Shown in pieces: positions 1 through 64,000 of a DNA stretch of 64,000 nt. Numbering within the stretch: the first letter of the stretch is position 1; every line of letters begins with the position of its first letter. Source of the stretch: a virus. Location: positions 1-64,000 of the IMG/VR virus record IMGVR_UViG_3300006104_000014; one strand, given 5' to 3'. The position numbers and the translations under genes were made by a program. The notes beneath the pieces were generated by a model. It saw only the letters and a list, made by a program, of their open reading frames with translations, was not told the DNA's origin and made no database searches.

Positions 1-1424
1 CCGGTCGTGCCTTGATATCCCTGCAAACCCTGTGTGCCTTGGTTGCCCTGCGGTCCCGTTGAACCTTGGGAACCTTGGTTACCTTGCGAACCTTGTACGC
101 CTTGGTTGCCTTGCGCTCCGGTCGTGCCTTGATATCCCTGCAAACCCTGTGTGCCTTGGTTTCCCTGATATCCTTGAGTTCCTTGGCTACCCTGTGCGCC
201 CTGTACGCCCTGATTACCTTGGTATCCCTGCGTGCCTTGAACTCCTTGGGTTCCTTGCGCTCCGGTCGTGCCTTGGTAGCCTTGAGAACCTTGTGCGCCC
301 TGATAGCCCTGCACACCTTGGCTACCCTGAGTGCCCTGATATCCTTGAAAGCCTTGATTGCCTTGTGCTCCGGTGGTTCCTTGTGATCCTTGTGATCCTT
401 GCGGCCCGGTCAAACCTTGATAACCCTGTGATCCTTGCGGCCCGGTCAAACCTTGATAACCCTGTGCTCCTTGAGGTCCGGTAGCGCCGGCAGAACCGGG
501 AGAAGATGCCAGCGAGAATGTCCAGTAGGCTCCGTAGGTTCCTGTACCGCTGTGTGAGTAAACGAGGACGGTAATGGAGGTGTCCAACGAGAGGGCTGTA
601 ATCTGCCCGTAGAGCGACACGCCAGCGTTGTTGTAGACGTAGACCCATTCCTGACCACCATAGGCTGCAAGATACGCTCCGGTGTAGGGCGTGGCAAAAG
701 TGACTGAGGTTCCGTCAATGCCGCCGTTTAGCGTGACCGAGGTGGTTGAGGTGACATTGAGGAACGAGCGACCTTGGTTTCCCTGATATCCTTGACTTCC
801 CTGAACACCTTGAGAGCCAGAGCCCTGAATACCTTGTGCGCCTTGGAAGCCTTGGTAGCCCTGGTAGCCCTGGTAGCCCTGGTAGCCCTGCGGGCCGATG
901 TCTCCTTGTGGTCCCTGAGCACCGTCGTTGCCTTGCGGACCTTGTGGACCTTGTGCTCCACCACCGCCACCACTAAATGTTATTGGAACCCAAACACCAC
1001 CACCATCTCCACTATTTAATCCTGTACCGGGGTTACTGCTTCCTTGAAACCCAAGTACTTGCCCTGAAGCTGGTACTACATTAGCAATTGGGTATCCGTT
1101 TAAACCAACTACAGTTGGATTGGGGAAAGAACCATCTAAGTCACCATTTGCAGGTCCGGTAGCTAATCCTAATTCACCACAAAAGAAGAGTAATCTGTAG
1201 GAAGGAGAAGCTCTTTTTTCTACAATCCAATCTTGACCTTGTTGCAAAGAGCTTAATACAACACCAGGTGGAAGTACAGTTAGGTCAATCTGATATTGGA
1301 ACCCAATAGCATCCTGCCCTACTACTCTAGCCGTATCAGTAAGACTATCTACATAGGGTTCTGTTTGTAAAGTAACTCTTCTAACGTTGGAAGATGTATC
1401 ATATTGTCTATGAATTGTTGGCAT
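1..1424 (-). CDS. Collagen-like tail fibre protein (partial, runs off left edge)
   Basis: The frame opens at ATG 1424 (MPTIHRQYDTSSNVRR) and stays open to base 1 without a stop, so at least 474 residues are encoded and the C-terminus is missing. Residues 1-150 are non-repetitive. Gly-x-Gln and Gly-x-x triplets (GPQ, GYQ, GNQ, GTQ) fill about 155-215. A globular segment covers about 217-310, and a longer triplet tract runs from about 312 to the edge. Such tracts in phage proteins form collagen-like trimeric stalks of tail fibres. It follows the baseplate hub gene, which fits a receptor-binding or fibre role. Part of the tract repeats at the DNA level, so copy number may vary between isolates. 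Confidence 0.85.
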   Translation of the reverse strand, partial: MPTIHRQYDTSSNVRRVTLQTEPYVDSLTDTARVVGQDAIGFQYQIDLTVLPPGVVLSSLQQGQDWIVEKRASPSYRLLFFCGELGLATGPANGDLDGSFPNPTVVGLNGYPIANVVPASGQVLGFQGSSNPGTGLNSGDGGGVWVPITFSGGGGGAQGPQGPQGNDGAQGPQGDIGPQGYQGYQGYQGYQGFQGAQGIQGSGSQGVQGSQGYQGNQGRSFLNVTSTTSVTLNGGIDGTSVTFATPYTGAYLAAYGGQEWVYVYNNAGVSLYGQITALSLDTSITVLVYSHSGTGTYGAYWTFSLASSPGSAGATGPQGAQGYQGLTGPQGSQGYQGLTGPQGSQGSQGTTGAQGNQGFQGYQGTQGSQGVQGYQGAQGSQGYQGTTGAQGTQGVQGTQGYQGNQGVQGAQGSQGTQGYQGNQGTQGLQGYQGTTGAQGNQGVQGSQGNQGSQGSTGPQGNQGTQGLQGYQGTT

Positions 1425-1505
1425 TTAGTTTCTCTAGTACTTGGGGGAAAATATATTAAAACTTTGTTTCAATTTAAGAGACTCGAGTCTCTATATGTGT
1501 CTTCT

Positions 1506-4505
1506 TTAGCTAACGGGGAATCCATAATGCATAATTTGTACATTTCCATTAGCATCTCTGGTAATAGGGCACGTAACCTGAGCTTCTGTAGTAAACCCAC
1601 CTTCTCTTGAACCTTGGTGTGTTACTGACTGTACATAAACTTCAATCCCGTGATCAGCTAAATTAATTCTCATACCTGGATAAAGCTCAGGCATAAACGT
1701 AAACGAAACCTCTGTAGTATATTGTTGGGACCAATTTAAAAGGAACAGCTGCCAAGCATACATAAATTCAAGCAAATGACTTTGAATCATTGGCTGTTCT
1801 TGTACTATTGGCCTCATGCCATACCTATTTAGGAAGTTGATAGCTTGGTTACCAAATAGAGAATCTGTAGCTTTCTTATCTCCCTTGAATAAATATGCCA
1901 TAATTTCTGGAATTTGCAATGAAACAATTCCATTACTAGAAATCCAGTCAGCAAGCTGAACACCCTGTCCCATAAAGAAAGGATCTCCAGCAACGCCTAC
2001 GTGGGTAACTAAGTAATTATCATCATGTTGAATTTTAAAGTCTAAAATTTCGATGTCATAAACATCAATAGTTGGAGCTGTACCATATAACCCAAAGTAA
2101 TCTGGATACCAGGCAACAAAATCACCATTGGGGGCTGATTGGAAATCCCTAAGGCTTGTAGTAATTAGTGTAGATATGCTACTTAATACTGGGACATCAG
2201 AAATAAAAGCTCTGGGAGAACCAAACATCCATAATGCTTTTGTATCCATTCCAGCATTTGTCCACTCAAAGTTAAAATTACCATTTCCTGTACTAGAAAT
2301 GTTAGTGGATGCACCAGTTGTTCCAGTTACAGATGTAGTAATTTGAGTAGTAGGAGTAAGGTTTCCATAAACTGAAACTGTATTGTTGTTAATGTTTCCT
2401 GGTGTTACACCAGATGCTAAAGTTGTTGACGTCATAGTAGTACTGCCCCGGCCCTCATCTGTAACACCAGTAGAGGGTCTTCTAATACCACCAATAGCTT
2501 TTAACCCAGAAGATCCAGGAACCCAGTATTGAATTATTTCACTAAGACTAGCCAATATAATACCAGGGCTTCCTGGAGCATGATTCCCAATAGTATCGTT
2601 CTTATCAGGCCCACCAGCAGCTTGGATAACTTGTACTCCACTTCTGCCTTGAACTTCTCCAACGTACATCATTACGTGCTGAGCTTGTGTAGACCCCTCC
2701 ATCCAAAAGATCAAATCTCCAGTTCTTAATGTGTTAGTTAACTTATTAACTTTAATACCGTACCCGTTAGGGTCACAAACTCCATTTTGATTTAATTCAC
2801 TTACTGGAATAAATCTACCAGGCATATCAGTATCTGTTCGTAAACCTTCTGCACCCTTTCCACCAAAGTTTAATCCAGCTTTAGAATAGCTCCAATCTAC
2901 TAAACCTGAGCAGTCAAAACCTGTTGGTGTAGTTCCAGATCCACTATGTCCATAACCCCAAGAATAAGGTTTTCCTAGCTGTGTTAAAGCATAAGATACA
3001 GCACTAGCTGCTACGTTTGTTCCATTTTGGTCATTTACAGTCGTACTGCTACCCATTGTTATAAGGCTACTTTGCCCTGTTGTAACAATTTTACCGTTAG
3101 TTGGTTTATCTTGGGGAAAACTGCTATTAAGATTAAAACCAGCAGCCTTTAATTGCTGCTGCAAGCTTGTACTGTTTTGTACACCTGGAGTAATCAACGA
3201 AGAAGTAGTATCAACAAAAGCACATGTTACAGGTACTACGTTGCTGTAATAAAAATCTAATTCTCTATTAACTCCTTGTCTTGTTACTACGGGACCAGCT
3301 AAAGCTTCCCAAGCTGCCCTACTTAGTCCAATACCAGCATCTTTACCACCTGGAGGGACTTTTGCTGTAATACTTGCCCTTACAACTACCTGATTTCCAT
3401 TTTGAGTGTTAGTAAGAAGTATGGGTCTACCTTCATTAAAGTTACTATCTTCAGATAACCAGTCTCTGGCCGTATTCCTAGCATCACTGTTAATATTAGG
3501 TTCGTTGGAGTAAGGCCAAGGAATGATTGACCAAAAGTCTACTGGACCCCACTGTGGGTTCTTAATAGCATCTTTTCCTGCACAGTTACCAGGTGATAAA
3601 GTATTACCTTGATCAATATAACTCTGTAACTCAGTGTTATCTAAGCCTATAATTTCAACACCGTCTTGCTTAGTTGAGCTTACAGCCCTATTATAAGCTA
3701 CAGCATAAGCATAGGTTTTTTGACCATAAGGAATTTCTACAAGAGATTGATTTACTGCTCCACCATTACTAGTAGTAGGATTATTCCAAGCAATTGCTTC
3801 ATCTTGAGCTAATAAGTTAGCTCCAGCTGCAATTCCAGCTCCATCTAGTAGTTGCATTAAGGTTACTGTACTATTTTGGGACAATGATGTAGCTGAGTTA
3901 CCTACAATGTCATTATTGTAAATATTTTCAGCATATGTTATCCAGTCATTGGGTAAAGCTGAAATATGAATATTGCTAAGTGGCCAGTAAGCTACCTGGG
4001 ACAGTACGTCTCTAACACTTTGGGCTACTCCACCATCATTTCCGTAACCAACAACTGCATTACTAATATCTTTACCCTCTAAGATACCAGGTACTAATGC
4101 TTGAAACTGTGGGATTGAAGCATCCCAATAAACATTTTGCAATCTATAGAGTGTACAGTTTGCAGTAATTTGTATTGGGGATGGGATAAGTCCAATAATA
4201 GGAGCTGAAGTTACAAACCCAGAAAATACTTGTAAATAGGTAGTTCTTTTAAGCAGGATAATAATTCTATCCATAGTCTCAATGATTGGAGGCTCCGTCC
4301 CAATAGCGCCAGGTGTACCTGCTGGGGTGTATTTCCAGTCTTTATTAGTAAGAATTACTGATGCAGAACTAGTAGCATTAACCTGTCTTGTTACAGTAAA
4401 TGACATAACGTCATCCGAAACATCAATGAAACCATTTCTAGTTGTAGAAATATACACTTTAACATCAGGTGTATATGCAAAGGTTCCAGCGTTACCAAAA
4501 GGCAT
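1506..4505 (-). CDS. Baseplate hub / tail lysin with NlpC/P60 peptidase domain
   Basis: This 999-residue protein has an N-terminal part (about 1-450) resembling hub proteins that thread on the tail tube, an embedded NlpC/P60 peptidase (about 495-660), and a long C-terminal structural part. The nucleophile is Cys in TGFDCSGLVDW (about 530) and the His is in AQHVMMYVGE (about 612). The family cuts peptide cross-links in peptidoglycan, so it probably opens the wall during injection. Its ATG overlaps the stop of the upstream gene by one base (TAATG), and it sits downstream of tape measure and baseplate genes as hubs normally do. The peptidase is clear. The hub role is inferred from position and size. 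Confidence 0.85.
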   Translation of the reverse strand: MPFGNAGTFAYTPDVKVYISTTRNGFIDVSDDVMSFTVTRQVNATSSASVILTNKDWKYTPAGTPGAIGTEPPIIETMDRIIILLKRTTYLQVFSGFVTSAPIIGLIPSPIQITANCTLYRLQNVYWDASIPQFQALVPGILEGKDISNAVVGYGNDGGVAQSVRDVLSQVAYWPLSNIHISALPNDWITYAENIYNNDIVGNSATSLSQNSTVTLMQLLDGAGIAAGANLLAQDEAIAWNNPTTSNGGAVNQSLVEIPYGQKTYAYAVAYNRAVSSTKQDGVEIIGLDNTELQSYIDQGNTLSPGNCAGKDAIKNPQWGPVDFWSIIPWPYSNEPNINSDARNTARDWLSEDSNFNEGRPILLTNTQNGNQVVVRASITAKVPPGGKDAGIGLSRAAWEALAGPVVTRQGVNRELDFYYSNVVPVTCAFVDTTSSLITPGVQNSTSLQQQLKAAGFNLNSSFPQDKPTNGKIVTTGQSSLITMGSSTTVNDQNGTNVAASAVSYALTQLGKPYSWGYGHSGSGTTPTGFDCSGLVDWSYSKAGLNFGGKGAEGLRTDTDMPGRFIPVSELNQNGVCDPNGYGIKVNKLTNTLRTGDLIFWMEGSTQAQHVMMYVGEVQGRSGVQVIQAAGGPDKNDTIGNHAPGSPGIILASLSEIIQYWVPGSSGLKAIGGIRRPSTGVTDEGRGSTTMTSTTLASGVTPGNINNNTVSVYGNLTPTTQITTSVTGTTGASTNISSTGNGNFNFEWTNAGMDTKALWMFGSPRAFISDVPVLSSISTLITTSLRDFQSAPNGDFVAWYPDYFGLYGTAPTIDVYDIEILDFKIQHDDNYLVTHVGVAGDPFFMGQGVQLADWISSNGIVSLQIPEIMAYLFKGDKKATDSLFGNQAINFLNRYGMRPIVQEQPMIQSHLLEFMYAWQLFLLNWSQQYTTEVSFTFMPELYPGMRINLADHGIEVYVQSVTHQGSREGGFTTEAQVTCPITRDANGNVQIMHYGFPVS

Positions 4506-5308
4506 TAGCTTCCTATCTGTTGTGCTTGAGTTGGGTTGGGTACAGTAGAAACTGGTGGAGCAGTATTATTAAAATATGTAGTCCCACCGTAGATAGCTAA
4601 AGTACTTTCTCCAGGAATTAAACTTACGTCTATTCCAGATTTTATCAGCTGGGTAGAGTAATCATTAAAAAGTGAATTGGAAGGAACATTAACGGGTAGT
4701 AGGAAAGCTTCATTTGCTTGATCAGCTATTCCACTAGATGTTATAGCTCCAGTAAGATTATTTAAAATGTTCATATTATATGAACGTGTAAAGGTAGATT
4801 TAAATCTAGAGTATTCTTTTTCTGCTGTTTGAATCCAACCTTGGAACACTGAAGGAAAATCTGTACTTGACAAAGTTGTACTAGACCCAACACTTTCGTC
4901 ACTAATCAATGGGTTTCCATTAGCATTATTTAGTAATGTTAAAGTCATTGGAGTGGGTTGGGACCCCGTAGTTAATGCTGAAGCTCTATGGTGAGACCTT
5001 ATAGAGTTTTGGAATAATTGCATATCATGAAAGCTTGTAACATTATTTACTGACTGTAAAGCCCATTGGATGGTAAACGAAATAAACATTTCTCCACGTC
5101 TAATAGGGAACCAAGAAATGCCTCTCCTAACTTGACTGGAGTCATACTGTGTAAAGATACCTGTTTGCAAAGAAGTTATATTTACGTAAAAATCCCTCGT
5201 ACCAGAGTTTGATCTGTCTGCTAAAGTAATGATAGCATTATGTGGATTTGTACTATTTAGAAGATTAGAACCAACTGTAGATGTAGACTTTGCAGTAGGA
5301 TCTGACAT
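4505..5308 (-). CDS. Baseplate or tail protein of unknown role
   Basis: The product has 267 residues and no recognised motif. It is rich in Ser, Thr and Asn with alternating polar and hydrophobic stretches, as in beta-rich virion proteins. Residues 60-110 (RRGISWFPIRRGEMFISFTI) are the most distinctive. It lies between a small gene and the hub gene, in the part of contractile-tail clusters that encodes inner baseplate parts. Its stop overlaps the hub start. The structural role is inferred from position only. Confidence 0.6.
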   Translation of the reverse strand: MSDPTAKSTSTVGSNLLNSTNPHNAIITLADRSNSGTRDFYVNITSLQTGIFTQYDSSQVRRGISWFPIRRGEMFISFTIQWALQSVNNVTSFHDMQLFQNSIRSHHRASALTTGSQPTPMTLTLLNNANGNPLISDESVGSSTTLSSTDFPSVFQGWIQTAEKEYSRFKSTFTRSYNMNILNNLTGAITSSGIADQANEAFLLPVNVPSNSLFNDYSTQLIKSGIDVSLIPGESTLAIYGGTTYFNNTAPPVSTVPNPTQAQQIGS

Positions 5309-5309
5309 A

Positions 5310-5495
5310 TCAGTCTCCTAAGAAGTTCAAGGGATTATCTGCACTCACAAGGTTAGATTGATGTATCATACCCTGTACATTAGACCATGCAAAACCATTG
5401 AAGGGGATAAGCTCAGATTCTGGAAAAGTCCTAACAGTTGAAATTGGACAATTAGCTACAAAACCTTGAGTGCTATTTACGGGATTTTGACTCAT
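5310..5495 (-). CDS. Small tail-cluster protein
   Basis: This 61-residue ORF (MSQNPVNSTQGFVANC...) fills the space between two tail genes exactly, with one base to the upstream stop and one to the downstream start, which argues that it is translated. It carries one Cys and no membrane segment. Small proteins near this position in contractile tails can be tube-initiator or baseplate parts, but nothing in the sequence decides this. Confidence 0.6.
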   Translation of the reverse strand: MSQNPVNSTQGFVANCPISTVRTFPESELIPFNGFAWSNVQGMIHQSNLVSADNPLNFLGD

Positions 5496-5496
5496 T

Positions 5497-6123
5497 TTAA
5501 CCCTGACCTGTAACTTGACTTAATTGATTAAACGAAACTACTCCAGAAGTATTTTGATCTAATCCAGCATAATAACTATTAAAGCCTATACCATGTGTAC
5601 CATTGCTTAAGTTCATATTTACAAATAATGAAACAAGCTCATCAAAACCTGTTTGCCCTGATCCAACTTGCTGGATATCTCCGTATCCACCGTCATCTTG
5701 TATTTCAAACTGAATAGTATAGGGATAAGTTACCGTTGTTGGGTCCCATCCAATATTCATACCTCTAATCCAAACGTAGAGACTACCTATGTCACCAAAG
5801 CTGACACTTGGTAAAACAAACTCTAGAGCTTTAGAATTTTGTACCTGCCATTCCTGCAAAGATTTAATATACTTATAGAGATTGAGCAAATTAAATCTAG
5901 AGCCACTATCTCCAGATAATGACATGCTCCCTGTTTTTACAGAAAGAATTTGGGTAACACGGCCACCGTAGGTATCAAACGATATTTTATTAATATCATA
6001 AGACCAAGTTAAATCGTTTGGGTTAAAGGGTAGTGGCACAATCTTTGTAGCTCCCTGCTTATTTAGGTGAGCTATAAGGTGTGCTGTATTAGATTGAGTT
6101 GTATTGATGTCAATAGGGGCCAT
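5497..6123 (-). CDS. Probable tube-initiator/baseplate protein
   Basis: The 208-residue product has the pattern of proteins found directly after tape measures in contractile systems: an N-terminal PFNPNDLTWSYDINK followed by mixed beta strands with Gly turns (SMSLSGDSGSRFNLL, SLYVWIRGMNIGWDP). It may join the tube to the hub. No enzymatic motif is visible. It starts 15 bases after the tape measure stop, so both are likely co-translated from one mRNA. The assignment is by position and general resemblance. Confidence 0.6.
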   Translation of the reverse strand: MAPIDINTTQSNTAHLIAHLNKQGATKIVPLPFNPNDLTWSYDINKISFDTYGGRVTQILSVKTGSMSLSGDSGSRFNLLNLYKYIKSLQEWQVQNSKALEFVLPSVSFGDIGSLYVWIRGMNIGWDPTTVTYPYTIQFEIQDDGGYGDIQQVGSGQTGFDELVSLFVNMNLSNGTHGIGFNSYYAGLDQNTSGVVSFNQLSQVTGQG

Positions 6124-6138
6124 TAATATATTACCAAT

Positions 6139-8931
6139 CTAAAAGATGTCGTCCCAAAGATGCTCAGCTCCATGGCCAACCCATTGTCCAGCATTTGCAA
6201 CAGATCCTACAGTAGCTACAGCAAGATTTTCAACTGAACCAAATCTAGAAAGTTCACCAGCATGTCTTCCACGCTGTCTATCAAACAACGATTGAGCATT
6301 TCTTGCAGCTTCTGGATTATTAATAATTCTAAGAAGAGCACGAGCACCCGGGGTAAGATCAAACTGTGCTTTAAAGGCCTTAGATTCTCCTGCAAAGCCT
6401 CCCTGTGTAGCAGCAAGATTCCTATTGTTTTCTAAGTCAGCTAAGGTTCTCCAATTGGTGCCATTCATAAGTTTATGGGTATTGGGGTCCATATTACCCA
6501 TTTGTGCCTGACCACTATTAATAGCATTTGCCCATGCAGCATACCTAGCTGTAACTCTAGCACTTCCAGAGCTCTTCATATCTTGAAGCTCTTGGTCAGT
6601 AACTTGCTCATATGTCCCGTTAGCTTTTTTAAGTCTGTAGACTAAGCCTGTAGTCATACCCTTATCGTTTGATGTCAAACTCCAACGTTTTCTGGCATCA
6701 GACTCAGCTAATCTAACAGTCCCAACATACTGTCTTTCAAACATAGTTAGCCCAAGCTGTTCTCTTTCACTCATAGCAGTAAGTTCTTTGGTCTTCATTG
6801 AGTGCATCTCTGAAGATGCCAAACCTTCAATTCTTTGAGCTTCAGCAGTATGAGGAGAACCTCCAAGTGCAGCAACTCCACTTGTGACTACACTTAACCT
6901 CTTATAAGCTGCTTCAACAGCGTTTGTTTGAGTCCAGGAGGTTCCATCTGCATTGGGCATATATTGGTCAAAGATCATAGCAAGTTGCATAGCAAACTGA
7001 CCAACCTTAGCCTTACTATCTCCGTGCTTTAATCCAAGTCTAGCAAGAAGCCCGTCAATTACAGAATCGGATGCTGAAGCAGCGTTAATATCATTTTGCT
7101 GTGCATTACCAGTTCCTCCAGCACCTTGCAAATAATTATACATACTAGATGGAGCAATACCCAGCTGTTGAGCAATCATAGCTTGCCCACCATAGCTTTG
7201 GAATAGAGCAGCTGAACTTCCAGCATTTTGTAATTGAAGATCACCTTGATAAGTTGTTGCCAAACTTAATGCAGCAACACTAAGGCCAGACCCAGTCATA
7301 CCCATACCACCCATAGACTGTAGGTTGGTCGTAAAGTTTTGCTGTAATGCTGCAAAGGATGTAGAAGTACCAGAAGAAACTGTTGCTAAATCACTTAGGG
7401 CACTAGACAATTCTCCTACTGACATTTTAGCTGTTACTACAGCAGCTGCAAACATTTGGGCTGATTCTTGGGGGCTTATGTCATAATTTTCTTTTGCAAA
7501 GATACCAAAATTATATGACTGATCAAGTGTTGAGCCTCTATATCCAGCGGATAAAGCCTGCATACGGATTTGTCTAGAGTCTCCTGAACTAACTCTACCA
7601 AGAGTACTTATACCAGTCCACATATCTTGTAAGCCATACCCTACAGCTTGGCCTTCACTAGTACCACCAGTTACACCTGTATAGGCTTGTTGCTGTTGAG
7701 CCCCATAAGAAAAAGCCTTATAAGTCATAAGACCAGCAGCTACAACAGCAGCTACTGGTAAAGCAACTTCAGCAGCTCCAGCTCCTGCACCACTTAATGC
7801 TCCACCTAAAAGAGAACTTCCACCTTCTGCAGCAGCACTAGCTGAAGCTGTATCAGCTGCTAAACTTTCTCCTGTATAACCAAGAGTTTTGGCTGCTGAT
7901 CTTTCTGCAAGGGCTTTAGAAGCACCAGCATCCATTTTTCCAGCAACATGTTCATCAAATGCAGCTTGTTGATCAGCAAGTGTAGATAGTGACTTTTTAG
8001 CCCCATAAGCTCTAAGAGATCTCCCCAAGTACCCAAGACCTGACTCATCAGCAGTTAAGCTTTCAATTCTACGAAGTGTATACCCTAATCTACCAGACCC
8101 TGGAAGGTTAGTTGCCTGAATACCAGATACTAATTGACCAAACTTTTTATGAGCTTCTTTGGCAATTCGTTCGCCTTCAGATATTCTCTTTACTGTTTTC
8201 CTTCGAGTCTTTTTAGGGGTAACTCCACTAAAATTGATCTTCTTACCAGTTGCTGGGTTAGTATAGGTTGTCCCTGGGCCTGTTGGGGGATCTTCCTCTT
8301 CATCATCATCATCGTCTGAATCTTCCCCGAAACCACCACCACTACCACCAAAAATAATAGGAGGTCTTATACGGCCACCACCGCCTCCTCCACCGCCACC
8401 TGTAGCCGTCGAAAGACCAGCAGATGTTTGTACAGCTTGGGTATTTTGATGAATAGCAGAAGCTAACTGACCTATTAACTGTTCTAAGTCTTGTGTACTC
8501 GAAGCTGATATACCAGCTGGCCCTCCACTACCACCATGAAGTAAGTTACCTAAGTTAACTCCACTAAGGTTACCACCAAGTGCATTACTAATTTGGCCAA
8601 TACTAGTATTTAACTCACTAAAAGCAGACTTTAACTGCTGTGTAGTACGAAGCTGATTATCAACAGCATCACGAATTTGTAGCTCAATTTGTAGAGCTTC
8701 TCTTCTTTCACCCAAGGATGTTTGCTGATCAGACAGCAACTTTCCAAACTTTTCTTGGGTAGTCTCAATGGACTCTTCAAAAGCTTTTTGGGTACTTACT
8801 GTTTGTTGATAAAGGCTTAGGAAGGTAGTCATTTCTTGGATACTTCTATCCAAGTTAGTTCTAAACTCCATGGGGAGGATAATAGCCCCTGGACCTGGTC
8901 CTAAGATATTATCGTTATAATCCATCTTCAT
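6139..8931 (-). CDS. Tape measure protein
   Basis: At 930 residues this is the second longest tail gene, and it lies directly after the tail assembly chaperone, where tape measures sit. Residues 20-115 are predicted coiled coil (EESIETTQEKFGKLLSDQQT). They are followed by a poly-Gly hinge near 185, a run of Asp and Glu near 210, and an Ala-rich region with a hydrophobic segment (VALPVAAVVAAGLMTYKAF, about 395-415) that could insert in the host membrane. The start overlaps the frameshifted chaperone reading frame by 17 bases. Length suggests a tail of roughly 130-140 nm if the usual 0.15 nm per residue holds. Confidence 0.88.
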   Translation of the reverse strand: MKMDYNDNILGPGPGAIILPMEFRTNLDRSIQEMTTFLSLYQQTVSTQKAFEESIETTQEKFGKLLSDQQTSLGERREALQIELQIRDAVDNQLRTTQQLKSAFSELNTSIGQISNALGGNLSGVNLGNLLHGGSGGPAGISASSTQDLEQLIGQLASAIHQNTQAVQTSAGLSTATGGGGGGGGGRIRPPIIFGGSGGGFGEDSDDDDDEEEDPPTGPGTTYTNPATGKKINFSGVTPKKTRRKTVKRISEGERIAKEAHKKFGQLVSGIQATNLPGSGRLGYTLRRIESLTADESGLGYLGRSLRAYGAKKSLSTLADQQAAFDEHVAGKMDAGASKALAERSAAKTLGYTGESLAADTASASAAAEGGSSLLGGALSGAGAGAAEVALPVAAVVAAGLMTYKAFSYGAQQQQAYTGVTGGTSEGQAVGYGLQDMWTGISTLGRVSSGDSRQIRMQALSAGYRGSTLDQSYNFGIFAKENYDISPQESAQMFAAAVVTAKMSVGELSSALSDLATVSSGTSTSFAALQQNFTTNLQSMGGMGMTGSGLSVAALSLATTYQGDLQLQNAGSSAALFQSYGGQAMIAQQLGIAPSSMYNYLQGAGGTGNAQQNDINAASASDSVIDGLLARLGLKHGDSKAKVGQFAMQLAMIFDQYMPNADGTSWTQTNAVEAAYKRLSVVTSGVAALGGSPHTAEAQRIEGLASSEMHSMKTKELTAMSEREQLGLTMFERQYVGTVRLAESDARKRWSLTSNDKGMTTGLVYRLKKANGTYEQVTDQELQDMKSSGSARVTARYAAWANAINSGQAQMGNMDPNTHKLMNGTNWRTLADLENNRNLAATQGGFAGESKAFKAQFDLTPGARALLRIINNPEAARNAQSLFDRQRGRHAGELSRFGSVENLAVATVGSVANAGQWVGHGAEHLWDDIF

Positions 8932-9834
8932 CCCCTAATAAGTCTATATCAATTCCATGTTGCTCTAGGGAGTTAGTTGAAATTATTTGTAACTCTTGGG
9001 CTTCTTCTTTGTTGTCTAGACCGTAACCCATCTTCTTAGAGAGTTCAGCAAAGTCCCGGAAGACTTCTTCTGCTTCTTCCATGCTTTCTGGGTTGACCCA
9101 GACAATTTCGTCAACGCTGTAAGAGTTAAGTTCTTCTCTCTTATCCTGATAAGCCTTGTAAAGCTCAGGACGGTGAATTAAGAGATCTTGCTGGAACTTT
9201 TCATCCAGTGACTCAATTTCACGCTTTTGCTCTAAGTGTAAAAATAAGATAAGAAAATTTTGCTGTATTGTATTGAGATTATTATTAGTAAGTACACCCT
9301 TGTTGTAGGCTAACCTAATATGATGGAGGATGTAGGGATCTACTTCCCATCTTTTGGGTTATCGTTTTCACTCTCTACTTCATCTTCGAAAATAGGAGTT
9401 GGGCCAGGTGCTTGGAAGATCCCTAGTTCTTGCAGTACACTTAATACTTGGCCCTCTAATTGGTCAACTTCTACGTAAAGGATATCAATAACGAAATCAT
9501 ACCAACCATTAACTACGTAGTCATACTTTTGTTGGAGTACGTTAGAACCCTTAGAGGCTGGAACTAATCTTCTTCCATCTACGGATTCCAATGCAGCAGC
9601 TACAACAGCAGCTCTATAGGCTCTACCGTATCCAACTGTATCTTCGTATGGTTTAGTTAAAAGGCTAATTTCTAGCTTTTCATTAACAGTAAGTGTTTTG
9701 ATAACAAACTTGTGGAAAGGGATTGAATTAACTTCTTTTTTCAAGTACCCTAGGTATAATAAACCTTCAAACTTATCTTTCCACTCTTCTGGAAAGGTAA
9801 GTAAGTTTTCTTCACTAAGTTGGGTTTCCAACAT
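8915..9834 (-). CDS. Tail assembly chaperone, -1 frameshift fusion
   Basis: After codon 161 (AAA at 9354-9352) a -1 shift gives a 306-residue fusion that ends at TAA 8917-8915. The downstream frame is open for 145 codons (PKRWEVDPYILHHIRLAY... to ...LLGDEDGL), is rich in Glu and Lys with helical character, and lacks an early start codon. This reproduces the lambda G/GT arrangement conserved in long-tailed phages, where the minor fusion product recruits tail tube subunits to the tape measure. The fusion frame overlaps the tape measure start by 17 bases. Without the shift, the 400 bases between the two genes would be unexplained. Confidence 0.85.
9340..9834 (-). CDS. Tail assembly chaperone, short form
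   Basis: The 164-residue protein lies immediately before the tape measure and would bind it during tail assembly, as lambda gpG does. It has no enzymatic motif. Its last codons contain a -1 slippery heptamer, so most ribosomes would end at the TAG at 9340 while a fraction continue in the -1 frame (see the 8915-9834 entry). The start is ATG 9834 with an AAGGAGAT ribosome site close upstream. Identification rests on position and the frameshift arrangement. Confidence 0.8.
   Translation of the reverse strand: MLETQLSEENLLTFPEEWKDKFEGLLYLGYLKKEVNSIPFHKFVIKTLTVNEKLEISLLTKPYEDTVGYGRAYRAAVVAAALESVDGRRLVPASKGSNVLQQKYDYVVNGWYDFVIDILYVEVDQLEGQVLSVLQELGIFQAPGPTPIFEDEVESENDNPKDGK
9352..9358 (-). promoter_or_regulatory. 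-1 ribosomal frameshift site CCCAAAA
   Basis: In the chaperone frame the sequence reads aaC CCA AAA, an exact X XXY YYZ slippery heptamer, four codons before the TAG stop. A -1 slip enters the long open frame that continues to 8915. Confidence 0.8.
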
Positions 9835-9887
9835 ATCTCCTTAGGTCAAGGATAGATGATCTATCTACCTTTGTTACTGCTTAAAAA

Positions 9888-10838
9888 CTAGTTCTTATTG
9901 AGGAATCTGCTGTAAGGCTTCTTAACCTTTTGTGAGCGGATTTCAGCTTGGGCAAAGTAAACACCTGTGGTACCAACTTCAACAGCATCTGTAAGAGCTG
10001 TACCAAATACTTTGTTAGCAAGAGCAGAACCAGTTACTACACCACTACCATCTACGACGGTAGGGGTATGTGGTTGATAACTAGCTTCACCTTGTGTACC
10101 AACTGGAGTAGCAGCAAGAGTAGCACCAGCTACAACACTGCTGGCAACTTTTACCTGTGGGGCGATACCTTCTACTTGAATCCAACCAATGTTGTTAAAG
10201 GTACGTACGGCAACCCCAGCAAAACCACCACGACTAATAGCGTACTGATTGATACCATAGGGCGACGTATTACGGAAAGATGGAACTTGGTACTCTGTAC
10301 CTTGGCCATCTACCCGAATTTGGTAGTGACTATTGTCGTTACTATTAAGATAGCTGTTAACTTCGGCTCTAGTGGGGTCTACCCAAATGCAAACATCACC
10401 TTGCTCAATGCTATTAGTAGCTTGTACAAGAAGGTAACGGGCACCATCTGGACCTGTTAAAGCCTTAAGGCCAATAGGAGCACCACCAACAAAGTACTTG
10501 TCGTCCATAAGGCCAACTAAGCTTGTACCGGCACTACCTTGGGCAGCAAAACCAGCAAGTTGGAAATTAGCATCAGCAAATGTACTCCACTCCATACCAA
10601 GGATGTCTTGGAAGTTAACGTTGCCGTTGTCTGTTTGAGCTACATAAGCTTCGGTTGTGGTAGCATCGGTTTGAACCGATACAACCTTAATGACATTTTG
10701 ACGAGCACCATTAGAGATTTTCTCAAAGGTGTCCCAGTCAATTACATATTGCTTTCCAGGGACCATAGCTCTGTGGTCTGGGAGAATGGCTTGGCCAACC
10801 CCTGGTTGAAGCTGAACTGTGACTGAACGTGCAGGCAT
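9888..10838 (-). CDS. Unidentified virion protein between tube and chaperone genes
   Basis: This 316-residue protein is Gly, Ala and Val rich. Its C-terminal half (VAVRTFNNIGWIQVEG, then VAGATLAATP and GTTGVYFAQAEIRSQ) resembles small beta-barrel coat or decoration modules in which a value is carried through repeated Val-rich strands. It has no catalytic motif. Its placement between the tube and the chaperone is unusual for a head decoration protein, so it may instead decorate the tail. The start ATG 10838 (MPARSVTVQLQPGVGQ) follows a GGAAT-type weak ribosome site. Confidence 0.6.
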   Translation of the reverse strand: MPARSVTVQLQPGVGQAILPDHRAMVPGKQYVIDWDTFEKISNGARQNVIKVVSVQTDATTTEAYVAQTDNGNVNFQDILGMEWSTFADANFQLAGFAAQGSAGTSLVGLMDDKYFVGGAPIGLKALTGPDGARYLLVQATNSIEQGDVCIWVDPTRAEVNSYLNSNDNSHYQIRVDGQGTEYQVPSFRNTSPYGINQYAISRGGFAGVAVRTFNNIGWIQVEGIAPQVKVASSVVAGATLAATPVGTQGEASYQPHTPTVVDGSGVVTGSALANKVFGTALTDAVEVGTTGVYFAQAEIRSQKVKKPYSRFLNKN

Positions 10839-10867
10839 TTGGATAATTCCTTTCTTATTGCAAATCT

Positions 10868-11437
10868 TTAACTAAAAGTGGCGTAAGTATTCCCAGAAAC
10901 TGTGGTTCCTGTACTTCCAACCGTGTAATACTTCTCTGTTCTCTGGGTATACATAAATTGAATCTGCTTTGGTAACGTCATTGTTCCAATGTTGATTGTT
11001 TCATCAATGGCAACGTTGACAATTACAAGTCCACTATAAGTAGCAACTCTCTGATTACCCTTAGGGTCTGTAATAACTTTAACAATGTCTAAACTACTAG
11101 CTTGCAACTGTGCCTTAAAAACTTCTAAAAGATCTTGGGGACCAGAACCAGATGTAGATTTTGTACTACTAGAATCTAATGAAGCATCTTGACCAAAAAG
11201 TTGGCTCCATACTTCCCAGTTCCATTGCTCTCTAAATGTTATAGAAAGTGTACCAGCTTGGATAGCAGCTGGAAAGGCAATTTCAATTGGATACGGAGCA
11301 TCAATTGGCTGAATAGCTTGTGGGGCAGCAACAGGTTGAGGCCCCGTTTCCTGAATAATATCAATGTAGCTTAATGGTGTGCTCTTGTAAGTAAGCAGTG
11401 TATAGCCACCACCTACACGAAATTTTGATTGAACCAT
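10868..11437 (-). CDS. Tail tube protein
   Basis: The 189-residue product is encoded directly after the sheath gene, which is the standard sheath-tube order. It begins MVQSKFRVGGGYTLLTYKST and contains alternating beta strands plus a loop segment (SLSITFREQWNWEVWSQLF). Its size matches tube subunits, which form the hexameric rings of the inner tube. The identification is mainly positional and is strong because the sheath is recognisable. Confidence 0.75.
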   Translation of the reverse strand: MVQSKFRVGGGYTLLTYKSTPLSYIDIIQETGPQPVAAPQAIQPIDAPYPIEIAFPAAIQAGTLSITFREQWNWEVWSQLFGQDASLDSSSTKSTSGSGPQDLLEVFKAQLQASSLDIVKVITDPKGNQRVATYSGLVIVNVAIDETINIGTMTLPKQIQFMYTQRTEKYYTVGSTGTTVSGNTYATFS

Positions 11438-11449
11438 GTTATTCTCCTA

Positions 11450-12898
11450 TTAAATGGCTGTAATTTGGCCAGTAGCAGCGTTAATATTGAATACAATATT
11501 GACGTAATTCAAGGGATAAGTTGGTGAGTACTGGAAGGTGACATCTACAGCCGTTGGATTATTTTGGTCAATAGTGTAACTTAAGTTTTGATATGCTTGA
11601 ATTAAACCTTGATTCTTTGCATTCAAAATTGACTTCTCTATAATACCCAGTAGACTAACTATAGTTGTGTTAGTCATTGGTGAACCAATTACACCGCTAT
11701 TAGTTACAGAATTTTCTACGATATTAGCAAGTCTATCACCAATAGCATTAATAGAAATTTCCTGGGTCAACCAGTTACTAGTATCTGTCGTTAAACCATG
11801 TCTAATAACAATCTGACCGTTCTTATTTTGTCTAGCAACGGTTACACCATACGACTGTAGTGTATTAGATTGAGCAGTTGAAATTTGGTTAGGAATTCCA
11901 GCAAATCCAGTTACAACTTTATTAGTAATAGGTGTAGCAACTGTAGGTTGTCCAGCAAATAAACCAGCAACAGCAGCTGCAAGGTAAATACCATCGATGC
12001 TTACGGTACCCGTATTGACACCAGTTGCTGTATTTAACCCTGGGTTAAAGGTAAGAACATTAGGAGCAACTAAAGTAACTCTTTGGTTAATTACTGATGG
12101 GTCTGAAGTAATCTTACTGCAAACACTAAAGAGGTTACCACCAACGGTGCTGTCCATTCCAATAAATGCTCTTTGGTAAACACCATTGTTAGCTTGAGCA
12201 CTTACAAAGTTGCTAACACCTTCGAATAAACTACCCGTACTTCCTGTGTTGTAACCTGTGTCATACTTAAGGGGGACAATTACGTCAATTCCGTCTACAA
12301 ACTGCAAAGACTGTACAGCAGCTAAGAACTCTGAATTAGAACCAGTAGAACCAGAAATGTTAACACAACTAACTGTAGTAGCACCATTTTGGAAAGCTAA
12401 GTAAGCAGCTAAAGTATTAGGAGAATTAACGGTAGCAGTCCCGGTCTGATCATATGTAAAAGCTGATCCAAACAATGTCTGTACATCGTTAAAGCTCTTA
12501 AAAGTATAAACAGTACCAGTTACGGCTGCTGTACCGGAGTAGGTAGCTCTTAACCACGTCCCTTGAGTAGTATTGGCACCACTAATTGTAGAAAATTGAG
12601 TTACTCCACCACTGGTAACAATTGAACCATAATCTACACCAGATACCAAAACGGTTCCAGTTACGTTATTAGTTACGTTAAGTGTGCTAGAAACAAAACC
12701 ACTTGCACTAAGAGCAAAGGTCTGTACACCACTTGTTGATGTAACTTGGTAAACATCAGCAGCAGATGATTGAGGAACCCCATTAGGTGCATAACCTAGG
12801 AAGCAAACGTTCAATGGGTTATTGGGGTTAGTGGCAACGTTTACAGCAGGGCCTTGAGTTACGTAGACACCTGGGTTAACATAATTAGAAATAGGCAT
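11450..12898 (-). CDS. Contractile tail sheath protein
   Basis: The 482-residue protein starts MPISNYVNPGVYVTQGPAVN, the N-terminal Pro-Gly-Val-Tyr pattern typical of phage sheaths that donates a strand to a neighbouring subunit. The C-terminal region has the conserved helices and strand (WLTQEISINAIGDRLANIV, then VDVTFQYSPTYPLNYVNIVF) that close the sheath core. A variable Ser, Thr and Gly rich insert covers about 50-150. Its presence defines the phage as contractile. It is followed by the tube gene. Confidence 0.9.
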   Translation of the reverse strand: MPISNYVNPGVYVTQGPAVNVATNPNNPLNVCFLGYAPNGVPQSSAADVYQVTSTSGVQTFALSASGFVSSTLNVTNNVTGTVLVSGVDYGSIVTSGGVTQFSTISGANTTQGTWLRATYSGTAAVTGTVYTFKSFNDVQTLFGSAFTYDQTGTATVNSPNTLAAYLAFQNGATTVSCVNISGSTGSNSEFLAAVQSLQFVDGIDVIVPLKYDTGYNTGSTGSLFEGVSNFVSAQANNGVYQRAFIGMDSTVGGNLFSVCSKITSDPSVINQRVTLVAPNVLTFNPGLNTATGVNTGTVSIDGIYLAAAVAGLFAGQPTVATPITNKVVTGFAGIPNQISTAQSNTLQSYGVTVARQNKNGQIVIRHGLTTDTSNWLTQEISINAIGDRLANIVENSVTNSGVIGSPMTNTTIVSLLGIIEKSILNAKNQGLIQAYQNLSYTIDQNNPTAVDVTFQYSPTYPLNYVNIVFNINAATGQITAI

Positions 12899-12963
12899 AA
12901 GTTCTCCTTACAGTACTTTATATTAGGTATGCTTAAAATTACAATGTTGGGATTTGTAATGTA

Positions 12964-13578
12964 TTAGTTCGGATAAACGGTGATCTCAGCTGTACCGGAT
13001 ACCGTAACTTCACTAATGGGCTGGAACAGTTGATCGTACTTAGTCTCAAAGGTTTCACCTATGCAGTTAATTCTAATTCCAGCCTCATAGGTTAGCTCTT
13101 CTGGACTAAATGGAGTCCCTGGTGATACTGTGTCTCCTAAAGACGTTACTGTTCCGGGTAATAATGTTAATGCTATCAAGTTATTTTGGTTGATGCTATT
13201 ATAGAAAGCGTAAGAACCTGGGGACCCTGGGTCCATAGTAATAAGATTGACTAGGGAGTCCCATAACCTATCTCTTTCTTCAGAGTGCATAGCTAAAATT
13301 TGCAAATCTAAAGAACCTTCAAAATAAAGTTGTCTTGTACTATTAATTCCTACACCAGAGATTGTTGTTAGTTGATCCGGGCCTAATCCTGTCCACTGAC
13401 TCTTACTAGGTCTAAATTGAACAAAGACAGCAGGCCAGGCAACTTCTTCGAGAGGATATTCAATCGTAACACTATTAGGGGTTAGTTCCAAGGTCGTATT
13501 GGAAGTACGTTCTCCAAGAGCATCAAACCCAGCATTTAGTGCTTCTACTATAGACGTTTTTACACCTGTAATAAACAT
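12964..13578 (-). CDS. Tail terminator / completion protein
   Basis: The 204-residue product lies just before the sheath gene, where tail completion or terminator proteins are encoded. It has an early helix (VKTSIVEALNAGFDALGER) followed by beta strands (ITIEYPLEEVAWPAVFVQF), the order expected of the terminator fold. The start ATG 13578 overlaps the upstream stop (TAATG). The role is inferred from order and secondary-structure pattern. Confidence 0.6.
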   Translation of the reverse strand: MFITGVKTSIVEALNAGFDALGERTSNTTLELTPNSVTIEYPLEEVAWPAVFVQFRPSKSQWTGLGPDQLTTISGVGINSTRQLYFEGSLDLQILAMHSEERDRLWDSLVNLITMDPGSPGSYAFYNSINQNNLIALTLLPGTVTSLGDTVSPGTPFSPEELTYEAGIRINCIGETFETKYDQLFQPISEVTVSGTAEITVYPN

Positions 13579-14075
13579 TAACCCCTCCCCTCTAAGATCA
13601 TCATGATATCTCTGACAGCAGACTCTTCAAGCATTCTCAAAACTTCTTGGCCTGTTAATGTTTGAACCCATTCTGATGTAGCTTGTCTCAAAGCTTTTTC
13701 AGCAAAGTGTTTACCTTCAATACCTGGATGCTCCCAGGTAGTCTTAGTACTAATAAGATCACCATGCTCATCTCTAGATACTAATCTTACCCTACCAATA
13801 TTGCTGCTAGTTGCTCTTCTAAAGATTACACTACCACTAGAAAGTCTAATAGGAATAGTTCTTCCAGCTAATTCTGTCTGTAATCTAGATTCTACACCAT
13901 CGTTTTGGTAACGCATGTATTGAACTTCAGGTGGAATCTCAATACCCACTTGTCCTTCGGCACTTGCAGGGCGTAAAGCATTTGCACCTTTACCAGTTTT
14001 CCTTGGAGCCAATACCTTAGCTATTTCAGAAGCTCTTTGGGAAATTCTAGCTGTTATATCTGCAGGAATTTTCAT
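13578..14075 (-). CDS. Neck/HK97-gp10-like head-tail protein
   Basis: The frame can be read from 14129, but ATG 14075 (MKIPADITARISQRASEI) is chosen because it overlaps the upstream TGA as ATGA, giving 165 residues. The basic N-terminal helix, central strand region, and WEHPGIEGKHFAEKALRQA segment followed by a C-terminal helix resemble the HK97 gp10 family, which joins head and tail. It lies between a connector-like gene and the terminator. Confidence 0.65.
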   Translation of the reverse strand: MKIPADITARISQRASEIAKVLAPRKTGKGANALRPASAEGQVGIEIPPEVQYMRYQNDGVESRLQTELAGRTIPIRLSSGSVIFRRATSSNIGRVRLVSRDEHGDLISTKTTWEHPGIEGKHFAEKALRQATSEWVQTLTGQEVLRMLEESAVRDIMMILEGRG

Positions 14076-14800
14076 ACGTAGGGTACCTGGTAGTATGGAT
14101 GTTCTGGCCAAAGGTTCTCTAAGGTGCAAGTTTGATTTACTATCTTAGAGTTCGTAGGAAATGGTTGATTTCCAGTTCTATAGGGTTTTATAGCTGAGTT
14201 GCTTGGACCAGTTCTTACAGTAACGGGACTAACATTTGATACTTGGAATCTAGTTGAAGAAAGTACTGGAGTATCTCCATCCCATTGTTCAATTCTTACA
14301 ACTAAATCACCCTGTCTCAATTGGGGAAACCAAGAAAATTGTACTTGGGGATTCTGTTGCCAAAACTGTCCAGTTTCTAAATTCTTTCTCGTATCTGCAG
14401 TATCAGAAGCCAACATATAGAGGTGGTAAGCTACAGGTTGAAAACCACCTGTAAATGTAGTACCATAGCAAGTTTGACAATAAGAGTTACCAGTCTGCTT
14501 ATATACTGCAGAAACTCTAGACCTTATATTAGCATTAGGATTAGAAGGGTCTGGGGAGTCTTGACATTCCTGGCAATAAGTAACTAGACCAGCTTTTGCA
14601 TCTTCAGCTCTCCAAAGTAACCTTACAATACACTGCTCACCAAACCATTGTAAGGCTTCATCATGGAATCTTTGCTGATCAATCTCAGCCCAATTTTCTG
14701 TTTGCTTACGGACATAGAGAGAGGACTCAACCTGAAATGGAATAGTCTGTAGAGGTGGAGTAGGTTCCTCTATTGGTCCATAAGATGGCTGAATTGACAC
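14072..14800 (-). CDS. Connector-region protein with a CxxC pair
   Basis: This 242-residue protein contains YCQECQD near 75 and NSYCQTCYGTTF near 107, two CxxC pairs that could bind one zinc ion. The rest is beta-rich. It starts right after the tagged gene (TAATG-type overlap at 14800) and ends in an ATGA overlap with the next gene. By position it belongs to the neck. The family is not recognised. Confidence 0.65.
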   Translation of the reverse strand: MSIQPSYGPIEEPTPPLQTIPFQVESSLYVRKQTENWAEIDQQRFHDEALQWFGEQCIVRLLWRAEDAKAGLVTYCQECQDSPDPSNPNANIRSRVSAVYKQTGNSYCQTCYGTTFTGGFQPVAYHLYMLASDTADTRKNLETGQFWQQNPQVQFSWFPQLRQGDLVVRIEQWDGDTPVLSSTRFQVSNVSPVTVRTGPSNSAIKPYRTGNQPFPTNSKIVNQTCTLENLWPEHPYYQVPYV

Positions 14801-15237
14801 TAGTTATCCTCGTGTCTAAACTGTTCTGAGACAGAGTTGGCAAGTGAAGAAAGGTGTTCAGCATGCTCTCTAAGAGCTTCACATTGATCTTCATGTAATG
14901 ATTGATGTTCATCATCAGCAAGTATACCCATATGTCCCTGTAGATTTGACCAAGCATCAAAAGCTGCTGAATGTAAGTGAGCAGCAAGAGCATGAGAAGG
15001 GGAAGTAATTGGGTCAATGCCCCGTTTTTCAGCACCCACTTGTTGCTGTCTAGTTATTGGATGGCCCCCAGTAGTATCATAGGCTAACTTTCCGTGGAAA
15101 TCCATCATATCATCGTGGAGTCCCATCATTTCATTGGCTCTAGTCAAATAATGATTAGCTGTCCAAAACTTAAACTTATTTGTAAAATCTTTAAAATCTT
15201 CATCAGATTCGTTAGCGTAACGTTGATTCCAATCCAC
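14800..15237 (-). CDS. Protein with the shared MDWNQRYA start, inside the neck cluster
   Basis: The 145-residue product begins MDWNQRYANESDEDF, a variant of the start motif common at 38 and 50-55 kb. The remainder is helical and His-rich (GLHDDMMDFHGKL, SPSHALAAHLHSAAFDAW, DEHQSLHEDQCEALREHAEH), with His residues spaced as in a metal-binding helical bundle. It is the only tagged gene inside the structural module. Function unknown. If the motif is a virion-targeting signal, this would be a virion passenger. Confidence 0.65.
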   Translation of the reverse strand: MDWNQRYANESDEDFKDFTNKFKFWTANHYLTRANEMMGLHDDMMDFHGKLAYDTTGGHPITRQQQVGAEKRGIDPITSPSHALAAHLHSAAFDAWSNLQGHMGILADDEHQSLHEDQCEALREHAEHLSSLANSVSEQFRHEDN

Positions 15238-16103
15238 TACATACCACCCATATTTACAGCAGCATACATAAAGTGAGGACGTGCTGGGTTGATAAACATT
15301 CTTGGAATAAGACCACCAGCAACCAAAAGACTTCTCTTAGAACCAACCATGTATGCACGCTTCATCTGACGGAGCTGTTTGTCAGCAATTTCTTTCTCTA
15401 TGTTATAGAGATCCATCCAGCGATTATAGTAATCTCTTCTATTCATCCAGGCAGCATTCATACCTTCTGGAGTAGGTTGCTCAATATAGTTTCTAGCAAT
15501 ATGCTTAATGAAGTGAGCATAGGTTTGAGTAGCTAATACACCCCACCAGGTAGAAGGAAACGGAACCATTGCATTAGAACCCATATCATAAGCTGGACGG
15601 AATACGGGCTGAAACTCATAGTTAATATAGTCTAAAGCTTCTGTTGACATAAGGAATGCAACATCTTCGTACATATTAAAACCAGATTGACTAAGCTCCT
15701 GCAAGTATGGACCACCAGAAGAGGAGTCAAAACTTTTATCTAATCTATGTACAATTCCAGCAACTAATTGCTTTTCATCTGCTGTTAACATTTGCCAATA
15801 AGGCATTGCTTCTGTAATAGTAAAGGAGTCTGAGTAAAACCTTGCATTCCCACTAGTAGTATAGGACCAATTGGCTTTATAGTTACCTAATATAGTTGTC
15901 TCTGTAGAGCTGAGACTATAGGTATAAGTTCCTGTACTTTCACGAGTAGCTGCTGTCCCACTTGGAACCAGTACGACGTTATTATCAGTATTAATAACTT
16001 CTAGGGTCACCGAATTGTCATCAGCATCTGTAAGTGCACCTTGAACATAGATCATAAGCCCAATGGGCTCCACGGAATATTGTGGAATGGGTCTTACCCT
16101 CAT
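15237..16103 (-). CDS. Head-tail connector (neck) protein
   Basis: The 288-residue protein has an N-terminal beta domain (MRVRPIPQYSVEPIGLMIYV, about 1-105, with Ig-like strands) and a helical C-terminal domain (PYWQMLTADEKQLVAGIV onward) with aromatic residues and NRRDYYNRWMDLYNIEKEIA. Helical connector proteins under the portal look like this. The last residues form a basic C-terminal tail. Position supports a neck role; the family is not identified. Confidence 0.6.
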   Translation of the reverse strand: MRVRPIPQYSVEPIGLMIYVQGALTDADDNSVTLEVINTDNNVVLVPSGTAATRESTGTYTYSLSSTETTILGNYKANWSYTTSGNARFYSDSFTITEAMPYWQMLTADEKQLVAGIVHRLDKSFDSSSGGPYLQELSQSGFNMYEDVAFLMSTEALDYINYEFQPVFRPAYDMGSNAMVPFPSTWWGVLATQTYAHFIKHIARNYIEQPTPEGMNAAWMNRRDYYNRWMDLYNIEKEIADKQLRQMKRAYMVGSKRSLLVAGGLIPRMFINPARPHFMYAAVNMGGM

Positions 16104-17968
16104 TAGCTTAATCCAATAACAGAAATAGTACTTCCATATACTTGTAAGTTTGTACCAGAGTTGTTTGCAGCTAATACAAGTAACGTATTACTATTTGTAT
16201 TAGCAAAAGATGCTATAAAGTTAACAGTTGGCGATAAGTAACTACCGAGTTGTATAGTAAATACTTCTTTACGGTCAATAAAGGCAGATCCAGAAGTCCC
16301 ATAACCAAGCCAAGGATTGATGGCTGCAGCTCCACTATTATTACCCATATAAGCACTTATAGAAATGAGATACTTAGTAAAACCACTAACTGTAGTAGAT
16401 GCACAAACAGTTGGACTATAACTTGGAGTTGGAACAGTAGTAGTAAAGTTTACTCCAGAGGCACTTCCTGTAGCATTATTTGACCAGCCATTAACTTGGG
16501 GACTAGCCCATACTACACTTGTACCACTAGTTGTAAGTACCTGTCCATCTGAACCAGCTGTTACAGCTGCTGATGGACTAATTGGGGAAGCTAACGTAGT
16601 AGCACTTGGGACCGTTCCACCAACTTTACTACCTGAAATTGTAGCATTAGCAAGATAACCCGTAACTGTTACAGCTGGTACTATGACATTACTAGGCAAG
16701 GTCCCAGGATTAATTTGGGTTGGGACAATTTGTCCAGTTAGAGCTAAGGAGGTATTAGCACTTGCAACTATACTCAATACCTGGGAACCAGAAATAGTTA
16801 CTGGAGAATAACCAGTAACTTGGCTACCAGAAATAGTTCCAGTTAATGCCAAAGAAGTATTAGCACTTACAGATGTAGTAGCATTTGCAACTGTACCCGT
16901 TACCTGAGCACCAGGAATATATACACCACTTTGGAAGGTTCCAGGTTGTACACTGCTAGCTACTACGTTAGTTGTTACTATTCCAGTAACTTGGGATCCA
17001 CTAATAGTTGCATTTGCAAGGTAACCATAAACGTTAGTACCACTGATAGTAGCATTAGCTATATTTCCTGTTACAGTTACAGCATTTACTAATACATTAC
17101 TTGGAAGTGTACCAGGATTAATCTGAGTAGTGTTAATATTACCAGATAATGCTGATGCTGTATTAGCACTTGCAACTGCTGTACTAACTTGACTACCCAA
17201 AATAGTAGCGGTAGAAGTCAATCCACTAGCTAAGGCTACTGGGCTTTTAACTTGGCTTCCACTAATAGTACTTGACGATAAGTATCCAGAAACTTGGGCA
17301 GCAGCTAATGTTCCAGTTAAATTAGTGGCATTAGTGGCATTGGTAGCGTTAGTAGCATTAGTAGCATTAGCTACAACACCAGATACTCTACTACCAGAAA
17401 TAGTAGCATTAGATAAGGGTCCATAAACAGCTGACCCAGAAATAGTAGCATTGGCTGTAAGGTCACCATAAACAGCTGCACCACTAATGGTTATCCCGGA
17501 TGGTAACGGACCAGCATTAATCTCTGATGTATCTACAGTAAGATTAGACCATTGGCCACTTGTAGTCGAAGTAGAAGTAAAAAACTGGCCAGAAACTGTT
17601 GGAGCTGGAAAGTCACCATTGTTAATTTGATTAACAAAGCCAAAATCTGAAGCTAATGCACCATGGGACCAAGTAGTTCCACTAGCCCAACCTGAAGCAG
17701 TAAACCCAGATGTACCTTCTTGGCCTCTAATTACTGTTGCTGTTGTAGCATTAGCTGTATAGCTAGTAACATAAACAATTTCTGAAACATTACCACTAGC
17801 TGTTGTACTTTGGTTTGGGTTAATAACAAGTGGCAAATAATTAGTACCAGTAGTAACTGTAATATTACCTAAACCTGACCCAGTAAAATGGATAGTAGTA
17901 CTATTTGCCAATAGCCCACCTGTACCCAAAGTACCAGTTAAAAAGTTAGCTCGTAAACGCTGAACCAA
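16103..17968 (-). CDS. Repeat-rich fibre or appendage protein
   Basis: The protein has 621 residues. From about 150 to 480 it repeats a unit close to N-A-T-I-S-G-S-x-V-x-G many times, alternating with LPSNVLVNAVTVTGNIAN-like variants. Such short Ile/Val/Asn periodic repeats form beta-solenoid or triple beta-helix shafts in phage fibres. The ~130-residue C-terminus (SWSTVPTPSYSP-like region to VYGSTISVIGLS) is non-repetitive and could be a tip domain. A run of NAT triplets near 210 is a DNA-level microrepeat. Confidence 0.7.
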   Translation of the reverse strand: MVQRLRANFLTGTLGTGGLLANSTTIHFTGSGLGNITVTTGTNYLPLVINPNQSTTASGNVSEIVYVTSYTANATTATVIRGQEGTSGFTASGWASGTTWSHGALASDFGFVNQINNGDFPAPTVSGQFFTSTSTTSGQWSNLTVDTSEINAGPLPSGITISGAAVYGDLTANATISGSAVYGPLSNATISGSRVSGVVANATNATNATNATNATNLTGTLAAAQVSGYLSSSTISGSQVKSPVALASGLTSTATILGSQVSTAVASANTASALSGNINTTQINPGTLPSNVLVNAVTVTGNIANATISGTNVYGYLANATISGSQVTGIVTTNVVASSVQPGTFQSGVYIPGAQVTGTVANATTSVSANTSLALTGTISGSQVTGYSPVTISGSQVLSIVASANTSLALTGQIVPTQINPGTLPSNVIVPAVTVTGYLANATISGSKVGGTVPSATTLASPISPSAAVTAGSDGQVLTTSGTSVVWASPQVNGWSNNATGSASGVNFTTTVPTPSYSPTVCASTTVSGFTKYLISISAYMGNNSGAAAINPWLGYGTSGSAFIDRKEVFTIQLGSYLSPTVNFIASFANTNSNTLLVLAANNSGTNLQVYGSTISVIGLS

Positions 17969-17976
17969 TTTAGGTC

Positions 17977-18513
17977 CTACTTAATCTCGGTGGGGTGATG
18001 TTGAGTTCTTACAACTGTTGGGTCAAAAGTAAGGAACGTTTGTGGTTGTCTACCATCATAGCCATAACCACGAGTAGGCACAGCAATTGGATGATTAACC
18101 CATACAAAGCTAGGGTCACCTTGTTGACCATGACTTACCGTAAGGATATCTTTACCGTGTACCTCTACAATAATAGCAGCATGATCGCCAGTACCAGCAC
18201 CATAGATAACAACATCTCCAGGCTTAACCTGAGCAATGTCAATGTGCTTACCAGTTGCAAGTAAGGTTCCAGTATACCCTGTGTGGTTATAACGTTGACC
18301 ATTGGGGTCATGCATACCAGCAAGAGCATAGCAATCAGTTACAAAAGCAGAGCAATCTGCCTCAAATGGCCAGGTTAAAGGCCAAATGTTTTCTTCTTGC
18401 ATTCGCTGAGCACCCTCAGTATAATTATACTTGTGGTGGCTAGTTTTGTTATCAGTAACAAACCACTTAGCCCACTCTACCGCTGCTGGACGTCCATCTA
18501 TAGCTGTTGCCAT
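17977..18513 (-). CDS. NlpC/P60-type cell-wall peptidase (candidate endolysin)
   Basis: The 178-residue single-domain protein has the Cys in FEADCSAFVTDCYALAG (near 54) and the His in GAGTGDHAAIIVEVHG (near 106), with the expected spacing for an NlpC/P60 or CHAP-like amidohydrolase that cuts peptidoglycan stems. There is no signal peptide or membrane segment, so release would need a holin or it is virion-bound. It follows a 160-base gap with a promoter-like sequence and starts with a strong AAGGAGAT ribosome site. Endolysin versus virion lysin cannot be decided here. Confidence 0.75.
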   Translation of the reverse strand: MATAIDGRPAAVEWAKWFVTDNKTSHHKYNYTEGAQRMQEENIWPLTWPFEADCSAFVTDCYALAGMHDPNGQRYNHTGYTGTLLATGKHIDIAQVKPGDVVIYGAGTGDHAAIIVEVHGKDILTVSHGQQGDPSFVWVNHPIAVPTRGYGYDGRQPQTFLTFDPTVVRTQHHPTEIK

Positions 18514-18673
18514 TATAATCTCCTTAATAACCCTTCAACTTATAATATGTCTTACAGCTTCTAGTACATTAACGAATTGTATCTCCTAAGTTACTAACTT
18601 ATGGGGATAAATTATACCCAATACTATAGATACTTTAAAGAGAACTAATTGTACTGGGGTCTCGTTTAAGGGA
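18514..18673 (-). promoter_or_regulatory. Intergenic region with sigma70-like promoter
   Basis: On the minus strand TTTAAA (18639-18634) and TATAAT (18616-18611) are 17 bases apart, within GGGTATAATTTATCC. The gap is large for this genome. A promoter here would drive the wall peptidase and the tail genes below it. The weak -35 leaves some doubt. Confidence 0.5.
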
Positions 18674-18859
18674 TTAGGTGGGTTCTACCCATTCTGTGGG
18701 GTCACTTACAACTTCTTGACCGTGGGTAGTATAGGTGGGTTGTGCAATTTCTGAAACTTGAGCTGTAGCGGTAACATTAAACTGCATACCAGAAAGAGTA
18801 ACTGGTGTTGGTGGATAAAAAGCTCCACCATTAAAGAATAGTGAACTAATTTGTTTCAT
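18674..18859 (-). CDS. Small protein after a fibre gene
   Basis: This 61-residue product (MKQISSLFFNGGAFYPPTPV...) overlaps the 3' end of the collagen-bearing gene by ATGA and precedes the promoter-containing gap. Its sequence is strand-forming and carries no motif. The tight overlap argues that it is real. Possibly a small fibre accessory; function unknown. Confidence 0.55.
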   Translation of the reverse strand: MKQISSLFFNGGAFYPPTPVTLSGMQFNVTATAQVSEIAQPTYTTHGQEVVSDPTEWVEPT

Positions 18860-20910
18860 GCTATTCTCACAATATCCATCTCTACACCATCAAGAGATTC
18901 GTTTGAAGTGTTCCCCCATGTACCAAGTGCGATAGTAAACGACCCACCTGCAGCAATTCGCCAAATGTAATCACCAATGTAGTCACCGTTGATATCTTGA
19001 GCAACTGCAATAGTAAGTGGGTCTGGGTCTCCAGACAACCAACCTGGGAAGTTTCCACCTACAGCTGATGCACCAGTAGCAAATCTTACCTGGCTAGACC
19101 CATGGTATGAAGTGTATTGGAACGCTAAACGCACCATATAGGTTCCAGTTGTGTTGATATTAATAGTTTTACCATCTGCATTGAGTGAAATATCACTTCC
19201 AGCTGATGAATTATCATTTTGTAAGGTCCAATGTGCTGTATCTTGCCCGACTATAATCCAAGTCCCTTGGGGTAAGGGAGTATTTGGAGTCAACATCGCA
19301 AGATTTAATCTTGAATCCCCTACAACTCCTGGTCCAGTTGACCCTTGTGCTCCCTGTGGACCTTGAAAACCTTGTGCACCTTGTACTCCACCACCACCAA
19401 AAGAAAAGCTCCATGAGCTGTAGGGATCAGATGAATCTCCATCGTAATAGTAATTTGGAGCTATTGTAATAGTACCAGAAGATACGTCTGTAATATATCC
19501 ACCAAAGTAAACATTATAAGGGTCACCTGTCCAACTTACGTAAACATAGTCACTTGGTTGGTAAGCAATATTAGTTTCGTTAATGACAAACGTTTGTGGG
19601 TCATACGACATCGTAATAGATGTATTAGATGTAGCTGTGTAACCATTACCTGGGACACCTTGTGGACCCTGTGCTCCACCTGGGACAAACTGCTGGGTTC
19701 CTTTAAAGAGGACAGCAGCTTCAGCAGCACCAGCATTTTCTGGATTATAAGGTGGAGTATCTGTTACTTCTACGTGTACAGAAACTGTACCAGTTGCTGT
19801 TATGTAGTAAGAACCACTACCATTGAGCCCGTGAACAACGGTGTCTAATCCAATTGGTGTTGGGTCAGCCCCAGAGCCAACTACTATTGTTCCCCCGTTA
19901 CCGAGAAAAGAACCCGTACCAATAAGCAACTCATTTACTAGTGTAGGTGTTAATGGGGCTGTAGTAAAACCAGACGTGGGGTATCCAGTATTATTAGTCT
20001 CAAAAGTATACGTATCTACTGGGTCGTTAGTATCGACGTTAGTAATCTCGTATACAATTAAGTTAGAACCATTTTGCTGCCCAGATGATACTGCGACATT
20101 AACTGTACCTGGGTCAAACGATGCTGTGCCACTAGTAACAGGGGTGTATGAATAACCGATATAGTTAGGATTATTATTAGCATTGGGACCAGATACTTGA
20201 GAAATTAAAGTACTTCCACTAGCTGGAGCCCAATTAATTGTTGGAACACCACCACCACCTTGACCAGCAATTGATAAGATAGATACTAAGAGGTTACCAG
20301 AAGCTGGTACCGTAGATAGGGTAATGGGTACTCCACCATTTTCTCCCCACCCAGATACTATAGTAGTTGATACTACCTCTGGAGTACTTACTACAATACT
20401 ACCAGCTGATACTATTGGGTTTGCTGGATCTGTACTATTTACGACAATACCTGAACCAGCTACAACTGATACAACTATTCCCTCACTTGGGTTGGCCCAA
20501 AGTAAGTTAGTCCCATCCGTTGATAATACCGTTCCACTAGTTGTAACACTGCCAATAGTTTGATTGACTACCGTATTTGCTTCAGCTAAATCTGTGGCTG
20601 TAAGTACAGGGACAACTATAGCATTTGCTGTATGGCTTCTAGCTGTCGTTCCATCAGCACCTCTCGTAACCCCAGTAACATATACAGCACCACTTGCCCA
20701 ATCATAATCACCCTGAGGAATATAAATCTTTTCTTCTTCTGGATTACCGTAATCTAAAGCTGCCCAAAAACCAGCTGTAGAACCTAAACCATTCCAAGTA
20801 TGATTACCTAAAATGTAGAAATTTTCTGATAGGCTAGATATAATAGTTGTCAGGAAACCATTATTAGCTCCACCAACATAAGAATTAAGTGAATAAGGGG
20901 TTCTTGACAT
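18856..20910 (-). CDS. Fibre-like protein with short collagen segments
   Basis: The 684-residue protein is beta-rich and contains two short Gly-x-x tracts, GGAQGPQGVPGNGY (near 415) and GGVQGAQGFQGPQGAQGSTG (near 510). They act as trimeric stalk pieces between domains. The last ~150 residues (TGTYMVRLAFQYTSYHGS, then GDYIGDYIWRIAAGGSFTIA) have the TNF/C1q-like jelly-roll pattern frequently found after collagen tracts. It is likely a head fibre or tail fibre. Its location between capsid-side and neck genes slightly favours a head fibre. Confidence 0.7.
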   Translation of the reverse strand: MSRTPYSLNSYVGGANNGFLTTIISSLSENFYILGNHTWNGLGSTAGFWAALDYGNPEEEKIYIPQGDYDWASGAVYVTGVTRGADGTTARSHTANAIVVPVLTATDLAEANTVVNQTIGSVTTSGTVLSTDGTNLLWANPSEGIVVSVVAGSGIVVNSTDPANPIVSAGSIVVSTPEVVSTTIVSGWGENGGVPITLSTVPASGNLLVSILSIAGQGGGGVPTINWAPASGSTLISQVSGPNANNNPNYIGYSYTPVTSGTASFDPGTVNVAVSSGQQNGSNLIVYEITNVDTNDPVDTYTFETNNTGYPTSGFTTAPLTPTLVNELLIGTGSFLGNGGTIVVGSGADPTPIGLDTVVHGLNGSGSYYITATGTVSVHVEVTDTPPYNPENAGAAEAAVLFKGTQQFVPGGAQGPQGVPGNGYTATSNTSITMSYDPQTFVINETNIAYQPSDYVYVSWTGDPYNVYFGGYITDVSSGTITIAPNYYYDGDSSDPYSSWSFSFGGGGVQGAQGFQGPQGAQGSTGPGVVGDSRLNLAMLTPNTPLPQGTWIIVGQDTAHWTLQNDNSSAGSDISLNADGKTININTTGTYMVRLAFQYTSYHGSSQVRFATGASAVGGNFPGWLSGDPDPLTIAVAQDINGDYIGDYIWRIAAGGSFTIALGTWGNTSNESLDGVEMDIVRIA

Positions 20911-21491
20911 TATTGGTACTCTACCTCTATAGTAAACTCGATCATATCATTAAGAGCAATTGGAACTTCGGGGAAATCAACTTTAGCAAATAATCCTGGT
21001 TCTGCTTGAGTTACAGCTGTGTTAGCTGCACATTGAGCTAATGGTAACGATCCATTTTGCCCTCTTAGTACATAAAGACCATATTGATCTCCACTAGCTA
21101 TAGTCATTACTTCTGTTACTACCTGTATGTTGTCTCCAGTTGTAAAGTATGGAGAACCAGAAACTTCTATATAACTTTGACTAGTACTAGAAATTTCACT
21201 AGTTAAATACCCTTGGGTTTGTGTATTTGCATCAAAATAGATTAACCCAATATTAGTCATATCATAACTACCAGGTGAAGTAAATGTAGCTGTAAAATAG
21301 GCAGTTGACCCAGAGGCGTTTACATTAAATTGTGGTCTAGAGTAACCATTAGCTTCTACTTCATTAAAGAGGGCTACATCAGTTACAGAAGTTGTTCCAC
21401 TCCCACATCCTACTCCAAGGTAAGTGGGCACAGCATAAGCCGATAACTCTGCATTGATGAAATTTCCATTAGTCGTTATTAGGCCTGTCAT
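20910..21491 (-). CDS. Beta-rich appendage protein
   Basis: The 193-residue product begins MTGLITTNGNFINAELSAY and continues with alternating Thr, Ser and Val strands without catalytic motifs. It lies directly before the collagen-bearing protein (TAATG overlap), so both may form one appendage. The family is not recognised. The 5' end overlaps a 45-residue upstream ORF by 23 bases. Confidence 0.6.
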   Translation of the reverse strand: MTGLITTNGNFINAELSAYAVPTYLGVGCGSGTTSVTDVALFNEVEANGYSRPQFNVNASGSTAYFTATFTSPGSYDMTNIGLIYFDANTQTQGYLTSEISSTSQSYIEVSGSPYFTTGDNIQVVTEVMTIASGDQYGLYVLRGQNGSLPLAQCAANTAVTQAEPGLFAKVDFPEVPIALNDMIEFTIEVEYQ

Positions 21492-21606
21492 ACTCTTCCT
21501 TAGATGGAGAAGGGTCCAAGAGATTACCTAAGTACTCTCTTGAACCGTCTTCTCTAACAATTACAGCATGGACGGTTATTTTCCTACTGGAAGCAACCTC
21601 GTCCAT
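21469..21606 (-). CDS. Short ORF between virion genes
   Basis: ATG 21606 opens a 45-residue frame (MDEVASSRKITVHAVIVRED...) that fills the 118-base space between two virion genes. It starts four bases after the upstream stop and overlaps the downstream start by 23 bases. Composition is charged and strand-like. The spacing fits the pattern of the operon, but no homologue is recognised. Confidence 0.5.
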   Translation of the reverse strand: MDEVASSRKITVHAVIVREDGSREYLGNLLDPSPSKEEYDRPNND

Positions 21607-21609
21607 TTA

Positions 21610-22527
21610 CTAGCACTGCTGATTCTTAGTGTTTCTTTGCTTAGTTTGGTCCAAGTTACTTTGGTATTGAGCAAAGTAACCATCTTGGATCTGAGTCTCC
21701 TGTACGTTAGTACCAATCTGACGGACTTGATATTGGTTTACAAGTGGGGTCTCAATCGAACCACCAGGACCACCAATTACTTGGTAGGCGTGAACTGTAG
21801 CATCATCAACCCAAGTTGGTTTTGCATAAGGACTACCAACGTAGTTAGGGTAAGGAGTTGATTCACTGATTTCAGCCAAGTTAACGTTAACAAGAGCAGC
21901 ACCACTAAAGAACGTTCCAGAACCTACAGCAAAATTACCACCAAAACCACTGGTGATGGTAACAACTAAGTTGGTACCACTAGTAACCGAAACTACTTTG
22001 GGAAGGTTAGGCTCAAAGAACGTCTGGTTAAAGGTAGCAGACGAAATAAAGTCACCAACCTTAGGAGCACCATTAACATAACCATAACCTGAGAACGTAA
22101 GGGTGTCACCATTAACTACATCTGGAGCACCATTAACACATGACGATACGTACCAAGGGTAGGTATCAATGTTGGGGGCGTCAGTTGTAAAGATAATGTC
22201 CGTTGAAGTGTGCTCAAGGTAAGAAGAAGGGCTTCCAACTACTTCAGCATAAACACCCGTTGGTAAAGCTGCAAGCATAGCATTTTGCAATGTCTTTACA
22301 GTAGCACCAGTTTGGATAGCATCAGAATCTACAACTATACTATTCCAGTCAGACTCAATGTTAATGTGGTTAACATCGATGGAGTTGACAACCAGTCTGT
22401 AAAGGCTCCAGCTTGTATAACCAGCGTTTACAACTTTGTCAACGTTGGTCCAATAAGAGTTAGCACCTGGTCTGGTATTTCCTCTTACAACCTGCTTGGC
22501 TGTCTGTTCGTAATTAACACTAACCAT
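21610..22527 (-). CDS. Virion protein of unknown role
   Basis: This 305-residue protein (MVSVNYEQTAKQVVRGNTRP...) is beta-rich with a C-terminal Gln-rich helix (ETQIQDGYFAQYQSNLDQ). It has no enzymatic motif. Clear ribosome site and tight spacing place it in the capsid operon two genes after the major capsid protein. It could be a head fibre or capsid-attached protein. Confidence 0.6.
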   Translation of the reverse strand: MVSVNYEQTAKQVVRGNTRPGANSYWTNVDKVVNAGYTSWSLYRLVVNSIDVNHINIESDWNSIVVDSDAIQTGATVKTLQNAMLAALPTGVYAEVVGSPSSYLEHTSTDIIFTTDAPNIDTYPWYVSSCVNGAPDVVNGDTLTFSGYGYVNGAPKVGDFISSATFNQTFFEPNLPKVVSVTSGTNLVVTITSGFGGNFAVGSGTFFSGAALVNVNLAEISESTPYPNYVGSPYAKPTWVDDATVHAYQVIGGPGGSIETPLVNQYQVRQIGTNVQETQIQDGYFAQYQSNLDQTKQRNTKNQQC

Positions 22528-22529
22528 TA

Positions 22530-22886
22530 TTAGAAACCTCTCTGTGTGGTGTTGTACTGACCATTTTGGAAAACAAGCCCACCGTTATTGACGGCTGCCC
22601 AAGGACCACCCGGGGGATTGGGGTTAAAGCCAATTGGGTTATAAACTTGTCTTAAGAATGGGTAAAAGAAGTTCGTATTAGCATACGTAAGGTTCTCAAT
22701 GGCGGTATTAGGTGTAACAATACCAACAGGCTCTGCAGCAACAGCAACTTCTTCTACTGGAGCTGGGGCTGGGGCTTCGGCCTTGGCAGCCTTAGTCTTC
22801 TTAGAAGGGAGCTCAGAAACAGCCTCTACTGGGGCCTCTGGCTCTACTACATTTTCGGTTTCAGCGTTAGCTGTTTCCTCGCTCAA
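22530..22886 (-). CDS. Ala/Pro/Glu-rich protein with aromatic C-terminus
   Basis: In this 118-residue protein, residues 1-60 are low complexity, rich in Glu, Ala, Pro and Lys (AEAPAPAPVEEVAVAAEP), and probably disordered. Residues 65-118 are aromatic and Asn-rich (YANTNFFYPFLRQVYNPIGF). A disordered arm plus a small anchor resembles capsid-associated proteins. Unknown family. Confidence 0.55.
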   Translation of the reverse strand: MSEETANAETENVVEPEAPVEAVSELPSKKTKAAKAEAPAPAPVEEVAVAAEPVGIVTPNTAIENLTYANTNFFYPFLRQVYNPIGFNPNPPGGPWAAVNNGGLVFQNGQYNTTQRGF

Positions 22887-22903
22887 CTTCTTTCTCCTTT
22901 AGT

Positions 22904-23509
22904 TTAGAGGATGAATTCTGTTTCTCCCTGACCCACGTGGGCTCGGAAATTCTTGGGGCTCTCTGGCTTATTTTGTGATTGAGCCCAAATTTGTTGGGGG
23001 GTTTGACTTGGACCATTTGGTTCTCCCTCTTCAGGGACACCTGGCTTGTACATACCATTGTTACTAGAAGCGTCTACACCTAATGATTCCATCAGGTGGT
23101 CAAGGTGACTTCCCGTCTCGTTCTTTTCGTCTTCAAGTTCATTAATTCTTTCATAAGCCTCTTCTTCGGAAAGGAACTTGATCTTTCCTCTTTGAACAGC
23201 TCTAAGAACAAATGGATCTCTTCTTAAGCTCTCGTCAAGCTGTTGAATCGAACCATGAATACCATTTGGCTTAAGCTTAAATGATAAACCCTTTGGGCTA
23301 CTAAAGTTTGTTGGGGAACTCATTAAGTTCTCAATCCATGCATCTGGAGTGATGTCTTGTAACCCTTTGGTACTTGGTGGAACAAAGACCTTAGCAGCGG
23401 AAAGGTCTACTGGGTCTGCCTTATGTTCTACAATCTCTCCGTCAAATGATGGTACATTTAACGGAGTTGATTCACCGTTTTCGCCTGCTCTTGATACTGT
23501 TCTAGCCAT
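22904..23509 (-). CDS. Charged protein downstream of the major capsid gene
   Basis: The 201-residue protein has a basic helix near 90-105 and a coiled-coil segment (LSEEEAYERINELEDEKNE). The C-terminal 50 residues are Pro, Gly and Asn rich. It starts with a GGAGACC ribosome site. It lies between a stem-loop after the capsid gene and the Ala/Pro-rich gene. It might be an internal scaffold-like or head completion protein; nothing proves it. Confidence 0.55.
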   Translation of the reverse strand: MARTVSRAGENGESTPLNVPSFDGEIVEHKADPVDLSAAKVFVPPSTKGLQDITPDAWIENLMSSPTNFSSPKGLSFKLKPNGIHGSIQQLDESLRRDPFVLRAVQRGKIKFLSEEEAYERINELEDEKNETGSHLDHLMESLGVDASSNNGMYKPGVPEEGEPNGPSQTPQQIWAQSQNKPESPKNFRAHVGQGETEFIL

Positions 23510-23618
23510 GATGGTCTCCTAGTTTCTAGGGAACAAATTTTGTTCCTCACGTTAAGGGAGTACTTCTTGATACTTATATTGCTATGATGCATTAATTACA
23601 TGTTACAATAGCAGAGAA

Positions 23619-23641
23619 CCCCTGGCTTTTTACACCAGGGG
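23619..23641 (-). terminator. Stem-loop after the major capsid gene
   Basis: CCCCTGG (minus 5' arm) and CCAGGGG pair perfectly over 7 bases around a 9-base loop, 25 bases after the capsid stop. There is no long U run, so it may be a weak terminator or a 3' mRNA-stabilising hairpin limiting readthrough from the capsid gene. Confidence 0.5.
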
Positions 23642-23665
23642 CCTCCACCAAAACGATTGTTAAGA

Positions 23666-24679
23666 TCAGCTCTTAACGATCTTACCAAGGCCTCTTGGGT
23701 TAAGAACAATCTCGGAAACGAGCTCGTCCATGACCCAACCCTTGTGGAACTTCTCAGGAGTGTGGTTCTCCTCGACGTCTAGGGAGTACATGACTGGGAA
23801 TACACCTAAGAACTCAGGCGATGGGGTCATGTAAACGGTACCCTGAGGAACCTCGATCGAACGCTGGACTTGGAAGCCACCGAACTGAACGATTCTCTCA
23901 CCGGCTACAACGCGGTCCTTGAAGGCCCAACCGGTCTGGTTGATGTCCCACTTGTAAAGGTCACGGTAGTCAATTGGGTTGAACAGCAAGCGGCTGGCCT
24001 CCAACTGGTGGACCTCAATAAGAGCAACCAGGTCGTACATTGAGTCTGGGGTAATGTAACCCGAAAGCTCGTTGATGACGTGGTTAGGACTAACCGTGTG
24101 GTTAGGGTCAACAGCGTAGTTGTTAATAGCAGCCTCGAGCACCGTGATAAGACGGGCGTCTTCCTGCATCATGATAGCCTGCTTGGACATGTCCTGAGCA
24201 TACTCTACGATGTTGACTCTGAGGTACCAGAGGTCTTCCTTTTTGATTTGAGGGAACGTGGCAATACGGAACAGTCGGACCGGAACCTTTTTACCTTCGA
24301 ATGGGGTTACACGAACCTCACCCTCGTTACCCGACAGGATGTAGGCCTGGCCGTACTCGTCCAGGACATCGTACATAACAGGAACACCAGGGGTCAGTGG
24401 GTCCTCAAGCAGTACGTTACGGGTCATACCCTGATAACGGAGCTTAAGCTGGATAGGACCAATCATACCCTGGCCCAGACGGACCATATAGTTGTCCTTG
24501 TCAGCAAGGATCGAAGCTAAACGACGTTGCTTCTCCTCACGGGTGGCCGAAACACGACCAGTAGCGGTTTTGAGACGGTCACGAGCCTCAATAATGTCGG
24601 ATACATAACTGTCCGACTTTTTGGCGGTACGTGGTTGCAAGTGGTCTGCAACTCCGCCCATTGGGGTAATTGTACTCAT
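23666..24679 (-). CDS. Major capsid protein
   Basis: The protein is 337 residues with HK97-fold character: a helical N-arm (about 20-60, ATREEKQRRLASILADKDNY), a long spine helix region (DMSKQAIMMQEDARLITVL) and a C-terminal A-domain/P-domain mix ending PRGLGKIVKS. It follows the protease and scaffold region as in other large phages. The codons are noticeably more G/C-ended than in surrounding genes, as expected for the most strongly translated gene in a host with higher G+C. No other gene in the window fits the capsid role. Confidence 0.85.
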   Translation of the reverse strand: MSTITPMGGVADHLQPRTAKKSDSYVSDIIEARDRLKTATGRVSATREEKQRRLASILADKDNYMVRLGQGMIGPIQLKLRYQGMTRNVLLEDPLTPGVPVMYDVLDEYGQAYILSGNEGEVRVTPFEGKKVPVRLFRIATFPQIKKEDLWYLRVNIVEYAQDMSKQAIMMQEDARLITVLEAAINNYAVDPNHTVSPNHVINELSGYITPDSMYDLVALIEVHQLEASRLLFNPIDYRDLYKWDINQTGWAFKDRVVAGERIVQFGGFQVQRSIEVPQGTVYMTPSPEFLGVFPVMYSLDVEENHTPEKFHKGWVMDELVSEIVLNPRGLGKIVKS

Positions 24680-24708
24680 TATAGTATGTTCCTTTCCTGA
24701 GAACTAAA

Positions 24709-25239
24709 TTAGAAGCTGCCGTTGGAAACGTTGTCGACGAACCGGATAACAATTTGTGTTGGCCCAAGTACGTCAATGAGCTCAGCAACTGGAACTTCTG
24801 CCCAACCACCGGTTTGGATAGCTGAAGTCAACTGACCAGGTACGGTGTTACTGGCGAACAAGTAAGCACGGCTACCGTCCGTAGGAACAACATAAGCCTG
24901 AGTTGTGTCAAAAGCAGGAGCTGTAAGGGTAAAGAAGGCATTGTGCCCACCAAGCCATACGGCCCAAGCATTTACGCCGACCTGGGTAACATCGTCAATG
25001 TTGGCATTACGGTCAAGAGCCGAAAGACCAAATGGACGAGCACCAGACGAGGTAACAACAGGCCCACCGAGCAGAGCAACGGTGTCAGGACCACTTCTGG
25101 CCATTATAAAACCACTGTAAATGTTAGAGGTCTCGGCTGGGTCCAGGAAGGTGTTGTATGGGGTGGCCTCATACTTCTCATACAATGGGGAGCACGTACG
25201 GTGTACCCCAACGTTAGCTACGCTATTAAGCTGTAACAT
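24709..25239 (-). CDS. Putative head decoration or vertex protein
   Basis: The 176-residue protein, directly before the capsid gene, shares its G/C-ended codon use, suggesting high expression. It is Gly, Ala, Val and Thr rich with small beta-strand units (TVALLGGPVVTSSGARPF). Decoration proteins of this size commonly neighbour the capsid gene. Start ATG 25239 follows AAGGAGA. The role is inferred. Confidence 0.65.
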   Translation of the reverse strand: MLQLNSVANVGVHRTCSPLYEKYEATPYNTFLDPAETSNIYSGFIMARSGPDTVALLGGPVVTSSGARPFGLSALDRNANIDDVTQVGVNAWAVWLGGHNAFFTLTAPAFDTTQAYVVPTDGSRAYLFASNTVPGQLTSAIQTGGWAEVPVAELIDVLGPTQIVIRFVDNVSNGSF

Positions 25240-25266
25240 GTTTGTTTCTCCTTATATATTGGGTTA

Positions 25267-28002
25267 CTAGAGGGTCATCAGGAAGTCATCAGCGATGATG
25301 TCCTGACGTGTTACTGAACTGGCTGTTGTCATACGGCCCATCTCTGGCATCCGATTGTTACCGGAGGCCACCTTTGCTACCCGGGGTTGACGGGCCCCAG
25401 ATTTTTCGAGCATGTCTACGTTCTCCTTGTAACCAGCGAGCTTTTCAGCAGACATTTGCTCAAACTTTGCAATGTGCATGGCCTTGTCTTCCGAGTTGAC
25501 CATACCCAAACGCTCAAGTCGATCTACTAACTCAATCGACTCTAATACTCTTTCTTTAGCAGCCTGTACAGCAGCTGCAACATTTACGGAACCAGTAGTA
25601 CCTTGGGTTTGGTACTCAAGACCCATGTAACCTTGCAAAGCAGGGTTGGTGGGGTCATTTGGCCATGGCTCACGGTGGTAATTATAAGCAAGACCATAAC
25701 CGGTCTCTCCGCCATCGTTGTAGTAGTCTGGAACGTCAGCTAACTGAAGCTGGTTAGGCTGTAAGTTAGGAACTGTAACCTGAGTCATTGCATCAGGTTG
25801 CATTACGTACTGACGGTCAAAAATACCGGCCTGGTCGTCAAGGTCTCTTACGTCCGTTGTACGACTGGTCTCTTGGTTACCATTAGTACCAATCTTGGAA
25901 ATACTCGAAAGGCTTTCCTCAAGTTGGATTAAGCTATTGCTAGCTGTACGGGTGTCCAGGGAGTTGTCAAAGTACTCTTCGAGATCAGCAGCAAACTTAA
26001 CTAAGGCCTTTGCTGTCTCAATTTCGTGCCTAGAAGACGTACGGAGGTTAGTGCTGTAATTGATAATTACAGAAGCAAGACGGTCTCTTAAGGTACTAAA
26101 GTCACCATCGCCATTAGCTTCAAGCTCTGTACGGAGGTTTCTTGAGGCTTCGTAGGCTTTGTAAAGAGATTCTTCAACACCATCGTATACTACAGCAGAT
26201 CCTCTAATATTTGGACGTGTACGAGCACCACCTGCACCATCTGCTGGGGTAGGCTTACCAAATGAAATGCCCTTTGCACGTCCACGACTAGATGCCTCTG
26301 GAGGAGTAGGCCCATGTAATGCTTCCATAGACTCTACAAAGTTTTGAGCGTATTCGTGGTTACCTGGACCGTGAGTCTCAGGAGTAACAACTTCACCACC
26401 GTCGTGGTGGTATTGAATACCGTGCCACTTACGCTTTGTTCTGTCACTGTATTGAGTTGTGACTACAGATGGGGAAGAAGGAAGATTCTCTCCTGTGTCT
26501 GAGTCAACAAATGGGATGGAATCTGGGTGAGCCGAACCTTCAGCAATTTGGTGAGGATAAGCATAACCTGCTGGAAGGTTGGATGGGTCATAGTCGTGAC
26601 CGGTGATTCTTCCAAAGTACTGACCCTGGTCATCACCCTTTCTTTCACTTGGATATGGGGCAAAGATACCACCAGCTGGGTGAGCCTCTTTGAAGGCTTT
26701 AGCATGCTCAATTGGGTCTACTTCTACTTCACGACCATGCTCATCGTAGTCAGTACCAAATCGGTCAACTGGGAACGTTCCAGGGGCCCAACCTTGGTTC
26801 ATGTTGAATGGCTTACCACCGGAAAGTGGGGAACCGTTAATGTTTTCTGGAACAGCTGTCTTTACAGAACCAAGCTTTTTCTTTCTGCAATCTGTACACA
26901 TGGGTGCACCGTCAACTCTACGGGTTGGAGTGTTGGTGCAGCCTTCTGTAGTACAATTTGAACTACGAAGTGGTGTACCCTTACCCTTAGCAAACTTAAT
27001 TTGCTCATCGCCACAAGGAGCACAAAGGTTGATTACTTCACCGTAACCAGCAACTTTGTAGGTGTCAGCATAGTCACCACAGGCGTCACAGGAAACAGCA
27101 GAAGCTCTTTTAGCTGTATTGTAAGGTAACCAACCAGGTTGCTCAAAGCTAGCAGGAGTACCAGCTACTTGAGGACCGGCGATGGGTTGTTGTTGCCAAG
27201 GAGACATTTCTGCATGTACCTCATTGCTTCCAGGACCACCCTGAATGTCGGGTGCATCAAGATTTGTAACATCTAACCAACGCTCTGGATAAACATCTTT
27301 CCACATGTCCATCTCTGGGGTTGGGGCTTGGGAGGACAGACCAAAGGGTCCATCCAAGTTCATGTTAGAAGTTTGGTCATACTGTACTCCGGGTACAGCT
27401 GCCTCTCTTCTAAGCTCATCGTCAAATCGACTCATTCTAGCTCCTGTCGGTTGTCTTTTGTCTTCTACTACTTCTGGATTGTGAATAATGTTATTCTCAA
27501 CCCCGGTAAGCTGATCGTCTTCTACTTCGGCTAAGTTGTCTTTGCCTAAACTATCAACGGAAGATTTCTTTGGATTCTTACCTGTATCCCTATTAGGATT
27601 CTTTTTGTTCTTTTCCCAGGGGATTACCTTTAGCTTTGGGTTACGCCCTATAACGTTGTCTTTATTCTGATCATTTGGATGCATTAGCTCCGGGGCTGTT
27701 GTAGTCCTACCACAAGACTCACACCAACCAACGGTGCAATTGGGGCACTTATCCTCTTGTTGTTTCTTTGCAGAATTTTTCTCTTGTAAAGCCTTCTTTT
27801 GATCTTCTTGTTGCATGTAAATATCTTCGGCCATCTGAGTCTTTTCACTCACATAACCACAACTCTCACAAGCTTGTCCATCATAAGTTGTACCACATTG
27901 GGGACATGGGCCCATATCCTGTGTGGTATCAACATCTGCCGGAATTCTTATTTTCTCTTCTGCAAACTTTAGAAGCTCTGCAGAGACTTTAAGAATTGGC
28001 AT
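25267..28002 (-). CDS. Large zinc-ribbon-bearing head protein / possible scaffold
   Basis: This 911-residue protein lies between the prohead protease and capsid genes, where scaffolds are encoded. It carries at least four Cys clusters: CPQCGTTYDGQACESCG (near 33), CPNCTVGWCESCG (near 85), CDACGDYADTY...CAPCGD (near 310) and CTTEGCTNTP...CTDCRKK (near 360). The Glu- and Lys-rich helical C-terminal third (SLYKAYEASRNLRTELEANG, then ALVKFAADLEEYFDNSL) looks scaffold-like. A scaffold with many zinc sites is unusual. It may be cleaved by the adjacent protease, leaving parts inside the head. Confidence 0.65.
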   Translation of the reverse strand: MPILKVSAELLKFAEEKIRIPADVDTTQDMGPCPQCGTTYDGQACESCGYVSEKTQMAEDIYMQQEDQKKALQEKNSAKKQQEDKCPNCTVGWCESCGRTTTAPELMHPNDQNKDNVIGRNPKLKVIPWEKNKKNPNRDTGKNPKKSSVDSLGKDNLAEVEDDQLTGVENNIIHNPEVVEDKRQPTGARMSRFDDELRREAAVPGVQYDQTSNMNLDGPFGLSSQAPTPEMDMWKDVYPERWLDVTNLDAPDIQGGPGSNEVHAEMSPWQQQPIAGPQVAGTPASFEQPGWLPYNTAKRASAVSCDACGDYADTYKVAGYGEVINLCAPCGDEQIKFAKGKGTPLRSSNCTTEGCTNTPTRRVDGAPMCTDCRKKKLGSVKTAVPENINGSPLSGGKPFNMNQGWAPGTFPVDRFGTDYDEHGREVEVDPIEHAKAFKEAHPAGGIFAPYPSERKGDDQGQYFGRITGHDYDPSNLPAGYAYPHQIAEGSAHPDSIPFVDSDTGENLPSSPSVVTTQYSDRTKRKWHGIQYHHDGGEVVTPETHGPGNHEYAQNFVESMEALHGPTPPEASSRGRAKGISFGKPTPADGAGGARTRPNIRGSAVVYDGVEESLYKAYEASRNLRTELEANGDGDFSTLRDRLASVIINYSTNLRTSSRHEIETAKALVKFAADLEEYFDNSLDTRTASNSLIQLEESLSSISKIGTNGNQETSRTTDVRDLDDQAGIFDRQYVMQPDAMTQVTVPNLQPNQLQLADVPDYYNDGGETGYGLAYNYHREPWPNDPTNPALQGYMGLEYQTQGTTGSVNVAAAVQAAKERVLESIELVDRLERLGMVNSEDKAMHIAKFEQMSAEKLAGYKENVDMLEKSGARQPRVAKVASGNNRMPEMGRMTTASSVTRQDIIADDFLMTL

Positions 28003-28003
28003 T

Positions 28004-28657
28004 TCAAGTCCTCATTTTAGCAAGAATACCAGCTGATTCGTCGGCGGGATCAAAAACGTAGCTAAGTTCAAAAAAGTTAGGTTTTACACAACTTTCGTAA
28101 ATTAAAACTTCTTTTCTTGAACTATCTTTATAAATAGAGACCCTTTGTCCCTTTAACTTAGGAATATGTTCACAAAATTCTGAAGGCTTAGAGGCTACTT
28201 TGTGGCAACCAGAGCAAATAGTTGCATCTACGTCAGCACCCATACTAACAGCATTCAATTTACCTTCCATAATAGCATTAGCTAATTTTGGAAAGCTTTC
28301 TGCATCAACCTCGGATAAAGCATAAACGGAACCATCAACAAGACCGGAAGCTAACTTTGTCTCCTTGTAAATAACATCAAGGATAACACCTTTAGCTTTA
28401 GTATGGTCACTGTTGTTGTGCTCTACGAACATTGGACGGCCAATAAATGTCTTATAGGCTGTTCTTAATTCGTGTACTGGCCAACCGTCGTAATTAGCAT
28501 TTACTCTGGAGGAGATTGCTCTAGATACGGTATAAACCATACCTTTTTCAGGAGTAAATCTAAAGTCCTGAAAGCCCACCTTATGCATTTGGATGGTCTC
28601 ACTTGGGGCTCCGTACCCCAGGGACCTTAATGATGGGCTTCCGAATTTTTTAAACAT
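28004..28657 (-). CDS. Prohead maturation protease
   Basis: The 217-residue protein has the catalytic His of FVEHNNSDHTK (about 74) and Ser of GKLNAVSMGADV (about 137), the spacing of herpesvirus-type prohead serine proteases. A CSGCHK...CEH cluster (about 145-165) just after the Ser could bind zinc and is an extra. Such proteases cleave scaffold and internal proteins before DNA packaging. It follows the portal and membrane genes and precedes the scaffold candidate. It is the natural partner for any cleavable head-targeting peptide on the tagged proteins. Confidence 0.8.
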   Translation of the reverse strand: MFKKFGSPSLRSLGYGAPSETIQMHKVGFQDFRFTPEKGMVYTVSRAISSRVNANYDGWPVHELRTAYKTFIGRPMFVEHNNSDHTKAKGVILDVIYKETKLASGLVDGSVYALSEVDAESFPKLANAIMEGKLNAVSMGADVDATICSGCHKVASKPSEFCEHIPKLKGQRVSIYKDSSRKEVLIYESCVKPNFFELSYVFDPADESAGILAKMRT

Positions 28658-28676
28658 ATTTATCTGACACTTACTA

Positions 28677-29102
28677 TTAGTGTTCTTCGGGCTTTACATT
28701 ATCGTGTTCACTAATAATATGCAGTTCTTTTTGGATTAAGTCAAGTTCAAACTTAGCATGTACAAGCTGATCTAATACTTCTCTGGTGTATTCACTTACC
28801 TCTAAGTGGTAAGAAGCTAATTCAGCTGCAATACGGTCACTACGTTTAGCTGCAATAAGTAATACACTACCCTGAAGACCAGCTAACATACTTAAAATAA
28901 GGTTAAGACGAAAGAATGGAGATGGGTCTACTCCAAAACCACCTGTAATGAGCCAAATAGCCATACATGAAGTAAACCCTAAAAGGAATGTCCAAGTACC
29001 TAAGCCATGACGCATACCGTCAGCAGCTTTTTCTCCGATGGTTCTATCTGAACCGGTTTTGCTAACGGCTGGGTGGAACTCCCAATGACTTATTTTAGCC
29101 AT
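28677..29102 (-). CDS. DUF1003 membrane protein
   Basis: The 141-residue protein has two membrane segments (TWTFLLGFTSCMAIWLI, about 37-55, and LNLILSMLAGLQGSVLLIAA, about 65-88) and the charged helix RSDRIAAELASYHLEVSEYT that typifies DUF1003 proteins. The family is common in bacteria, has no settled function, and is unusual inside a capsid gene cluster. It could act at the membrane during lysis or exclusion. Family match is clear; function is not. Confidence 0.75.
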   Translation of the reverse strand: MAKISHWEFHPAVSKTGSDRTIGEKAADGMRHGLGTWTFLLGFTSCMAIWLITGGFGVDPSPFFRLNLILSMLAGLQGSVLLIAAKRSDRIAAELASYHLEVSEYTREVLDQLVHAKFELDLIQKELHIISEHDNVKPEEH

Positions 29103-29103
29103 G

Positions 29104-29469
29104 TTATTCCTCCCTAGCGTTAAGACCCCGGTGATATCCTTCGTGCTCTACTATACGTTCTCTTACTTTATCAATTTGATGGTGGAGGGAATCTTGTCCA
29201 TCTTTAAGCTCTTCTACCATCTTTTGAATTGTATTCCACTGATCTTTACTACTACTTCCACCATTGGGTTGGTGGTCTTTTACTAGAGTCTCTGAGTTCT
29301 CTTGTAAACACTTTAATTCTTCTTTAATGTCTTCAATTTGCTTATCTTGGTGCTTAGTAAGAATCTTATAGATGATTCTAATAGCTGTAGCTAAAGCAGC
29401 AAGAGCAAAACCTACGTTGGCAATATAGCCAGCCAAATTATTACTCGAATTAAAAAAGCTGGCTACCAT
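29104..29469 (-). CDS. Membrane-anchored coiled-coil protein
   Basis: In this 121-residue protein one membrane helix (YIANVGFALAALATAIRII, about 14-32) is followed by a long charged coiled coil (KQIEDIKEELKCLQENSETL; MVEELKDGQDSLHHQIDKV). Short proteins of this layout in phages are proposed as lysis accessories or spanin-like. It forms a pair with the DUF1003 gene (TAACATG spacing). Function is inferred from topology. Confidence 0.6.
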   Translation of the reverse strand: MVASFFNSSNNLAGYIANVGFALAALATAIRIIYKILTKHQDKQIEDIKEELKCLQENSETLVKDHQPNGGSSSKDQWNTIQKMVEELKDGQDSLHHQIDKVRERIVEHEGYHRGLNAREE

Positions 29470-29471
29470 AA

Positions 29472-29669
29472 TTACTCTTTAATATAGATAGAATTTTTGA
29501 TATTTAATTTGTGGAAGTTACGGATTTGACCATCAATCTTTTCTTCGATGATGGCAATTCTCTCAAGACCAGATGCTAAACCAATAAAGGAGCTAGTGGT
29601 CAAGGAGGTATTAGTAAATGCTGTCTTTGGGAGCATTTTAACTTCTGTATTATCAAGTAAGTAACTCAT
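29472..29669 (-). CDS. Small protein next to the portal gene
   Basis: The 65-residue product (MSYLLDNTEVKMLPKTAFTN...) has a helical middle (GLASGLERIAIIEEKIDG). It lies two bases before the membrane coiled-coil gene and just after the portal gene. There is no motif. Spacing suggests it is translated. Confidence 0.55.
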   Translation of the reverse strand: MSYLLDNTEVKMLPKTAFTNTSLTTSSFIGLASGLERIAIIEEKIDGQIRNFHKLNIKNSIYIKE

Positions 29670-29700
29670 ATCAATTTCTTTCTATAATTAGGAAGATTAA

Positions 29701-32037
29701 TTACATGTCCCCAAATTGACTAATATCAGGGCTGTCCATTCCACCATCACCACTATGGTGTGAACCAGCACCCATGGGATCTGTAGCTTCTTCACTTCCA
29801 TGTTGATCTGGTACTACTTGAGCACCAAGATCAGAAGCTAAGTGTTCTCTAAACTCATCTTCATTAAACTTCTCATAACTATCATCTACGATGATCTTCA
29901 TACCAGAAGCAAGCTTCATTCTAACACGCTTCTTTTGCTCAATTGGTACGGCAAACTTCATACGGTTACCATACTCAACTTTACCCTGGAACTCATCATT
30001 GTCATCTTCATCCCAAAGACTGCCATTAACCGAAGAGGTTTTCTTCTTCTTTTTAGGCCCTGTCTTACCCCTAGCTTGATTTTGCTTAGGTTGAGAACCC
30101 TTTTGCTCATCTGATTGCTCTGGTCTTTGTCTTGGGTTTGGTACAGGACCAGAAGGATAAACTTCAGCAGCTCCACTAACATCGGATTGAGCAGCAGGTC
30201 CCGTAAGATTAGGGGCAGCAGGAATAGAGGAAAGGTCGGCCATTGCTTGAGGAGACATTGCAGCACCAATAGATGGGTCCTGAAGCATAGAAACATAAGC
30301 TTCGTATTCCTGTACATACTCTGGGGGAATAGGAAGCTGAAGAATCATTAATCTATCAAAGAGTTCCTTCTTATACTCCTGCTCAGCAACAACTGATTTA
30401 ATCTTCTCATCCTTACGGGCCTTGAGTTCATCATCAAAGTCAATTGGGATATTAATAGCAAGGGTACCAAGGGATACTGGGAATCCACTAGCAGCTAATT
30501 GCTGTAAGAATCCTCTTTCTACCGTTTCATCTCTGAGGTTCATAGACCGGAATCTAACCTCAGGAATAGCTAACTTAGGCCGTTCTTCTACGTATTCTTC
30601 TCCGGTTTCATCATCTACCATGAGAACCGTTTCCATAATAGGAACCATTTGGCCACCTACCTTACGGTACTCAAAGTGACCCTGTCTTTCAGCAACAGGT
30701 TCCATACGTGATCTAATGAATCTATCAATCTTATGCTGGTAGGTACTTAACATCTGGGTAATCAATTCTCTGTTAAGAGCACCAGAAGCATAAGTAGCTG
30801 AACTAGAACCACCCTGGAGTAACTCAGCACCAATACCAAAGACCTGCATAACTTTAGATTCTACACGCATAAAGTCAGCATCTAGTCTTGGCATACTTTC
30901 TCTACCGAAAGCATTCTTAATATCTAATCCATGGTGATAGGTCATTAAACGGAAGTCCGAGTTAATGGCCATACTTAGGTCATCTCTTAGTGACTGAAGT
31001 TCAGTAGCATCCGGAATCCAAGGACCATCTTCGTCAACATTAGGAAGACCAAGAGTAGCAAGGATAAGGGGAGAATACAGGCGGTCAGCAATAGCATCCT
31101 GAGCAGCATTAAGAGATTCTTCCAGCATAAGCATACGAAAAGCACGAAGAAGAATAGGAGTACCATGCTCACTCCAGGGGTTAGTCTTAAACTTTAACTG
31201 CTTCATAATAACATCAGAAACAGGAATTTCTTTATCCTGCTTAGCCCAGGCAACAATATCTGGGTAGAGTTGCATAAGCATTGCATACTCTTGGGCAGGT
31301 TCTCTGGTATCGATGAGTTTCTTAATCTCATCTGGAACTTTAATATGGTACTGGTAGGTTCTAAGAGCTCTATTCTTAGCTACAATAACATCGTTAGGGT
31401 TAATGATTTCATCATCTTCCCAGGCACCAATACCATCATGCCATGACCCCATAGCAAATGCTTCACCAACTGTCCAATGCTCTCTACCAAGGTCAAACAA
31501 AAACTCTTGGTAGTCCAGACCATCAAAGAATAATTCTGTGTAGAATTGTGCAATTCTTTTATCTGGGTGAGCAAACTCAATATCGAGAAGAGGATACCGA
31601 GTATAAATATCGATAAGTGAGGGGACTAAGTAGTGAGTAGTATAAAGAAGACGTGCCCAGTCTCTAATCTTCTTCATTTGCTCATCGGGGTCCTCCATGT
31701 TGAACCACCAGGTTCTCTCCCTCCAATATTCGAAAGGGTCATGAAGTTTTGGCCAGGCCCACTGAGCATCTGAGCCTGTTGCTGCAGCAGTACGACGGTT
31801 TTGAGTATTTGCAACCCCAAAGTCCGGAATACTGCTAAATTTTTCTAACTTTTCTCTACCACGTGATTCTTGCTGCATGGCCATAGGGCCAACATCATTA
31901 AGCATAGATCCTTGTCTTACGTTAGTAAGGATCTCTTTCGTGGCTAATCTACCACGTACAGGGTTACTAGGGAGTGTTAAGCCTTCACGTCTCATTCTCT
32001 GAAACTCGGCTGATGCACTCTTATCTTCTCTAGTCAT
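29701..32037 (-). CDS. Portal protein
   Basis: The 778-residue protein has a portal-like order: an N-terminal arm, a tryptophan-rich clip region (PFEYWRERTWWFNMEDPDEQ, near 105), a helical wing and stem region, and a C-terminal crown. The motif GIGAELLQGGSSSATYASGA near 405 matches the portal segment that contacts DNA. The C-terminal 150 residues are low complexity (PNPRQRPEQSDEQKGSQPKQ). It lies upstream of protease and capsid genes as expected. An intrinsic terminator immediately precedes the gene, so it may have its own promoter. Confidence 0.85.
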   Translation of the reverse strand: MTREDKSASAEFQRMRREGLTLPSNPVRGRLATKEILTNVRQGSMLNDVGPMAMQQESRGREKLEKFSSIPDFGVANTQNRRTAAATGSDAQWAWPKLHDPFEYWRERTWWFNMEDPDEQMKKIRDWARLLYTTHYLVPSLIDIYTRYPLLDIEFAHPDKRIAQFYTELFFDGLDYQEFLFDLGREHWTVGEAFAMGSWHDGIGAWEDDEIINPNDVIVAKNRALRTYQYHIKVPDEIKKLIDTREPAQEYAMLMQLYPDIVAWAKQDKEIPVSDVIMKQLKFKTNPWSEHGTPILLRAFRMLMLEESLNAAQDAIADRLYSPLILATLGLPNVDEDGPWIPDATELQSLRDDLSMAINSDFRLMTYHHGLDIKNAFGRESMPRLDADFMRVESKVMQVFGIGAELLQGGSSSATYASGALNRELITQMLSTYQHKIDRFIRSRMEPVAERQGHFEYRKVGGQMVPIMETVLMVDDETGEEYVEERPKLAIPEVRFRSMNLRDETVERGFLQQLAASGFPVSLGTLAINIPIDFDDELKARKDEKIKSVVAEQEYKKELFDRLMILQLPIPPEYVQEYEAYVSMLQDPSIGAAMSPQAMADLSSIPAAPNLTGPAAQSDVSGAAEVYPSGPVPNPRQRPEQSDEQKGSQPKQNQARGKTGPKKKKKTSSVNGSLWDEDDNDEFQGKVEYGNRMKFAVPIEQKKRVRMKLASGMKIIVDDSYEKFNEDEFREHLASDLGAQVVPDQHGSEEATDPMGAGSHHSGDGGMDSPDISQFGDM

Positions 32038-32099
32038 TAACCCTTTACTTTCTCTTTGATCCTACTTATTGTAGAATCGATTGACACAAAATCTCTTAT

Positions 32100-32123
32100 A
32101 AAAAAGGGGGAACTATACCCCTT
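32100..32123 (-). terminator. Intrinsic terminator upstream of the portal gene
   Basis: On the minus strand AAGGGG-TATAGTTC-CCCCTT is followed by a U-rich tail (TTTTTTATAAG overlapping the stem base). It sits five bases after the stop of the 60-residue gene and separates the preceding operon from the portal gene. Confidence 0.65.
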
Positions 32124-32127
32124 AAAA

Positions 32128-32310
32128 TTAGTTGGCCTCTGAGCAAGTAATACAGGATTGAGGTGAAAGGCCACCACAATTCTCACAAACGTTCTCCATA
32201 CCGTTTTTAATGATATCAAAACCGTTTCTAATCTCACTCATACCCATGGTAAAGTTAGCTGCTAACTTTTGCTTCATGCTGTAACGAATATTTTGCTGTC
32301 TTTCGATCAT
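32128..32310 (-). CDS. Small CxxC...CxxC protein
   Basis: The 60-residue product begins MIERQQNIRYSMKQKLAANF, a stretch vaguely like the shared start motif (x-x-I-R-Y-S), and ends with CENCGGLSPQSCITC, a compact zinc-ribbon-like knuckle. A GGAAAGG ribosome site precedes it. It ends just before the intrinsic terminator. Function unknown. Confidence 0.6.
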   Translation of the reverse strand: MIERQQNIRYSMKQKLAANFTMGMSEIRNGFDIIKNGMENVCENCGGLSPQSCITCSEAN

Positions 32311-32325
32311 TATATAGCCTTTCCC

Positions 32326-33030
32326 TTAGCCAATCCAAGTGTGATTGGACTTAATATTCTCGTAAGGAGTATTGCTACCGGATACTGTAGTAGTATTACC
32401 GGAGATTGAAACCCTTCTTGGGTTTTGGATACTCATTTGACCAATTTGACCATTAGCATCTGTAGCATTAGCACCAACTTGCATAGCACTAAGATCGGTA
32501 AACATACCAGCGATAGCCCAGTCAATAATTCCATGTCCGCCAGAAGCAACTAAACGGTAGGCGTTGTAAAGGGTACCAGAAGCAACATTTACAGCAAGTC
32601 GTACTGGGACATTTCCACTAGTAACTGTACCTGAGACAATATTAACCCAGTTTGTTGAGCTATAGTCTATAGTACCAATATAACGCTTTTGAGTACCTTG
32701 CAGGGTAACATGAGCTGTTCCAGACCAATCAGATTCAGCTGTAAGGGTAACTACAGTAGAAAGGATATCAGTAACAGCTTCCATAGAACCAGGAGAACAT
32801 ACAAAACCTACATCTGTGTTATTATTAACACCAGATGCTAAGATTAAACCAGGAACAACAGAACCTGGGACTCCACCGTTAAATGTCCCATTAGACTTTA
32901 AAGAAGGATATGGAGGTGTTGCTGGGTGTACGTTAGATGGGTGGCCATCAACTCCATAAAGAGTAACAAACTGGCCTAATGGCCAGGTCCTTTTAACTTG
33001 TCTAGGTCCACTACCTTCAGCGAAGTTCAT
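32326..33030 (-). CDS. Beta-rich virion protein
   Basis: The 234-residue protein is Ser, Thr, Val and Gly rich with the strand-turn pattern of appendage or decoration proteins (VTLTAESDWSGTAHVTLQGT). It has no catalytic motif. ATGA overlap with the preceding gene indicates coupled translation. Function is not recognised. Confidence 0.55.
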   Translation of the reverse strand: MNFAEGSGPRQVKRTWPLGQFVTLYGVDGHPSNVHPATPPYPSLKSNGTFNGGVPGSVVPGLILASGVNNNTDVGFVCSPGSMEAVTDILSTVVTLTAESDWSGTAHVTLQGTQKRYIGTIDYSSTNWVNIVSGTVTSGNVPVRLAVNVASGTLYNAYRLVASGGHGIIDWAIAGMFTDLSAMQVGANATDANGQIGQMSIQNPRRVSISGNTTTVSGSNTPYENIKSNHTWIG

Positions 33031-33551
33031 TGCATCTCCATCTGTTCTTGACTAATACCTGTCTCTAAGAACCTTTGAGCATTTGCAAAGATATCATCGT
33101 CTGATAAATCTAAGTCTTCTAATGGAGGTTCTTCTAGCTCTGGTTCTGGTTGTTTAATTTCTTCTACTGTCTTTTGGATAATAGGTTCCTCAACCTTTGG
33201 AGCAGGTAGAGGAGGAGTTATAAGCTTAGGGGGTTCTAATGGAATAAATAGACTAGAAAGGAATTCAGAAGTAAGTTTCCAGGTTGTATCTGAAACTTTT
33301 TCTCCTGTTAACTTAGCTAATCTATTGCCTTTTATGTCCCATAAGAACATATATTCTTTTCCGTCGTAGTCTGTAACCTTACCTAGGGAAAAGATACCTT
33401 GTCTAGATAATACTGCAGCTGAATTAATACCTACAACTTCTTCAGGAATTACTACTTCTGGTTCTTCAATTGTAGGAAGCTCAAGTACTGGGGCCTTTAC
33501 TGCTTCTGCCTCAGGTTGAAAAATAATTCTAGTCTTTCTAGCTTTGAACAT
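33027..33551 (-). CDS. Pro/Glu-rich protein with a small beta domain
   Basis: In this 174-residue protein, residues 55-105 form a compact SH3-like segment (GIFSLGKVTDYDGKEYMFLW). The flanks are Pro and Glu repeats (PELEEPPLEDLDLSDDD), probably disordered. The gene overlaps both neighbours (TAATG and ATGA). Unknown family. Confidence 0.55.
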   Translation of the reverse strand: MFKARKTRIIFQPEAEAVKAPVLELPTIEEPEVVIPEEVVGINSAAVLSRQGIFSLGKVTDYDGKEYMFLWDIKGNRLAKLTGEKVSDTTWKLTSEFLSSLFIPLEPPKLITPPLPAPKVEEPIIQKTVEEIKQPEPELEEPPLEDLDLSDDDIFANAQRFLETGISQEQMEMQ

Positions 33552-34090
33552 TAGCCCTTAATCATTAATTCGTAGTCACTCTTACGCTCTACGGATGCCG
33601 TTTTGTCGTCCCAAATAACAGCAAATTCTGCATCACCAACAGCAATTACTGTCCCAGAAGCTAATCTGGTTGGGCTCTTGTACGTAACTCTTCCACCCTC
33701 TAAGGTGTCATTCTCCAAAGAAGCAACTACACCAAGGGTAAAGTTTTTACGAGCTTGCTTGTTGAGAAAACCTTTAGACTGACTGGCAGCCCGCTCTAAG
33801 TAAGCATAAGGACCAACTTGTTGAGCTGGGTTCATATTAGGGTCAAGGTTTGGGTTTCCAGGGTGAGTAACGTTGTCGTTATCACGGTCATATTGACTAG
33901 CTTGGTCGGCTCTTTGTTGCTGCTGAATACCAGCAAACTCTTGAGTAAAGATACCATTTGTATCCATGTAGTCTTTAGGCATAGGACTACCAGGCTCAAC
34001 AAAGTCAACACCAACATCTGCACCAGCTGGAAGGTCGTCCATGGCCGTACGTACAAATAGGTTCTTGGGGTTTATATTCAATCTAAACAT
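33551..34090 (-). CDS. Protein with N-terminal disordered arm and SH3-like end
   Basis: The 179-residue protein has a Gln- and Asn-rich first 100 residues (AGIQQQQRADQASQYDRDND) and a C-terminal beta unit (SGTVIAVGDAEFAVIWDDKT) resembling that of the next gene, GIFSLGKVTDYDGKEYMFLW. The two may be related. Function unknown. Confidence 0.55.
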   Translation of the reverse strand: MFRLNINPKNLFVRTAMDDLPAGADVGVDFVEPGSPMPKDYMDTNGIFTQEFAGIQQQQRADQASQYDRDNDNVTHPGNPNLDPNMNPAQQVGPYAYLERAASQSKGFLNKQARKNFTLGVVASLENDTLEGGRVTYKSPTRLASGTVIAVGDAEFAVIWDDKTASVERKSDYELMIKG

Positions 34091-34151
34091 TTTCTTTCCT
34101 TATCAATCGGAATCTATTACTTGGTATAGGATATCACTAGACTTACATTTA

Positions 34152-34547
34152 CTATTTCGTTTTGGGCTTCAACGAGGGAAATTCAGAATCAATATTACCT
34201 GGTTCACTTGTACCTTCTACAGTTGCAGATGGAACTCTCGTTCTATTGAATGACCTTGGTAAATTATTGATTTGTTCAGATTGTTGAGCTGGGTCTACGG
34301 GCTCTCCAGGCTTAACGAGATAAGGATTCTTTGTAGTAGCTGTCAATACGTGGCTACGTACAAGTTGCCCACCACATTCACATCTAAAGGAGGAATTACC
34401 AGAATCTTTTGAATCTACGATTAGATCTCCACCCTCAATATCACCTGGGTCTGTTACGTTTCCACAGGAAGTGCAAATGTAATCTGGATAACCTGTAGCA
34501 ACTTTCCAAGATGTAGCTTGGATATATTCCTCTACAGGATTACTCAC
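34152..34547 (-). CDS. Zinc-ribbon protein starting at GTG
   Basis: The frame is open further upstream but there overlaps the preceding gene. GTG 34547 (VSNPVEEYIQATSWK) lies within the preceding gene's stop context (GTGAGTAA) with GAAGAAGAG ahead and gives 131 residues. It contains CTSCGNV near 30 and CECGG near 57, one zinc-ribbon. The C-terminus is Ser- and Pro-rich. Function is not recognised; the start is a best guess. Confidence 0.5.
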   Translation of the reverse strand: MSNPVEEYIQATSWKVATGYPDYICTSCGNVTDPGDIEGGDLIVDSKDSGNSSFRCECGGQLVRSHVLTATTKNPYLVKPGEPVDPAQQSEQINNLPRSFNRTRVPSATVEGTSEPGNIDSEFPSLKPKTK

Positions 34548-36287
34548 TGGGATACTCTTCTTCTTCGTTAAAGATGCTTGGTGGTTGTTCACCAGAAGCT
34601 GGGCTCTCGTCTGGGGTTTTTGCATTACCCTTGGGGATAAGACCTCTACCAAACGATGAAGGTCTACCTCTACCGGTATTTCCACCACTAGAGCCTGGCT
34701 GAGTAAAGTTACGTACACTTGGTTTTCTACTCTTTGGGGGCCCGCCTAAGGTAAACTTATGCTTCTTTTGGACCTGACTGTAATCAATTTGGTCCAAAAC
34801 AACATTAGTCCAACCCTCTTCCGACTTAGGAAGTGGCTCAATATTCTTGTATGGGTCCCAACGACCCTCAAAACTACTTAGGTCTTCTTCTGGGTGCTCT
34901 GAGTTATACTTTTCAACTTTTGACTGCTCTTCATTATATGGACCCCAGTCAAAAGCCTCAAGCTTATAGGCTTTTTCGCCAGGCTTGGTCCCCTTAAGAC
35001 GTACAACGGTATGTGGCTTATCAGAGAGAGGAGCAAACTTCTCTTTCCTACCGGTCATCCAGTTGAAAGCACGCCAATTAGATGGTCTTTTACCTTTAGC
35101 CTGCAATCTATCTGTAGCTAGCTGAGCATCAAGGTCAGGCCATTCTTCGACCGTCTTTTGTCTTGGCATTCCTCTTTCATTTCTAATGATTCTGCCCTTT
35201 TGATCTCTTTCAAAGACGTTACGCTTACTGGGTCTAGTAGCACCCTTAGCACTTTCCCAGTTCCAGAACATTTGACTTGGGTCAGGAAGTTCTTTGTAGC
35301 CATCTAAGCAAGGTTGACATTCTAACCCAAATTTACCATCAATCTTTGCAGCTGGTCTTGGGCAAGCACCTGATCTTGGGTGTACACTTGTACAACGTGG
35401 AGCAAATTCTCCAATATCACTAAGAGCAATTTTATGGTGCTCTGGAAGCTCATCTTCATCAACTTTATAGAAGTTAGGACGTGTTGGATCAGCAAAGTGG
35501 AACTGAGTCATAGAAGCTGACTTGGATAAGATACCCTTATTGGGTCCAAGGTCTCTATTACTTTCTCTAGTATCTGAAGGGTGTCCAGACACCCAGTTAA
35601 TAAGGAACTGGTTAAACTCTGGGTTCTTAGCTGCTACTCTACCGTGGGTAATATAGTGCCCACCTTCGGTTCCAGCTAAACGTACATAGTCTCCAACGTT
35701 AATTTCTTCTCTTCCGGGGACATCATAGGAAGATGCTGGAAATTGGCCTGAGTTAAACTCACGTACATCTGTACTGATTCTATAGTTTCTATTTCTACGT
35801 CGAGCTGGTTCAGCTGATCTTTGTCCAGTTTCAGCTTCTGTTTCGTAGTTAGAACCACCCTCTTCGGGTCCGTCTGGATCACTTTCGCCTTTGCCCTGCC
35901 CAAATTGCCAATTAACTGCAAGCTTTAGGGAGGGCTCTAGACTAAAAAATAGTCACTCAACTTTGGAGCAGAAGTTACTCTATCTGTACTAGTTGCTGGT
36001 TTGCAAATTTGGCAAGAAGCATGACGTAACTGCCATTCATCATAAATAGCTCTAACTAACTTACCCTTATTGTCGGATACGGAAGCTAACTTCCTACGGG
36101 CAGCACTATTGATGGTGTCATCAACCATCTGGCAACGGAGAGCAAACTCTTTATCCGTGTGAGCAAGGAAAATGAAGTCTCCTGCTTTAGAAAGTACTTC
36201 ATGTTTGGCTGAAATTACAGCTTTACCGGCCGTCTTAGCATTAAAGACAAGGTCCTGGGTTGAGTCAAAATCAAATAACGATGACAT
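34540..36287 (-). CDS. -1 frameshift fusion protein (582 residues)
   Basis: The -1 frame is open from a TGA at 35955-35953 to TAA 34542-34540 and continues the 0-frame protein after Leu115. Its first 117 codons hold no ATG, GTG or TTG, yet encode coherent, charged protein (GDYVRLAGTEGGHYITHGRV, then AAKNPEFNQFLINWVSG), so the part before GTG 35592 has no other way to be translated. The middle has CTSVHPRSGACPRP and CQPCLDG Cys pairs (putative zinc site). The C-terminus is basic and Gly/Ser-rich (SSGGNTGRGRPSSFGRG). It precedes the portal operon. Function unknown. A virion or packaging protein is likely by position. Confidence 0.65.
35937..36287 (-). CDS. Short 0-frame product of a frameshift gene
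   Basis: ATG 36287 (MSSLFDFDSTQDLVFNAKTA) follows GGAG at seven bases and gives 116 residues. An earlier start at 36401 would run through tRNA sequence and is rejected. The protein is helical with a CQICK pair near its end and stops at TAG 35939-35937, two codons after a T TTT TTA heptamer. If most ribosomes stop here, this is the major product of a two-product gene. Family not recognised. Confidence 0.7.
   Translation of the reverse strand: MSSLFDFDSTQDLVFNAKTAGKAVISAKHEVLSKAGDFIFLAHTDKEFALRCQMVDDTINSAARRKLASVSDNKGKLVRAIYDEWQLRHASCQICKPATSTDRVTSAPKLSDYFLV
35943..35949 (-). promoter_or_regulatory. -1 ribosomal frameshift site TTTTTTA
   Basis: In the upstream frame the bases read taT TTT TTA, the same X XXY YYZ heptamer used by HIV-1 gag-pol, followed by GTC and TAG. 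Six bases further a GCCCT (35935-35931)/AGGGC (35897-35893) stem can form around an inner TTGC/GCAA hairpin, a plausible stimulator. The -1 frame then stays open for 467 codons. Confidence 0.7.
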
Positions 36288-36367
36288 AATAGGCTCCGTA
36301 TTCTGTTGCAATAGCAACGCTGGACAAGTACTTCGCCACTTACTTTGAATACTATACCTCTTTACAT

Positions 36368-36399
36368 TGGTCCGGAGAACAGGAATTGAACCTGTGACC
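36368..36399 (-). pseudogene. tRNA 3' half (T arm, acceptor strand, CCA)
   Basis: The minus strand reads ACAGG-TTCAATT-CCTGT, then TCTCCGG-A-CCA: a full T arm, the 3' acceptor strand, discriminator and CCA. No matching 5' acceptor (CCGGAGA), D arm or anticodon arm lies upstream; an intact tRNA-Ile occupies that place. It is either a decayed tRNA gene or a tRNA-end segment of the kind used as an attachment site. Confidence 0.6.
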
Positions 36400-36408
36400 A
36401 TGGAAATG

Positions 36409-36479
36409 TCCGGGTGGTAGGGGTCGAACCTACGGGGCCAGAGATATAAGCTCTAGTTGGATAACCGATCCACACCCGG
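36409..36479 (-). tRNA. tRNA-Ile (anticodon UAU)
   Basis: Acceptor CCGGGTG/CACCCGG pairs perfectly, and the T arm is GTAGG-TTCGACC-CCTAC. The anticodon stem TAGAG/CTCTG closes loop CTTATAT with anticodon TAT, which reads AUA. The D arm is short (GGAT-CGGTT-ATCC). No CCA is encoded at the end. Confidence 0.75.
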
Positions 36480-36489
36480 TAAGCTGAGC

Positions 36490-36560
36490 TGAGGGGGAAG
36501 GATTCGAACCCTCGACATTCGGGACCAAAACCCGACGTTCTACCACTGAACTACCCCTCA
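36490..36560 (-). tRNA. tRNA-Gln (anticodon UUG)
   Basis: Acceptor TGAGGGG/CCCCTCA is perfect, the anticodon stem TCGGG/CCCGA holds loop TTTTGGT with anticodon TTG, and the T arm is GAGGG-TTCGAAT-CCTTC. It reads CAA. Confidence 0.88.
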
Positions 36561-36564
36561 AGGT

Positions 36565-36651
36565 GAGAAGGAGTCAGCACCCTGTTTGTAGAGGTCTCCT
36601 GCGCATTAATCAAACAGACTCCCTATCCTTACGGTATAGGGCATCCTTCTC
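36565..36651 (-). ncRNA. Structured RNA in the tRNA cluster, not a tRNA
   Basis: An 87-base segment is closed by GAGAAGG (36651-36645) and CCTTCTC (36571-36565). Inside are a CCCTAT/ATAGGG hairpin and a long stem GAGTC..TGTTTG / CAAACA..GACTC. The outer size resembles a tRNA, but there is no GTTC T arm and no normal anticodon arm. The perfect stems suggest a selected RNA rather than spacer. The strand is assumed from the neighbouring tRNAs. Confidence 0.5.
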
Positions 36652-36686
36652 AACTCCTAGACTGAGCTAGGAAACTTATTACTTAG

Positions 36687-36926
36687 TTACTTAGTTACTG
36701 GTGGTGTTGTAGCTGGAACTGGAAGTGCACCAAGTAACCAGGAAAGCTTTGGATACTTCTCTTCAAGCTTACGGATAGCAGCGTAGTAACCAGTTGAGAG
36801 TACAGGAGCTAAAACAGCAAACTGTCCACTCTTAAGATTAAAACCTTTACTGGCTAACCAAGCAACTACGGTACCAACAACGACCGGAACACCGGTTCTA
36901 ACGACATTACGCAAGTAGTTTTGCAT
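36687..36926 (-). CDS. Holin-like small membrane protein
   Basis: The 79-residue protein has a first membrane helix (GVPVVVGTVVAWLASKG, about 12-28), a second hydrophobic helix (QFAVLAPVLSTGYYAAI), then LEEKYPKLSWLLGALPVP and a Pro/Thr tail. Size, two helices and the cluster of charged residues between them fit phage holins, which would release the wall peptidase. It sits alone among tRNA genes, away from any lysin. The holin role is an inference from topology. Confidence 0.6.
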   Translation of the reverse strand: MQNYLRNVVRTGVPVVVGTVVAWLASKGFNLKSGQFAVLAPVLSTGYYAAIRKLEEKYPKLSWLLGALPVPATTPPVTK

Positions 36927-36948
36927 AACTTTTCCTTTCTTTTAGGAG

Positions 36949-37020
36949 AGCCCCCGACAGGAATTGAACCTGTATCCGCTGATTACAAAACAGCCGTAAT
37001 ATCCATTATACTACAGAGGC
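36949..37020 (-). tRNA. tRNA-Thr (anticodon UGU)
   Basis: Acceptor GCCTCTG/CGGGGGC pairs with three G-U pairs, and the T arm is ACAGG-TTCAATT-CCTGT. Loop TTTGTAA carries anticodon TGT, which reads ACA. The anticodon stem has a U-U mismatch at the loop end. Confidence 0.78.
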
Positions 37021-37025
37021 AATTA

Positions 37026-37187
37026 TTACTCTACTTCAGAAAACTTAATAGTACCTTGTACGTTGTTAACTTGGTTCCTCAATGAAGTAACAAGTTGGGT
37101 AAAGGTTTCATGGACCTCTTGCTCAGCTAACTCAGATGTTTGAAGATTAGCTGGATTAAATGTGAACTCAATAGTGACTTTTCTCAT
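37026..37187 (-). CDS. Small protein between tRNA-Thr and the tagged genes
   Basis: ATG 37187 opens a 53-residue frame (MRKVTIEFTFNPANLQTSEL...) ending with TAA TAA-like double stop just before the tRNA-Thr. A beta strand followed by a long helix is predicted. No homologue recognised; coding character is good for its length. Confidence 0.5.
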   Translation of the reverse strand: MRKVTIEFTFNPANLQTSELAEQEVHETFTQLVTSLRNQVNNVQGTIKFSEVE

Positions 37188-37227
37188 ATTATTAGTTTAT
37201 ACCTACTATTTTAACTAATCAAGTAGA

Positions 37228-37734
37228 TTAGTAACTTGTTTGCATAAAGTCATCTGCATTGGTTCTATCAGCATACGGTTGTCGATGATGTATCATTACT
37301 GGGATGGGGGTATCAGGAGCTAAATGGTATAAGCTTATAAGTCTATGATGACCTTCAAAAATTTCTCTATTGCTGCTTTTTTGGTGATATGGACTGAGTG
37401 ACTTATAATCATCTTTTAGGTGCAGTAAGGAAACAGGTTCTTTTAGCCCATTCTTTTTAAGATCATCGTATAACCCAGACTCTTTGGCTTTTTGTAATTT
37501 ATCGTTCCAAAAAAGTTTTTGATTATTGGGGCTACGGTAATCAGTATCCTCTGATGCATTCCACTCTTCTGGATCAACTTTTGAAGGTGTACCTGGACCA
37601 TTACCAAATAATGAGTCATGGAATTCTCCTTCATTAACTGCATAATTGGATATTATGTCACGGGGAGTTTTATACTCTATGTGATGGTAAGCAGAACGAG
37701 GTGCTATAGCGTATCTTTATTTCCAATTAATCAT
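37228..37734 (-). pseudogene. ParB-like tagged paralogue with a stop inside its tag
   Basis: Translation from ATG 37734 gives MINWK-stop-RYAIAPR: codon 6 is TAA where the neighbouring paralogue at 38136-38534 has CAA (Gln). The other 162 codons are open and clearly related (IEYKTPRDIISNY, DLKKNGLKEPV, REIFEGHHRLISL), ending at TAA 37230-37228. No usable start follows the stop early in the frame. It is a recent nonsense mutation, a readthrough gene or a sequencing error. The EGHHRL motif of ParB/sulfiredoxin-like domains is kept, so decay is recent. Confidence 0.75.
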
Positions 37735-37740
37735 TTTGGA

Positions 37741-38136
37741 TTATCTATCTAAAAAGGGTCCATGGGGGATACCAGGGCTTGCAGCGGTGGGGTCGTAAGC
37801 AATGTATTTAACTGTCAATTCTTCGTCTTTTCCAACTGGTTTAATTGCACGTAAACTACTAAACATATCATTTTCACCATGTCTATAAAACTCACAATTA
37901 GGAGTTTCGGCGTTATGATTGATATAGGCGCCAGTAGGTGTACGAATAACTCCTTCAGCAAATCTCCCATCACCTCTAATATGGGTAACACCAAAATCTC
38001 TACCAGCTGGAATGTCTTCTTTTGCAAAAAGACCGTTTCCGTGAATAGAAGAAGGTCTTACATCTAATTCGTTGGGTAAGGGTTTCCAAAAACCTTGCTC
38101 ACTCCAACCGGCGTATCTTTGTTTCCAATTAATCAT
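37741..38136 (-). CDS. Tagged SET-domain protein
   Basis: The 131-residue product starts MINWKQRYAGWSEQ, the shared tag. From about 25 it is a compact SET domain: SSIHGNGLFAKEDIPAG (start of domain), AYINHNAETPNCEF (matching the NHxxxPNC core that binds S-adenosylmethionine and substrate), and KDEELTVKY (matching GEELxxxY). SET proteins usually methylate lysines. A phage version might modify host or virion proteins. It is in a chain of tagged genes with TAATG overlaps. Domain assignment is strong; activity and target are unknown. Confidence 0.8.
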   Translation of the reverse strand: MINWKQRYAGWSEQGFWKPLPNELDVRPSSIHGNGLFAKEDIPAGRDFGVTHIRGDGRFAEGVIRTPTGAYINHNAETPNCEFYRHGENDMFSSLRAIKPVGKDEELTVKYIAYDPTAASPGIPHGPFLDR

Positions 38137-38534
38137 TAGAGGTCTCCGTTATTATAAGTAGAACGTGGATAGAAATATGGATTATCTGTTAAGATCTTTA
38201 CTGGGATCGGCTTATCTGAAGCTATTTCCAATGAACTAATAAGTCTGTGGTGTCCTTCAAAAATTTCTTTATCAGCAACATTTCCATCTCCGCCACCCTT
38301 ATATTCGATGACGGCAATAGGTTTACTTAGACCATTCTTTTTAATGTCATCATGTAATCCAGACTCTTTAGATTCTTTTAGCTTTTGTTGCCAAAAATTC
38401 TCTGGGTCAGGAGAGTCAGATAGTTCACCCATATTAACTTCATAGTTAGATATTATTTCTCTAGGAGTTTTATACTCCATACGATCATAGTCAGCATGTG
38501 GTGCTATAGCGTATCTTTGTTTCCAATTAATCAT
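38136..38534 (-). CDS. Tagged ParB/sulfiredoxin-like protein
   Basis: The start is ATG 38534 (MINWKQRYAIAPHADY); a longer frame begins five codons earlier without need. The 132-residue protein has NGLSKPIAVIEYKG, then EIFEGHHRLISSLEIA and KPIPVKIL, the ParB N-terminal (nuclease-like) signature. Such domains bind or cut nucleic acid or nucleotides. Two copies lie in tandem, the other with a broken tag (37228-37734). The ATP or CTP binding ability cannot be judged here. Confidence 0.7.
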   Translation of the reverse strand: MINWKQRYAIAPHADYDRMEYKTPREIISNYEVNMGELSDSPDPENFWQQKLKESKESGLHDDIKKNGLSKPIAVIEYKGGGDGNVADKEIFEGHHRLISSLEIASDKPIPVKILTDNPYFYPRSTYNNGDL

Positions 38535-39078
38535 TTGGAATCTCCACATTGAAAGCTGAAGCTAAGTCAGCAGGCATCATTTCATTAGGGTCTCTGTCAA
38601 AGATGACACCACCAGCCCATAGGGCCATAGCTGCAGCAGTTGAACAAACCTTGGAATTACTAGAAGAGAATTGAATCTTAATACCTGTAAGGAGCTGTAA
38701 AGTAATAGAGGTAATAGTTAACCAACCGTACTTATCCTTAAGGAAAGAGGTCATAGCAGCTACAGATTGCTCTCTGCTTTGCTTGTTGAGCTTAGTACTT
38801 ACAATTACATACTCAACATCTTTATAGTCATCAATATGTCCATAAGAAACACCACGTCCTACGGCTTCAATAATAGTACCGGTATTATCTACTACCATAG
38901 CAACATGGTTCCAATGAGCAAATTTTTTCATTTCCCCATGATATCTGATGAATTGGCCAACTCTAATCAGCTCAGCAGGAATACCAGTTTGGTGAGTAAA
39001 AATTATATCCCCAGGTTGGAATCTAGTAGGGGCTTGTCCTACTCCATAGTAGGTAAACTTAGTAGTCGTCAAAATCAT
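38527..39078 (-). CDS. Permuted NlpC/P60 (YiiX-like) protein
   Basis: The protein has RFQPGDIIFTHQTG (start of domain), FAHWNHVAMVVDN with the catalytic-type His (about 65), and SKVCSTAAAMALW with the Cys (about 148). His before Cys is the circularly permuted NlpC/P60 order of YiiX and related proteins, which act on amide or ester bonds in walls or lipids. ATG 39078 gives 183 residues; GTG 39090 and TTG 39072 are alternatives, and all overlap the previous gene. No tag. Role in lysis or membrane work is possible. Confidence 0.65.
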   Translation of the reverse strand: MILTTTKFTYYGVGQAPTRFQPGDIIFTHQTGIPAELIRVGQFIRYHGEMKKFAHWNHVAMVVDNTGTIIEAVGRGVSYGHIDDYKDVEYVIVSTKLNKQSREQSVAAMTSFLKDKYGWLTITSITLQLLTGIKIQFSSSNSKVCSTAAAMALWAGGVIFDRDPNEMMPADLASAFNVEIPND

Positions 39079-40174
39079 CTCCGTAATCACTGTCGTATAT
39101 ATTATCTGCTAAACCAAACATTTTAGAACCAAATGCTGTACTCCAAGAGCTGCCACCAGTAGGTACTCCAGCTGGTTGTCCAGCTCCGGTAGTTTGTACT
39201 TCTAATGCGGTAGGGTCCCGAACTATTTTACTGGGATCATCCTCATCTTGCTCTGTAGTAAACCCCATACCATTAGAACCACCATGGAAAAAGGTACCCG
39301 AATCCCTATTAAGGGGTTCCGTCCCTTCAGCATTAGAGCTTGTTTCTGTACTTGTAGGGTTTACGGTATCTAATCCACTTGTTTGCCCAGACCCACCGTT
39401 TTCAACTCCAAAAACAGCACCTGTTTCTTCAGCGTTAAAATTATTAGATTCAGCTTGGAAAATCCAAGAAGAAACTCTTTTACTAGCAGTTCCTGTAAGA
39501 CTATTAGCATCACTGGTAAGGTCTTTCCCAGTAGAACCTAAGTCATTTTCCTCTGTATCTCCGGCAAAAGCTGGAGAAATATTACCAGGTCCAGAGGGAC
39601 TAGACGAAGTAGCTGGGGTATCAGTGTCAGCTTCAACAACCCAAGAAGTCTTTGTAGCTACAGTGCCAGAGAAAGCAGCCCCATCTCCAAGTAATTGTAC
39701 TATACTCCTAGATTTGTCTTCTAGGGGGTCTTTAACAACTACTCCACCCTTAATACTATCCGTAAGACCAGTAATGGGGTCCTTTTCCTTCTTACCCATA
39801 TGGTCTCCAATAGTATAGGACATTTGTCCTTCTCCAGATTCTCCAGTTGGATCTAGCACTCTATAGCCTTCTAATTTTACGTCTACTGGAAGATCTTGGG
39901 GGTTTTTACTGGTAAACTTAGGGATTCTTCTAACTTCTCTTTTAGACTCACCCGTACTTACGGCCTGTACAAAACTAGTAAAAAGAAGCTTATCTCTTAC
40001 TTGAGTTGGGGTCAGTTGGTCAGTATCTACAGTGATACTAAATCTACCATCTTTAGCATCTGTTATCTCTGGGTTCATAGACTTGAAACCTAAGATAATA
40101 TTTTGGAGTACGTAATCTCTGTTGTATTCTGTAACAAGATTGTTTAATCTACACCTAAACGTTTTTCTAACCAT
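39059..40174 (-). CDS. Unknown protein with Ser/Thr/Gly-rich linker
   Basis: In this 371-residue protein, residues 1-75 are a small mixed domain (MVRKTFRCRLNNLVTEYNRD). From 125 onward the sequence is low complexity, Ser, Thr, Gly and Asp rich, interrupted by similar hydrophobic islands TKTSWVVEADT and RVSSWIFQAES. A third SSWIVRADS island occurs in the protein at 46320-48386. The acidic tail is DSDYGDDFDDY. Function unknown; perhaps an internal virion protein with repeated docking or cleavage peptides. Confidence 0.55.
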   Translation of the reverse strand: MVRKTFRCRLNNLVTEYNRDYVLQNIILGFKSMNPEITDAKDGRFSITVDTDQLTPTQVRDKLLFTSFVQAVSTGESKREVRRIPKFTSKNPQDLPVDVKLEGYRVLDPTGESGEGQMSYTIGDHMGKKEKDPITGLTDSIKGGVVVKDPLEDKSRSIVQLLGDGAAFSGTVATKTSWVVEADTDTPATSSSPSGPGNISPAFAGDTEENDLGSTGKDLTSDANSLTGTASKRVSSWIFQAESNNFNAEETGAVFGVENGGSGQTSGLDTVNPTSTETSSNAEGTEPLNRDSGTFFHGGSNGMGFTTEQDEDDPSKIVRDPTALEVQTTGAGQPAGVPTGGSSWSTAFGSKMFGLADNIYDSDYGDDFDDY

Positions 40175-40200
40175 ATTACTTACTTGACATAGTTAGAACT

Positions 40201-41034
40201 TTACAGGTTAGGGTACTTCTTACTCATAAATCTCTCTAAAGACATACCCTCATATCTTCTGCAAAGGTAGTTAAGGGAAACAAACATGGGATCGTAAGCA
40301 CCATCTTTTACTTCATGCTTGATGATGATTCCTCTCCAGTGAGCATTCCCTTGAGGCCCCTTATAGTCTTCATTATGCAAGTAACAAGCACCAGCAACTA
40401 ATCCATGCTGTGCTTTACCACCTACGAATCTAATAGCATGCATAAGAGTCTGTTGGTGACCCATTGTAAATGAGTGTCCAATGTTCTTAAGTCTATTTTC
40501 AGCTGTTCCAGTGTATGGAGTACCAGTCATAGGGTTATAGAAAAAGTGACTGTAAGCTACACCATCTAGCCATAATACCTCTTTAAATGGGAGAGTAGTC
40601 CAACCAGATTCTCTATAGTTTAAATCATCAATAGAAATGACACCCTCTAATTGGGCGTCAGACTCAATGGCTCTATTAATTCTATCCTCGTGGTTACCTA
40701 AGGTAATATACTTTTCAGGTTCCCAAATCTTCTTGTGATTCCTTTGTTGGAACTTTTTATAATCGTCTAAAGGACTATTTAATATCCTCCAGGCCTTTTT
40801 AGCTGCTTCTATGTCAGCTTTATACCTTCTACCTTCCATGGCCTTTTTACCCTTGTCATAAGAAGACAAAGAGGGCATATCTCCATGATCACCAGCATGG
40901 ATGATTTTTAAGGGTTTATCATGAAATTGTTCAACAAGGTAGTTACCAATCCAGTCCAAATGGTCTGTTGGAACTCCTTCTTTAGCTTGGGTATCAGGAA
41001 TAAATGCGTGTGTTACTGGCTCTAAGTCCTTCAC
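40201..41034 (-). CDS. Calcineurin-like metallophosphoesterase
   Basis: The 277-residue protein starts at GTG 41034, five bases after AGGAG. Motifs in order: FIPDTQAKE (Asp site), KIIHAGDHGDMPS (GDxxD type), YITLGNHEDRINRA (GNHE), with further His at HSFTMGHQQ and TLMHAIRF. These form the two-metal centre of calcineurin-like phosphoesterases, which include nucleases, nucleotide and protein phosphatases. Closest in layout are phage and bacterial stand-alone enzymes. The substrate is unknown. Confidence 0.85.
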   Translation of the reverse strand: MKDLEPVTHAFIPDTQAKEGVPTDHLDWIGNYLVEQFHDKPLKIIHAGDHGDMPSLSSYDKGKKAMEGRRYKADIEAAKKAWRILNSPLDDYKKFQQRNHKKIWEPEKYITLGNHEDRINRAIESDAQLEGVISIDDLNYRESGWTTLPFKEVLWLDGVAYSHFFYNPMTGTPYTGTAENRLKNIGHSFTMGHQQTLMHAIRFVGGKAQHGLVAGACYLHNEDYKGPQGNAHWRGIIIKHEVKDGAYDPMFVSLNYLCRRYEGMSLERFMSKKYPNL

Positions 41035-41042
41035 ACCATCTC

Positions 41043-41174
41043 CTAGTTGTTGTTAGACCCATCGTTGTCGTCTATGCCACCATCATCATCTCTTGGAACA
41101 GCAGTAGCAGAAAGTGGTTGCTTATCAATAAGGGTATCTGACCCTTTGGTCCCAGGTTGACTATATTTAATCAT
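41043..41174 (-). CDS. Short acidic ORF
   Basis: ATG 41174 overlaps the upstream stop (TAATG) and opens 43 codons (MIKYSQPGTKGSDTLIDKQP...), ending in an Asp/Asn tail and TAG just before the AGGAG of the phosphoesterase. The MIKY start also begins the 971-residue gene upstream. Small but well placed. Confidence 0.5.
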   Translation of the reverse strand: MIKYSQPGTKGSDTLIDKQPLSATAVPRDDDGGIDDNDGSNNN

Positions 41175-41458
41175 TAGTGGGTCCTCCTATGTCTATCTAT
41201 TCTATTCTCAAAGTTTTCTAAGAGAATTTTCTTTGCTTTTTCTTCTACTTTAGGTAATCTATCTTGCCAGACTACTCTGTTGACATCTAGCAAGGTAACA
41301 AATCCCTGCCACCTACCCTCCTCACCAGTAAGTTGAGCCTCTAAAGTTATTTGACACTTAGTGCACATCCACTGTTGAATAGTTTCACAGGGGAGAACAA
41401 CTTCAAATTCATCTCTTGGAGAGTTAAGGGTTACACCTTCGGGTAATTCAGAAATCAT
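41174..41458 (-). CDS. Unknown 94-residue protein
   Basis: The start MISELPEGVTLNSPRDEFEV has a beta-rich middle containing TIQQWMCTKCQITLEA (one CxxC) and a basic C-terminal helix (AKKILLENFENRIDRHRRTH). It overlaps its downstream neighbour by TAATG and starts three bases before the end of the upstream gene. Function is not recognised. Confidence 0.55.
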   Translation of the reverse strand: MISELPEGVTLNSPRDEFEVVLPCETIQQWMCTKCQITLEAQLTGEEGRWQGFVTLLDVNRVVWQDRLPKVEEKAKKILLENFENRIDRHRRTH

Positions 41459-41460
41459 AA

Positions 41461-41694
41461 TTAAAGTGATCGAGCAGCTGCAAGGCCTAAGCTTTGTAAG
41501 TAGCTCGTAATATCCTTATCTTGTAGGGCAGCTAAAGCACCCATAGAGGAAAGCAATAAACCAGCTAGAGCACTAAATAGCTCCATTGGATCACTCTCTT
41601 CTACAGCAGAATGAGCTTCTTCTTCCTGCCCAGATAAAATAGCCGTTAGTAAGGCTACAACCTTAATAATATTTTCAGCAGCGTTATCTTCCAT
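41461..41694 (-). CDS. Small hydrophobic helical protein
   Basis: The 77-residue protein has helices with Leu, Ala and Ile (ENIIKVVALLTAILSG; MELFSALAGLLLSSMGALAA). Hydrophobicity is moderate; it may be membrane-associated. It begins MEDNAAEN. It could be a holin-like or antiholin-like candidate, but no charged C-terminal tail is present. Unknown. Confidence 0.5.
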   Translation of the reverse strand: MEDNAAENIIKVVALLTAILSGQEEEAHSAVEESDPMELFSALAGLLLSSMGALAALQDKDITSYLQSLGLAAARSL

Positions 41695-41750
41695 ACCGTT
41701 CCTTTTTACTGGTTATGGGATACTTAAAGAATAACATTACTAATTTAGCT

Positions 41751-44666
41751 TTATTTTGGTTTTCTTCTGCGGATCTTAACTAATCCAGCAAGGTAATGCT
41801 CTCTGTGGTCATCATAATCTCCTTGGCAACCACACTCACAATCGGAGAAGTTTTCCTTCCACCACCAATCCGTAAAATTACGTAAGTGAGTTTTTTGATC
41901 GCCACCACAACCACAACCACAATTTTCACGGTTACGTTGTCTTAGGAAAGAACGGTTTTCAGCATTCTTATCATTAGTATAGTCAACATATCCAGGAACT
42001 TTTTCTCTGTTAATACTTTGCTGGTAAGCTTGGTCCCTTGGAATATCCTCTTGGATATCAAATTCTTCAGGAGCTAATCTTTGCTGATTAATTCTGTGTC
42101 GGAAACTTTCAACAGGGTCAAAGCCTTCTCCAAACTTAGACTTAACACTCTTGTATTCCAGATTTAATCTGTTGAAAATACCACGGTAGTTATCATCTAT
42201 CTTAAGTTGCTTTTCGTGGTTTTCGTTATTTGGAACTATACCATGACTTGAGAGATAGTCTCTACTTCTTTGAACATAAACTTTCTTATACTCAGCATCA
42301 TAATCTATAGCTGGAGTAATCTTTAATTGTTCAATCCTACTTTTAATTGGGCAATCATCTACACAATTATCGCCAGAATTATCTGCACAATTGCTGATGT
42401 GATAATTAACATCTCTGTTTTCTTGTCTTTCCATCGACTTAAGTTCTTGTGGAGAAGACTGCTCAGGTTGTACACGATCACCTGGAAAAACGATTCTTCT
42501 TCTGTTAAAATTTACTTTTAGACGTTCTTGCTCTCTACGTCTACGCTCTTGGTATTCTCCAGCAGCTGAATAAACTCTAAAGCCTTCTAAATGGGTCTTA
42601 ACTACCTTAAAGTCCTCCAAAGGAGACCTAGCTACTTTGAAGTCTCCTAAAGTCTTCTTATTTTTATTAAATAATTTACCCCAGATATTAGATATTTTGT
42701 ACACTCTAAATGACACTATTCTTCTCCCACCTGGGTTGGGCTTAAAACGGTTTCCACCGCCTGTCCCAAAAGTAAAGTCACTAGCTTCTATATCAGCTCT
42801 TGTCTCTCCTGGTCGAGGTTGAGCAGCTGGACAAAAAGACATATGGTTATTGTGACAACCCATACACATTGCATCAGATAGAAAACTTTCTGTAAAAGGT
42901 CTTTCGTTTCCAAGTGGATGCCTTACTTCTGGGTATTCTCCCTCGGGTGCTTTTCGATTAGACTGTGAACCCCAACCACTAAAGGGATTTCTATTGTTGA
43001 AGAGTTCTTTTACTCTATCTTGGTAACGATTATATCGTTCTTGGAATTTACCCTCATCTTTAAATCTATAGGAAGGGTGTATGCCCAATACTGGCTGATT
43101 AAATTTATTACGTTTAACATCGTCGCCTCTTAAATCGTATGACTCACTTGTCAACATATAAAAGGGTCTATATCCATTTTTACCAATTACTGGTACATTT
43201 GCTTGTCTTGGCCTAGAAAATCTTACAGAGGGTTCATCATCAGCAATTATATGTGGGCAAGTAAGACATTTACCGAACTCTAACTCTTCATCGCTGGGTC
43301 TATTAAAAGTCACCGGATTACTTGGAGAAAGTGTAGGCAAATCTGGGTGATAAGAGATATCATGATGTAAAGAGTAAAGTAATCTATCTTTACTAAGATC
43401 TTTGGCTACAGGGCCTAGCTCACCAAAATCTCCCTCATTAAATTCATATGTTAAAAGGGCAGAATGTTCAGGTTCTTCAGTAGATTTTGTATTAATTACT
43501 TTTTTTATTTGCTCTGGGCTGTACTTGCTAATATTATTTTCAGCAAGAGTAAACATTTTATCTATTGGGCAATCTTTATGACATGAACTACCACAGTGCT
43601 CGTTGTGGAAATTAATATCTTCTTTCGTAAGATCATCAGCGAATGGCTTAAAGTCTAAACCACCTCGCTCTGGTATTCTAACATCGTCTTTGGGACCCCA
43701 GTCTACTCTGGCAGCTACTCTACCTGTTCTTGGCCCCTTGCCACAAATAGAACATTTAACTTTTGACATTTTATAGGATTTTGATGACACTATTCTTCTC
43801 CCACCTGGATTGGGTTTAAAATGCCCATGCCCACCAGTTCCAAATTCAAAGTCTGACTCAGGTCTATGTATGGCTGCTGGGCATTGACTAGTCAATACTG
43901 TATAGCAACCTGAGTGAAATGGTTCTAAAGATATTTCACGTCCTGTTATTGGACTTTTAATTCCATTTACACCTGCCCCAGGACGTGTAAATCTTCCTCT
44001 ATTCTGTACAGCATCCCAATCATCTGATTGCATCGATTCTTGGCTGGGTGGGCTTTTCCATACTTCCTGGGCTTTATCTTGATAATTTTTATAACGTGCA
44101 TTCCACTCATCGTAGTCTTTGAGCTTACTTAGGGGACCAGGCACAAAACCCCCATCTAGTTGTCTATACTTTGGTCTTCTTACATCTATGATGGGCTGTC
44201 CACTTTTTCTTTGGGTCTTCCAACGTACACTGGGTTCATCATCAGCTATTGGATGTTTGCAAATTATGCATTGTCTTTCACCAATATCAGTGTTTGCCAT
44301 AGCTGGAGCTACTACTTGCTGATGCAAAGAAGGATGTGTTAATTCACCTGGTTCCCAGCCTAATGAAAACTCTAAGGGGTCATCATCTATTTTTCTTTGG
44401 AATTCTTTTCTTGAAAGATTTAAATTAGACTCTGAAGTAGTAAAGATCTTATTGAGCTCACAATTTGGGTGACATAAATTACCACAATGCTTATTGTGAA
44501 AACTTACTAACTCTTCAGCATTTTTAAAATCTGGACTCGACATTCCAGATTCAAGTTTTTGCAAACCTGTTTGTGTTTCTGGGTTATACTTTAAACTTGG
44601 TCTATTTGAGGCAGTTTTGTCTTTTATGTGGGATTTTCCACCACATAAAAGACAATACTTAATCAT
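41751..44666 (-). CDS. Giant repeated Cys-rich (zinc-binding) protein
   Basis: The 971-residue protein begins MIKYCLLCGGKSHIKDKT. It is built from at least three related blocks. The first two each have an HNKHCGNLCHPNC-type cluster (near 57 and 355, with a degenerate third near 760), a CIICKHPIADDEPSVRW-type knuckle (near 130 and 480), and FKPNPGGRRIVS near 290 and 640. The end has CGCGCGGDQKTHLRNFTDWW and CECGCQGDYDDHREHYLAGL. Treble-clef-like zinc sites are likely. The CxxC...ADDEPSVR motif is also seen in tagged proteins at 49.6-50.2 and 53.7-55.0 kb. No known function. Confidence 0.7.
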   Translation of the reverse strand: MIKYCLLCGGKSHIKDKTASNRPSLKYNPETQTGLQKLESGMSSPDFKNAEELVSFHNKHCGNLCHPNCELNKIFTTSESNLNLSRKEFQRKIDDDPLEFSLGWEPGELTHPSLHQQVVAPAMANTDIGERQCIICKHPIADDEPSVRWKTQRKSGQPIIDVRRPKYRQLDGGFVPGPLSKLKDYDEWNARYKNYQDKAQEVWKSPPSQESMQSDDWDAVQNRGRFTRPGAGVNGIKSPITGREISLEPFHSGCYTVLTSQCPAAIHRPESDFEFGTGGHGHFKPNPGGRRIVSSKSYKMSKVKCSICGKGPRTGRVAARVDWGPKDDVRIPERGGLDFKPFADDLTKEDINFHNEHCGSSCHKDCPIDKMFTLAENNISKYSPEQIKKVINTKSTEEPEHSALLTYEFNEGDFGELGPVAKDLSKDRLLYSLHHDISYHPDLPTLSPSNPVTFNRPSDEELEFGKCLTCPHIIADDEPSVRFSRPRQANVPVIGKNGYRPFYMLTSESYDLRGDDVKRNKFNQPVLGIHPSYRFKDEGKFQERYNRYQDRVKELFNNRNPFSGWGSQSNRKAPEGEYPEVRHPLGNERPFTESFLSDAMCMGCHNNHMSFCPAAQPRPGETRADIEASDFTFGTGGGNRFKPNPGGRRIVSFRVYKISNIWGKLFNKNKKTLGDFKVARSPLEDFKVVKTHLEGFRVYSAAGEYQERRRREQERLKVNFNRRRIVFPGDRVQPEQSSPQELKSMERQENRDVNYHISNCADNSGDNCVDDCPIKSRIEQLKITPAIDYDAEYKKVYVQRSRDYLSSHGIVPNNENHEKQLKIDDNYRGIFNRLNLEYKSVKSKFGEGFDPVESFRHRINQQRLAPEEFDIQEDIPRDQAYQQSINREKVPGYVDYTNDKNAENRSFLRQRNRENCGCGCGGDQKTHLRNFTDWWWKENFSDCECGCQGDYDDHREHYLAGLVKIRRRKPK

Positions 44667-45223
44667 TACATACCTAATGATGCTTTAAGGAACCAATCCC
44701 ATTTTTGGTGGGAGTCAATACGCTCAGCAATGAAATTAGCTATGCCTTGTTCCCTGTCTTTATCCGCCTTATCAAAGCAGTCTTTGAGAGACTTAATAAT
44801 TTGAGCATTCTTAGATTGCAGGGTCTTGGCTAAACCCTTTGGCTCTGCTCTAAGGTCTCCAACTTCCTTAATATCTGAAAGGTCAATGAAAGTCTTCAAA
44901 GAGAATGGAGCAACAAATCCTAGCTTAACAATATTTTCGGCCATTGGGTCAATAGCATCATAAATATCAGAATAGATAGTTTCAAAGAGTATGTGATACT
45001 CTTGGAAGTCCGGGCCCTTTACGTTCCAGTGGAAACCATGGGCCATGTGGTAGAGAACAGCTGTTTCACCAAGGCATTTCTTAAGGTGGTCTACTAATTC
45101 CATTTCTTTAGCAGACTTTTTAGTGACAGTTTCTTCTTCTACTTCTTCCTGTACACTAGATACTCTATTAAAATTTGAGAGTAGGTCGTCAGGGAGTACC
45201 TGAAAACCTTTCCAGTCTTTCAT
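44666..45223 (-). CDS. Dps-type ferritin-like protein
   Basis: The protein has 185 residues. After a ~45-residue acidic extension (MKDWKGFQVLPDDLLSNFNR...), the Dps domain starts with the signature HMAHGFHWNVKGPDFQEYHI then LFETIYSDIYDAIDPMAENI, where His, His, Asp and Glu match the inter-subunit iron site. The C-terminal helix (IADRIDSHQKWDW-like, IAERIDSHQKWDWFLK) is intact. Dps forms 12-mers that oxidise iron and may coat DNA. A phage copy may protect DNA during infection. The N-terminal extension is not typical and starts MKDW, a weak cousin of the tag. Confidence 0.88.
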   Translation of the reverse strand: MKDWKGFQVLPDDLLSNFNRVSSVQEEVEEETVTKKSAKEMELVDHLKKCLGETAVLYHMAHGFHWNVKGPDFQEYHILFETIYSDIYDAIDPMAENIVKLGFVAPFSLKTFIDLSDIKEVGDLRAEPKGLAKTLQSKNAQIIKSLKDCFDKADKDREQGIANFIAERIDSHQKWDWFLKASLGM

Positions 45224-45225
45224 AA

Positions 45226-46323
45226 TTAGAACCAGTTGGCGTCGGTACCAAGGATGTCATCTACACTTGCTACTTTTGCAGAAGCTGTCTTGGGAGTATA
45301 GTACTCTCTGCTAGCAACTTTGTCTCTTCTAACAATTTCAACATTCTCAATAAAATTGTCGATAACAGCAGCTCTCTTAGTAACATCGAGGATAGGAAGT
45401 GTCTTTTGCTCAATGTAGTAAGAAGCAGCTTCTCTAGTTGAACTCTGACTATTAAGAAGTGAGTTGTTTTGGTCCTCTACCCATACTTCAGCACCTGCTG
45501 TAACTAGATTGACCCAGTCAGCACTAGCAAACTCATCTTCAATAGTCTTTGCTGTACGGTAAAGAAGTGAACCATCATCCTCACCAAGGTCCATAGTACC
45601 AAAGTTAGTTGGTCTATAAGTACTGGCAACAGTTCCACCTGGAAGACTGTTTAAGTACTCTTCGGTGTCAAAATCAATATATTCCGAAGCAACTCTTTGC
45701 AAAGATTCCTTTTCGGTATCTAGCTCTGTAACAATGCTAGAAATCTTTGAAAGGCTATTGTGGTCTAAATTGGGGTCAGACGAAGCTGTTCTAAGCTCAT
45801 CAATAACCGACTGTAGTTGCTCTAAGCGGTTATAGATACTGTCTGATTTACCATTGAACCAGGAAACGTCAGCTGTTACCTGTCTGGCAAGTCTGACTAA
45901 ATCGTCTGCTTCGTACATGTTTTGCTCCTTGTGAGAAATTTTACTTGCTGCAGCCGATAGGCCACTTTGGTAATCTGTAAAAGTTGGTCCATCTGATGTT
46001 GTAGCTGCATCATCTGCTGCAGTTTGTGGTACTTCTGTATTTTCATCAACTGGGCTATTTGTAGGACTAAAGAATGGAACTGAAGTCTTTACGGCACCTA
46101 GTCTTTTAGCTCTTTGTTTATGGTAATCCTGCATATACGCTTTTCTATGGGCTTCCTTAATAGAAGATTCATCCCCAGGAGTATACGTATAGCACTTACA
46201 ATCTGCATAAGAAGCTTTCTTACCTGGTTCCCCATTTGGTCCCTTACAGTCAACAAGGGGACCAGGCGTATAGTCAAAAGCTATTTTAATAAACTCTTTC
46301 CTACTTACATCTTCAAGCTTCAT
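45226..46323 (-). CDS. Helical protein with Cys-rich N-terminus
   Basis: The 365-residue protein begins MKLEDVSRKEFIKIAFDYTP, then CKGPNGEPGKKASYADCKCY (three Cys). Residues 120-250 are helical (LVRLARQVTADVSWFNGKSD; EKESLQRVASEYIDFDTEEY). A C-terminal region repeats A-x-K-V-A-S type residues. It overlaps the preceding gene (ATGA) and sits just before Dps. Scaffold-like or internal head role is possible; no family recognised. Confidence 0.55.
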   Translation of the reverse strand: MKLEDVSRKEFIKIAFDYTPGPLVDCKGPNGEPGKKASYADCKCYTYTPGDESSIKEAHRKAYMQDYHKQRAKRLGAVKTSVPFFSPTNSPVDENTEVPQTAADDAATTSDGPTFTDYQSGLSAAASKISHKEQNMYEADDLVRLARQVTADVSWFNGKSDSIYNRLEQLQSVIDELRTASSDPNLDHNSLSKISSIVTELDTEKESLQRVASEYIDFDTEEYLNSLPGGTVASTYRPTNFGTMDLGEDDGSLLYRTAKTIEDEFASADWVNLVTAGAEVWVEDQNNSLLNSQSSTREAASYYIEQKTLPILDVTKRAAVIDNFIENVEIVRRDKVASREYYTPKTASAKVASVDDILGTDANWF

Positions 46324-48386
46324 GACTTACCTCTGTTAAACTTAATTCTAGAAGTCCCACGACCAAAACTAAAACTATCTACACCTCTTAATATAGGAGT
46401 TGTATCGTCCTCTACAGCCTTATGCTCTACACCTGGACGGGTTTGTAGTTTCTTTGAGCAACCATTTGCACAAACACCCTGGGTACCTTCTTCACCACAA
46501 CTTGCACAACCTTGAATTGGGTCGAACTCTTTTGAGTCACAATTACCACACTTTAATGGTTGGTCAGCTGCACCACAAGCTAAACATCCAATATCACTTG
46601 GAGTAGACTTTCCATGTACACAATTTGGGTCTCCACATGCACAAACGTCTAAGCTTAATGGATCAAACATTTCATCAGCACCCCTGACCTCTGGGGTGTC
46701 TAAATTAAAATTTACTATCGATGTCCTATCGGCTGGGTCATCGTTTGGGTCAGCATCATATTCATCACCAATACGTGCAGCGGTAAAACGGATCTCTCCA
46801 CCACAATCGTAGCAAACATTTCCTGAGCCATTGCAGTTTAAGCAACGGGATCCAATCTTGGTATTACCCTCGTCGTCAATGCAACTTTCCTGTGCACAAG
46901 CAGCTACTTTAATTCCATTACACTCAACACAGCTAGCCATTTTGATTGGAACATGAACATGAGTTCTGTTGGGAGGAGCTGATTGGGTTGGGGTCATACG
47001 ATAGATCTTACCGTCATTGTATCCGTGGATATAGTCATCGGAGACAGCTGCAATTACTTCATCCAGCTTTTTGTTTTCTCTGGCATCCCAGTACCCTTGG
47101 AAGTACAAATCAGAGTCTGTAGCCTTCTTTGTTAGACTCTCATTATAACCTACAGAACCCCACCTCATAACGTCACCATCTCCTACACTTGCTGGATCAG
47201 CTCCGTCTGATGCTCCACCATTACCCATACCAACTAGAGCTATTCTATCTGAACCTTCTCCACCAAGCCAATGCCCGTCTTGCATAGCTGGTAATGAATC
47301 AGCATCAGCAAATCTATGGAAAGACAACATTTGTTGCTTTTGATTTGTTACACTTGCTGGTTCAGTCTCTGTAGATGGATCAACTGGATTAGCAGCCGGA
47401 TTAACCTGACCCATAGGAGCAGTTGGGGTTACGGGTGCTGTTGGGTTCAACCCTGAGTTAGTCATCATTCCACTTGCAGCAACTACTTTGAAGTATTTTC
47501 CACCAAGGAAAGTAGAACCAGCTGACTCTCCACCAGGAGAACCACTTTCTGCTGTTCCAAATAATGGTCCCTCATACCCTACACCAGATGGGTCATCTGA
47601 ATGTTCTGCATTAGCAGCACTATCTGCTCTTACAATCCAGGAACTTTGTTTATTGAAAGCTGGACCCCACTTATTTCCATGAGATTCTAAGCTATATTGT
47701 GGGTGTTGTGGAGTTTGTTCTGGCTCTGTATCAAGACCAATTTGTCTAAGCTGGTGTTCAAAATCAAACTCTCCTAAAGCTTTTCGAGTTTCAGCTATTT
47801 GGGGGTCTTCAGCATAAGTTCTGGGAGCTGTTTGTTGTCTATTTCTTACTTTATTGACAACATATGCAGTCCCTGCAGCTAAACCAGTTGCACCAAGCCC
47901 TAAAGCTACTTCTTTAAGAGCATGCCCTCTATTAGCTGCTTGCTGTGCTGGTGTAAGAGCATGCTGAATAGCTTGGGCAGGCCAACCATGACCTGTAGGA
48001 CCATTAGCTTCCTTACCCATACCAGCAGCATCCATAGCATCATACTTAGAACGCTTTTGAGCACAATCTTCCTCGGAAGTACAAGGTTCGTCTCCGTATT
48101 GGGCATGCCAATGGTCATGTCCTTGGTCATGTCGAAGAATGTCCTCTAAGGGTTCACCATCACCAGCAATCATATCGAGCTTTTGATCTACTTCTTCAAG
48201 CTTTTGTAAAATTTGTGGTTCAAGATTTCCTGCAGTTACCCAAGTTGAGGGTCTTACAGAAGCTTGTCGCTCTTTACCAGCACAGGCACTGCAAAGTCCC
48301 TCACTATTTAATGGACCAGGTCCACCACACTCTGAACAGGTCTCTTCTGAATCCTGTACCTCAGAAAATCTTAACGGAAGTGTCAT
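46320..48386 (-). CDS. Multi-zinc-ribbon protein with membrane or linker segment
   Basis: The 688-residue protein carries at least eight CxxC knuckles: CSECGGPGPLNSEGLCSAC near 17, CTSEEDC, CVECNG...CAQESC, CLNCNGSGNVCYDCGG, CACGDPNC, CLACGAADQPLKCGNC, CASCGEEG, and CANGCSK. A hydrophobic stretch (ALKEVALGLGATGLAAGTAY, near 155) might span a membrane. An SSWIVRADS segment near 245 recalls islands in the protein at 39059-40174. Such zinc-ribbon-rich proteins are uncommon in phages. It could bind nucleic acid. Function is not recognised. Confidence 0.6.
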   Translation of the reverse strand: MTLPLRFSEVQDSEETCSECGGPGPLNSEGLCSACAGKERQASVRPSTWVTAGNLEPQILQKLEEVDQKLDMIAGDGEPLEDILRHDQGHDHWHAQYGDEPCTSEEDCAQKRSKYDAMDAAGMGKEANGPTGHGWPAQAIQHALTPAQQAANRGHALKEVALGLGATGLAAGTAYVVNKVRNRQQTAPRTYAEDPQIAETRKALGEFDFEHQLRQIGLDTEPEQTPQHPQYSLESHGNKWGPAFNKQSSWIVRADSAANAEHSDDPSGVGYEGPLFGTAESGSPGGESAGSTFLGGKYFKVVAASGMMTNSGLNPTAPVTPTAPMGQVNPAANPVDPSTETEPASVTNQKQQMLSFHRFADADSLPAMQDGHWLGGEGSDRIALVGMGNGGASDGADPASVGDGDVMRWGSVGYNESLTKKATDSDLYFQGYWDARENKKLDEVIAAVSDDYIHGYNDGKIYRMTPTQSAPPNRTHVHVPIKMASCVECNGIKVAACAQESCIDDEGNTKIGSRCLNCNGSGNVCYDCGGEIRFTAARIGDEYDADPNDDPADRTSIVNFNLDTPEVRGADEMFDPLSLDVCACGDPNCVHGKSTPSDIGCLACGAADQPLKCGNCDSKEFDPIQGCASCGEEGTQGVCANGCSKKLQTRPGVEHKAVEDDTTPILRGVDSFSFGRGTSRIKFNRGKS

Positions 48387-49114
48387 TATAGTTTCTCAAT
48401 ATCTGCTAAGAGGTCATTAAGGCGTAGTTGCCCATATTTACCTGCTATTACGATCTCTGGTGTAATGATGGCCCAAGACTCATCCATGTAAGCTTGCAAC
48501 CAGCTCCAAGCAATTGGTTGTACAGCTCCCCAGGTAATTCCGTATGCGTAATCCTTATCGTAGCCTACAAGGATAATACAATGTCCACCGAGGATATTTC
48601 TATCAGCTTGTGTATGGGTTAAAGTCCAAGGCTTATGGGCTGCAAATTGACTTTCAGCTGGAGTTGGAAGCTCAATACCAATGTAAGCTAAGCCATAACT
48701 AGCAATTACTGACTTTAACTCTTGGAAATCTGCTCTATCTGTAGGAGCATAAGCTGCAATCTTGGACCCAAATAATGGATTAGACTGCCAGTACTTAAGT
48801 AGATCAGCCTCTACAGCACCAGAATCTTGTCCATTGGTATATTTTAAATAAGCTTGAACTACTTGCTGTGTAGTTGGAAATGTTTCTTTAAGGGAAAGGG
48901 TAGAAGCTGTTGCCATTCTAGCGTGTACAATACCAGCGAAAGTACAATCACCGTACTGATCATTCCCTAACATCTCCCAGCTAGCAACTTTGGGGACAGA
49001 AACAGAAACTGGGGCAGTTGGCAAAGGATTTTTCTGGTAAAATGCTAAAGCATGCAACCCTTCTGGCCTTTGTGGGGCAAGTTTACCAAGTTTTCCTATG
49101 TTTCTTTCCGACAT
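48386..49114 (-). CDS. Papain-like (C1-type) cysteine peptidase
   Basis: The start is ATG 49114 (MSERNIGKLGKLAPQRPE), five bases after GGGGA; the in-frame ATG five codons earlier lacks a ribosome site. The 242-residue protein has NDQYGDCTFAGIVHARMA (oxyanion Gln and catalytic Cys), GGHCIILVGYDKD (catalytic His), and AYGITWGAVQPIAWSW at the normal Asn-Ser-Trp-Gly site, where Thr replaces Asn. Activity is likely but the third residue is altered. It may cut host or virion proteins, or act on a wall component. Confidence 0.8.
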   Translation of the reverse strand: MSERNIGKLGKLAPQRPEGLHALAFYQKNPLPTAPVSVSVPKVASWEMLGNDQYGDCTFAGIVHARMATASTLSLKETFPTTQQVVQAYLKYTNGQDSGAVEADLLKYWQSNPLFGSKIAAYAPTDRADFQELKSVIASYGLAYIGIELPTPAESQFAAHKPWTLTHTQADRNILGGHCIILVGYDKDYAYGITWGAVQPIAWSWLQAYMDESWAIITPEIVIAGKYGQLRLNDLLADIEKL

Positions 49115-49173
49115 TTCATCCCCAAACATAAATTTTCTACAACTAACAGTGAATTTTACTGTTGTTTACAATA

Positions 49174-49452
49174 CTATTCTTCTTCATCATCAACAAATTC
49201 TTGAACTTCTCCGAGTTCTTCAGTTTCTGTAAGGAATTCTGACTGAATTCCAAAGATTTCCTCCAAAATAAACATCAACTGAAGGATATCTATGTTGGCT
49301 TTGTACTTTACACTCCAGTTTTCTTTCTGATCTGTAATAGTCAGCTTGTAAGTCTTGGGAAGAACAAGATCTTCTATACTTTCTCCGTCAACATCAAAGC
49401 ATTCACATTTACATGCACACTTTTGACATAGATCACACTTAGTACATGCCAT
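49174..49452 (-). CDS. Metallothionein-like Cys cluster protein
   Basis: The 92-residue protein has seven Cys in the first 18 residues (MACTKCDLCQKCACKCECF), spaced CxxC x2 CxxC CxCxC as in small metallothioneins. The rest is mixed, ending with a Glu/Asp-rich tail (EFVDDEEE). It might bind zinc, copper or cadmium. It is the first gene after a promoter at 49534-49561, so it could be strongly expressed. The metal-binding role is inferred from the Cys spacing only. Confidence 0.65.
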   Translation of the reverse strand: MACTKCDLCQKCACKCECFDVDGESIEDLVLPKTYKLTITDQKENWSVKYKANIDILQLMFILEEIFGIQSEFLTETEELGEVQEFVDDEEE

Positions 49453-49533
49453 TTTATCCCCCTCGGGCTCGTCACATATATAAACGATATTAGTATAATT
49501 AATGATATTAACTGTTCTTTATAACTACTGTTA

Positions 49534-49561
49534 AGTATAAGGCCTAGAATTTGTTGGTCAA
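49534..49561 (-). promoter_or_regulatory. Sigma70-like promoter
   Basis: On the minus strand TTGACC (49561-49556), a 16-base spacer and TATACT (49539-49534) lie about 80 bases before the Cys-cluster gene. The surrounding gap (49453-49628) has no ORF. Confidence 0.65.
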
Positions 49562-49628
49562 CCCAAACCGCGAAATTTTTTTATTCAATTTCTCCCTTGG
49601 AAACACTAGGGTTTACAAGACTCATTAC

Positions 49629-50249
49629 CTAGTCCTTATAAAAGTTTCCAAATGATTTAACTTCATCGGTATGGAGGTGTCTACTTACGTCTGGAACACT
49701 AAGGAGTACATTTTTTAACCGTTTCCAGTTTCCTTTTGATAGTCCAACCGTGTACTGAAGATAATCTTTAATTTGACTAGCAGTATGTTGAGTAGCTCTA
49801 TCCCTCAGTTCTTCTATTGGACCTTGATCAAAGTGATCTGCTAAACACATTCTATCGTTAGAGCGCAGATCACCTTCTGTGCTTCCCGTTGAGTCTCTTT
49901 GAATACGCTTAAAGAAGTCACTAAATCTTACAGCTTTTTCATCTTCCCCAAAAGCTATTCCACACATTGGGCATTTATGCTCTTTGATAGCCATTTGTTC
50001 TCTATCATAATTGTTTAATGGAGCTCCACCATTACTTAAGAATTCAGCAACAAACGGAATTGGAACTCTTTTATGTAGGACAATGTCTTTTCCAGGGTTT
50101 GCAGTTTCGGTAGATGTAGAAGGTCTTGGGAGTCCTAGAGTGTAAGCATTTTCAGGTGTCCATTCTACTGCATTTTTTACAAAGTGACTGGGTCCATGAC
50201 AGAACGTACATCGAGGTCTACTAGCATATCTTTGACTCCAGTTAATCAT
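49629..50249 (-). CDS. Tagged zinc-knuckle protein
   Basis: The 206-residue protein starts MINWSQRYASRPRCTFCHGP. It has a first CxxC at about 14, then KCPMCGIAFGEDEKAVRFSD (near 111), resembling the CIICKHPIADDEPSVRW knuckle in the 971-residue protein, and ADHFDQGPIEELRDRATQH, which is close to NIEEGPIEQLRENYSK in the protein at 53731-55023. These shared blocks show a phage family with one zinc domain plus a GPIE(E/Q)LR helix. Function unknown. Confidence 0.7.
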   Translation of the reverse strand: MINWSQRYASRPRCTFCHGPSHFVKNAVEWTPENAYTLGLPRPSTSTETANPGKDIVLHKRVPIPFVAEFLSNGGAPLNNYDREQMAIKEHKCPMCGIAFGEDEKAVRFSDFFKRIQRDSTGSTEGDLRSNDRMCLADHFDQGPIEELRDRATQHTASQIKDYLQYTVGLSKGNWKRLKNVLLSVPDVSRHLHTDEVKSFGNFYKD

Positions 50250-50515
50250 TTTTTTGCTGCTTCTCCATCATGGAATTGTCTAAGCTCTAATGCTTTTTTC
50301 TTTAAATTGATGTCACCTTTGGGCTTGCTAGTTAGGCCTCTTTGCCAGGCTCTCTTAGATGTATCAATCTTTACCAATACATCCCTGAGTAGATCTGCAG
50401 CCTGGGTATGGTAGCTTTGAGTCTCACTAGGTGTACTGGTATGTTGGGTATATTTCCCCCAAGCCTCTTGTACACTAGGAGAGAACGAAGAGGCGTACCT
50501 CTCAGCCCAGTTCAT
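50246..50515 (-). CDS. Tagged small helical protein
   Basis: The 89-residue product begins MNWAERYASSFSPSVQEAWG; the remainder is helical and basic (LLRDVLVKIDTSKRAWQRGL). It has no Cys clusters or enzyme motif. ATGA overlap with its downstream neighbour. If the first eight residues are a leader, the mature part is ~80 residues. Confidence 0.6.
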   Translation of the reverse strand: MNWAERYASSFSPSVQEAWGKYTQHTSTPSETQSYHTQAADLLRDVLVKIDTSKRAWQRGLTSKPKGDINLKKKALELRQFHDGEAAKK

Positions 50516-50855
50516 CTATAATCCTCTGCATTTGTTGACGAGCTGTTGAATTTTTACATTCTGGGCATAGACGTTGACTATGCTCACGTGGGTCTGCAAG
50601 AAGTCCACGATTTACGTTATTCCTATATTTTTCAAGACCCATATCTCCACGTAAAAGAACAGCTTCGTTGTGTTCTTCTCTATTACAGTGCAAACAAGTA
50701 CCACCAAATTCTTGGTGGTCTCTATAGTGTTGAAATAAGCGTTCTACTTTTTCGTGGGGATCGGGTATTTTTTCTAAATCTTTGTGTTCAGCTGAGATCA
50801 ATTCTGGATCTTTTCTCCAGTCTTGAAAAGCTGCATATCTTTGTAACCAATTCAT
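50502..50855 (-). CDS. Tagged protein with split zinc site
   Basis: The 117-residue protein begins MNWLQRYAAFQDWRKDPELI. Two CxxC pairs (CLHCNREEHNEA near 56 and CPECKNSTARQQ near 99) are separated by a helix, the spacing of a zinc-bound HNH-like or treble-clef fold without obvious catalytic His pairs. It overlaps the next tagged gene by 14 bases. Confidence 0.6.
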   Translation of the reverse strand: MNWLQRYAAFQDWRKDPELISAEHKDLEKIPDPHEKVERLFQHYRDHQEFGGTCLHCNREEHNEAVLLRGDMGLEKYRNNVNRGLLADPREHSQRLCPECKNSTARQQMQRIIDELG

Positions 50856-50864
50856 GATATTTAC

Positions 50865-51056
50865 CTAACAGTTTAGACAGTTATTACCATCATTAGTAAG
50901 TTCATTAGCTGCTACAAGAGTGCCACAGCTTTTGCATCTTCTGGCAACAGGATTATTTTTAACTGCTCGTTCAGAGTTGGGATTATTTGACATAAAGCCA
51001 CGAATCTTTTCTTGTAAATCTTCTGCTGCTGTAGAGTAGCGTTCGGCCCAATTCAT
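50865..51056 (-). CDS. Tagged zinc-ribbon miniprotein
   Basis: The 63-residue product begins MNWAERYSTAAEDLQEKIRG and ends with RCKSCGTLVAANELTNDGNN plus CLNC, a single zinc ribbon. It is small enough to be little more than tag plus ribbon. The upstream neighbour overlaps by ATGA. Confidence 0.6.
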   Translation of the reverse strand: MNWAERYSTAAEDLQEKIRGFMSNNPNSERAVKNNPVARRCKSCGTLVAANELTNDGNNCLNC

Positions 51057-51472
51057 GAGATGAACTTCCTGATGTATTTTTCGGCTTCGTAATCTGAAGC
51101 ACTAGCAACGTGGGCTCCACCATGGCCTCTGTGGTGGAAAAAGCATAACCAAACTAAATTGTCAGCACTCTCTACCCACTTGCCAACGCTGTCGGGGTCG
51201 CTCACGCCGGGATAATCGGCTTCCAACCACTTGAGATCCACTCCATTCTGGAGTGCAAACTCTATATGAGCGTGATGAAGCTCGAGTGGCCGGTCAAGAG
51301 AGCACTCAGAAAAGTCATTATGATGAAGGCCAACGGCACACTGAGCGGTTGCATGAGTTTTTCTACGGTAAGCATTAAAATCGACATAATTAGGGTCTCC
51401 CTCTCTTGGTTCATGCTCTGGAAAGTGAGCTGTATATCTATGTGTTTCGTTTCTACTATGTGCTTCTGTCAT
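51053..51472 (-). CDS. HNH-like endonuclease or related metal-binding protein
   Basis: The 139-residue product has LELHHAHIEFALQNG (near 65) and DNLVWLCFFHHRGHGGAHVA (near 107), the HH...N...CxxHHxGxxxxH layout of HNH nucleases. An earlier Cys-His region is CAVGLHHNDFSEC. There is no canonical tag; it begins MTEAHSRNETHRYTAH. HNH proteins nick or cut DNA; in phages they can be homing enzymes or packaging helpers. Placement among tagged proteins suggests a shared deployment. Confidence 0.7.
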   Translation of the reverse strand: MTEAHSRNETHRYTAHFPEHEPREGDPNYVDFNAYRRKTHATAQCAVGLHHNDFSECSLDRPLELHHAHIEFALQNGVDLKWLEADYPGVSDPDSVGKWVESADNLVWLCFFHHRGHGGAHVASASDYEAEKYIRKFIS

Positions 51473-51984
51473 TTGCCTTCAGCCTTATGTCTATCGTCAC
51501 ACGTGGGGCACCAAACCCAACCAATAGCTGCCCAGTAGTCTTTCATATGGTCGTTTACCCCAACATTTCTAACATCTTTTTCATCGATGGGTTTTCCACA
51601 ACTAACACAAGGAACTCTGGGATGGAGTGTCCCTTCTTTGTGGAATTTTTTCATCCAAGCTAACCAGTCAGGAGTTCCCAATGACTCAATGTCTCCAGTG
51701 GCTCCCCAAGCAAATTGAGAATGCTCATCTGCTTCACTATCATTAAGAGTCAACAATCGGTGGGAGTTGTAATGTAATTGAGCAGCTGCACTGTGGAGTC
51801 TAATTAAACGTCCGAGGCCACTATGAGTCTCACCTGTATCTTGAATAGCTTTCCTTTGTAGGTTCATTAACCTACGGGACTCATCTTTGTGGGTAGCCAT
51901 TTGATGAATATGGGACCCAGGTTGAAAGCCAGCTAATTCAGCTTCAACTAAACTCATACGTGGATGGACATCGTCATCAATCAT
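51469..51984 (-). CDS. His-rich protein with C-terminal zinc site
   Basis: The 171-residue product starts MIDDDVHPRMSLVEAELAGF without the tag. The helical middle has many His residues (IHQMATHKDESRRLMNLQRK, RLIRLHSAAAQLHYNSHRLL), like the tagged 145-residue protein at 14.8-15.2 kb. A C-terminal VPCVSCGKPIDEKDV...WCPTCDDRH forms a zinc ribbon. Function unknown. Confidence 0.55.
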   Translation of the reverse strand: MIDDDVHPRMSLVEAELAGFQPGSHIHQMATHKDESRRLMNLQRKAIQDTGETHSGLGRLIRLHSAAAQLHYNSHRLLTLNDSEADEHSQFAWGATGDIESLGTPDWLAWMKKFHKEGTLHPRVPCVSCGKPIDEKDVRNVGVNDHMKDYWAAIGWVWCPTCDDRHKAEGK

Positions 51985-52316
51985 TATTTTGCTTTATTCT
52001 TTTGTTGACGTTTCTTTTGCTTTTCTTCATCTGCAGCTTGGGCTCTACCTGTATAGACTCCAATAGCATCGTAGTCATCACATTTACTGCACATATGACT
52101 ATTAGCTAGATTTTGTATAAAAGAGTCACTATGTATACCCTTACCTTGTCTTCCAATGATAGCTACAACGTGGTCATGTTGAGCTTCTCTAGAAACTAAA
52201 GCATAGCGTACTGCTCCGAATGTTTTTAATTTATCTCTAGAACTAAGCTGACCCCATATGGCTTCAATATCATCAGTTACCTGTTTGCTCGCTGCATACC
52301 TTATAGACCAGTTCAT
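51984..52316 (-). CDS. Tagged basic protein
   Basis: The 110-residue protein begins MNWSIRYAASKQVTDDIEAI, then a mixed domain (KTFGAVRYALVSREAQHDHV) with CSKCDDYDAIGV (CxxC) and a Lys/Gln tail (EEKQKKRQQKNKAK). It overlaps its neighbours (ATGA and TAATG). Function unknown; nucleic-acid binding is possible from the basic tail. Confidence 0.6.
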   Translation of the reverse strand: MNWSIRYAASKQVTDDIEAIWGQLSSRDKLKTFGAVRYALVSREAQHDHVVAIIGRQGKGIHSDSFIQNLANSHMCSKCDDYDAIGVYTGRAQAADEEKQKKRQQKNKAK

Positions 52317-53734
52317 AGTATATCTTCAAACCCTTCATAGCCAGGAGCAAGCTGTCGCCATGGGTAAGCCCGTTGAAACTTGTTAGCTATATTAATCAGC
52401 CTATTGTCCTGATAGTGCAGCGCTGTTACCTGCAAACCGAACGGCAATCCATTAGAACACGCACCGAACGGTATGGATATTGCAGGCACACCTGTGACAT
52501 TTTGCATTGACTCGTTATAGTCTTTTGCTGGTGGATTATAGCTACCATCAGCAGCGAAGCCAGGGTTTGGATTGGTTGGCGTGAGAAGCAGTCCATCGCT
52601 GCCAAGGAGATCATCAAGATTTTTAATATACATAAACCTCTTGCGTCGAAGATCCATGTATTCTTGTAGGTCTACACCCTTACCTATAGTTAAAAAGTCT
52701 TTACCAGATTTAGTTAGTTTGTCCCAGTGCTTGTCTACCCACTGCTTGCCAAATTTAGTATACTGATCTGCTGACACAGCATTGTACCACTCAAGATCCG
52801 GATTGCCCTCTGGGAAAACATCCCGTGGCTCTATCCATATCACTTCGCGCTTCATTAGCTTACCAAATGCTTCTGCTGCCTCTTTAAACTTTTCAGCAGT
52901 CTCTGCTGGCAGCTTTCCAAATGGTGACGTTCTTTCAGCTGCGTATATCTTACCGACACCATATTCTTTATTGTCCAGGAAGTTAACAGCGTCCAGTGGC
53001 AAGCTTGCTGGGTCGCCAGGAGTAGGTGTTTTAAGGATATTATACATTAGTTGTAAATCGTCAGCAGAGTTAGCTAGAATACCATCAGTGGAGTAATCTA
53101 TCCAATCTTGTGCAGGCCACCGGCCTATCATGCCATTGGTTGGCTTCAGCCCAAGCAGCCCACAGTAACCTGCTGGTGTGCGAATAGATCCGCCACCGTC
53201 TGTACCTGTAGCTGCAAAGACCAGGCCAGCAGATAGTGCAGCAGCACTACCACCACTACTACCACCAGGAGCTAGCTTAATATTCCAGGGGTTAGTTGTT
53301 ACTCCTGTTAGATCATTGGCTGTGTAGCCATTGCAACCAAACTCGGGTAGTGTGCTTTTGCCAACAAAAATAAACCCACTAGCTCTCATCTTTGCTGGAG
53401 TAGCATCGTCTTGCTCCTCTGGCTTTGCATTCTTAAATGCAACGCTGCCCTTTTTAGTTGGCATGCCTTTAACATTCTGCAGATCTTTTATCAGTGCTGG
53501 TACACCATGGATTGCTCTAGTAGCTTGACCACTATCAAACATTTTAGCTTGTTGGAGCGCGTCATCATATGCTTCGTGTGCAATGACATTAAGATCTTTG
53601 TTATACTTTTCTATATTACTTATACTTTTTTCTACCAGCTGGGTAGATGTGACTTTGCCAGACTGTAGAGCAGCAACAGCGCGTGTCAATGGACCAGAAT
53701 TTTTACTAGATGAATAGCGTTGTGACCAGTTCAT
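52313..53734 (-). CDS. Tagged amidase-signature enzyme
   Basis: The 473-residue protein begins MNWSQRYSSSKNSGPL and is then a full amidase-signature fold: Lys83 in VPALIKDLQN, cis-Ser in LAPGGSSGGSAAALSAG (near 160), nucleophilic Ser in GTDGGGSIRTPAGYCG (183). The Ser-Ser-Lys triad is complete. Relatives hydrolyse amides or act in Glu-tRNA(Gln) amidation. Codon use is more mixed than the neighbours. A phage amidase with a virus-specific tag suggests a cellular enzyme recruited with an added leader. Substrate unknown. Confidence 0.85.
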   Translation of the reverse strand: MNWSQRYSSSKNSGPLTRAVAALQSGKVTSTQLVEKSISNIEKYNKDLNVIAHEAYDDALQQAKMFDSGQATRAIHGVPALIKDLQNVKGMPTKKGSVAFKNAKPEEQDDATPAKMRASGFIFVGKSTLPEFGCNGYTANDLTGVTTNPWNIKLAPGGSSGGSAAALSAGLVFAATGTDGGGSIRTPAGYCGLLGLKPTNGMIGRWPAQDWIDYSTDGILANSADDLQLMYNILKTPTPGDPASLPLDAVNFLDNKEYGVGKIYAAERTSPFGKLPAETAEKFKEAAEAFGKLMKREVIWIEPRDVFPEGNPDLEWYNAVSADQYTKFGKQWVDKHWDKLTKSGKDFLTIGKGVDLQEYMDLRRKRFMYIKNLDDLLGSDGLLLTPTNPNPGFAADGSYNPPAKDYNESMQNVTGVPAISIPFGACSNGLPFGLQVTALHYQDNRLINIANKFQRAYPWRQLAPGYEGFEDIL

Positions 53735-55023
53735 TGGTATTGCTCTTGTCTTTGTTCAACATTTTTACGACGTTCTTCTGCCCTACAGTCAAGGCAAGGT
53801 TGTCTAGACATATTGGGTTGTAACAACTGGCCTAATGGAACTGTATTATAGCAACTTAAGCAAGTACCAACAGATTGTGGTTTTTCAGAAGCAGCTGGTG
53901 TTGCAGCTTGTTCTGTTTGCTGTGTTTGGTTTCTTTTACGGTACTGTCTTCTTGGAGTCTTAGGGGCAGCTTTACTATCACGGTCTTCTGTTTCGTTAGC
54001 TGAATACTCTTTGGGTGAATAGTTTTTTACAAACTCACTGTAGTCATCAGAGCCTTTTGATAATCCAGCATTTACAGCAGCTTGGTGAGCAGCAGCATAA
54101 GTTCTACAACCCTCACAGGGCTTTTCTTTTAAGTTGTAGTGTTTTGATAAGTTAGAGTGGCTAGGTTGACCTTTTGGGTCTTCAGAATCCCAATCATGTT
54201 CTACACTTGCTTCTGGCCTATTAAGGTAGGCCATTCCACTATGTACACTACCATGCTTGTTAGACATCATAGCTCTAAAGGCAGCTTCTGCTTTTGCCTT
54301 TGAAGTGTGGTGAGATAAGATCTTACCTGTACCCTTTTGCCAAATTACCCAGCTTTTAGACTTCTTATCGTAACGTACATAATGGTATCCATTTTCAGAT
54401 GCATACCTTTCATTCCAATTAGCACTACCCATATGCCCTTCCATAAAAGGCTTCATCGATTCTTGTAGGTACTCATCATGGAAGGAATGTGCATTCATCT
54501 TAGAGTAATTTTCTCTAAGTTGTTCAATTGGGCCTTCTTCAATATTTGTACCCGACGACCTAGGAAATAATTCAGAATGGGGCTGTGTCTCTTGTTCAGA
54601 TCTACTTGGAAGTCCATGACAAAATACCATCAAATCTGATAAGCAATTTGAGTGTGCAGGTCCAGCAAAATGTGCACCAAAATCTGATGGAAGTATTTCT
54701 CCATCTTCACTAGGACCTGGGACTAAACGTTTTGCCATTTCTCCAGGTTTAAACTTATCCCCACACCAAATACAACGGTTTTCTCTGATGCACTTTTCAT
54801 GCATCATTGGGTTGATGCCACCGTCTGGATGCATAGTATAACCTACAGCATGTGGCTCGTCACTAAAGGAGCCTCCACCAGTAGGTCCATAGAATTTTCT
54901 AGTTGGAACGTAGTGTGGTCTTGACCTTCCAATAGGTGGATCCCATATCATACTTCTGTTCCAAAGTTTCTTTGGCTTAGCGTATCTCTTGTCCCAAGCT
55001 AAGGAACCTAAATAGTTAGTCAT
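53731..55023 (-). CDS. Tandem-tagged zinc-finger protein
   Basis: The chosen start ATG 55023 (MTNYLGSLAWDKRYAKPKKL) has AGGTGA eight bases ahead; GTG 55035 with a GTGA overlap is an alternative. Tag-like motifs occur twice: LAWDKRYAKP at the start and SANWNERYASENGYHY near residue 207, suggesting fusion of two tagged proteins. The first half has CIRENRCIWCGDKFKPGEMA and NIEEGPIEQLRENYSK; the second ends with CLSCYNTVPLG...CLDCRAEE. The 430-residue product has no recognised function. Confidence 0.65.
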   Translation of the reverse strand: MTNYLGSLAWDKRYAKPKKLWNRSMIWDPPIGRSRPHYVPTRKFYGPTGGGSFSDEPHAVGYTMHPDGGINPMMHEKCIRENRCIWCGDKFKPGEMAKRLVPGPSEDGEILPSDFGAHFAGPAHSNCLSDLMVFCHGLPSRSEQETQPHSELFPRSSGTNIEEGPIEQLRENYSKMNAHSFHDEYLQESMKPFMEGHMGSANWNERYASENGYHYVRYDKKSKSWVIWQKGTGKILSHHTSKAKAEAAFRAMMSNKHGSVHSGMAYLNRPEASVEHDWDSEDPKGQPSHSNLSKHYNLKEKPCEGCRTYAAAHQAAVNAGLSKGSDDYSEFVKNYSPKEYSANETEDRDSKAAPKTPRRQYRKRNQTQQTEQAATPAASEKPQSVGTCLSCYNTVPLGQLLQPNMSRQPCLDCRAEERRKNVEQRQEQYQ

Positions 55024-55031
55024 ACTTTTAC

Positions 55032-55280
55032 TCACCTATACTTTTCCAATACGTCTAAGGCATCGCTTATACCAGCAGCTCTATCTGGGCTATAAATACC
55101 ATTACCAGCTGCAAGGTGGGCATTAGCAGCTACAAGGTGGGCCCTTGATAAAGGTCCCTCTGTATTTTTTGACCGGTCTAAATGGTATAAGTGTCTAGTA
55201 CCATGGTCGTAGGGATCTAATTCAGTCTGAATAAAAGGCCCAAGTGATACTTTCTTAAAACGCTCATTCCAACTATACAT
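55032..55280 (-). CDS. First gene of the tagged operon
   Basis: The start ATG 55280 (MYSWNERFKKVSLGPFIQTE) lies five bases after GGGAG; GTG 55292 is longer without benefit. The motif SWNERF is a variant of the tag. The 82-residue protein is His- and Ala-rich (LSRAHLVAANAHLAAGNGIY). It is the first gene after the TTGACA promoter at 55.4 kb. Confidence 0.6.
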   Translation of the reverse strand: MYSWNERFKKVSLGPFIQTELDPYDHGTRHLYHLDRSKNTEGPLSRAHLVAANAHLAAGNGIYSPDRAAGISDALDVLEKYR

Positions 55281-55368
55281 AAAAACTCCCAAAATCTAGT
55301 CGTGGCTTTTTTTTTGCGCAACCCCAATATTACAAGGGTATTTACACCTTCCCTTAGTCTTTTAAAGA

Positions 55369-55397
55369 ATTACATTTGACAGAGTTACTATTGTCAA
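55369..55397 (-). promoter_or_regulatory. Strong sigma70-like promoter of the tagged operon
   Basis: The minus strand shows TTGACA (55397-55392), 17 bases, then TGTAAT (55374-55369). It lies ~90 bases before the first tagged gene. The region 55281-55566 otherwise holds no gene I can support. Confidence 0.75.
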
Positions 55398-55566
55398 GCC
55401 GTACTTTTCGCGGGTCCTCCAAACAGTGTACTTAGTTCTCTCCTTTTAGGGGGAATTTATATACAGTTAAGGATACACTTTAAGAGACAAAAGGACAACC
55501 GGGTATCCTCCTATTAGGACAGCCATTAGGGAAATATAGGATGTTCTAAAAAACTGCATTTCTAGT

Positions 55567-55687
55567 CTCGGCTTTGGCTAACTGACGCCGTGGTTCCAGG
55601 AGATCAGCTGTTGGGGGGATGCAAATCTTTACGGCGGATAAGCCGGGGACCTATACAAGCATCCCCAGGCCTACCTGGACTGCCGAG
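55567..55687 (-). ncRNA. Structured RNA after the 108-residue early gene
   Basis: The minus strand closes with CTCGGC (55687-55682) and GCCGAG (55572-55567). Inside are stems TCCAGG/CCTGGA, GGGGATGC/GCATCCCC and a CGGC/GCCG hairpin, giving a nested, branched fold across 121 bases. It begins five bases after the stop codon of the upstream gene and ends before the tagged-operon promoter. It is not a hammerhead (no GAAA core) and not a tRNA. Possible 3' UTR element, small RNA or terminator substitute. Confidence 0.5.
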
Positions 55688-55692
55688 GTTAA

Positions 55693-56019
55693 CTAACCCT
55701 CGTACTCGGCCTCGGCCTCGTCATCCATCTCGGGGAGAGGACCGAACTCGCAGCTGTCGAACAGCAACGTCGCGTTCGTCTTGGTGGCCCCCACGGTCTC
55801 GGCCTTCCAGCGGCCGGACTTCTCACCCTGGGTAACGATCACCACGATAACCTCTCCCTCCACCTCGTAGGCACCGAGGACCACACCGTGCCAGCTCTGA
55901 GCCTTCGGGTTGTCGGGGTTCCACGTCACCTCCTGGTACTGACCGAAGTCCTCCAGGGTGTAGGTGGCCTTGTTGGCCTTGCGGTTACTGAAACTGAAAC
56001 TGCCGGCGTTGCTAGTCAT
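55693..56019 (-). CDS. SH3-like early protein A
   Basis: The start is ATG 56019 (MTSNAGSFSFSNRKANKATY), preceded by an optimal AGGAGG; the frame extends upstream through the promoter leader, which is rejected. The 108-residue product contains GQYQEVTWNPDNPKAQSWHG, VVLGAYEVEGEVIVVIVTQG and EKSGRWKAE, matching the protein at 60341-60679 (GQKVTWRKKTP, WNGVV, KSGRVSEE). The codons are G/C-rich, suggesting high expression. The acidic C-terminus (EMDDEAEAEYEG) might mimic DNA or aid solubility. Function unknown. Confidence 0.7.
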   Translation of the reverse strand: MTSNAGSFSFSNRKANKATYTLEDFGQYQEVTWNPDNPKAQSWHGVVLGAYEVEGEVIVVIVTQGEKSGRWKAETVGATKTNATLLFDSCEFGPLPEMDDEAEAEYEG

Positions 56020-56084
56020 GTTTCCTCCTAAGGAACATGGTCTCAACCCGGGATAACGGCTACCCCGGGGTACTACTTGGTACT

Positions 56085-56165
56085 TCCTATCCTTAGGTCT
56101 ATTTCCCCCAAAGGATATATTATAATAAATCCCCGTAAGTAGGGTAATATTTTTAAATATTACCA
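56085..56165 (-). promoter_or_regulatory. Promoter-leader repeat, copy A
   Basis: TATAAT at 56124-56119 follows CTTACGGGGATTTAT. Just after it the leader reads ATATCCTTTGGGGGAAATAG then ACCTAAGGATA, where TATCCTT and AAGGATA form a stem with a G-rich loop. It drives the 108-residue gene. Downstream (56078-56020) is a CCCGGG/CCCGGG hairpin followed by TTGAGACC, which may be a decayed hammerhead. Confidence 0.7.
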
Positions 56166-56224
56166 TCTCCTACCAGGACTCCCCGGGATTTCCGGGAATG
56201 CAATGGGACCAATTGGCCTTTAAT

Positions 56225-56300
56225 TACTTAGGCCTATTTGCCCCATTTGGTATATTATTATAAATTACCGTAAGTAGGGTAAAATTTATAAATATTAGCT
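56225..56300 (-). promoter_or_regulatory. Promoter-leader repeat, copy B (diverged)
   Basis: Shares TTTTACCCTACTTACGG with copy A upstream of the TATAAT-like block (56262-56257) and the loop motif TGGGGCAAATAG with CCTAAG, but the TATCCTT arm is changed to TACCAAA, so the leader hairpin is lost or weak. Lies directly upstream of copy A, giving tandem promoters. Confidence 0.6.
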
Positions 56301-56809
56301 ACTTCTACCATCCTGCAAGTGTTATAGCTTTCTGGAGAAGTGTTGGTGCTATATAGCTCCTAAAGCGTGTTAGACACGTCTGTCACTATAAGGTAGTCAC
56401 CATACTATATGTCCCGTCAGCACCTATAGTAGTAGGAGTGTACTATAATTAACGTCTCCGTCTACATATGGCAGGCACACGTGTACACATGCAGTTCTAC
56501 TAGATAAACACTGCTGTCCTATAGCTGTTGAGCTGCAGACACATCCATCCTACCTAGCCTACTAGTAGTCGTATACTCTTTAACTACTTTTTCTGTAGAC
56601 ACCTTAGATTAACATCCCAAACACACCTTACTTTAACACGTATAGTATGGGATGTTGGAGATAGAAATAGTAGTAAGTATGATAGTATAACGTGGATACG
56701 ACGTAATACTATAGGTTATCTACACACCTATGCCCTATCCACTACTACCATACCTACTACTATTCTATTTTAACGACTCCGTAGGATCACTCTTTCTTTC
56801 GCTACGCTC
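56301..56809. other. Non-coding region with inverted repeats
   Basis: This 509-base stretch holds no credible gene on either strand. It is unusually rich in TA steps and short direct and inverted repeats. The clearest is AACATCCCA (56611-56619) with TGGGATGTT (56648-56656). Near its right end CGTAGGA and TCCTACG flank a loop just after the stop of the next gene, possibly a terminator. Such a gap in a tightly packed genome suggests a regulatory region or replication origin. Confidence 0.5.
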
Positions 56810-57097
56810 CTACGAAATGCATCCTACCAACACTCCGAGCCCAAAGACTAGACCAGCAAAGATAGCCAACACCGCCGTTCCTATTGGCGATACGAAGATG
56901 TCCAAATCATCAACGAGTTCGTCGTAGTCTTGGTTGTTTAGTTCAGGCATTTTCTCCACAATCTTCTCGAATTCCGTGTCGTAATAGCTTTGCATGACGA
57001 GATCGTACTCATCAGCATCTTGCTTCCATTCTTCATCTTGCTCTTCTTTACCGAGGTCTTCATGGTGAACCCCTTCAAAGATATCATCCCAATCCAT
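56810..57097 (-). CDS. Acidic protein with C-terminal membrane anchor
   Basis: ATG 57097 overlaps the upstream stop (TGATG). The 95-residue product begins MDWDDIFEGVHHEDLGKEEQ, is strongly acidic to residue 65, and ends with a membrane helix (IGTAVLAIFAGLVFGLGVLV, about 73-92). An inner-membrane tail anchor is predicted. Perhaps an exclusion or host-takeover factor. Function is inferred from topology only. Confidence 0.65.
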   Translation of the reverse strand: MDWDDIFEGVHHEDLGKEEQDEEWKQDADEYDLVMQSYYDTEFEKIVEKMPELNNQDYDELVDDLDIFVSPIGTAVLAIFAGLVFGLGVLVGCIS

Positions 57098-57369
57098 CAC
57101 TCCTCCTCTTCTTCTTCTTCAGCAGGGAACATCTTCTCCCAGCATGCAGGGCAGGTACCGGAGATCAACATCTCACGGTCATCAGCACTCAACTCCGGAA
57201 AAGCCTCCTGGATTGCCATCTCCTTGTTTTGCCAACGGAGGAATTTAACTCCATCAACACGGATACCAGGGTTGTCCTTCTGGCACATCAAGCACCTGGT
57301 TTCGATGTACATCTGCCCTTCTTCCAGCTGAATCTCTTCACCACTTCTGGCGAAAAAGGTCGTTGCCAT
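57097..57369 (-). CDS. CxxC...CxxC early protein, paralogue 1
   Basis: The second ATG (57369, MATTFFARSGEE) is chosen because GGAGG lies five bases ahead of it. The 90-residue protein has CLMCQKDNPGIRVDG and GTCPACWEKMF, and between them LRWQNKEMAIQEAFPEL. The protein at 62897-63139 shows the same layout (MKWLNRELSLEKAFPEL; CGSC). It likely binds one zinc. The Glu run at its end overlaps the start of the membrane protein gene. Preceded by hammerhead HH1. Confidence 0.7.
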   Translation of the reverse strand: MATTFFARSGEEIQLEEGQMYIETRCLMCQKDNPGIRVDGVKFLRWQNKEMAIQEAFPELSADDREMLISGTCPACWEKMFPAEEEEEEE

Positions 57370-57382
57370 CATTTCCTCCACT

Positions 57383-57441
57383 TAGCCTGTCTCATCAGTA
57401 CCAGTAGGCTAATTCCGGTAGAGGCCTCACGGCCTTTCGAC
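57383..57441 (-). ncRNA. Type II hammerhead ribozyme HH1
   Basis: In order: stem II strand GTC, core GAAA, stem III GGCC-GTGA-GGCC, cleavage site CUC (cut between 57421 and 57420), stem I TACCGG/CTGGTA, core CTGATGA, stem II strand GAC, then AGGCTA that can pair with TAGCCT of the stem I loop. The first base is the last base of the preceding TAG stop. The gene starts 13 bases after the end. Confidence 0.9.
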
Positions 57442-57845
57442 TACCGCAGATCGTTAGCGGCATCTTCTGGGAACTTCTGCTCGTATGCCCTGGCAATGAC
57501 TCCGTCACTGCTCAGCTTCATCATGTCGAACACCTCAATCCAGAGTCCTGAGATACTCTTGGAGATCCGACGGTAAGAAGCAGACTGTGTCATGTACTTC
57601 TCCTTCTTCTCCTTCCTGTCTTCGGACTGTTCCTCCTTCTCTTCAGACTCGGCGTACTCAATGAACCGGTTGCTGTGGGCAAGCAATGCTGACAAGATCC
57701 GGTCCCACTGTTCGTAGGACAACTCGATGGAAACCGTCAACGGTTCTTGCATCCTTTCTTTCTGTGCCCTGTAAGTCTCGATACGAGTATCGAAGTCACC
57801 GTCGATCTTGTCCACCAACTCCTGGGTTGTCTCTTCCGCTTCCAT
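57441..57845 (-). CDS. Early helical charged protein
   Basis: The 134-residue protein (MEAEETTQELVDKIDGDFDT...) is highly charged, with a Lys/Glu segment (EYAESEEKEEQSEDRKEKKE) and a C-terminal helix (SISGLWIEVFDMMKLSSDGV). It starts after AGGGGGAAAT, directly downstream of hammerhead HH2. Its TAG stop overlaps the first base of HH1. Function unknown. Confidence 0.65.
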   Translation of the reverse strand: MEAEETTQELVDKIDGDFDTRIETYRAQKERMQEPLTVSIELSYEQWDRILSALLAHSNRFIEYAESEEKEEQSEDRKEKKEKYMTQSASYRRISKSISGLWIEVFDMMKLSSDGVIARAYEQKFPEDAANDLR

Positions 57846-57857
57846 ATTTCCCCCTAG

Positions 57858-57916
57858 TAGTCTGTCTCATCAGGTGTGGTAGACTAATTCCACACTACGC
57901 CTCACGGCGTTTCGAC
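57858..57916 (-). ncRNA. Type II hammerhead ribozyme HH2
   Basis: GTC, GAAA, stem III CGCC-GTGA-GGCG, site GUA (cut between 57896 and 57895), stem I GTGTGG/CCACAC, CTGATGA, GAC, then AGACTA complementary to TAGTCT in the stem I loop. The site is GUA rather than GUC. Confidence 0.9.
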
Positions 57917-57925
57917 CGTACCTTT

Positions 57926-58264
57926 TTAAGCGTACTCGCGGTTTTCACCGATGTACCGTACGTACTTCTTGTATGTACCATTAGGTTGACGTCGGATTGT
58001 AGTCTCATAAGGCAACTTGTCTACCTCGTAACCGTTTTGCTTGTTGAACTTGGTCATGGGCACATGCATAAGCGTTGCCAAAATAGTAGTCGTTGAACGA
58101 TAAGTGTTGTGCTCACTCCAAAGGAACCACACACCTGGGTTGTCCTTTAGCTGCTTCTCCCGGATTATGGTCCTTATCGAAAGGTTCCTGCTTCCGGGTA
58201 GAGGGTCAACGATGGCTACTGGCTCTTCTTGTTGCATCTCAAACTTACTATACACCCTGTACAT
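57926..58264 (-). CDS. Early protein of unknown function
   Basis: The 112-residue protein (MYRVYSKFEMQQEEPVAIVD...) is basic and beta-rich at the end (TTIRRQPNGTYKKYVRYIGE). An AAGGAGC ribosome site precedes it, 17 bases after hammerhead HH3. It has no motif. Confidence 0.65.
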   Translation of the reverse strand: MYRVYSKFEMQQEEPVAIVDPLPGSRNLSIRTIIREKQLKDNPGVWFLWSEHNTYRSTTTILATLMHVPMTKFNKQNGYEVDKLPYETTIRRQPNGTYKKYVRYIGENREYA

Positions 58265-58281
58265 GTTGAGCTCCTTACTAT

Positions 58282-58340
58282 GGGCCTGTCTCCTCAGTGC
58301 AGTTAGGCCAAATCCTGCAGACGCCTTACGGCGTTTCGAC
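58282..58340 (-). ncRNA. Type II hammerhead ribozyme HH3
   Basis: GTC, GAAA, stem III CGCC-GTAA-GGCG, site GUC (cut between 58320 and 58319), stem I TGCAG/CTGCA, core CTGAGGA, GAC, then AGGCC pairing with GGCCT in the stem I loop. The stem III loop is GTAA instead of GTGA. Its first base is the last base of the upstream TAG stop. Confidence 0.9.
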
Positions 58341-58693
58341 TAGTGGATACCGTAGTAATCGAAGAGTTCTTCGATGGGATCCATCTCACGTCGGAGTATG
58401 TCATTTGCAACTCTGGAAGCCAATTCGAAGGTGTCGTAGTAGGCGTTGTGGTAAATACCACCCATCTTACTCTTAATCTCCATCTCCAGCTTGTATGGGC
58501 CTGAGTCACCACCAAGTGTGGAGATCATCACATCAAACGAATTGGGCCAGCGGGATGAGTCAAAATTCTCATCAGAGTGCAACACCAAACCTGCATCGTT
58601 GACAATGCGGTAATTGTGGATACCGTATCCGTCAAGATCGATTACACTCGTCAACTTCCACTTCACACCATCTACTTCGTAATCCGTCTTCAT
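58340..58693 (-). CDS. Early protein of unknown function
   Basis: ATG 58693 (MKTDYEVDGVKWKLTSVIDL) overlaps the TGA of the 58-residue gene (ATGA); a start six codons upstream is rejected. The 117-residue product has a beta-rich first half and helical second half (FELASRVANDILRREMDPIE). The protein at 60899-61216 has a related layout (FLDASNWALTTLKREFID). Function unknown. Confidence 0.65.
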   Translation of the reverse strand: MKTDYEVDGVKWKLTSVIDLDGYGIHNYRIVNDAGLVLHSDENFDSSRWPNSFDVMISTLGGDSGPYKLEMEIKSKMGGIYHNAYYDTFELASRVANDILRREMDPIEELFDYYGIH

Positions 58694-58866
58694 CGCATTG
58701 CATCCTTCCAAACAATGTTTTGGGCGTAGGTAACACTCTGTCTACCATCGATGTGGCCAACAACTACTTTGCAACGGCCACCTTGAGTAGCAAAACTCTC
58801 AACAATGGCAATCTGTCCTTTGACCGTACAAACACGGCCAATATCGGACACCTTCAGCTGATTCAT
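58690..58866 (-). CDS. Small SH3-like early protein
   Basis: ATG 58866 follows GGAGGAACA. The 58-residue protein (MNQLKVSDIGRVCTVKGQIA...) has four beta strands with a short helix, the pattern of SH3-like small proteins. It is coupled to the following gene by ATGA. Both share hammerhead HH4 at their 5' side. Confidence 0.65.
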   Translation of the reverse strand: MNQLKVSDIGRVCTVKGQIAIVESFATQGGRCKVVVGHIDGRQSVTYAQNIVWKDAMR

Positions 58867-58877
58867 TGTTCCTCCAT

Positions 58878-58938
58878 TTGGTCTGCCTCATCAGCACCGG
58901 TGGACCAGTTCCGGTGGACGCCTCACGGCGTTTCGGCA
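58878..58938 (-). ncRNA. Type II hammerhead ribozyme HH4
   Basis: Stem II is TGCC/GGCA, replacing GTC/GAC by compensating changes. GAAA, stem III CGCC-GTGA-GGCG, site GUC (cut between 58917 and 58916), stem I CACCGG/CCGGTG, CTGATGA, then GACC pairing with GGTC in the loop. Upstream bases GTAATCGGTAGTAATGCC are identical to those of HH5. Confidence 0.9.
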
Positions 58939-58948
58939 TTACTACCGA

Positions 58949-59554
58949 TTACTTCTTGGCCTTGGCCAGCTTCGTGTTCCAGTCCAGCATGTCAGGACGG
59001 ATTGGCTCCAAACGTGCCTGAACTCTCATCTGTCCAACCTCGCAGAGCCGAGTTCCAACGGACACATACAATCCGTTCTTGACGGCCTGCTTACGGAGGT
59101 AACACGCAAAGGCGTCACGCTTGTGGTAAGGAACATCCACGATGTGGACTTCACCGTTCAACAGCTTATCGATGTCAAACAAACGTGACCACAAGACGTA
59201 TCGGCTGCCCTTGTTGAGGCTACCGGATCGCTTCTTGTCCTTATTGGACTTCCTGGTCTTGACACTCTTCGTGTCAGGTCCTGGGTCTTCCTGCTTCATG
59301 GGGACAAGGGGCTTAGACTCTGACACCTTTTTAACACTGGTGTCATAAAAGACCTTGTTACCGGCCTTCATCGTCTGGTCCATTAAAGCACTGCAAAGAA
59401 CCTCGTTGGACGAGTGTTCCAGGATACGACTCAGGAAGATATCGATTGCCTGATCGACAATCTCTTCCTTGGTCGTAGGGGTAGGGTTTATGTAAACCAA
59501 CAGGCACTCAATAAGCTGCAGCTTCTGTTGGGACACGGGGGACAGCTCTTGCAT
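58949..59554 (-). CDS. Early protein with helical and basic segments
   Basis: The 201-residue protein begins MQELSPVSQQKLQLIECLLV. A linker (KSVKTRKSNKDKKRSGSLNK) is very basic. The C-terminal part (DAFACYLRKQAVKNGLYVSV) resembles a helix-turn arrangement but no known DNA-binding fold. Starts after GGAGAAAG, 29 bases after HH5. Function unknown. Confidence 0.65.
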   Translation of the reverse strand: MQELSPVSQQKLQLIECLLVYINPTPTTKEEIVDQAIDIFLSRILEHSSNEVLCSALMDQTMKAGNKVFYDTSVKKVSESKPLVPMKQEDPGPDTKSVKTRKSNKDKKRSGSLNKGSRYVLWSRLFDIDKLLNGEVHIVDVPYHKRDAFACYLRKQAVKNGLYVSVGTRLCEVGQMRVQARLEPIRPDMLDWNTKLAKAKK

Positions 59555-59583
59555 GTCTTTCTCCCATTTCTCACTGATAACAA

Positions 59584-59646
59584 CGATCTGCCATCATCAG
59601 GCCTAAGGTGATCAATCCTTAGACGACGCCTCACGGCGTTTCGGCA
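59584..59646 (-). ncRNA. Type II hammerhead ribozyme HH5
   Basis: TGCC, GAAA, stem III CGCC-GTGA-GGCG, site GUC (cut between 59625 and 59624), stem I GTCTAAGG/CCTTAGGC, CTGATGA, then T-GGCA (one extra base before the stem II strand). The loop ATTGATCA can pair its GATC with downstream GATC. Confidence 0.85.
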
Positions 59647-59659
59647 TTACTACCGATTA

Positions 59660-60103
59660 CTACAGGTACACCATCCAATCAAAGGAGGACCGGTCCGAAA
59701 CTCGGATGGTCTTGTCCGTTGAAGCCTGCAACAACCGGATCTGGTTGTCAATCTCTGAAAAGTTCGGCTCCTGAGGCTCTTGAGGCTTCGTGTACCAGTC
59801 ATTAGTCAAAAACGCTGGGTCCAAGCCGGACAAGTCAACCCTTGGGGCCACCGGCTCCCAACTGTAGCCTTGGATGTGGAATCCAATCTTTCCATCCTTA
59901 CTGGTGTAAAACCCACCACGGTTTGCAAATTCCACTTCATTGGCCTTGATCCAGGCCTTTACGGCAACTTCCACTGCCTTGTTCCAGGTCTTCAGACGTG
60001 TAGGGTAAGCCTTGACTTCCTCCACGTAACGAGCCATACGGTCCACTTTCCACTGCTCGAGAGCATCGATCAGGTATTGCTTCTCATACTTGTAGCTTGC
60101 CAT
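59660..60103 (-). CDS. Early protein of unknown function
   Basis: ATG 60103 (MASYKYEKQYLIDALEQWKV) is placed eight bases after GGAGG; an upstream in-frame TTG is rejected. The 147-residue product has a helical N-half (VEAVKAWIKANEVEFANRGG-like) and Pro-rich C-half (DWYTKPQEPQEPNFSEI). Promoter copy C and HH6 lie upstream. No family recognised. Confidence 0.65.
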   Translation of the reverse strand: MASYKYEKQYLIDALEQWKVDRMARYVEEVKAYPTRLKTWNKAVEVAVKAWIKANEVEFANRGGFYTSKDGKIGFHIQGYSWEPVAPRVDLSGLDPAFLTNDWYTKPQEPQEPNFSEIDNQIRLLQASTDKTIRVSDRSSFDWMVYL

Positions 60104-60133
60104 CAGGCATTCCTCCAAAGGAACACTGAATCA

Positions 60134-60194
60134 ACGGTTGTCTCATCAGGCCTGGGGTACCGCACCCCAGACGACATCCATAGGATGTTTCGAC
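60134..60194 (-). ncRNA. Type II hammerhead ribozyme HH6
   Basis: GTC, GAAA, stem III CATCC-TAT-GGATG, site GUC (cut between 60173 and 60172), stem I GTCTGGGG/CCCCAGGC, CTGATGA, GAC, then ACCG complementary to CGGT in the loop. Stem III differs entirely in sequence from the other copies yet keeps pairing. It lies inside the leader between promoter copy C and the gene. Confidence 0.9.
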
Positions 60195-60204
60195 CTTACT
60201 AACA

Positions 60205-60289
60205 CTACCTACTATATCCTTAGGTACATTTCCCCCAAAGGATATATTATAATAAATTCCCGAATATTGCAAATTTATAATAAATAGTA
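60205..60289 (-). promoter_or_regulatory. Promoter-leader repeat, copy C
   Basis: TTTGCAATATTCGGGAATTT then TATAAT (60251-60246), followed by TATCCTT..TGGGGGAAATGTACCT..AAGGATA, the same leader stem-loop as copies A and D. A ribozyme follows 11 bases later, so the leader would be cut off the mRNA. Confidence 0.75.
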
Positions 60290-60298
60290 GGTGCAGGG

Positions 60299-60331
60299 GA
60301 GTGGGCAGTTTACGGTCGTACCCAGGACCTA
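60299..60331 (-). repeat. Conserved intergenic hairpin motif, copy 1
   Basis: The minus strand has GGTCCTGGGTACGACCGTAA then ACTGCCCACTC, nearly matching copy 2 at 60857-60889. TGGG and CCCA can pair around TACGAC..TAAA. It lies in the 3' UTR of the 112-residue gene, upstream of promoter copy C. Confidence 0.5.
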
Positions 60332-60340
60332 ACAGTTGGC

Positions 60341-60679
60341 CTACAGATCTTGCAACTCTTCGTCTTCTGCAAAGATGTTACCATCAAACACATCGGTCTC
60401 ATCGACGTCATCGATTCCAAAGACCTCATCGGCCATCTCTTCAACCTCTTCAAGGAGGTCGGATGAGAAGGTGGTCACCACAGGAAGCACCTTAGCAACA
60501 TTGTCACCAGTGTGGACCTCCTCGGAAACTCGACCACTCTTGTCCTCCCAAAGTACTCGGACGAAGTAGTCGCCCTCGTGATCTTCGGTTGGCACCTCAA
60601 TGACCACACCGTTCCATTCCTTGGAACGTGGGGTCTTCTTCCGCCAAGTGACCTTTTGGCCCTCTGAGAAGTTCATCAT
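60341..60679 (-). CDS. SH3-like early protein B (paralogue)
   Basis: The 112-residue protein (MMNFSEGQKVTWRKKTPRSK...) resembles protein A at 55693-56019 over about 60 residues (GQxVTW, WNGVV, DKSGRVSEE, then a Val/Leu strand), so the two are paralogues. The C-terminal 40 residues are acidic (EEVEEMADEVFGIDDVDETD). Preceded by hammerhead HH7. Function unknown. Confidence 0.65.
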   Translation of the reverse strand: MMNFSEGQKVTWRKKTPRSKEWNGVVIEVPTEDHEGDYFVRVLWEDKSGRVSEEVHTGDNVAKVLPVVTTFSSDLLEEVEEMADEVFGIDDVDETDVFDGNIFAEDEELQDL

Positions 60680-60695
60680 TTCTATCTCCTTACTA

Positions 60696-60753
60696 TTAGC
60701 CTGTCATCTTCAGCACCGGGTGGCTAATCCCGATGGACCTATTAGGTTTCGAC
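60696..60753 (-). ncRNA. Type II hammerhead ribozyme HH7
   Basis: GTC, GAAA, stem III CCT-AAT-AGG, site GUC (cut between 60736 and 60735), stem I CATCGGG/CCCGGTG, core CTGAAGA, T-GAC, then GGCTAA complementary to TTAGCC in the loop (6 bp). Stem III is short. Confidence 0.88.
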
Positions 60754-60856
60754 TAACTACACTAATTAATTGACGGTAGCAACATTAAGTAGACTACATC
60801 TCAATGTTCCGTACCTACTACCTTACTTACTATACCCTTTATTTTAACGGGCTAAG

Positions 60857-60889
60857 AATGGGCCTTTTATTGTCATACCCAGGACATTA
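60857..60889 (-). repeat. Conserved intergenic hairpin motif, copy 2
   Basis: Minus strand ATGTCCTGGGTATGACAATA then AAAGGCCCATTC, matching copy 1 in TCCTGGGTAYGAC and TAAA..GCCCA. It follows the TAG stop of the 105-residue gene. Confidence 0.5.
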
Positions 60890-60898
60890 GGAGTGTTA

Positions 60899-61216
60899 CT
60901 ACCTTATTGCATCCACTCCGTAATATTGCCCATCCTTATCAATGAACTCTCTCTTCAACGTAGTCAATGCCCAATTTGAAGCATCCAAGAAGTTATCGAA
61001 AGATTGTTCAAACTTAGCTTCACCCATTCGTCCAGCAAGGCCAACTCCAGCTTTGAAGGATTCATCGGCCATATGAACAATATCAGCAAAACTGATATCA
61101 TCTTGCTTGGTTGGGTTCCAAGGACGTTCTTCAAGGGTCCAATAATAACCCTCATCACCCCCTACGCCACATTCCAACCAAAAAGCTCCGTCGATACTAT
61201 AGTTCTTACTATCCAT
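60899..61216 (-). CDS. Early protein of unknown function
   Basis: The 105-residue product (MDSKNYSIDGAFWLECGVGG...) has helices (FADIVHMADESFKAGVGLAG; FLDASNWALTTLKREFIDKD). TAATG overlap with the upstream gene. Its C-terminal half resembles that of the 117-residue protein at 58340. Not preceded by a ribozyme. Confidence 0.6.
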   Translation of the reverse strand: MDSKNYSIDGAFWLECGVGGDEGYYWTLEERPWNPTKQDDISFADIVHMADESFKAGVGLAGRMGEAKFEQSFDNFLDASNWALTTLKREFIDKDGQYYGVDAIR

Positions 61217-61371
61217 TATGGCCTTTCATCTTCTTTCATCAAATCGTGATTAGCTGGTGGATAATCCCAATCTTCGGTGTGCATACAATCATACCCTGCA
61301 ATCCAGTTGGAGCACATCCTCAGATGGTTTTCACGGGCCAACACCATCTCTTCATACGAGTTGAATAGCAT
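61216..61371 (-). CDS. Small early protein
   Basis: ATG 61371 overlaps the upstream TAA (TAATG) and opens 51 codons (MLFNSYEEMVLARENHLRMC...), ending in TAATG with the next gene. Two Cys. The overlaps on both sides strongly suggest coupled translation. Confidence 0.6.
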   Translation of the reverse strand: MLFNSYEEMVLARENHLRMCSNWIAGYDCMHTEDWDYPPANHDLMKEDERP

Positions 61372-61610
61372 TAATCCTCCTCTCTTTCTCTTACTTCACT
61401 GTTGGTGACTCTACCGTTGATACCCAACGAATGATCAGGAGGGTTCAACAAAAGACCACGACTAGCCATGAAGTTGTCCATAATCACCTCACTAGCTTTG
61501 AGTCGGTCCTCGTTGAGTTGCAGGAGATCTTCATCGGTGATCTTCTCCTTACCATCAGCTACCATCACAAACATGTAGTAGTTGGCTAGATACTCTCTGG
61601 TAACTTCCAT
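61371..61610 (-). CDS. Early helical protein
   Basis: The 79-residue product (MEVTREYLANYYMFVMVADG...) is helical and charged (DLLQLNEDRLKASEVIMDNF). TAATG overlaps at both ends. Function unknown. Confidence 0.6.
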   Translation of the reverse strand: MEVTREYLANYYMFVMVADGKEKITDEDLLQLNEDRLKASEVIMDNFMASRGLLLNPPDHSLGINGRVTNSEVREREED

Positions 61611-61816
61611 TATATCTCCTCTACTGGTGGGTTACAACACTTACACTCGCCACCGCCCCCTGGGCCGGTAACTGAGAAACTACCATCTCTGTTTTGGGTC
61701 AATCCAGTCCATACTGCAACCTGACCATAATCTTCGATGGACCATACTGAGCCTGGAAAGGCCGTATGCATAGCAGCAACGAAATCATCTTCGTCCTTAA
61801 AAGCTACCTTACTCAT
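61610..61816 (-). CDS. Early protein with C-terminal Cys
   Basis: ATG 61816 (MSKVAFKDEDDFVAAMHTAF) overlaps the upstream stop by eight bases; the extension to 61840 is rejected. The 68-residue product ends GPGGGGECKCCNPPVEEI with three Cys. Function unknown. Confidence 0.6.
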   Translation of the reverse strand: MSKVAFKDEDDFVAAMHTAFPGSVWSIEDYGQVAVWTGLTQNRDGSFSVTGPGGGGECKCCNPPVEEI

Positions 61817-62192
61817 CGTTCTCCTTCTTAGCCAGCTCATTACGTTGGAAGATGTCCAAGGTCTCTTCGTAGGTCATACCGGCAACCTCGTACCATGGTG
61901 CATCGAACAGGTGGTGTCCTTCGAGTATGGCTACTGCACCATGCTCTTCACCAATCTGACCGCCAACCTGCCATCCTCCGGTGTTACAATTGTTTTCACT
62001 ATCATACGGACCGAACTCAAAGTACGTACTGATACTAAAGAACTCATCGTAGGCATTCTGGGAGATCAGCTCCTGAGACAACTGACCCAAGACGTACCTC
62101 TCCTGGGTTTCGTTGGACTCCTTTACTTCATCGGTCATGACATCATAACCACCATGACGTACTGCCATGTACTTGATTTCACGGTACTTCAT
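61809..62192 (-). CDS. Early protein of unknown function
   Basis: The 127-residue product (MKYREIKYMAVRHGGYDVMT...) is acidic with aromatic patches (YDEFFSISTYFEFGPYDSEN). It is preceded by AAGGAGCAATA. No motif is recognised. Confidence 0.6.
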   Translation of the reverse strand: MKYREIKYMAVRHGGYDVMTDEVKESNETQERYVLGQLSQELISQNAYDEFFSISTYFEFGPYDSENNCNTGGWQVGGQIGEEHGAVAILEGHHLFDAPWYEVAGMTYEETLDIFQRNELAKKENDE

Positions 62193-62204
62193 TATTGCTC
62201 CTTA

Positions 62205-62363
62205 CTAGTAGTTTGTCTTTTGACAATCTGGACAGGCCAACCACAACTCATCGGCTTGGGTATCTAGGTGGGCCCTCCATTGGTCATCATAACCATCTGG
62301 GTCAGCTACCTCCTCCTTCCACTTTTCGTCTCTAACCTTATAGCAAAAATCACACTGTTGCAT
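62205..62363 (-). CDS. Small zinc-knuckle early protein
   Basis: ATG 62363 (MQQCDFCYKVRDEKWKEEVA) is favoured over an upstream in-frame start that lies inside the previous gene; AGAAAG precedes it. The 52-residue product has CDFC and CPDC, one zinc knuckle. Confidence 0.55.
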   Translation of the reverse strand: MQQCDFCYKVRDEKWKEEVADPDGYDDQWRAHLDTQADELWLACPDCQKTNY

Positions 62364-62367
62364 TTGT

Positions 62368-62715
62368 TTACTTTCTGTTGTATGGGTTGTCACTGACATC
62401 AATCATCCAAGGGCTGACCCAACCGGTATCTTGCTTCTCTCGGATGTCCTTAGCGGTCATACCACAAGGGCAACCTTGATCACCCCACCAAATCAATGTA
62501 CCACAGCAAAGGGAAGGCTCCATACCGGGAACACGTCCAATCTTTTGCTTACACATCACACAAGGCTCATCCTTGTTGGTATCATCAACGAAGTGCATCA
62601 CCAAAACTTCTGGGTCAACGGTAACTCCAAGGTCATAAGCAGCACACATCCAACACCAGATGTGACCTTCATTCTTATCAATGAAGTACTCTAGCATCTC
62701 TTGGTCCACTGTCAT
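62368..62715 (-). CDS. Cys-rich early protein
   Basis: The 115-residue product (MTVDQEMLEYFIDKNEGHIW...) carries CWMCAAYD, CVMCKQKIG and CCGTLIWWGDQGCPCG, nine Cys in total and likely two zinc sites. It overlaps the upstream gene by ATGA. Function unknown. Confidence 0.6.
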   Translation of the reverse strand: MTVDQEMLEYFIDKNEGHIWCWMCAAYDLGVTVDPEVLVMHFVDDTNKDEPCVMCKQKIGRVPGMEPSLCCGTLIWWGDQGCPCGMTAKDIREKQDTGWVSPWMIDVSDNPYNRK

Positions 62716-62894
62716 CGCTTATCCTCTCTGTTAGACTTGAGCACATGCTCTTTCCCCCACATGGTTGCTTCGAACTCCGAAGCCGTAACCCTATTGGAGA
62801 CCCAATCACAAGTACATGTAACGATGTACCGTGGCTTATCCTTTTCAACTGGGATCTTACTCTCAGTCCAGATACTTACCGTTGCTTCATGCAT
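62712..62894 (-). CDS. Small early protein, family of the 63.3 kb protein
   Basis: The 60-residue product (MHEATVSIWTESKIPVEKDK...) has RYIVTCTCDWVSNRVTASEF, similar to AICECGWSDPKLYTTKFIAK in the 66-residue protein at 63322; both end in W(G/A)xxHV. They are paralogues with a C-x-C-x-W core. Confidence 0.6.
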   Translation of the reverse strand: MHEATVSIWTESKIPVEKDKPRYIVTCTCDWVSNRVTASEFEATMWGKEHVLKSNREDKR

Positions 62895-62896
62895 AC

Positions 62897-63139
62897 TTAC
62901 TCACTTTCTAGCATTTCGTCGTAACAACTACCACAAACAAACGTCCCAATCAACGCCCTTTCATCTAAGCGTAATTCAGGAAATGCTTTCTCTAAGGACA
63001 ACTCACGGTTAAGCCATTTCATTATCCTTTTCTCTTTTACGATCAAGAGGTAAATAATCTCACATTCTACACACTCAACCTCAACTCCAATCTTACCATG
63101 GCCAATACCATCTAGGTAGACCAAATCATAACTGTCCAA
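62897..63139 (-). CDS. CxxC...CxxC early protein, paralogue 2 (TTG start)
   Basis: TTG 63139 is preceded by a perfect AAGGAGGT at nine bases; no in-frame ATG is near. The 80-residue product contains CVECEIIYLLIVKEK, then MKWLNRELSLEKAFPEL and FVCGSCYDEML, matching the protein at 57097-57369. It directly follows promoter copy D, without a ribozyme. Confidence 0.6.
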   Translation of the reverse strand: MDSYDLVYLDGIGHGKIGVEVECVECEIIYLLIVKEKRIMKWLNRELSLEKAFPELRLDERALIGTFVCGSCYDEMLESE

Positions 63140-63149
63140 ACAGGTCTAC

Positions 63150-63226
63150 CTCCTTATCCTTAGTACATATTACCCCAAAGGATATATTATAATAAATTCC
63201 CGAATATTGCAAATTTATAATAAATA
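63150..63226 (-). promoter_or_regulatory. Promoter-leader repeat, copy D
   Basis: TTTGCAATATTCGGGAATTT then TATAAT (63191-63186), followed by TATCCTT..TGGGGTAATATGTACT..AAGGATA and directly AAGGAGG. Nearly identical to copy C. Here the leader stem sits against the ribosome site of the TTG-start gene. Confidence 0.75.
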
Positions 63227-63260
63227 AGAGTTACTACTGTTTCTCTGTCTATGGGTCCCT

Positions 63261-63289
63261 ATTATACCCCATCCAGTGTATGAGCATAA
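63261..63289 (-). promoter_or_regulatory. Possible second promoter upstream of copy D
   Basis: GGGTATAATAGGG contains TATAAT (63266-63261) and a weak TTATGC 17 bases upstream. The GGGTATAAT block recurs at 18.6 kb. Confidence 0.4.
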
Positions 63290-63313
63290 GAGACCTAATT
63301 GTAATAAGGTCTC
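63290..63313 (-). terminator. Stem-loop after the 66-residue gene
   Basis: GAGACCT-TATTACAATT-AGGTCTC pairs over seven bases nine bases after the stop codon. Only TTA follows, so it may be a weak terminator. Confidence 0.45.
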
Positions 63314-63321
63314 ACACAATA

Positions 63322-63522
63322 CTAACCCCACCTACTAAATATGGGTTTATCCACGTAAGTGCTTGTACTCACATGGTTTGAAGCCCAAACCTTTGCAATA
63401 AATTTGGTTGTATAAAGCTTGGGGTCAGACCATCCACATTCACATATTGCTTTGTAAAGGTGGACATTCTTACCACTTACTCTATATGGACCAACCTTAA
63501 CTGCTTTGGCGTAATGCTTCAT
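63322..63522 (-). CDS. Small early protein, C-x-C-x-W family
   Basis: The 66-residue product (MKHYAKAVKVGPYRVSGKNV...) is beta-rich with AICECGWSDPKLYTTKFIAK and VWASNHV. Paralogue of the protein at 62712-62894. ATGA overlap with the upstream gene; a stem-loop follows. Confidence 0.6.
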   Translation of the reverse strand: MKHYAKAVKVGPYRVSGKNVHLYKAICECGWSDPKLYTTKFIAKVWASNHVSTSTYVDKPIFSRWG

Positions 63523-63653
63523 TCTGACTCAGCAGGTGGAAAAGGCTCCTGGGACCATTCTTGCTTTTGAACGGTCTTACCAGACTTTTCTACTGACCAG
63601 GTAGTGCGTACCCAAGCACGTGCCTTTGAAACAAACTTAACTGTCTGACGCAT
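63519..63653 (-). CDS. Small basic early protein
   Basis: ATG 63653 opens 44 codons (MRQTVKFVSKARAWVRTTWS...), ending in an ATGA overlap with the next gene. Basic first half, Pro- and Glu-rich end. It follows the tRNA-Leu by 32 bases. Confidence 0.55.
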   Translation of the reverse strand: MRQTVKFVSKARAWVRTTWSVEKSGKTVQKQEWSQEPFPPAESE

Positions 63654-63684
63654 ATTATCTCTTTCTCTTACCCTTAATTGGGAG

Positions 63685-63766
63685 TGCCCGGAGCGGGACT
63701 CGAACCCGCACGACTTTCGTCACTGGCACCTAAAGCCAGCGTGTCTGCCTATTCCACCATCCGGGC
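63685..63766 (-). tRNA. tRNA-Leu (anticodon UAG)
   Basis: Acceptor GCCCGGA/TCCGGGC, anticodon stem CTGGC/GCCAG with loop TTTAGGT (TAG, reads CUA), a long variable arm TGACGAAAGTCG, and T arm GCGGG-TTCGAGT-CCCGC. It is a complete type II tRNA. Confidence 0.92.
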
Positions 63767-63771
63767 GGATA

Positions 63772-64000
63772 CTACAGAGTATAAACTTCCTTACCCTTTT
63801 GCTGGGAATACCTTACAGTAGCCCAACTTGAATCTAAAAGTGATCCATACTTATCTTCAGTAGCAACAATCATATTATCGGATACGTCAACAATTTTCCT
63901 ATTACGGTGAATAAAGGGCAACGACTCCAATACCGTTGTTTCACCCTTACTATAATCACCTTGCAGCTCCTTAAAGGTCGGAGGATAAACGTTAATTTTA
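63772..64000 (-). CDS. 3' end of a gene entering from the right edge
   Basis: The frame is open from base 64000 to TAG 63774-63772 with 75 codons (KINVYPPTFKELQGDYSKGE...TVRYSQQKGKEVYTL). The start lies outside. The composition is typical coding; no family is recognised from this piece. Confidence 0.65.
   Translation of the reverse strand, partial: KINVYPPTFKELQGDYSKGETTVLESLPFIHRNRKIVDVSDNMIVATEDKYGSLLDSSWATVRYSQQKGKEVYTL

Follow-up and report, generated by a model that had tools for sequence, protein, structure and literature searches.

A probable programmed −1 frameshift in a portal-adjacent gene of a contractile-tailed phage

The locus and its two reading frames

The window analyzed here, a stretch of 64,000 nucleotides, comes from a 77,359-base IMG/VR virus record (IMGVR_UViG_3300006104_000014). 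We found genes for a tail sheath, tape measure, portal and major head protein, as expected of a contractile-tailed phage. Among isolates, actinobacterial myoviruses of the Bxz1 group have the most similar portal and head protease, with 34–39% identity for the portal. The gene of interest lies on the minus strand between tRNA-Ile, tRNA-Gln and tRNA-Thr genes upstream (36408..37020, minus strand) and the portal gene downstream (29701..32037, minus strand; PHROG 2833, E = 1.6e-166, with synteny in relatives), from which its long frame is separated by three conserved genes (34090–32326). Beyond the tRNA genes, positions 37292–38536 contain direct repeats of 79–104 bases that are ~75–83% alike, and an exact 27-base repeat opens two neighboring ORFs with the shared leader MINWKQRYA (at 38136 and near 38536). 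These repeats look like duplicated gene starts.

The zero-frame gene (36287..35937, minus strand) has 116 codons. It begins with the ATG at 36287, which is preceded by a GGAG ribosome-binding site and is consistent with the starts in relatives, and it ends GAC TAT TTT TTA GTC TAG, the TAG being at 35939–35937. The product consists of a conserved domain of ~96 residues (hereafter the N-domain), closed by a CxxC motif, and a short tail. Structure prediction gave an all-helical N-domain model with a pLDDT of 80, for which comparison with PDB returned no meaningful match.

The −1 frame is closed upstream by a TGA (of GAGTGACTATTTTTTAG) immediately 5′ of the overlap. Since both frames are open only over CTATTTTTTAGTCTAG, a shift must fall at the in-phase heptamer T_TTT_TTA (35943..35949, minus strand). 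Once past it, the −1 frame stays open for 467 codons, from AGT to a stop at 34540 (34540..35943, minus strand), corresponding to fusion residues 116–582. The predicted fusion is thus 115 + 467 = 582 residues long, with the junction ...SDYFL-SLEPSLK.... The first-pass annotation, made from the sequence without database searches, had described these frames, the stop context and the 467-codon extension, and both coordinates and sequence proved correct. Its count of 117 codons free of ATG, GTG and TTG at the start of the long frame is also right, the earliest candidate being a GTG at 35590..35592 (minus strand). As a lone argument, however, this is weak, because start-free runs are common in this genome: 987 of 8052 comparable 117-codon windows in other genes (12%) lack starts as well.

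Searches of Pfam and PHROG with the 467-residue part returned no match and no Ig-like C-terminal domain, and Pfam detected no MuF or toxin domain in either this part or the short product. Homologue searches retrieved only one near-identical contig; no divergent homologue was found in IMG/VR, in phage isolates, in the relatives' loci (by local profile search) or in 28 whole contigs of relatives. Modeled without an alignment, the 467-residue part reached a pLDDT of 34.9.

Slippery site, predicted hairpin and coding signal

In-phase heptamers of the X_XXY_YYZ type occur at 0.36% per codon in the other genes of the phage, and T_TTT_TTA in phase is absent from all 10,140 of their codons. The chance of encountering an in-phase heptamer across the 4–5 possible positions is ~1.5%. 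In E. coli, 61 of 64 X_XXZ_ZZN heptamers are shift-prone given a strong stimulator (PMC4066793). The three that do not shift are not among the heptamers found here, and T_TTT_TTA is absent from the strongest bacterial heptamers named in that study.

The GCCCT/AGGGC stem noticed in the first-pass annotation is real and forms the base of a larger predicted hairpin that begins 7 nt past the heptamer (35894..35935, minus strand; GCCCU.CCCUAA..UUGC...GCAAUUUGGG.AGGGC). The stem and its spacer fit the rule for stimulators, namely a structure ~4–10 nt downstream that opens with a G-C pair followed by at least three more pairs (PMC4066793). Its folding energy is −18.4 kcal/mol, equaled in only 0.44% of 459 genic windows, although compared with dinucleotide-shuffled versions of itself the hairpin is not exceptional (z = −0.7). 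No strong Shine-Dalgarno-like stimulator is present upstream of the heptamer, and an Rfam search identified tRNAs only.

We then considered whether the long frame is a gene in its own right, translated from an internal start, either the GTG at 35592 or a non-standard codon. Starting at the GTG would leave 350 codons, and in several relatives a distinct gene downstream does begin at an ATG of its own. Yet the 117 codons before this GTG score +0.584 bits per codon, compared with an in-frame mean of 0.633 and an off-frame 99th percentile of 0.06, and codon usage is coding-like throughout the frame; initiation at the GTG leaves this coding signal unexplained. Moreover, the GTG lacks a Shine-Dalgarno-like sequence, and the other −1 junctions of the relatives have their first start no more than 120 nt from the stop, as against ~350 nt here. 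We therefore regard a separate gene as improbable.

The other minus-strand junctions of the window were surveyed in the same manner, considering those with a −1 frame running for at least 80 codons. At two junctions only is the first start more than 120 nt downstream, namely in the gene described here and, at 9342, in the tail-chaperone pair; the overlap of the frames contains an in-phase heptamer in each case. In the latter it is C_CCA_AAA (9352..9358, minus strand), at the end of a 164-aa gene (9834–9340) upstream of the tape measure. The proposal that the new site stands beside a classic tail-chaperone shift as a second recoded gene is thus borne out as far as the chaperone shift is concerned. 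The chaperone −1 frame is open for 141 codons past the stop, and the tape measure occupies 6139–8931.

Relatives of the N-domain

Searches of IMG/VR yielded 51 and then about 57 N-domain loci, representing about 25 distinct versions; a match from a GTDB scan (L121) was rejected as spurious and short. The gene order is conserved: a metallophosphoesterase, two or three small genes, the tRNA region, the N-domain gene and variable genes, followed, wherever the fetched stretch extends far enough, by the three conserved genes and the portal. What follows the N-domain is highly variable, and may be a long in-frame protein, a short protein or a start-less −1 frame. Most relatives are of the in-frame or split kind. 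The long in-frame proteins include L008 (704 aa), L009 (808), L014 (667), L018 (580), L019 (601), L020 (568), L049 (684), L114 (593) and L115 (648). The short ones have 100–280 residues, several with a separate ATG-started gene immediately after.

A start-less −1 frame follows the N-domain gene in the phage described here and in two other lineages. In L026/L027, 103 residues are followed by 734 codons in the −1 frame, with the first start at 359 nt; in L036/L037/L039/L041, 402–425 residues are followed by up to 407 such codons, with the first start ~500 nt on. Both lineages carry ACAAATTTTACCGTATAG, the canonical A_AAT_TTT, a few codons upstream of the stop. Predicted hairpins accompany AAATTTT in L026/L027 and L036/L037/L041 and begin ~3–8 nt downstream of the heptamer, with energies of −19.9 kcal/mol in L037 (z = −4.0) and −15.3 kcal/mol in L026. 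The −1 parts of both lineages are coding-like before the first start. Substitution counts among L036–L041 could not serve as a test of selection because their −1 part is made of Pro/Ala-rich repeats.

A survey of 104 −1 junctions from 32 of the relatives' loci showed how distinctive this design is. Only four junctions have no start within 120 nt, and all four are at the end of an N-domain gene. An in-phase heptamer is present in 4/4 of these late-start junctions versus 2/100 of the others, the four records representing two lineages. The three frameshift lineages are separated from one another in the N-domain tree, so that at least three changes of frameshift label are forced, and each has a neighbor without a shift: L008 (in frame) for the TTTTTTA phage, L022 for L026 and L018 for L037. 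A single ORF of L022 carries both the N-domain and a Zn-ribbon region with homology to the −1 product of L026 (E = 2e-5). The C-terminal ends of the L018 protein and the L037 −1 frame are alike by eye (RVSSKIDSIRDYLRNN versus RVSSRIAQLQNILNK). In-frame sister versions of this kind are the pattern predicted by a fusion protein.

The genes of L026 and L037, otherwise different, share 21 identical nucleotides spanning heptamer and stop, which suggests that the shift site itself has been exchanged. In IMG/VR the AAATTTT cassette is confined to six contigs, all among the known relatives, and it is absent from the window. The SxDTNF motif that carries AAATTTT also recurs inside the −1 product (LKRSNDTNFIKDG; L037:7194-8399, L036:7246-7276), with no stop after it.

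These comparisons also bear on whether a lost T (T7 to T6), through an assembly error or a recent mutation, has simply broken an ordinary in-frame gene that needs no recoding. A single added T would join the frames, and sister lineages do have in-frame versions. The only close relative of the exact gene is a second IMG/VR contig, 99.991% identical over 43.9 kb (2 mismatches and 2 gaps); it keeps the heptamer with the same six T, though it may represent the same population. Beyond this, the hairpin and its spacing would have to be a coincidence, and the two other lineages display the same design with a heptamer that is not a homopolymer, in one of them retained across strains that differ by in-frame indels. 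A broken gene is accordingly hard to credit. RNA polymerase slippage giving a share of transcripts an extra U is least plausible of all: the heptamer does contain six consecutive T, but slippage in bacteria usually requires longer runs, the AAATTTT sites are not homopolymers, and a hairpin at ribosomal spacing suits ribosomes.

The N-domain also has remote homologues in isolated phages. When the N-domain profile was run against all plus-strand ORFs near the portal genes in Mycobacterium phages Bigswole and Phrappuccino, it picked, with weak scores, the N-terminus of a large gene two places before the portal. Aligned by hhalign with a profile of ten such proteins, it gave 94.6% probability and E = 6.8e-8 over 80 columns. 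These homologues, which include Bigswole KHO58_gp237, Myrna gp87, Rhodococcus E3 gp68, Finch gp12 and Stormageddon gp8, share with our gene the N-terminal position of the domain. Judged by these profiles, the N-domain is a remote homologue of the start of the portal-adjacent large protein, the homology being detected for this domain. The setting is alike too, with tRNAs or small genes upstream and the portal downstream. In the Bxz1 and Myrna groups the gene lies directly 3′ of a tRNA cluster, matching the tRNA position in the window, and is followed by a gene for ~120 residues and the portal. In contrast to the gene described here, it is uninterrupted, a single ORF of 525–1296 aa in the ten actinobacterial myovirus isolates, and its C-terminal parts have no detectable relation to the 467-residue part. 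A single ORF in the isolates implies that joining is the norm, and frameshifting would restore the joined form for a share of the product. On virion proteomics of Myrna, PMC7150772 contains no mention of gp87. The protein family, left unplaced by the first-pass annotation, is thus partly placed through the N-domain.

Probable frameshift extension and possibly exchangeable C-terminal parts

The in-phase heptamer, the hairpin spacing, the coding signal before the first start and the arrangements in relatives together lead us to conclude that the gene is very probably read by programmed −1 ribosomal frameshifting, yielding a 116-residue form and a 582-residue fusion. The fusion by design proposed at first sight is strengthened by the two further start-less lineages with heptamer and hairpin and by their in-frame sisters. 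According to this model, most ribosomes would terminate at the TAG and release the 116-residue N-domain protein. A fraction would pause at the hairpin with tRNA-Phe and tRNA-Leu on TTT TTA, slip one base back onto TTT TTT and read 467 further codons, producing a 582-residue protein with the same N-domain. The N-domain may anchor the protein in head or portal assembly, in which case the shift frequency would set the number of copies that carry the extension. From gene order, the long part is most likely an extension borne by the smaller share of the copies of a protein associated with the head or portal. As a likely origin, C-terminal parts may have been shuffled behind a fixed N-domain, some in frame, while those landing out of frame would have been retained through frameshifting.

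Extensions of this type are familiar from gene 10A/10B of phages T7 and T3 and from the head protein of Lactobacillus phage A2, in which a −1 frameshift yields a minor, C-terminally extended form (PMC5009743). In related phages such extensions are expressed in frame or through a −1 or +1 shift, a pattern explained by recombination that moves Ig-like domains and sets them down in frame or out of it (PMC5009743). The present gene resembles these systems in ending at a −1 site and in existing as in-frame, shifted and split versions of a modular gene. It differs in that the extended protein is not a major capsid or tail protein, being a candidate virion component through its synteny with the portal, and in that the extension, four times the size of the base protein, lacks a detectable Ig-like domain. 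It also resembles the tail-chaperone G/GT shift, in which ribosomes slip by −1 at a heptamer close upstream of the stop of the short product; unlike G/GT, it lies beside the portal and tRNAs rather than before the tape measure, and its extension has 467 residues. In polymorphic phage proteins of the MuF type, the head-associated N-domain is constant and the C-terminal parts vary greatly (PMC5576092); the likeness is one of layout only. A more speculative and rather unlikely extension of the model is that a constant portal-associated N-domain carries exchangeable, very different C-terminal payloads across the whole family, that frameshifting at various heptamers sets the payload-bearing fraction per particle, and that the frameshift signals evolved repeatedly or travelled as a short cassette.

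The data support well the view that this is a new gene family with a known kind of phage gene expression, frameshift-extended in the manner of T7 10A/10B. It adds a portal-adjacent family to the few phage genes other than tail chaperones with credible −1 frameshifting, and provides a natural comparison of one domain alone, as an in-frame fusion, or frameshifted at two kinds of heptamer. Frameshift rescue of shuffled phage domains thereby becomes a testable idea. In practical terms, annotation pipelines would otherwise leave out 117 residues at the start of the long part.

Several other genes in the window recall the relatives' loci. The region 41751–44666 encodes a Cys-rich protein of 971 residues with repeated CxxC motifs and no match in Pfam or PHROG; similar Cys-rich proteins are abundant beside the N-domain gene in relatives. 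Short stretches of the products of 46320–48386 and 53731–55035 match L008, in the C-terminal part of its N-domain fusion, which is encoded in frame. The matched region (L008 5175–5576) has a weak Pfam hit to DUF2188 and is a domain common to several genes.
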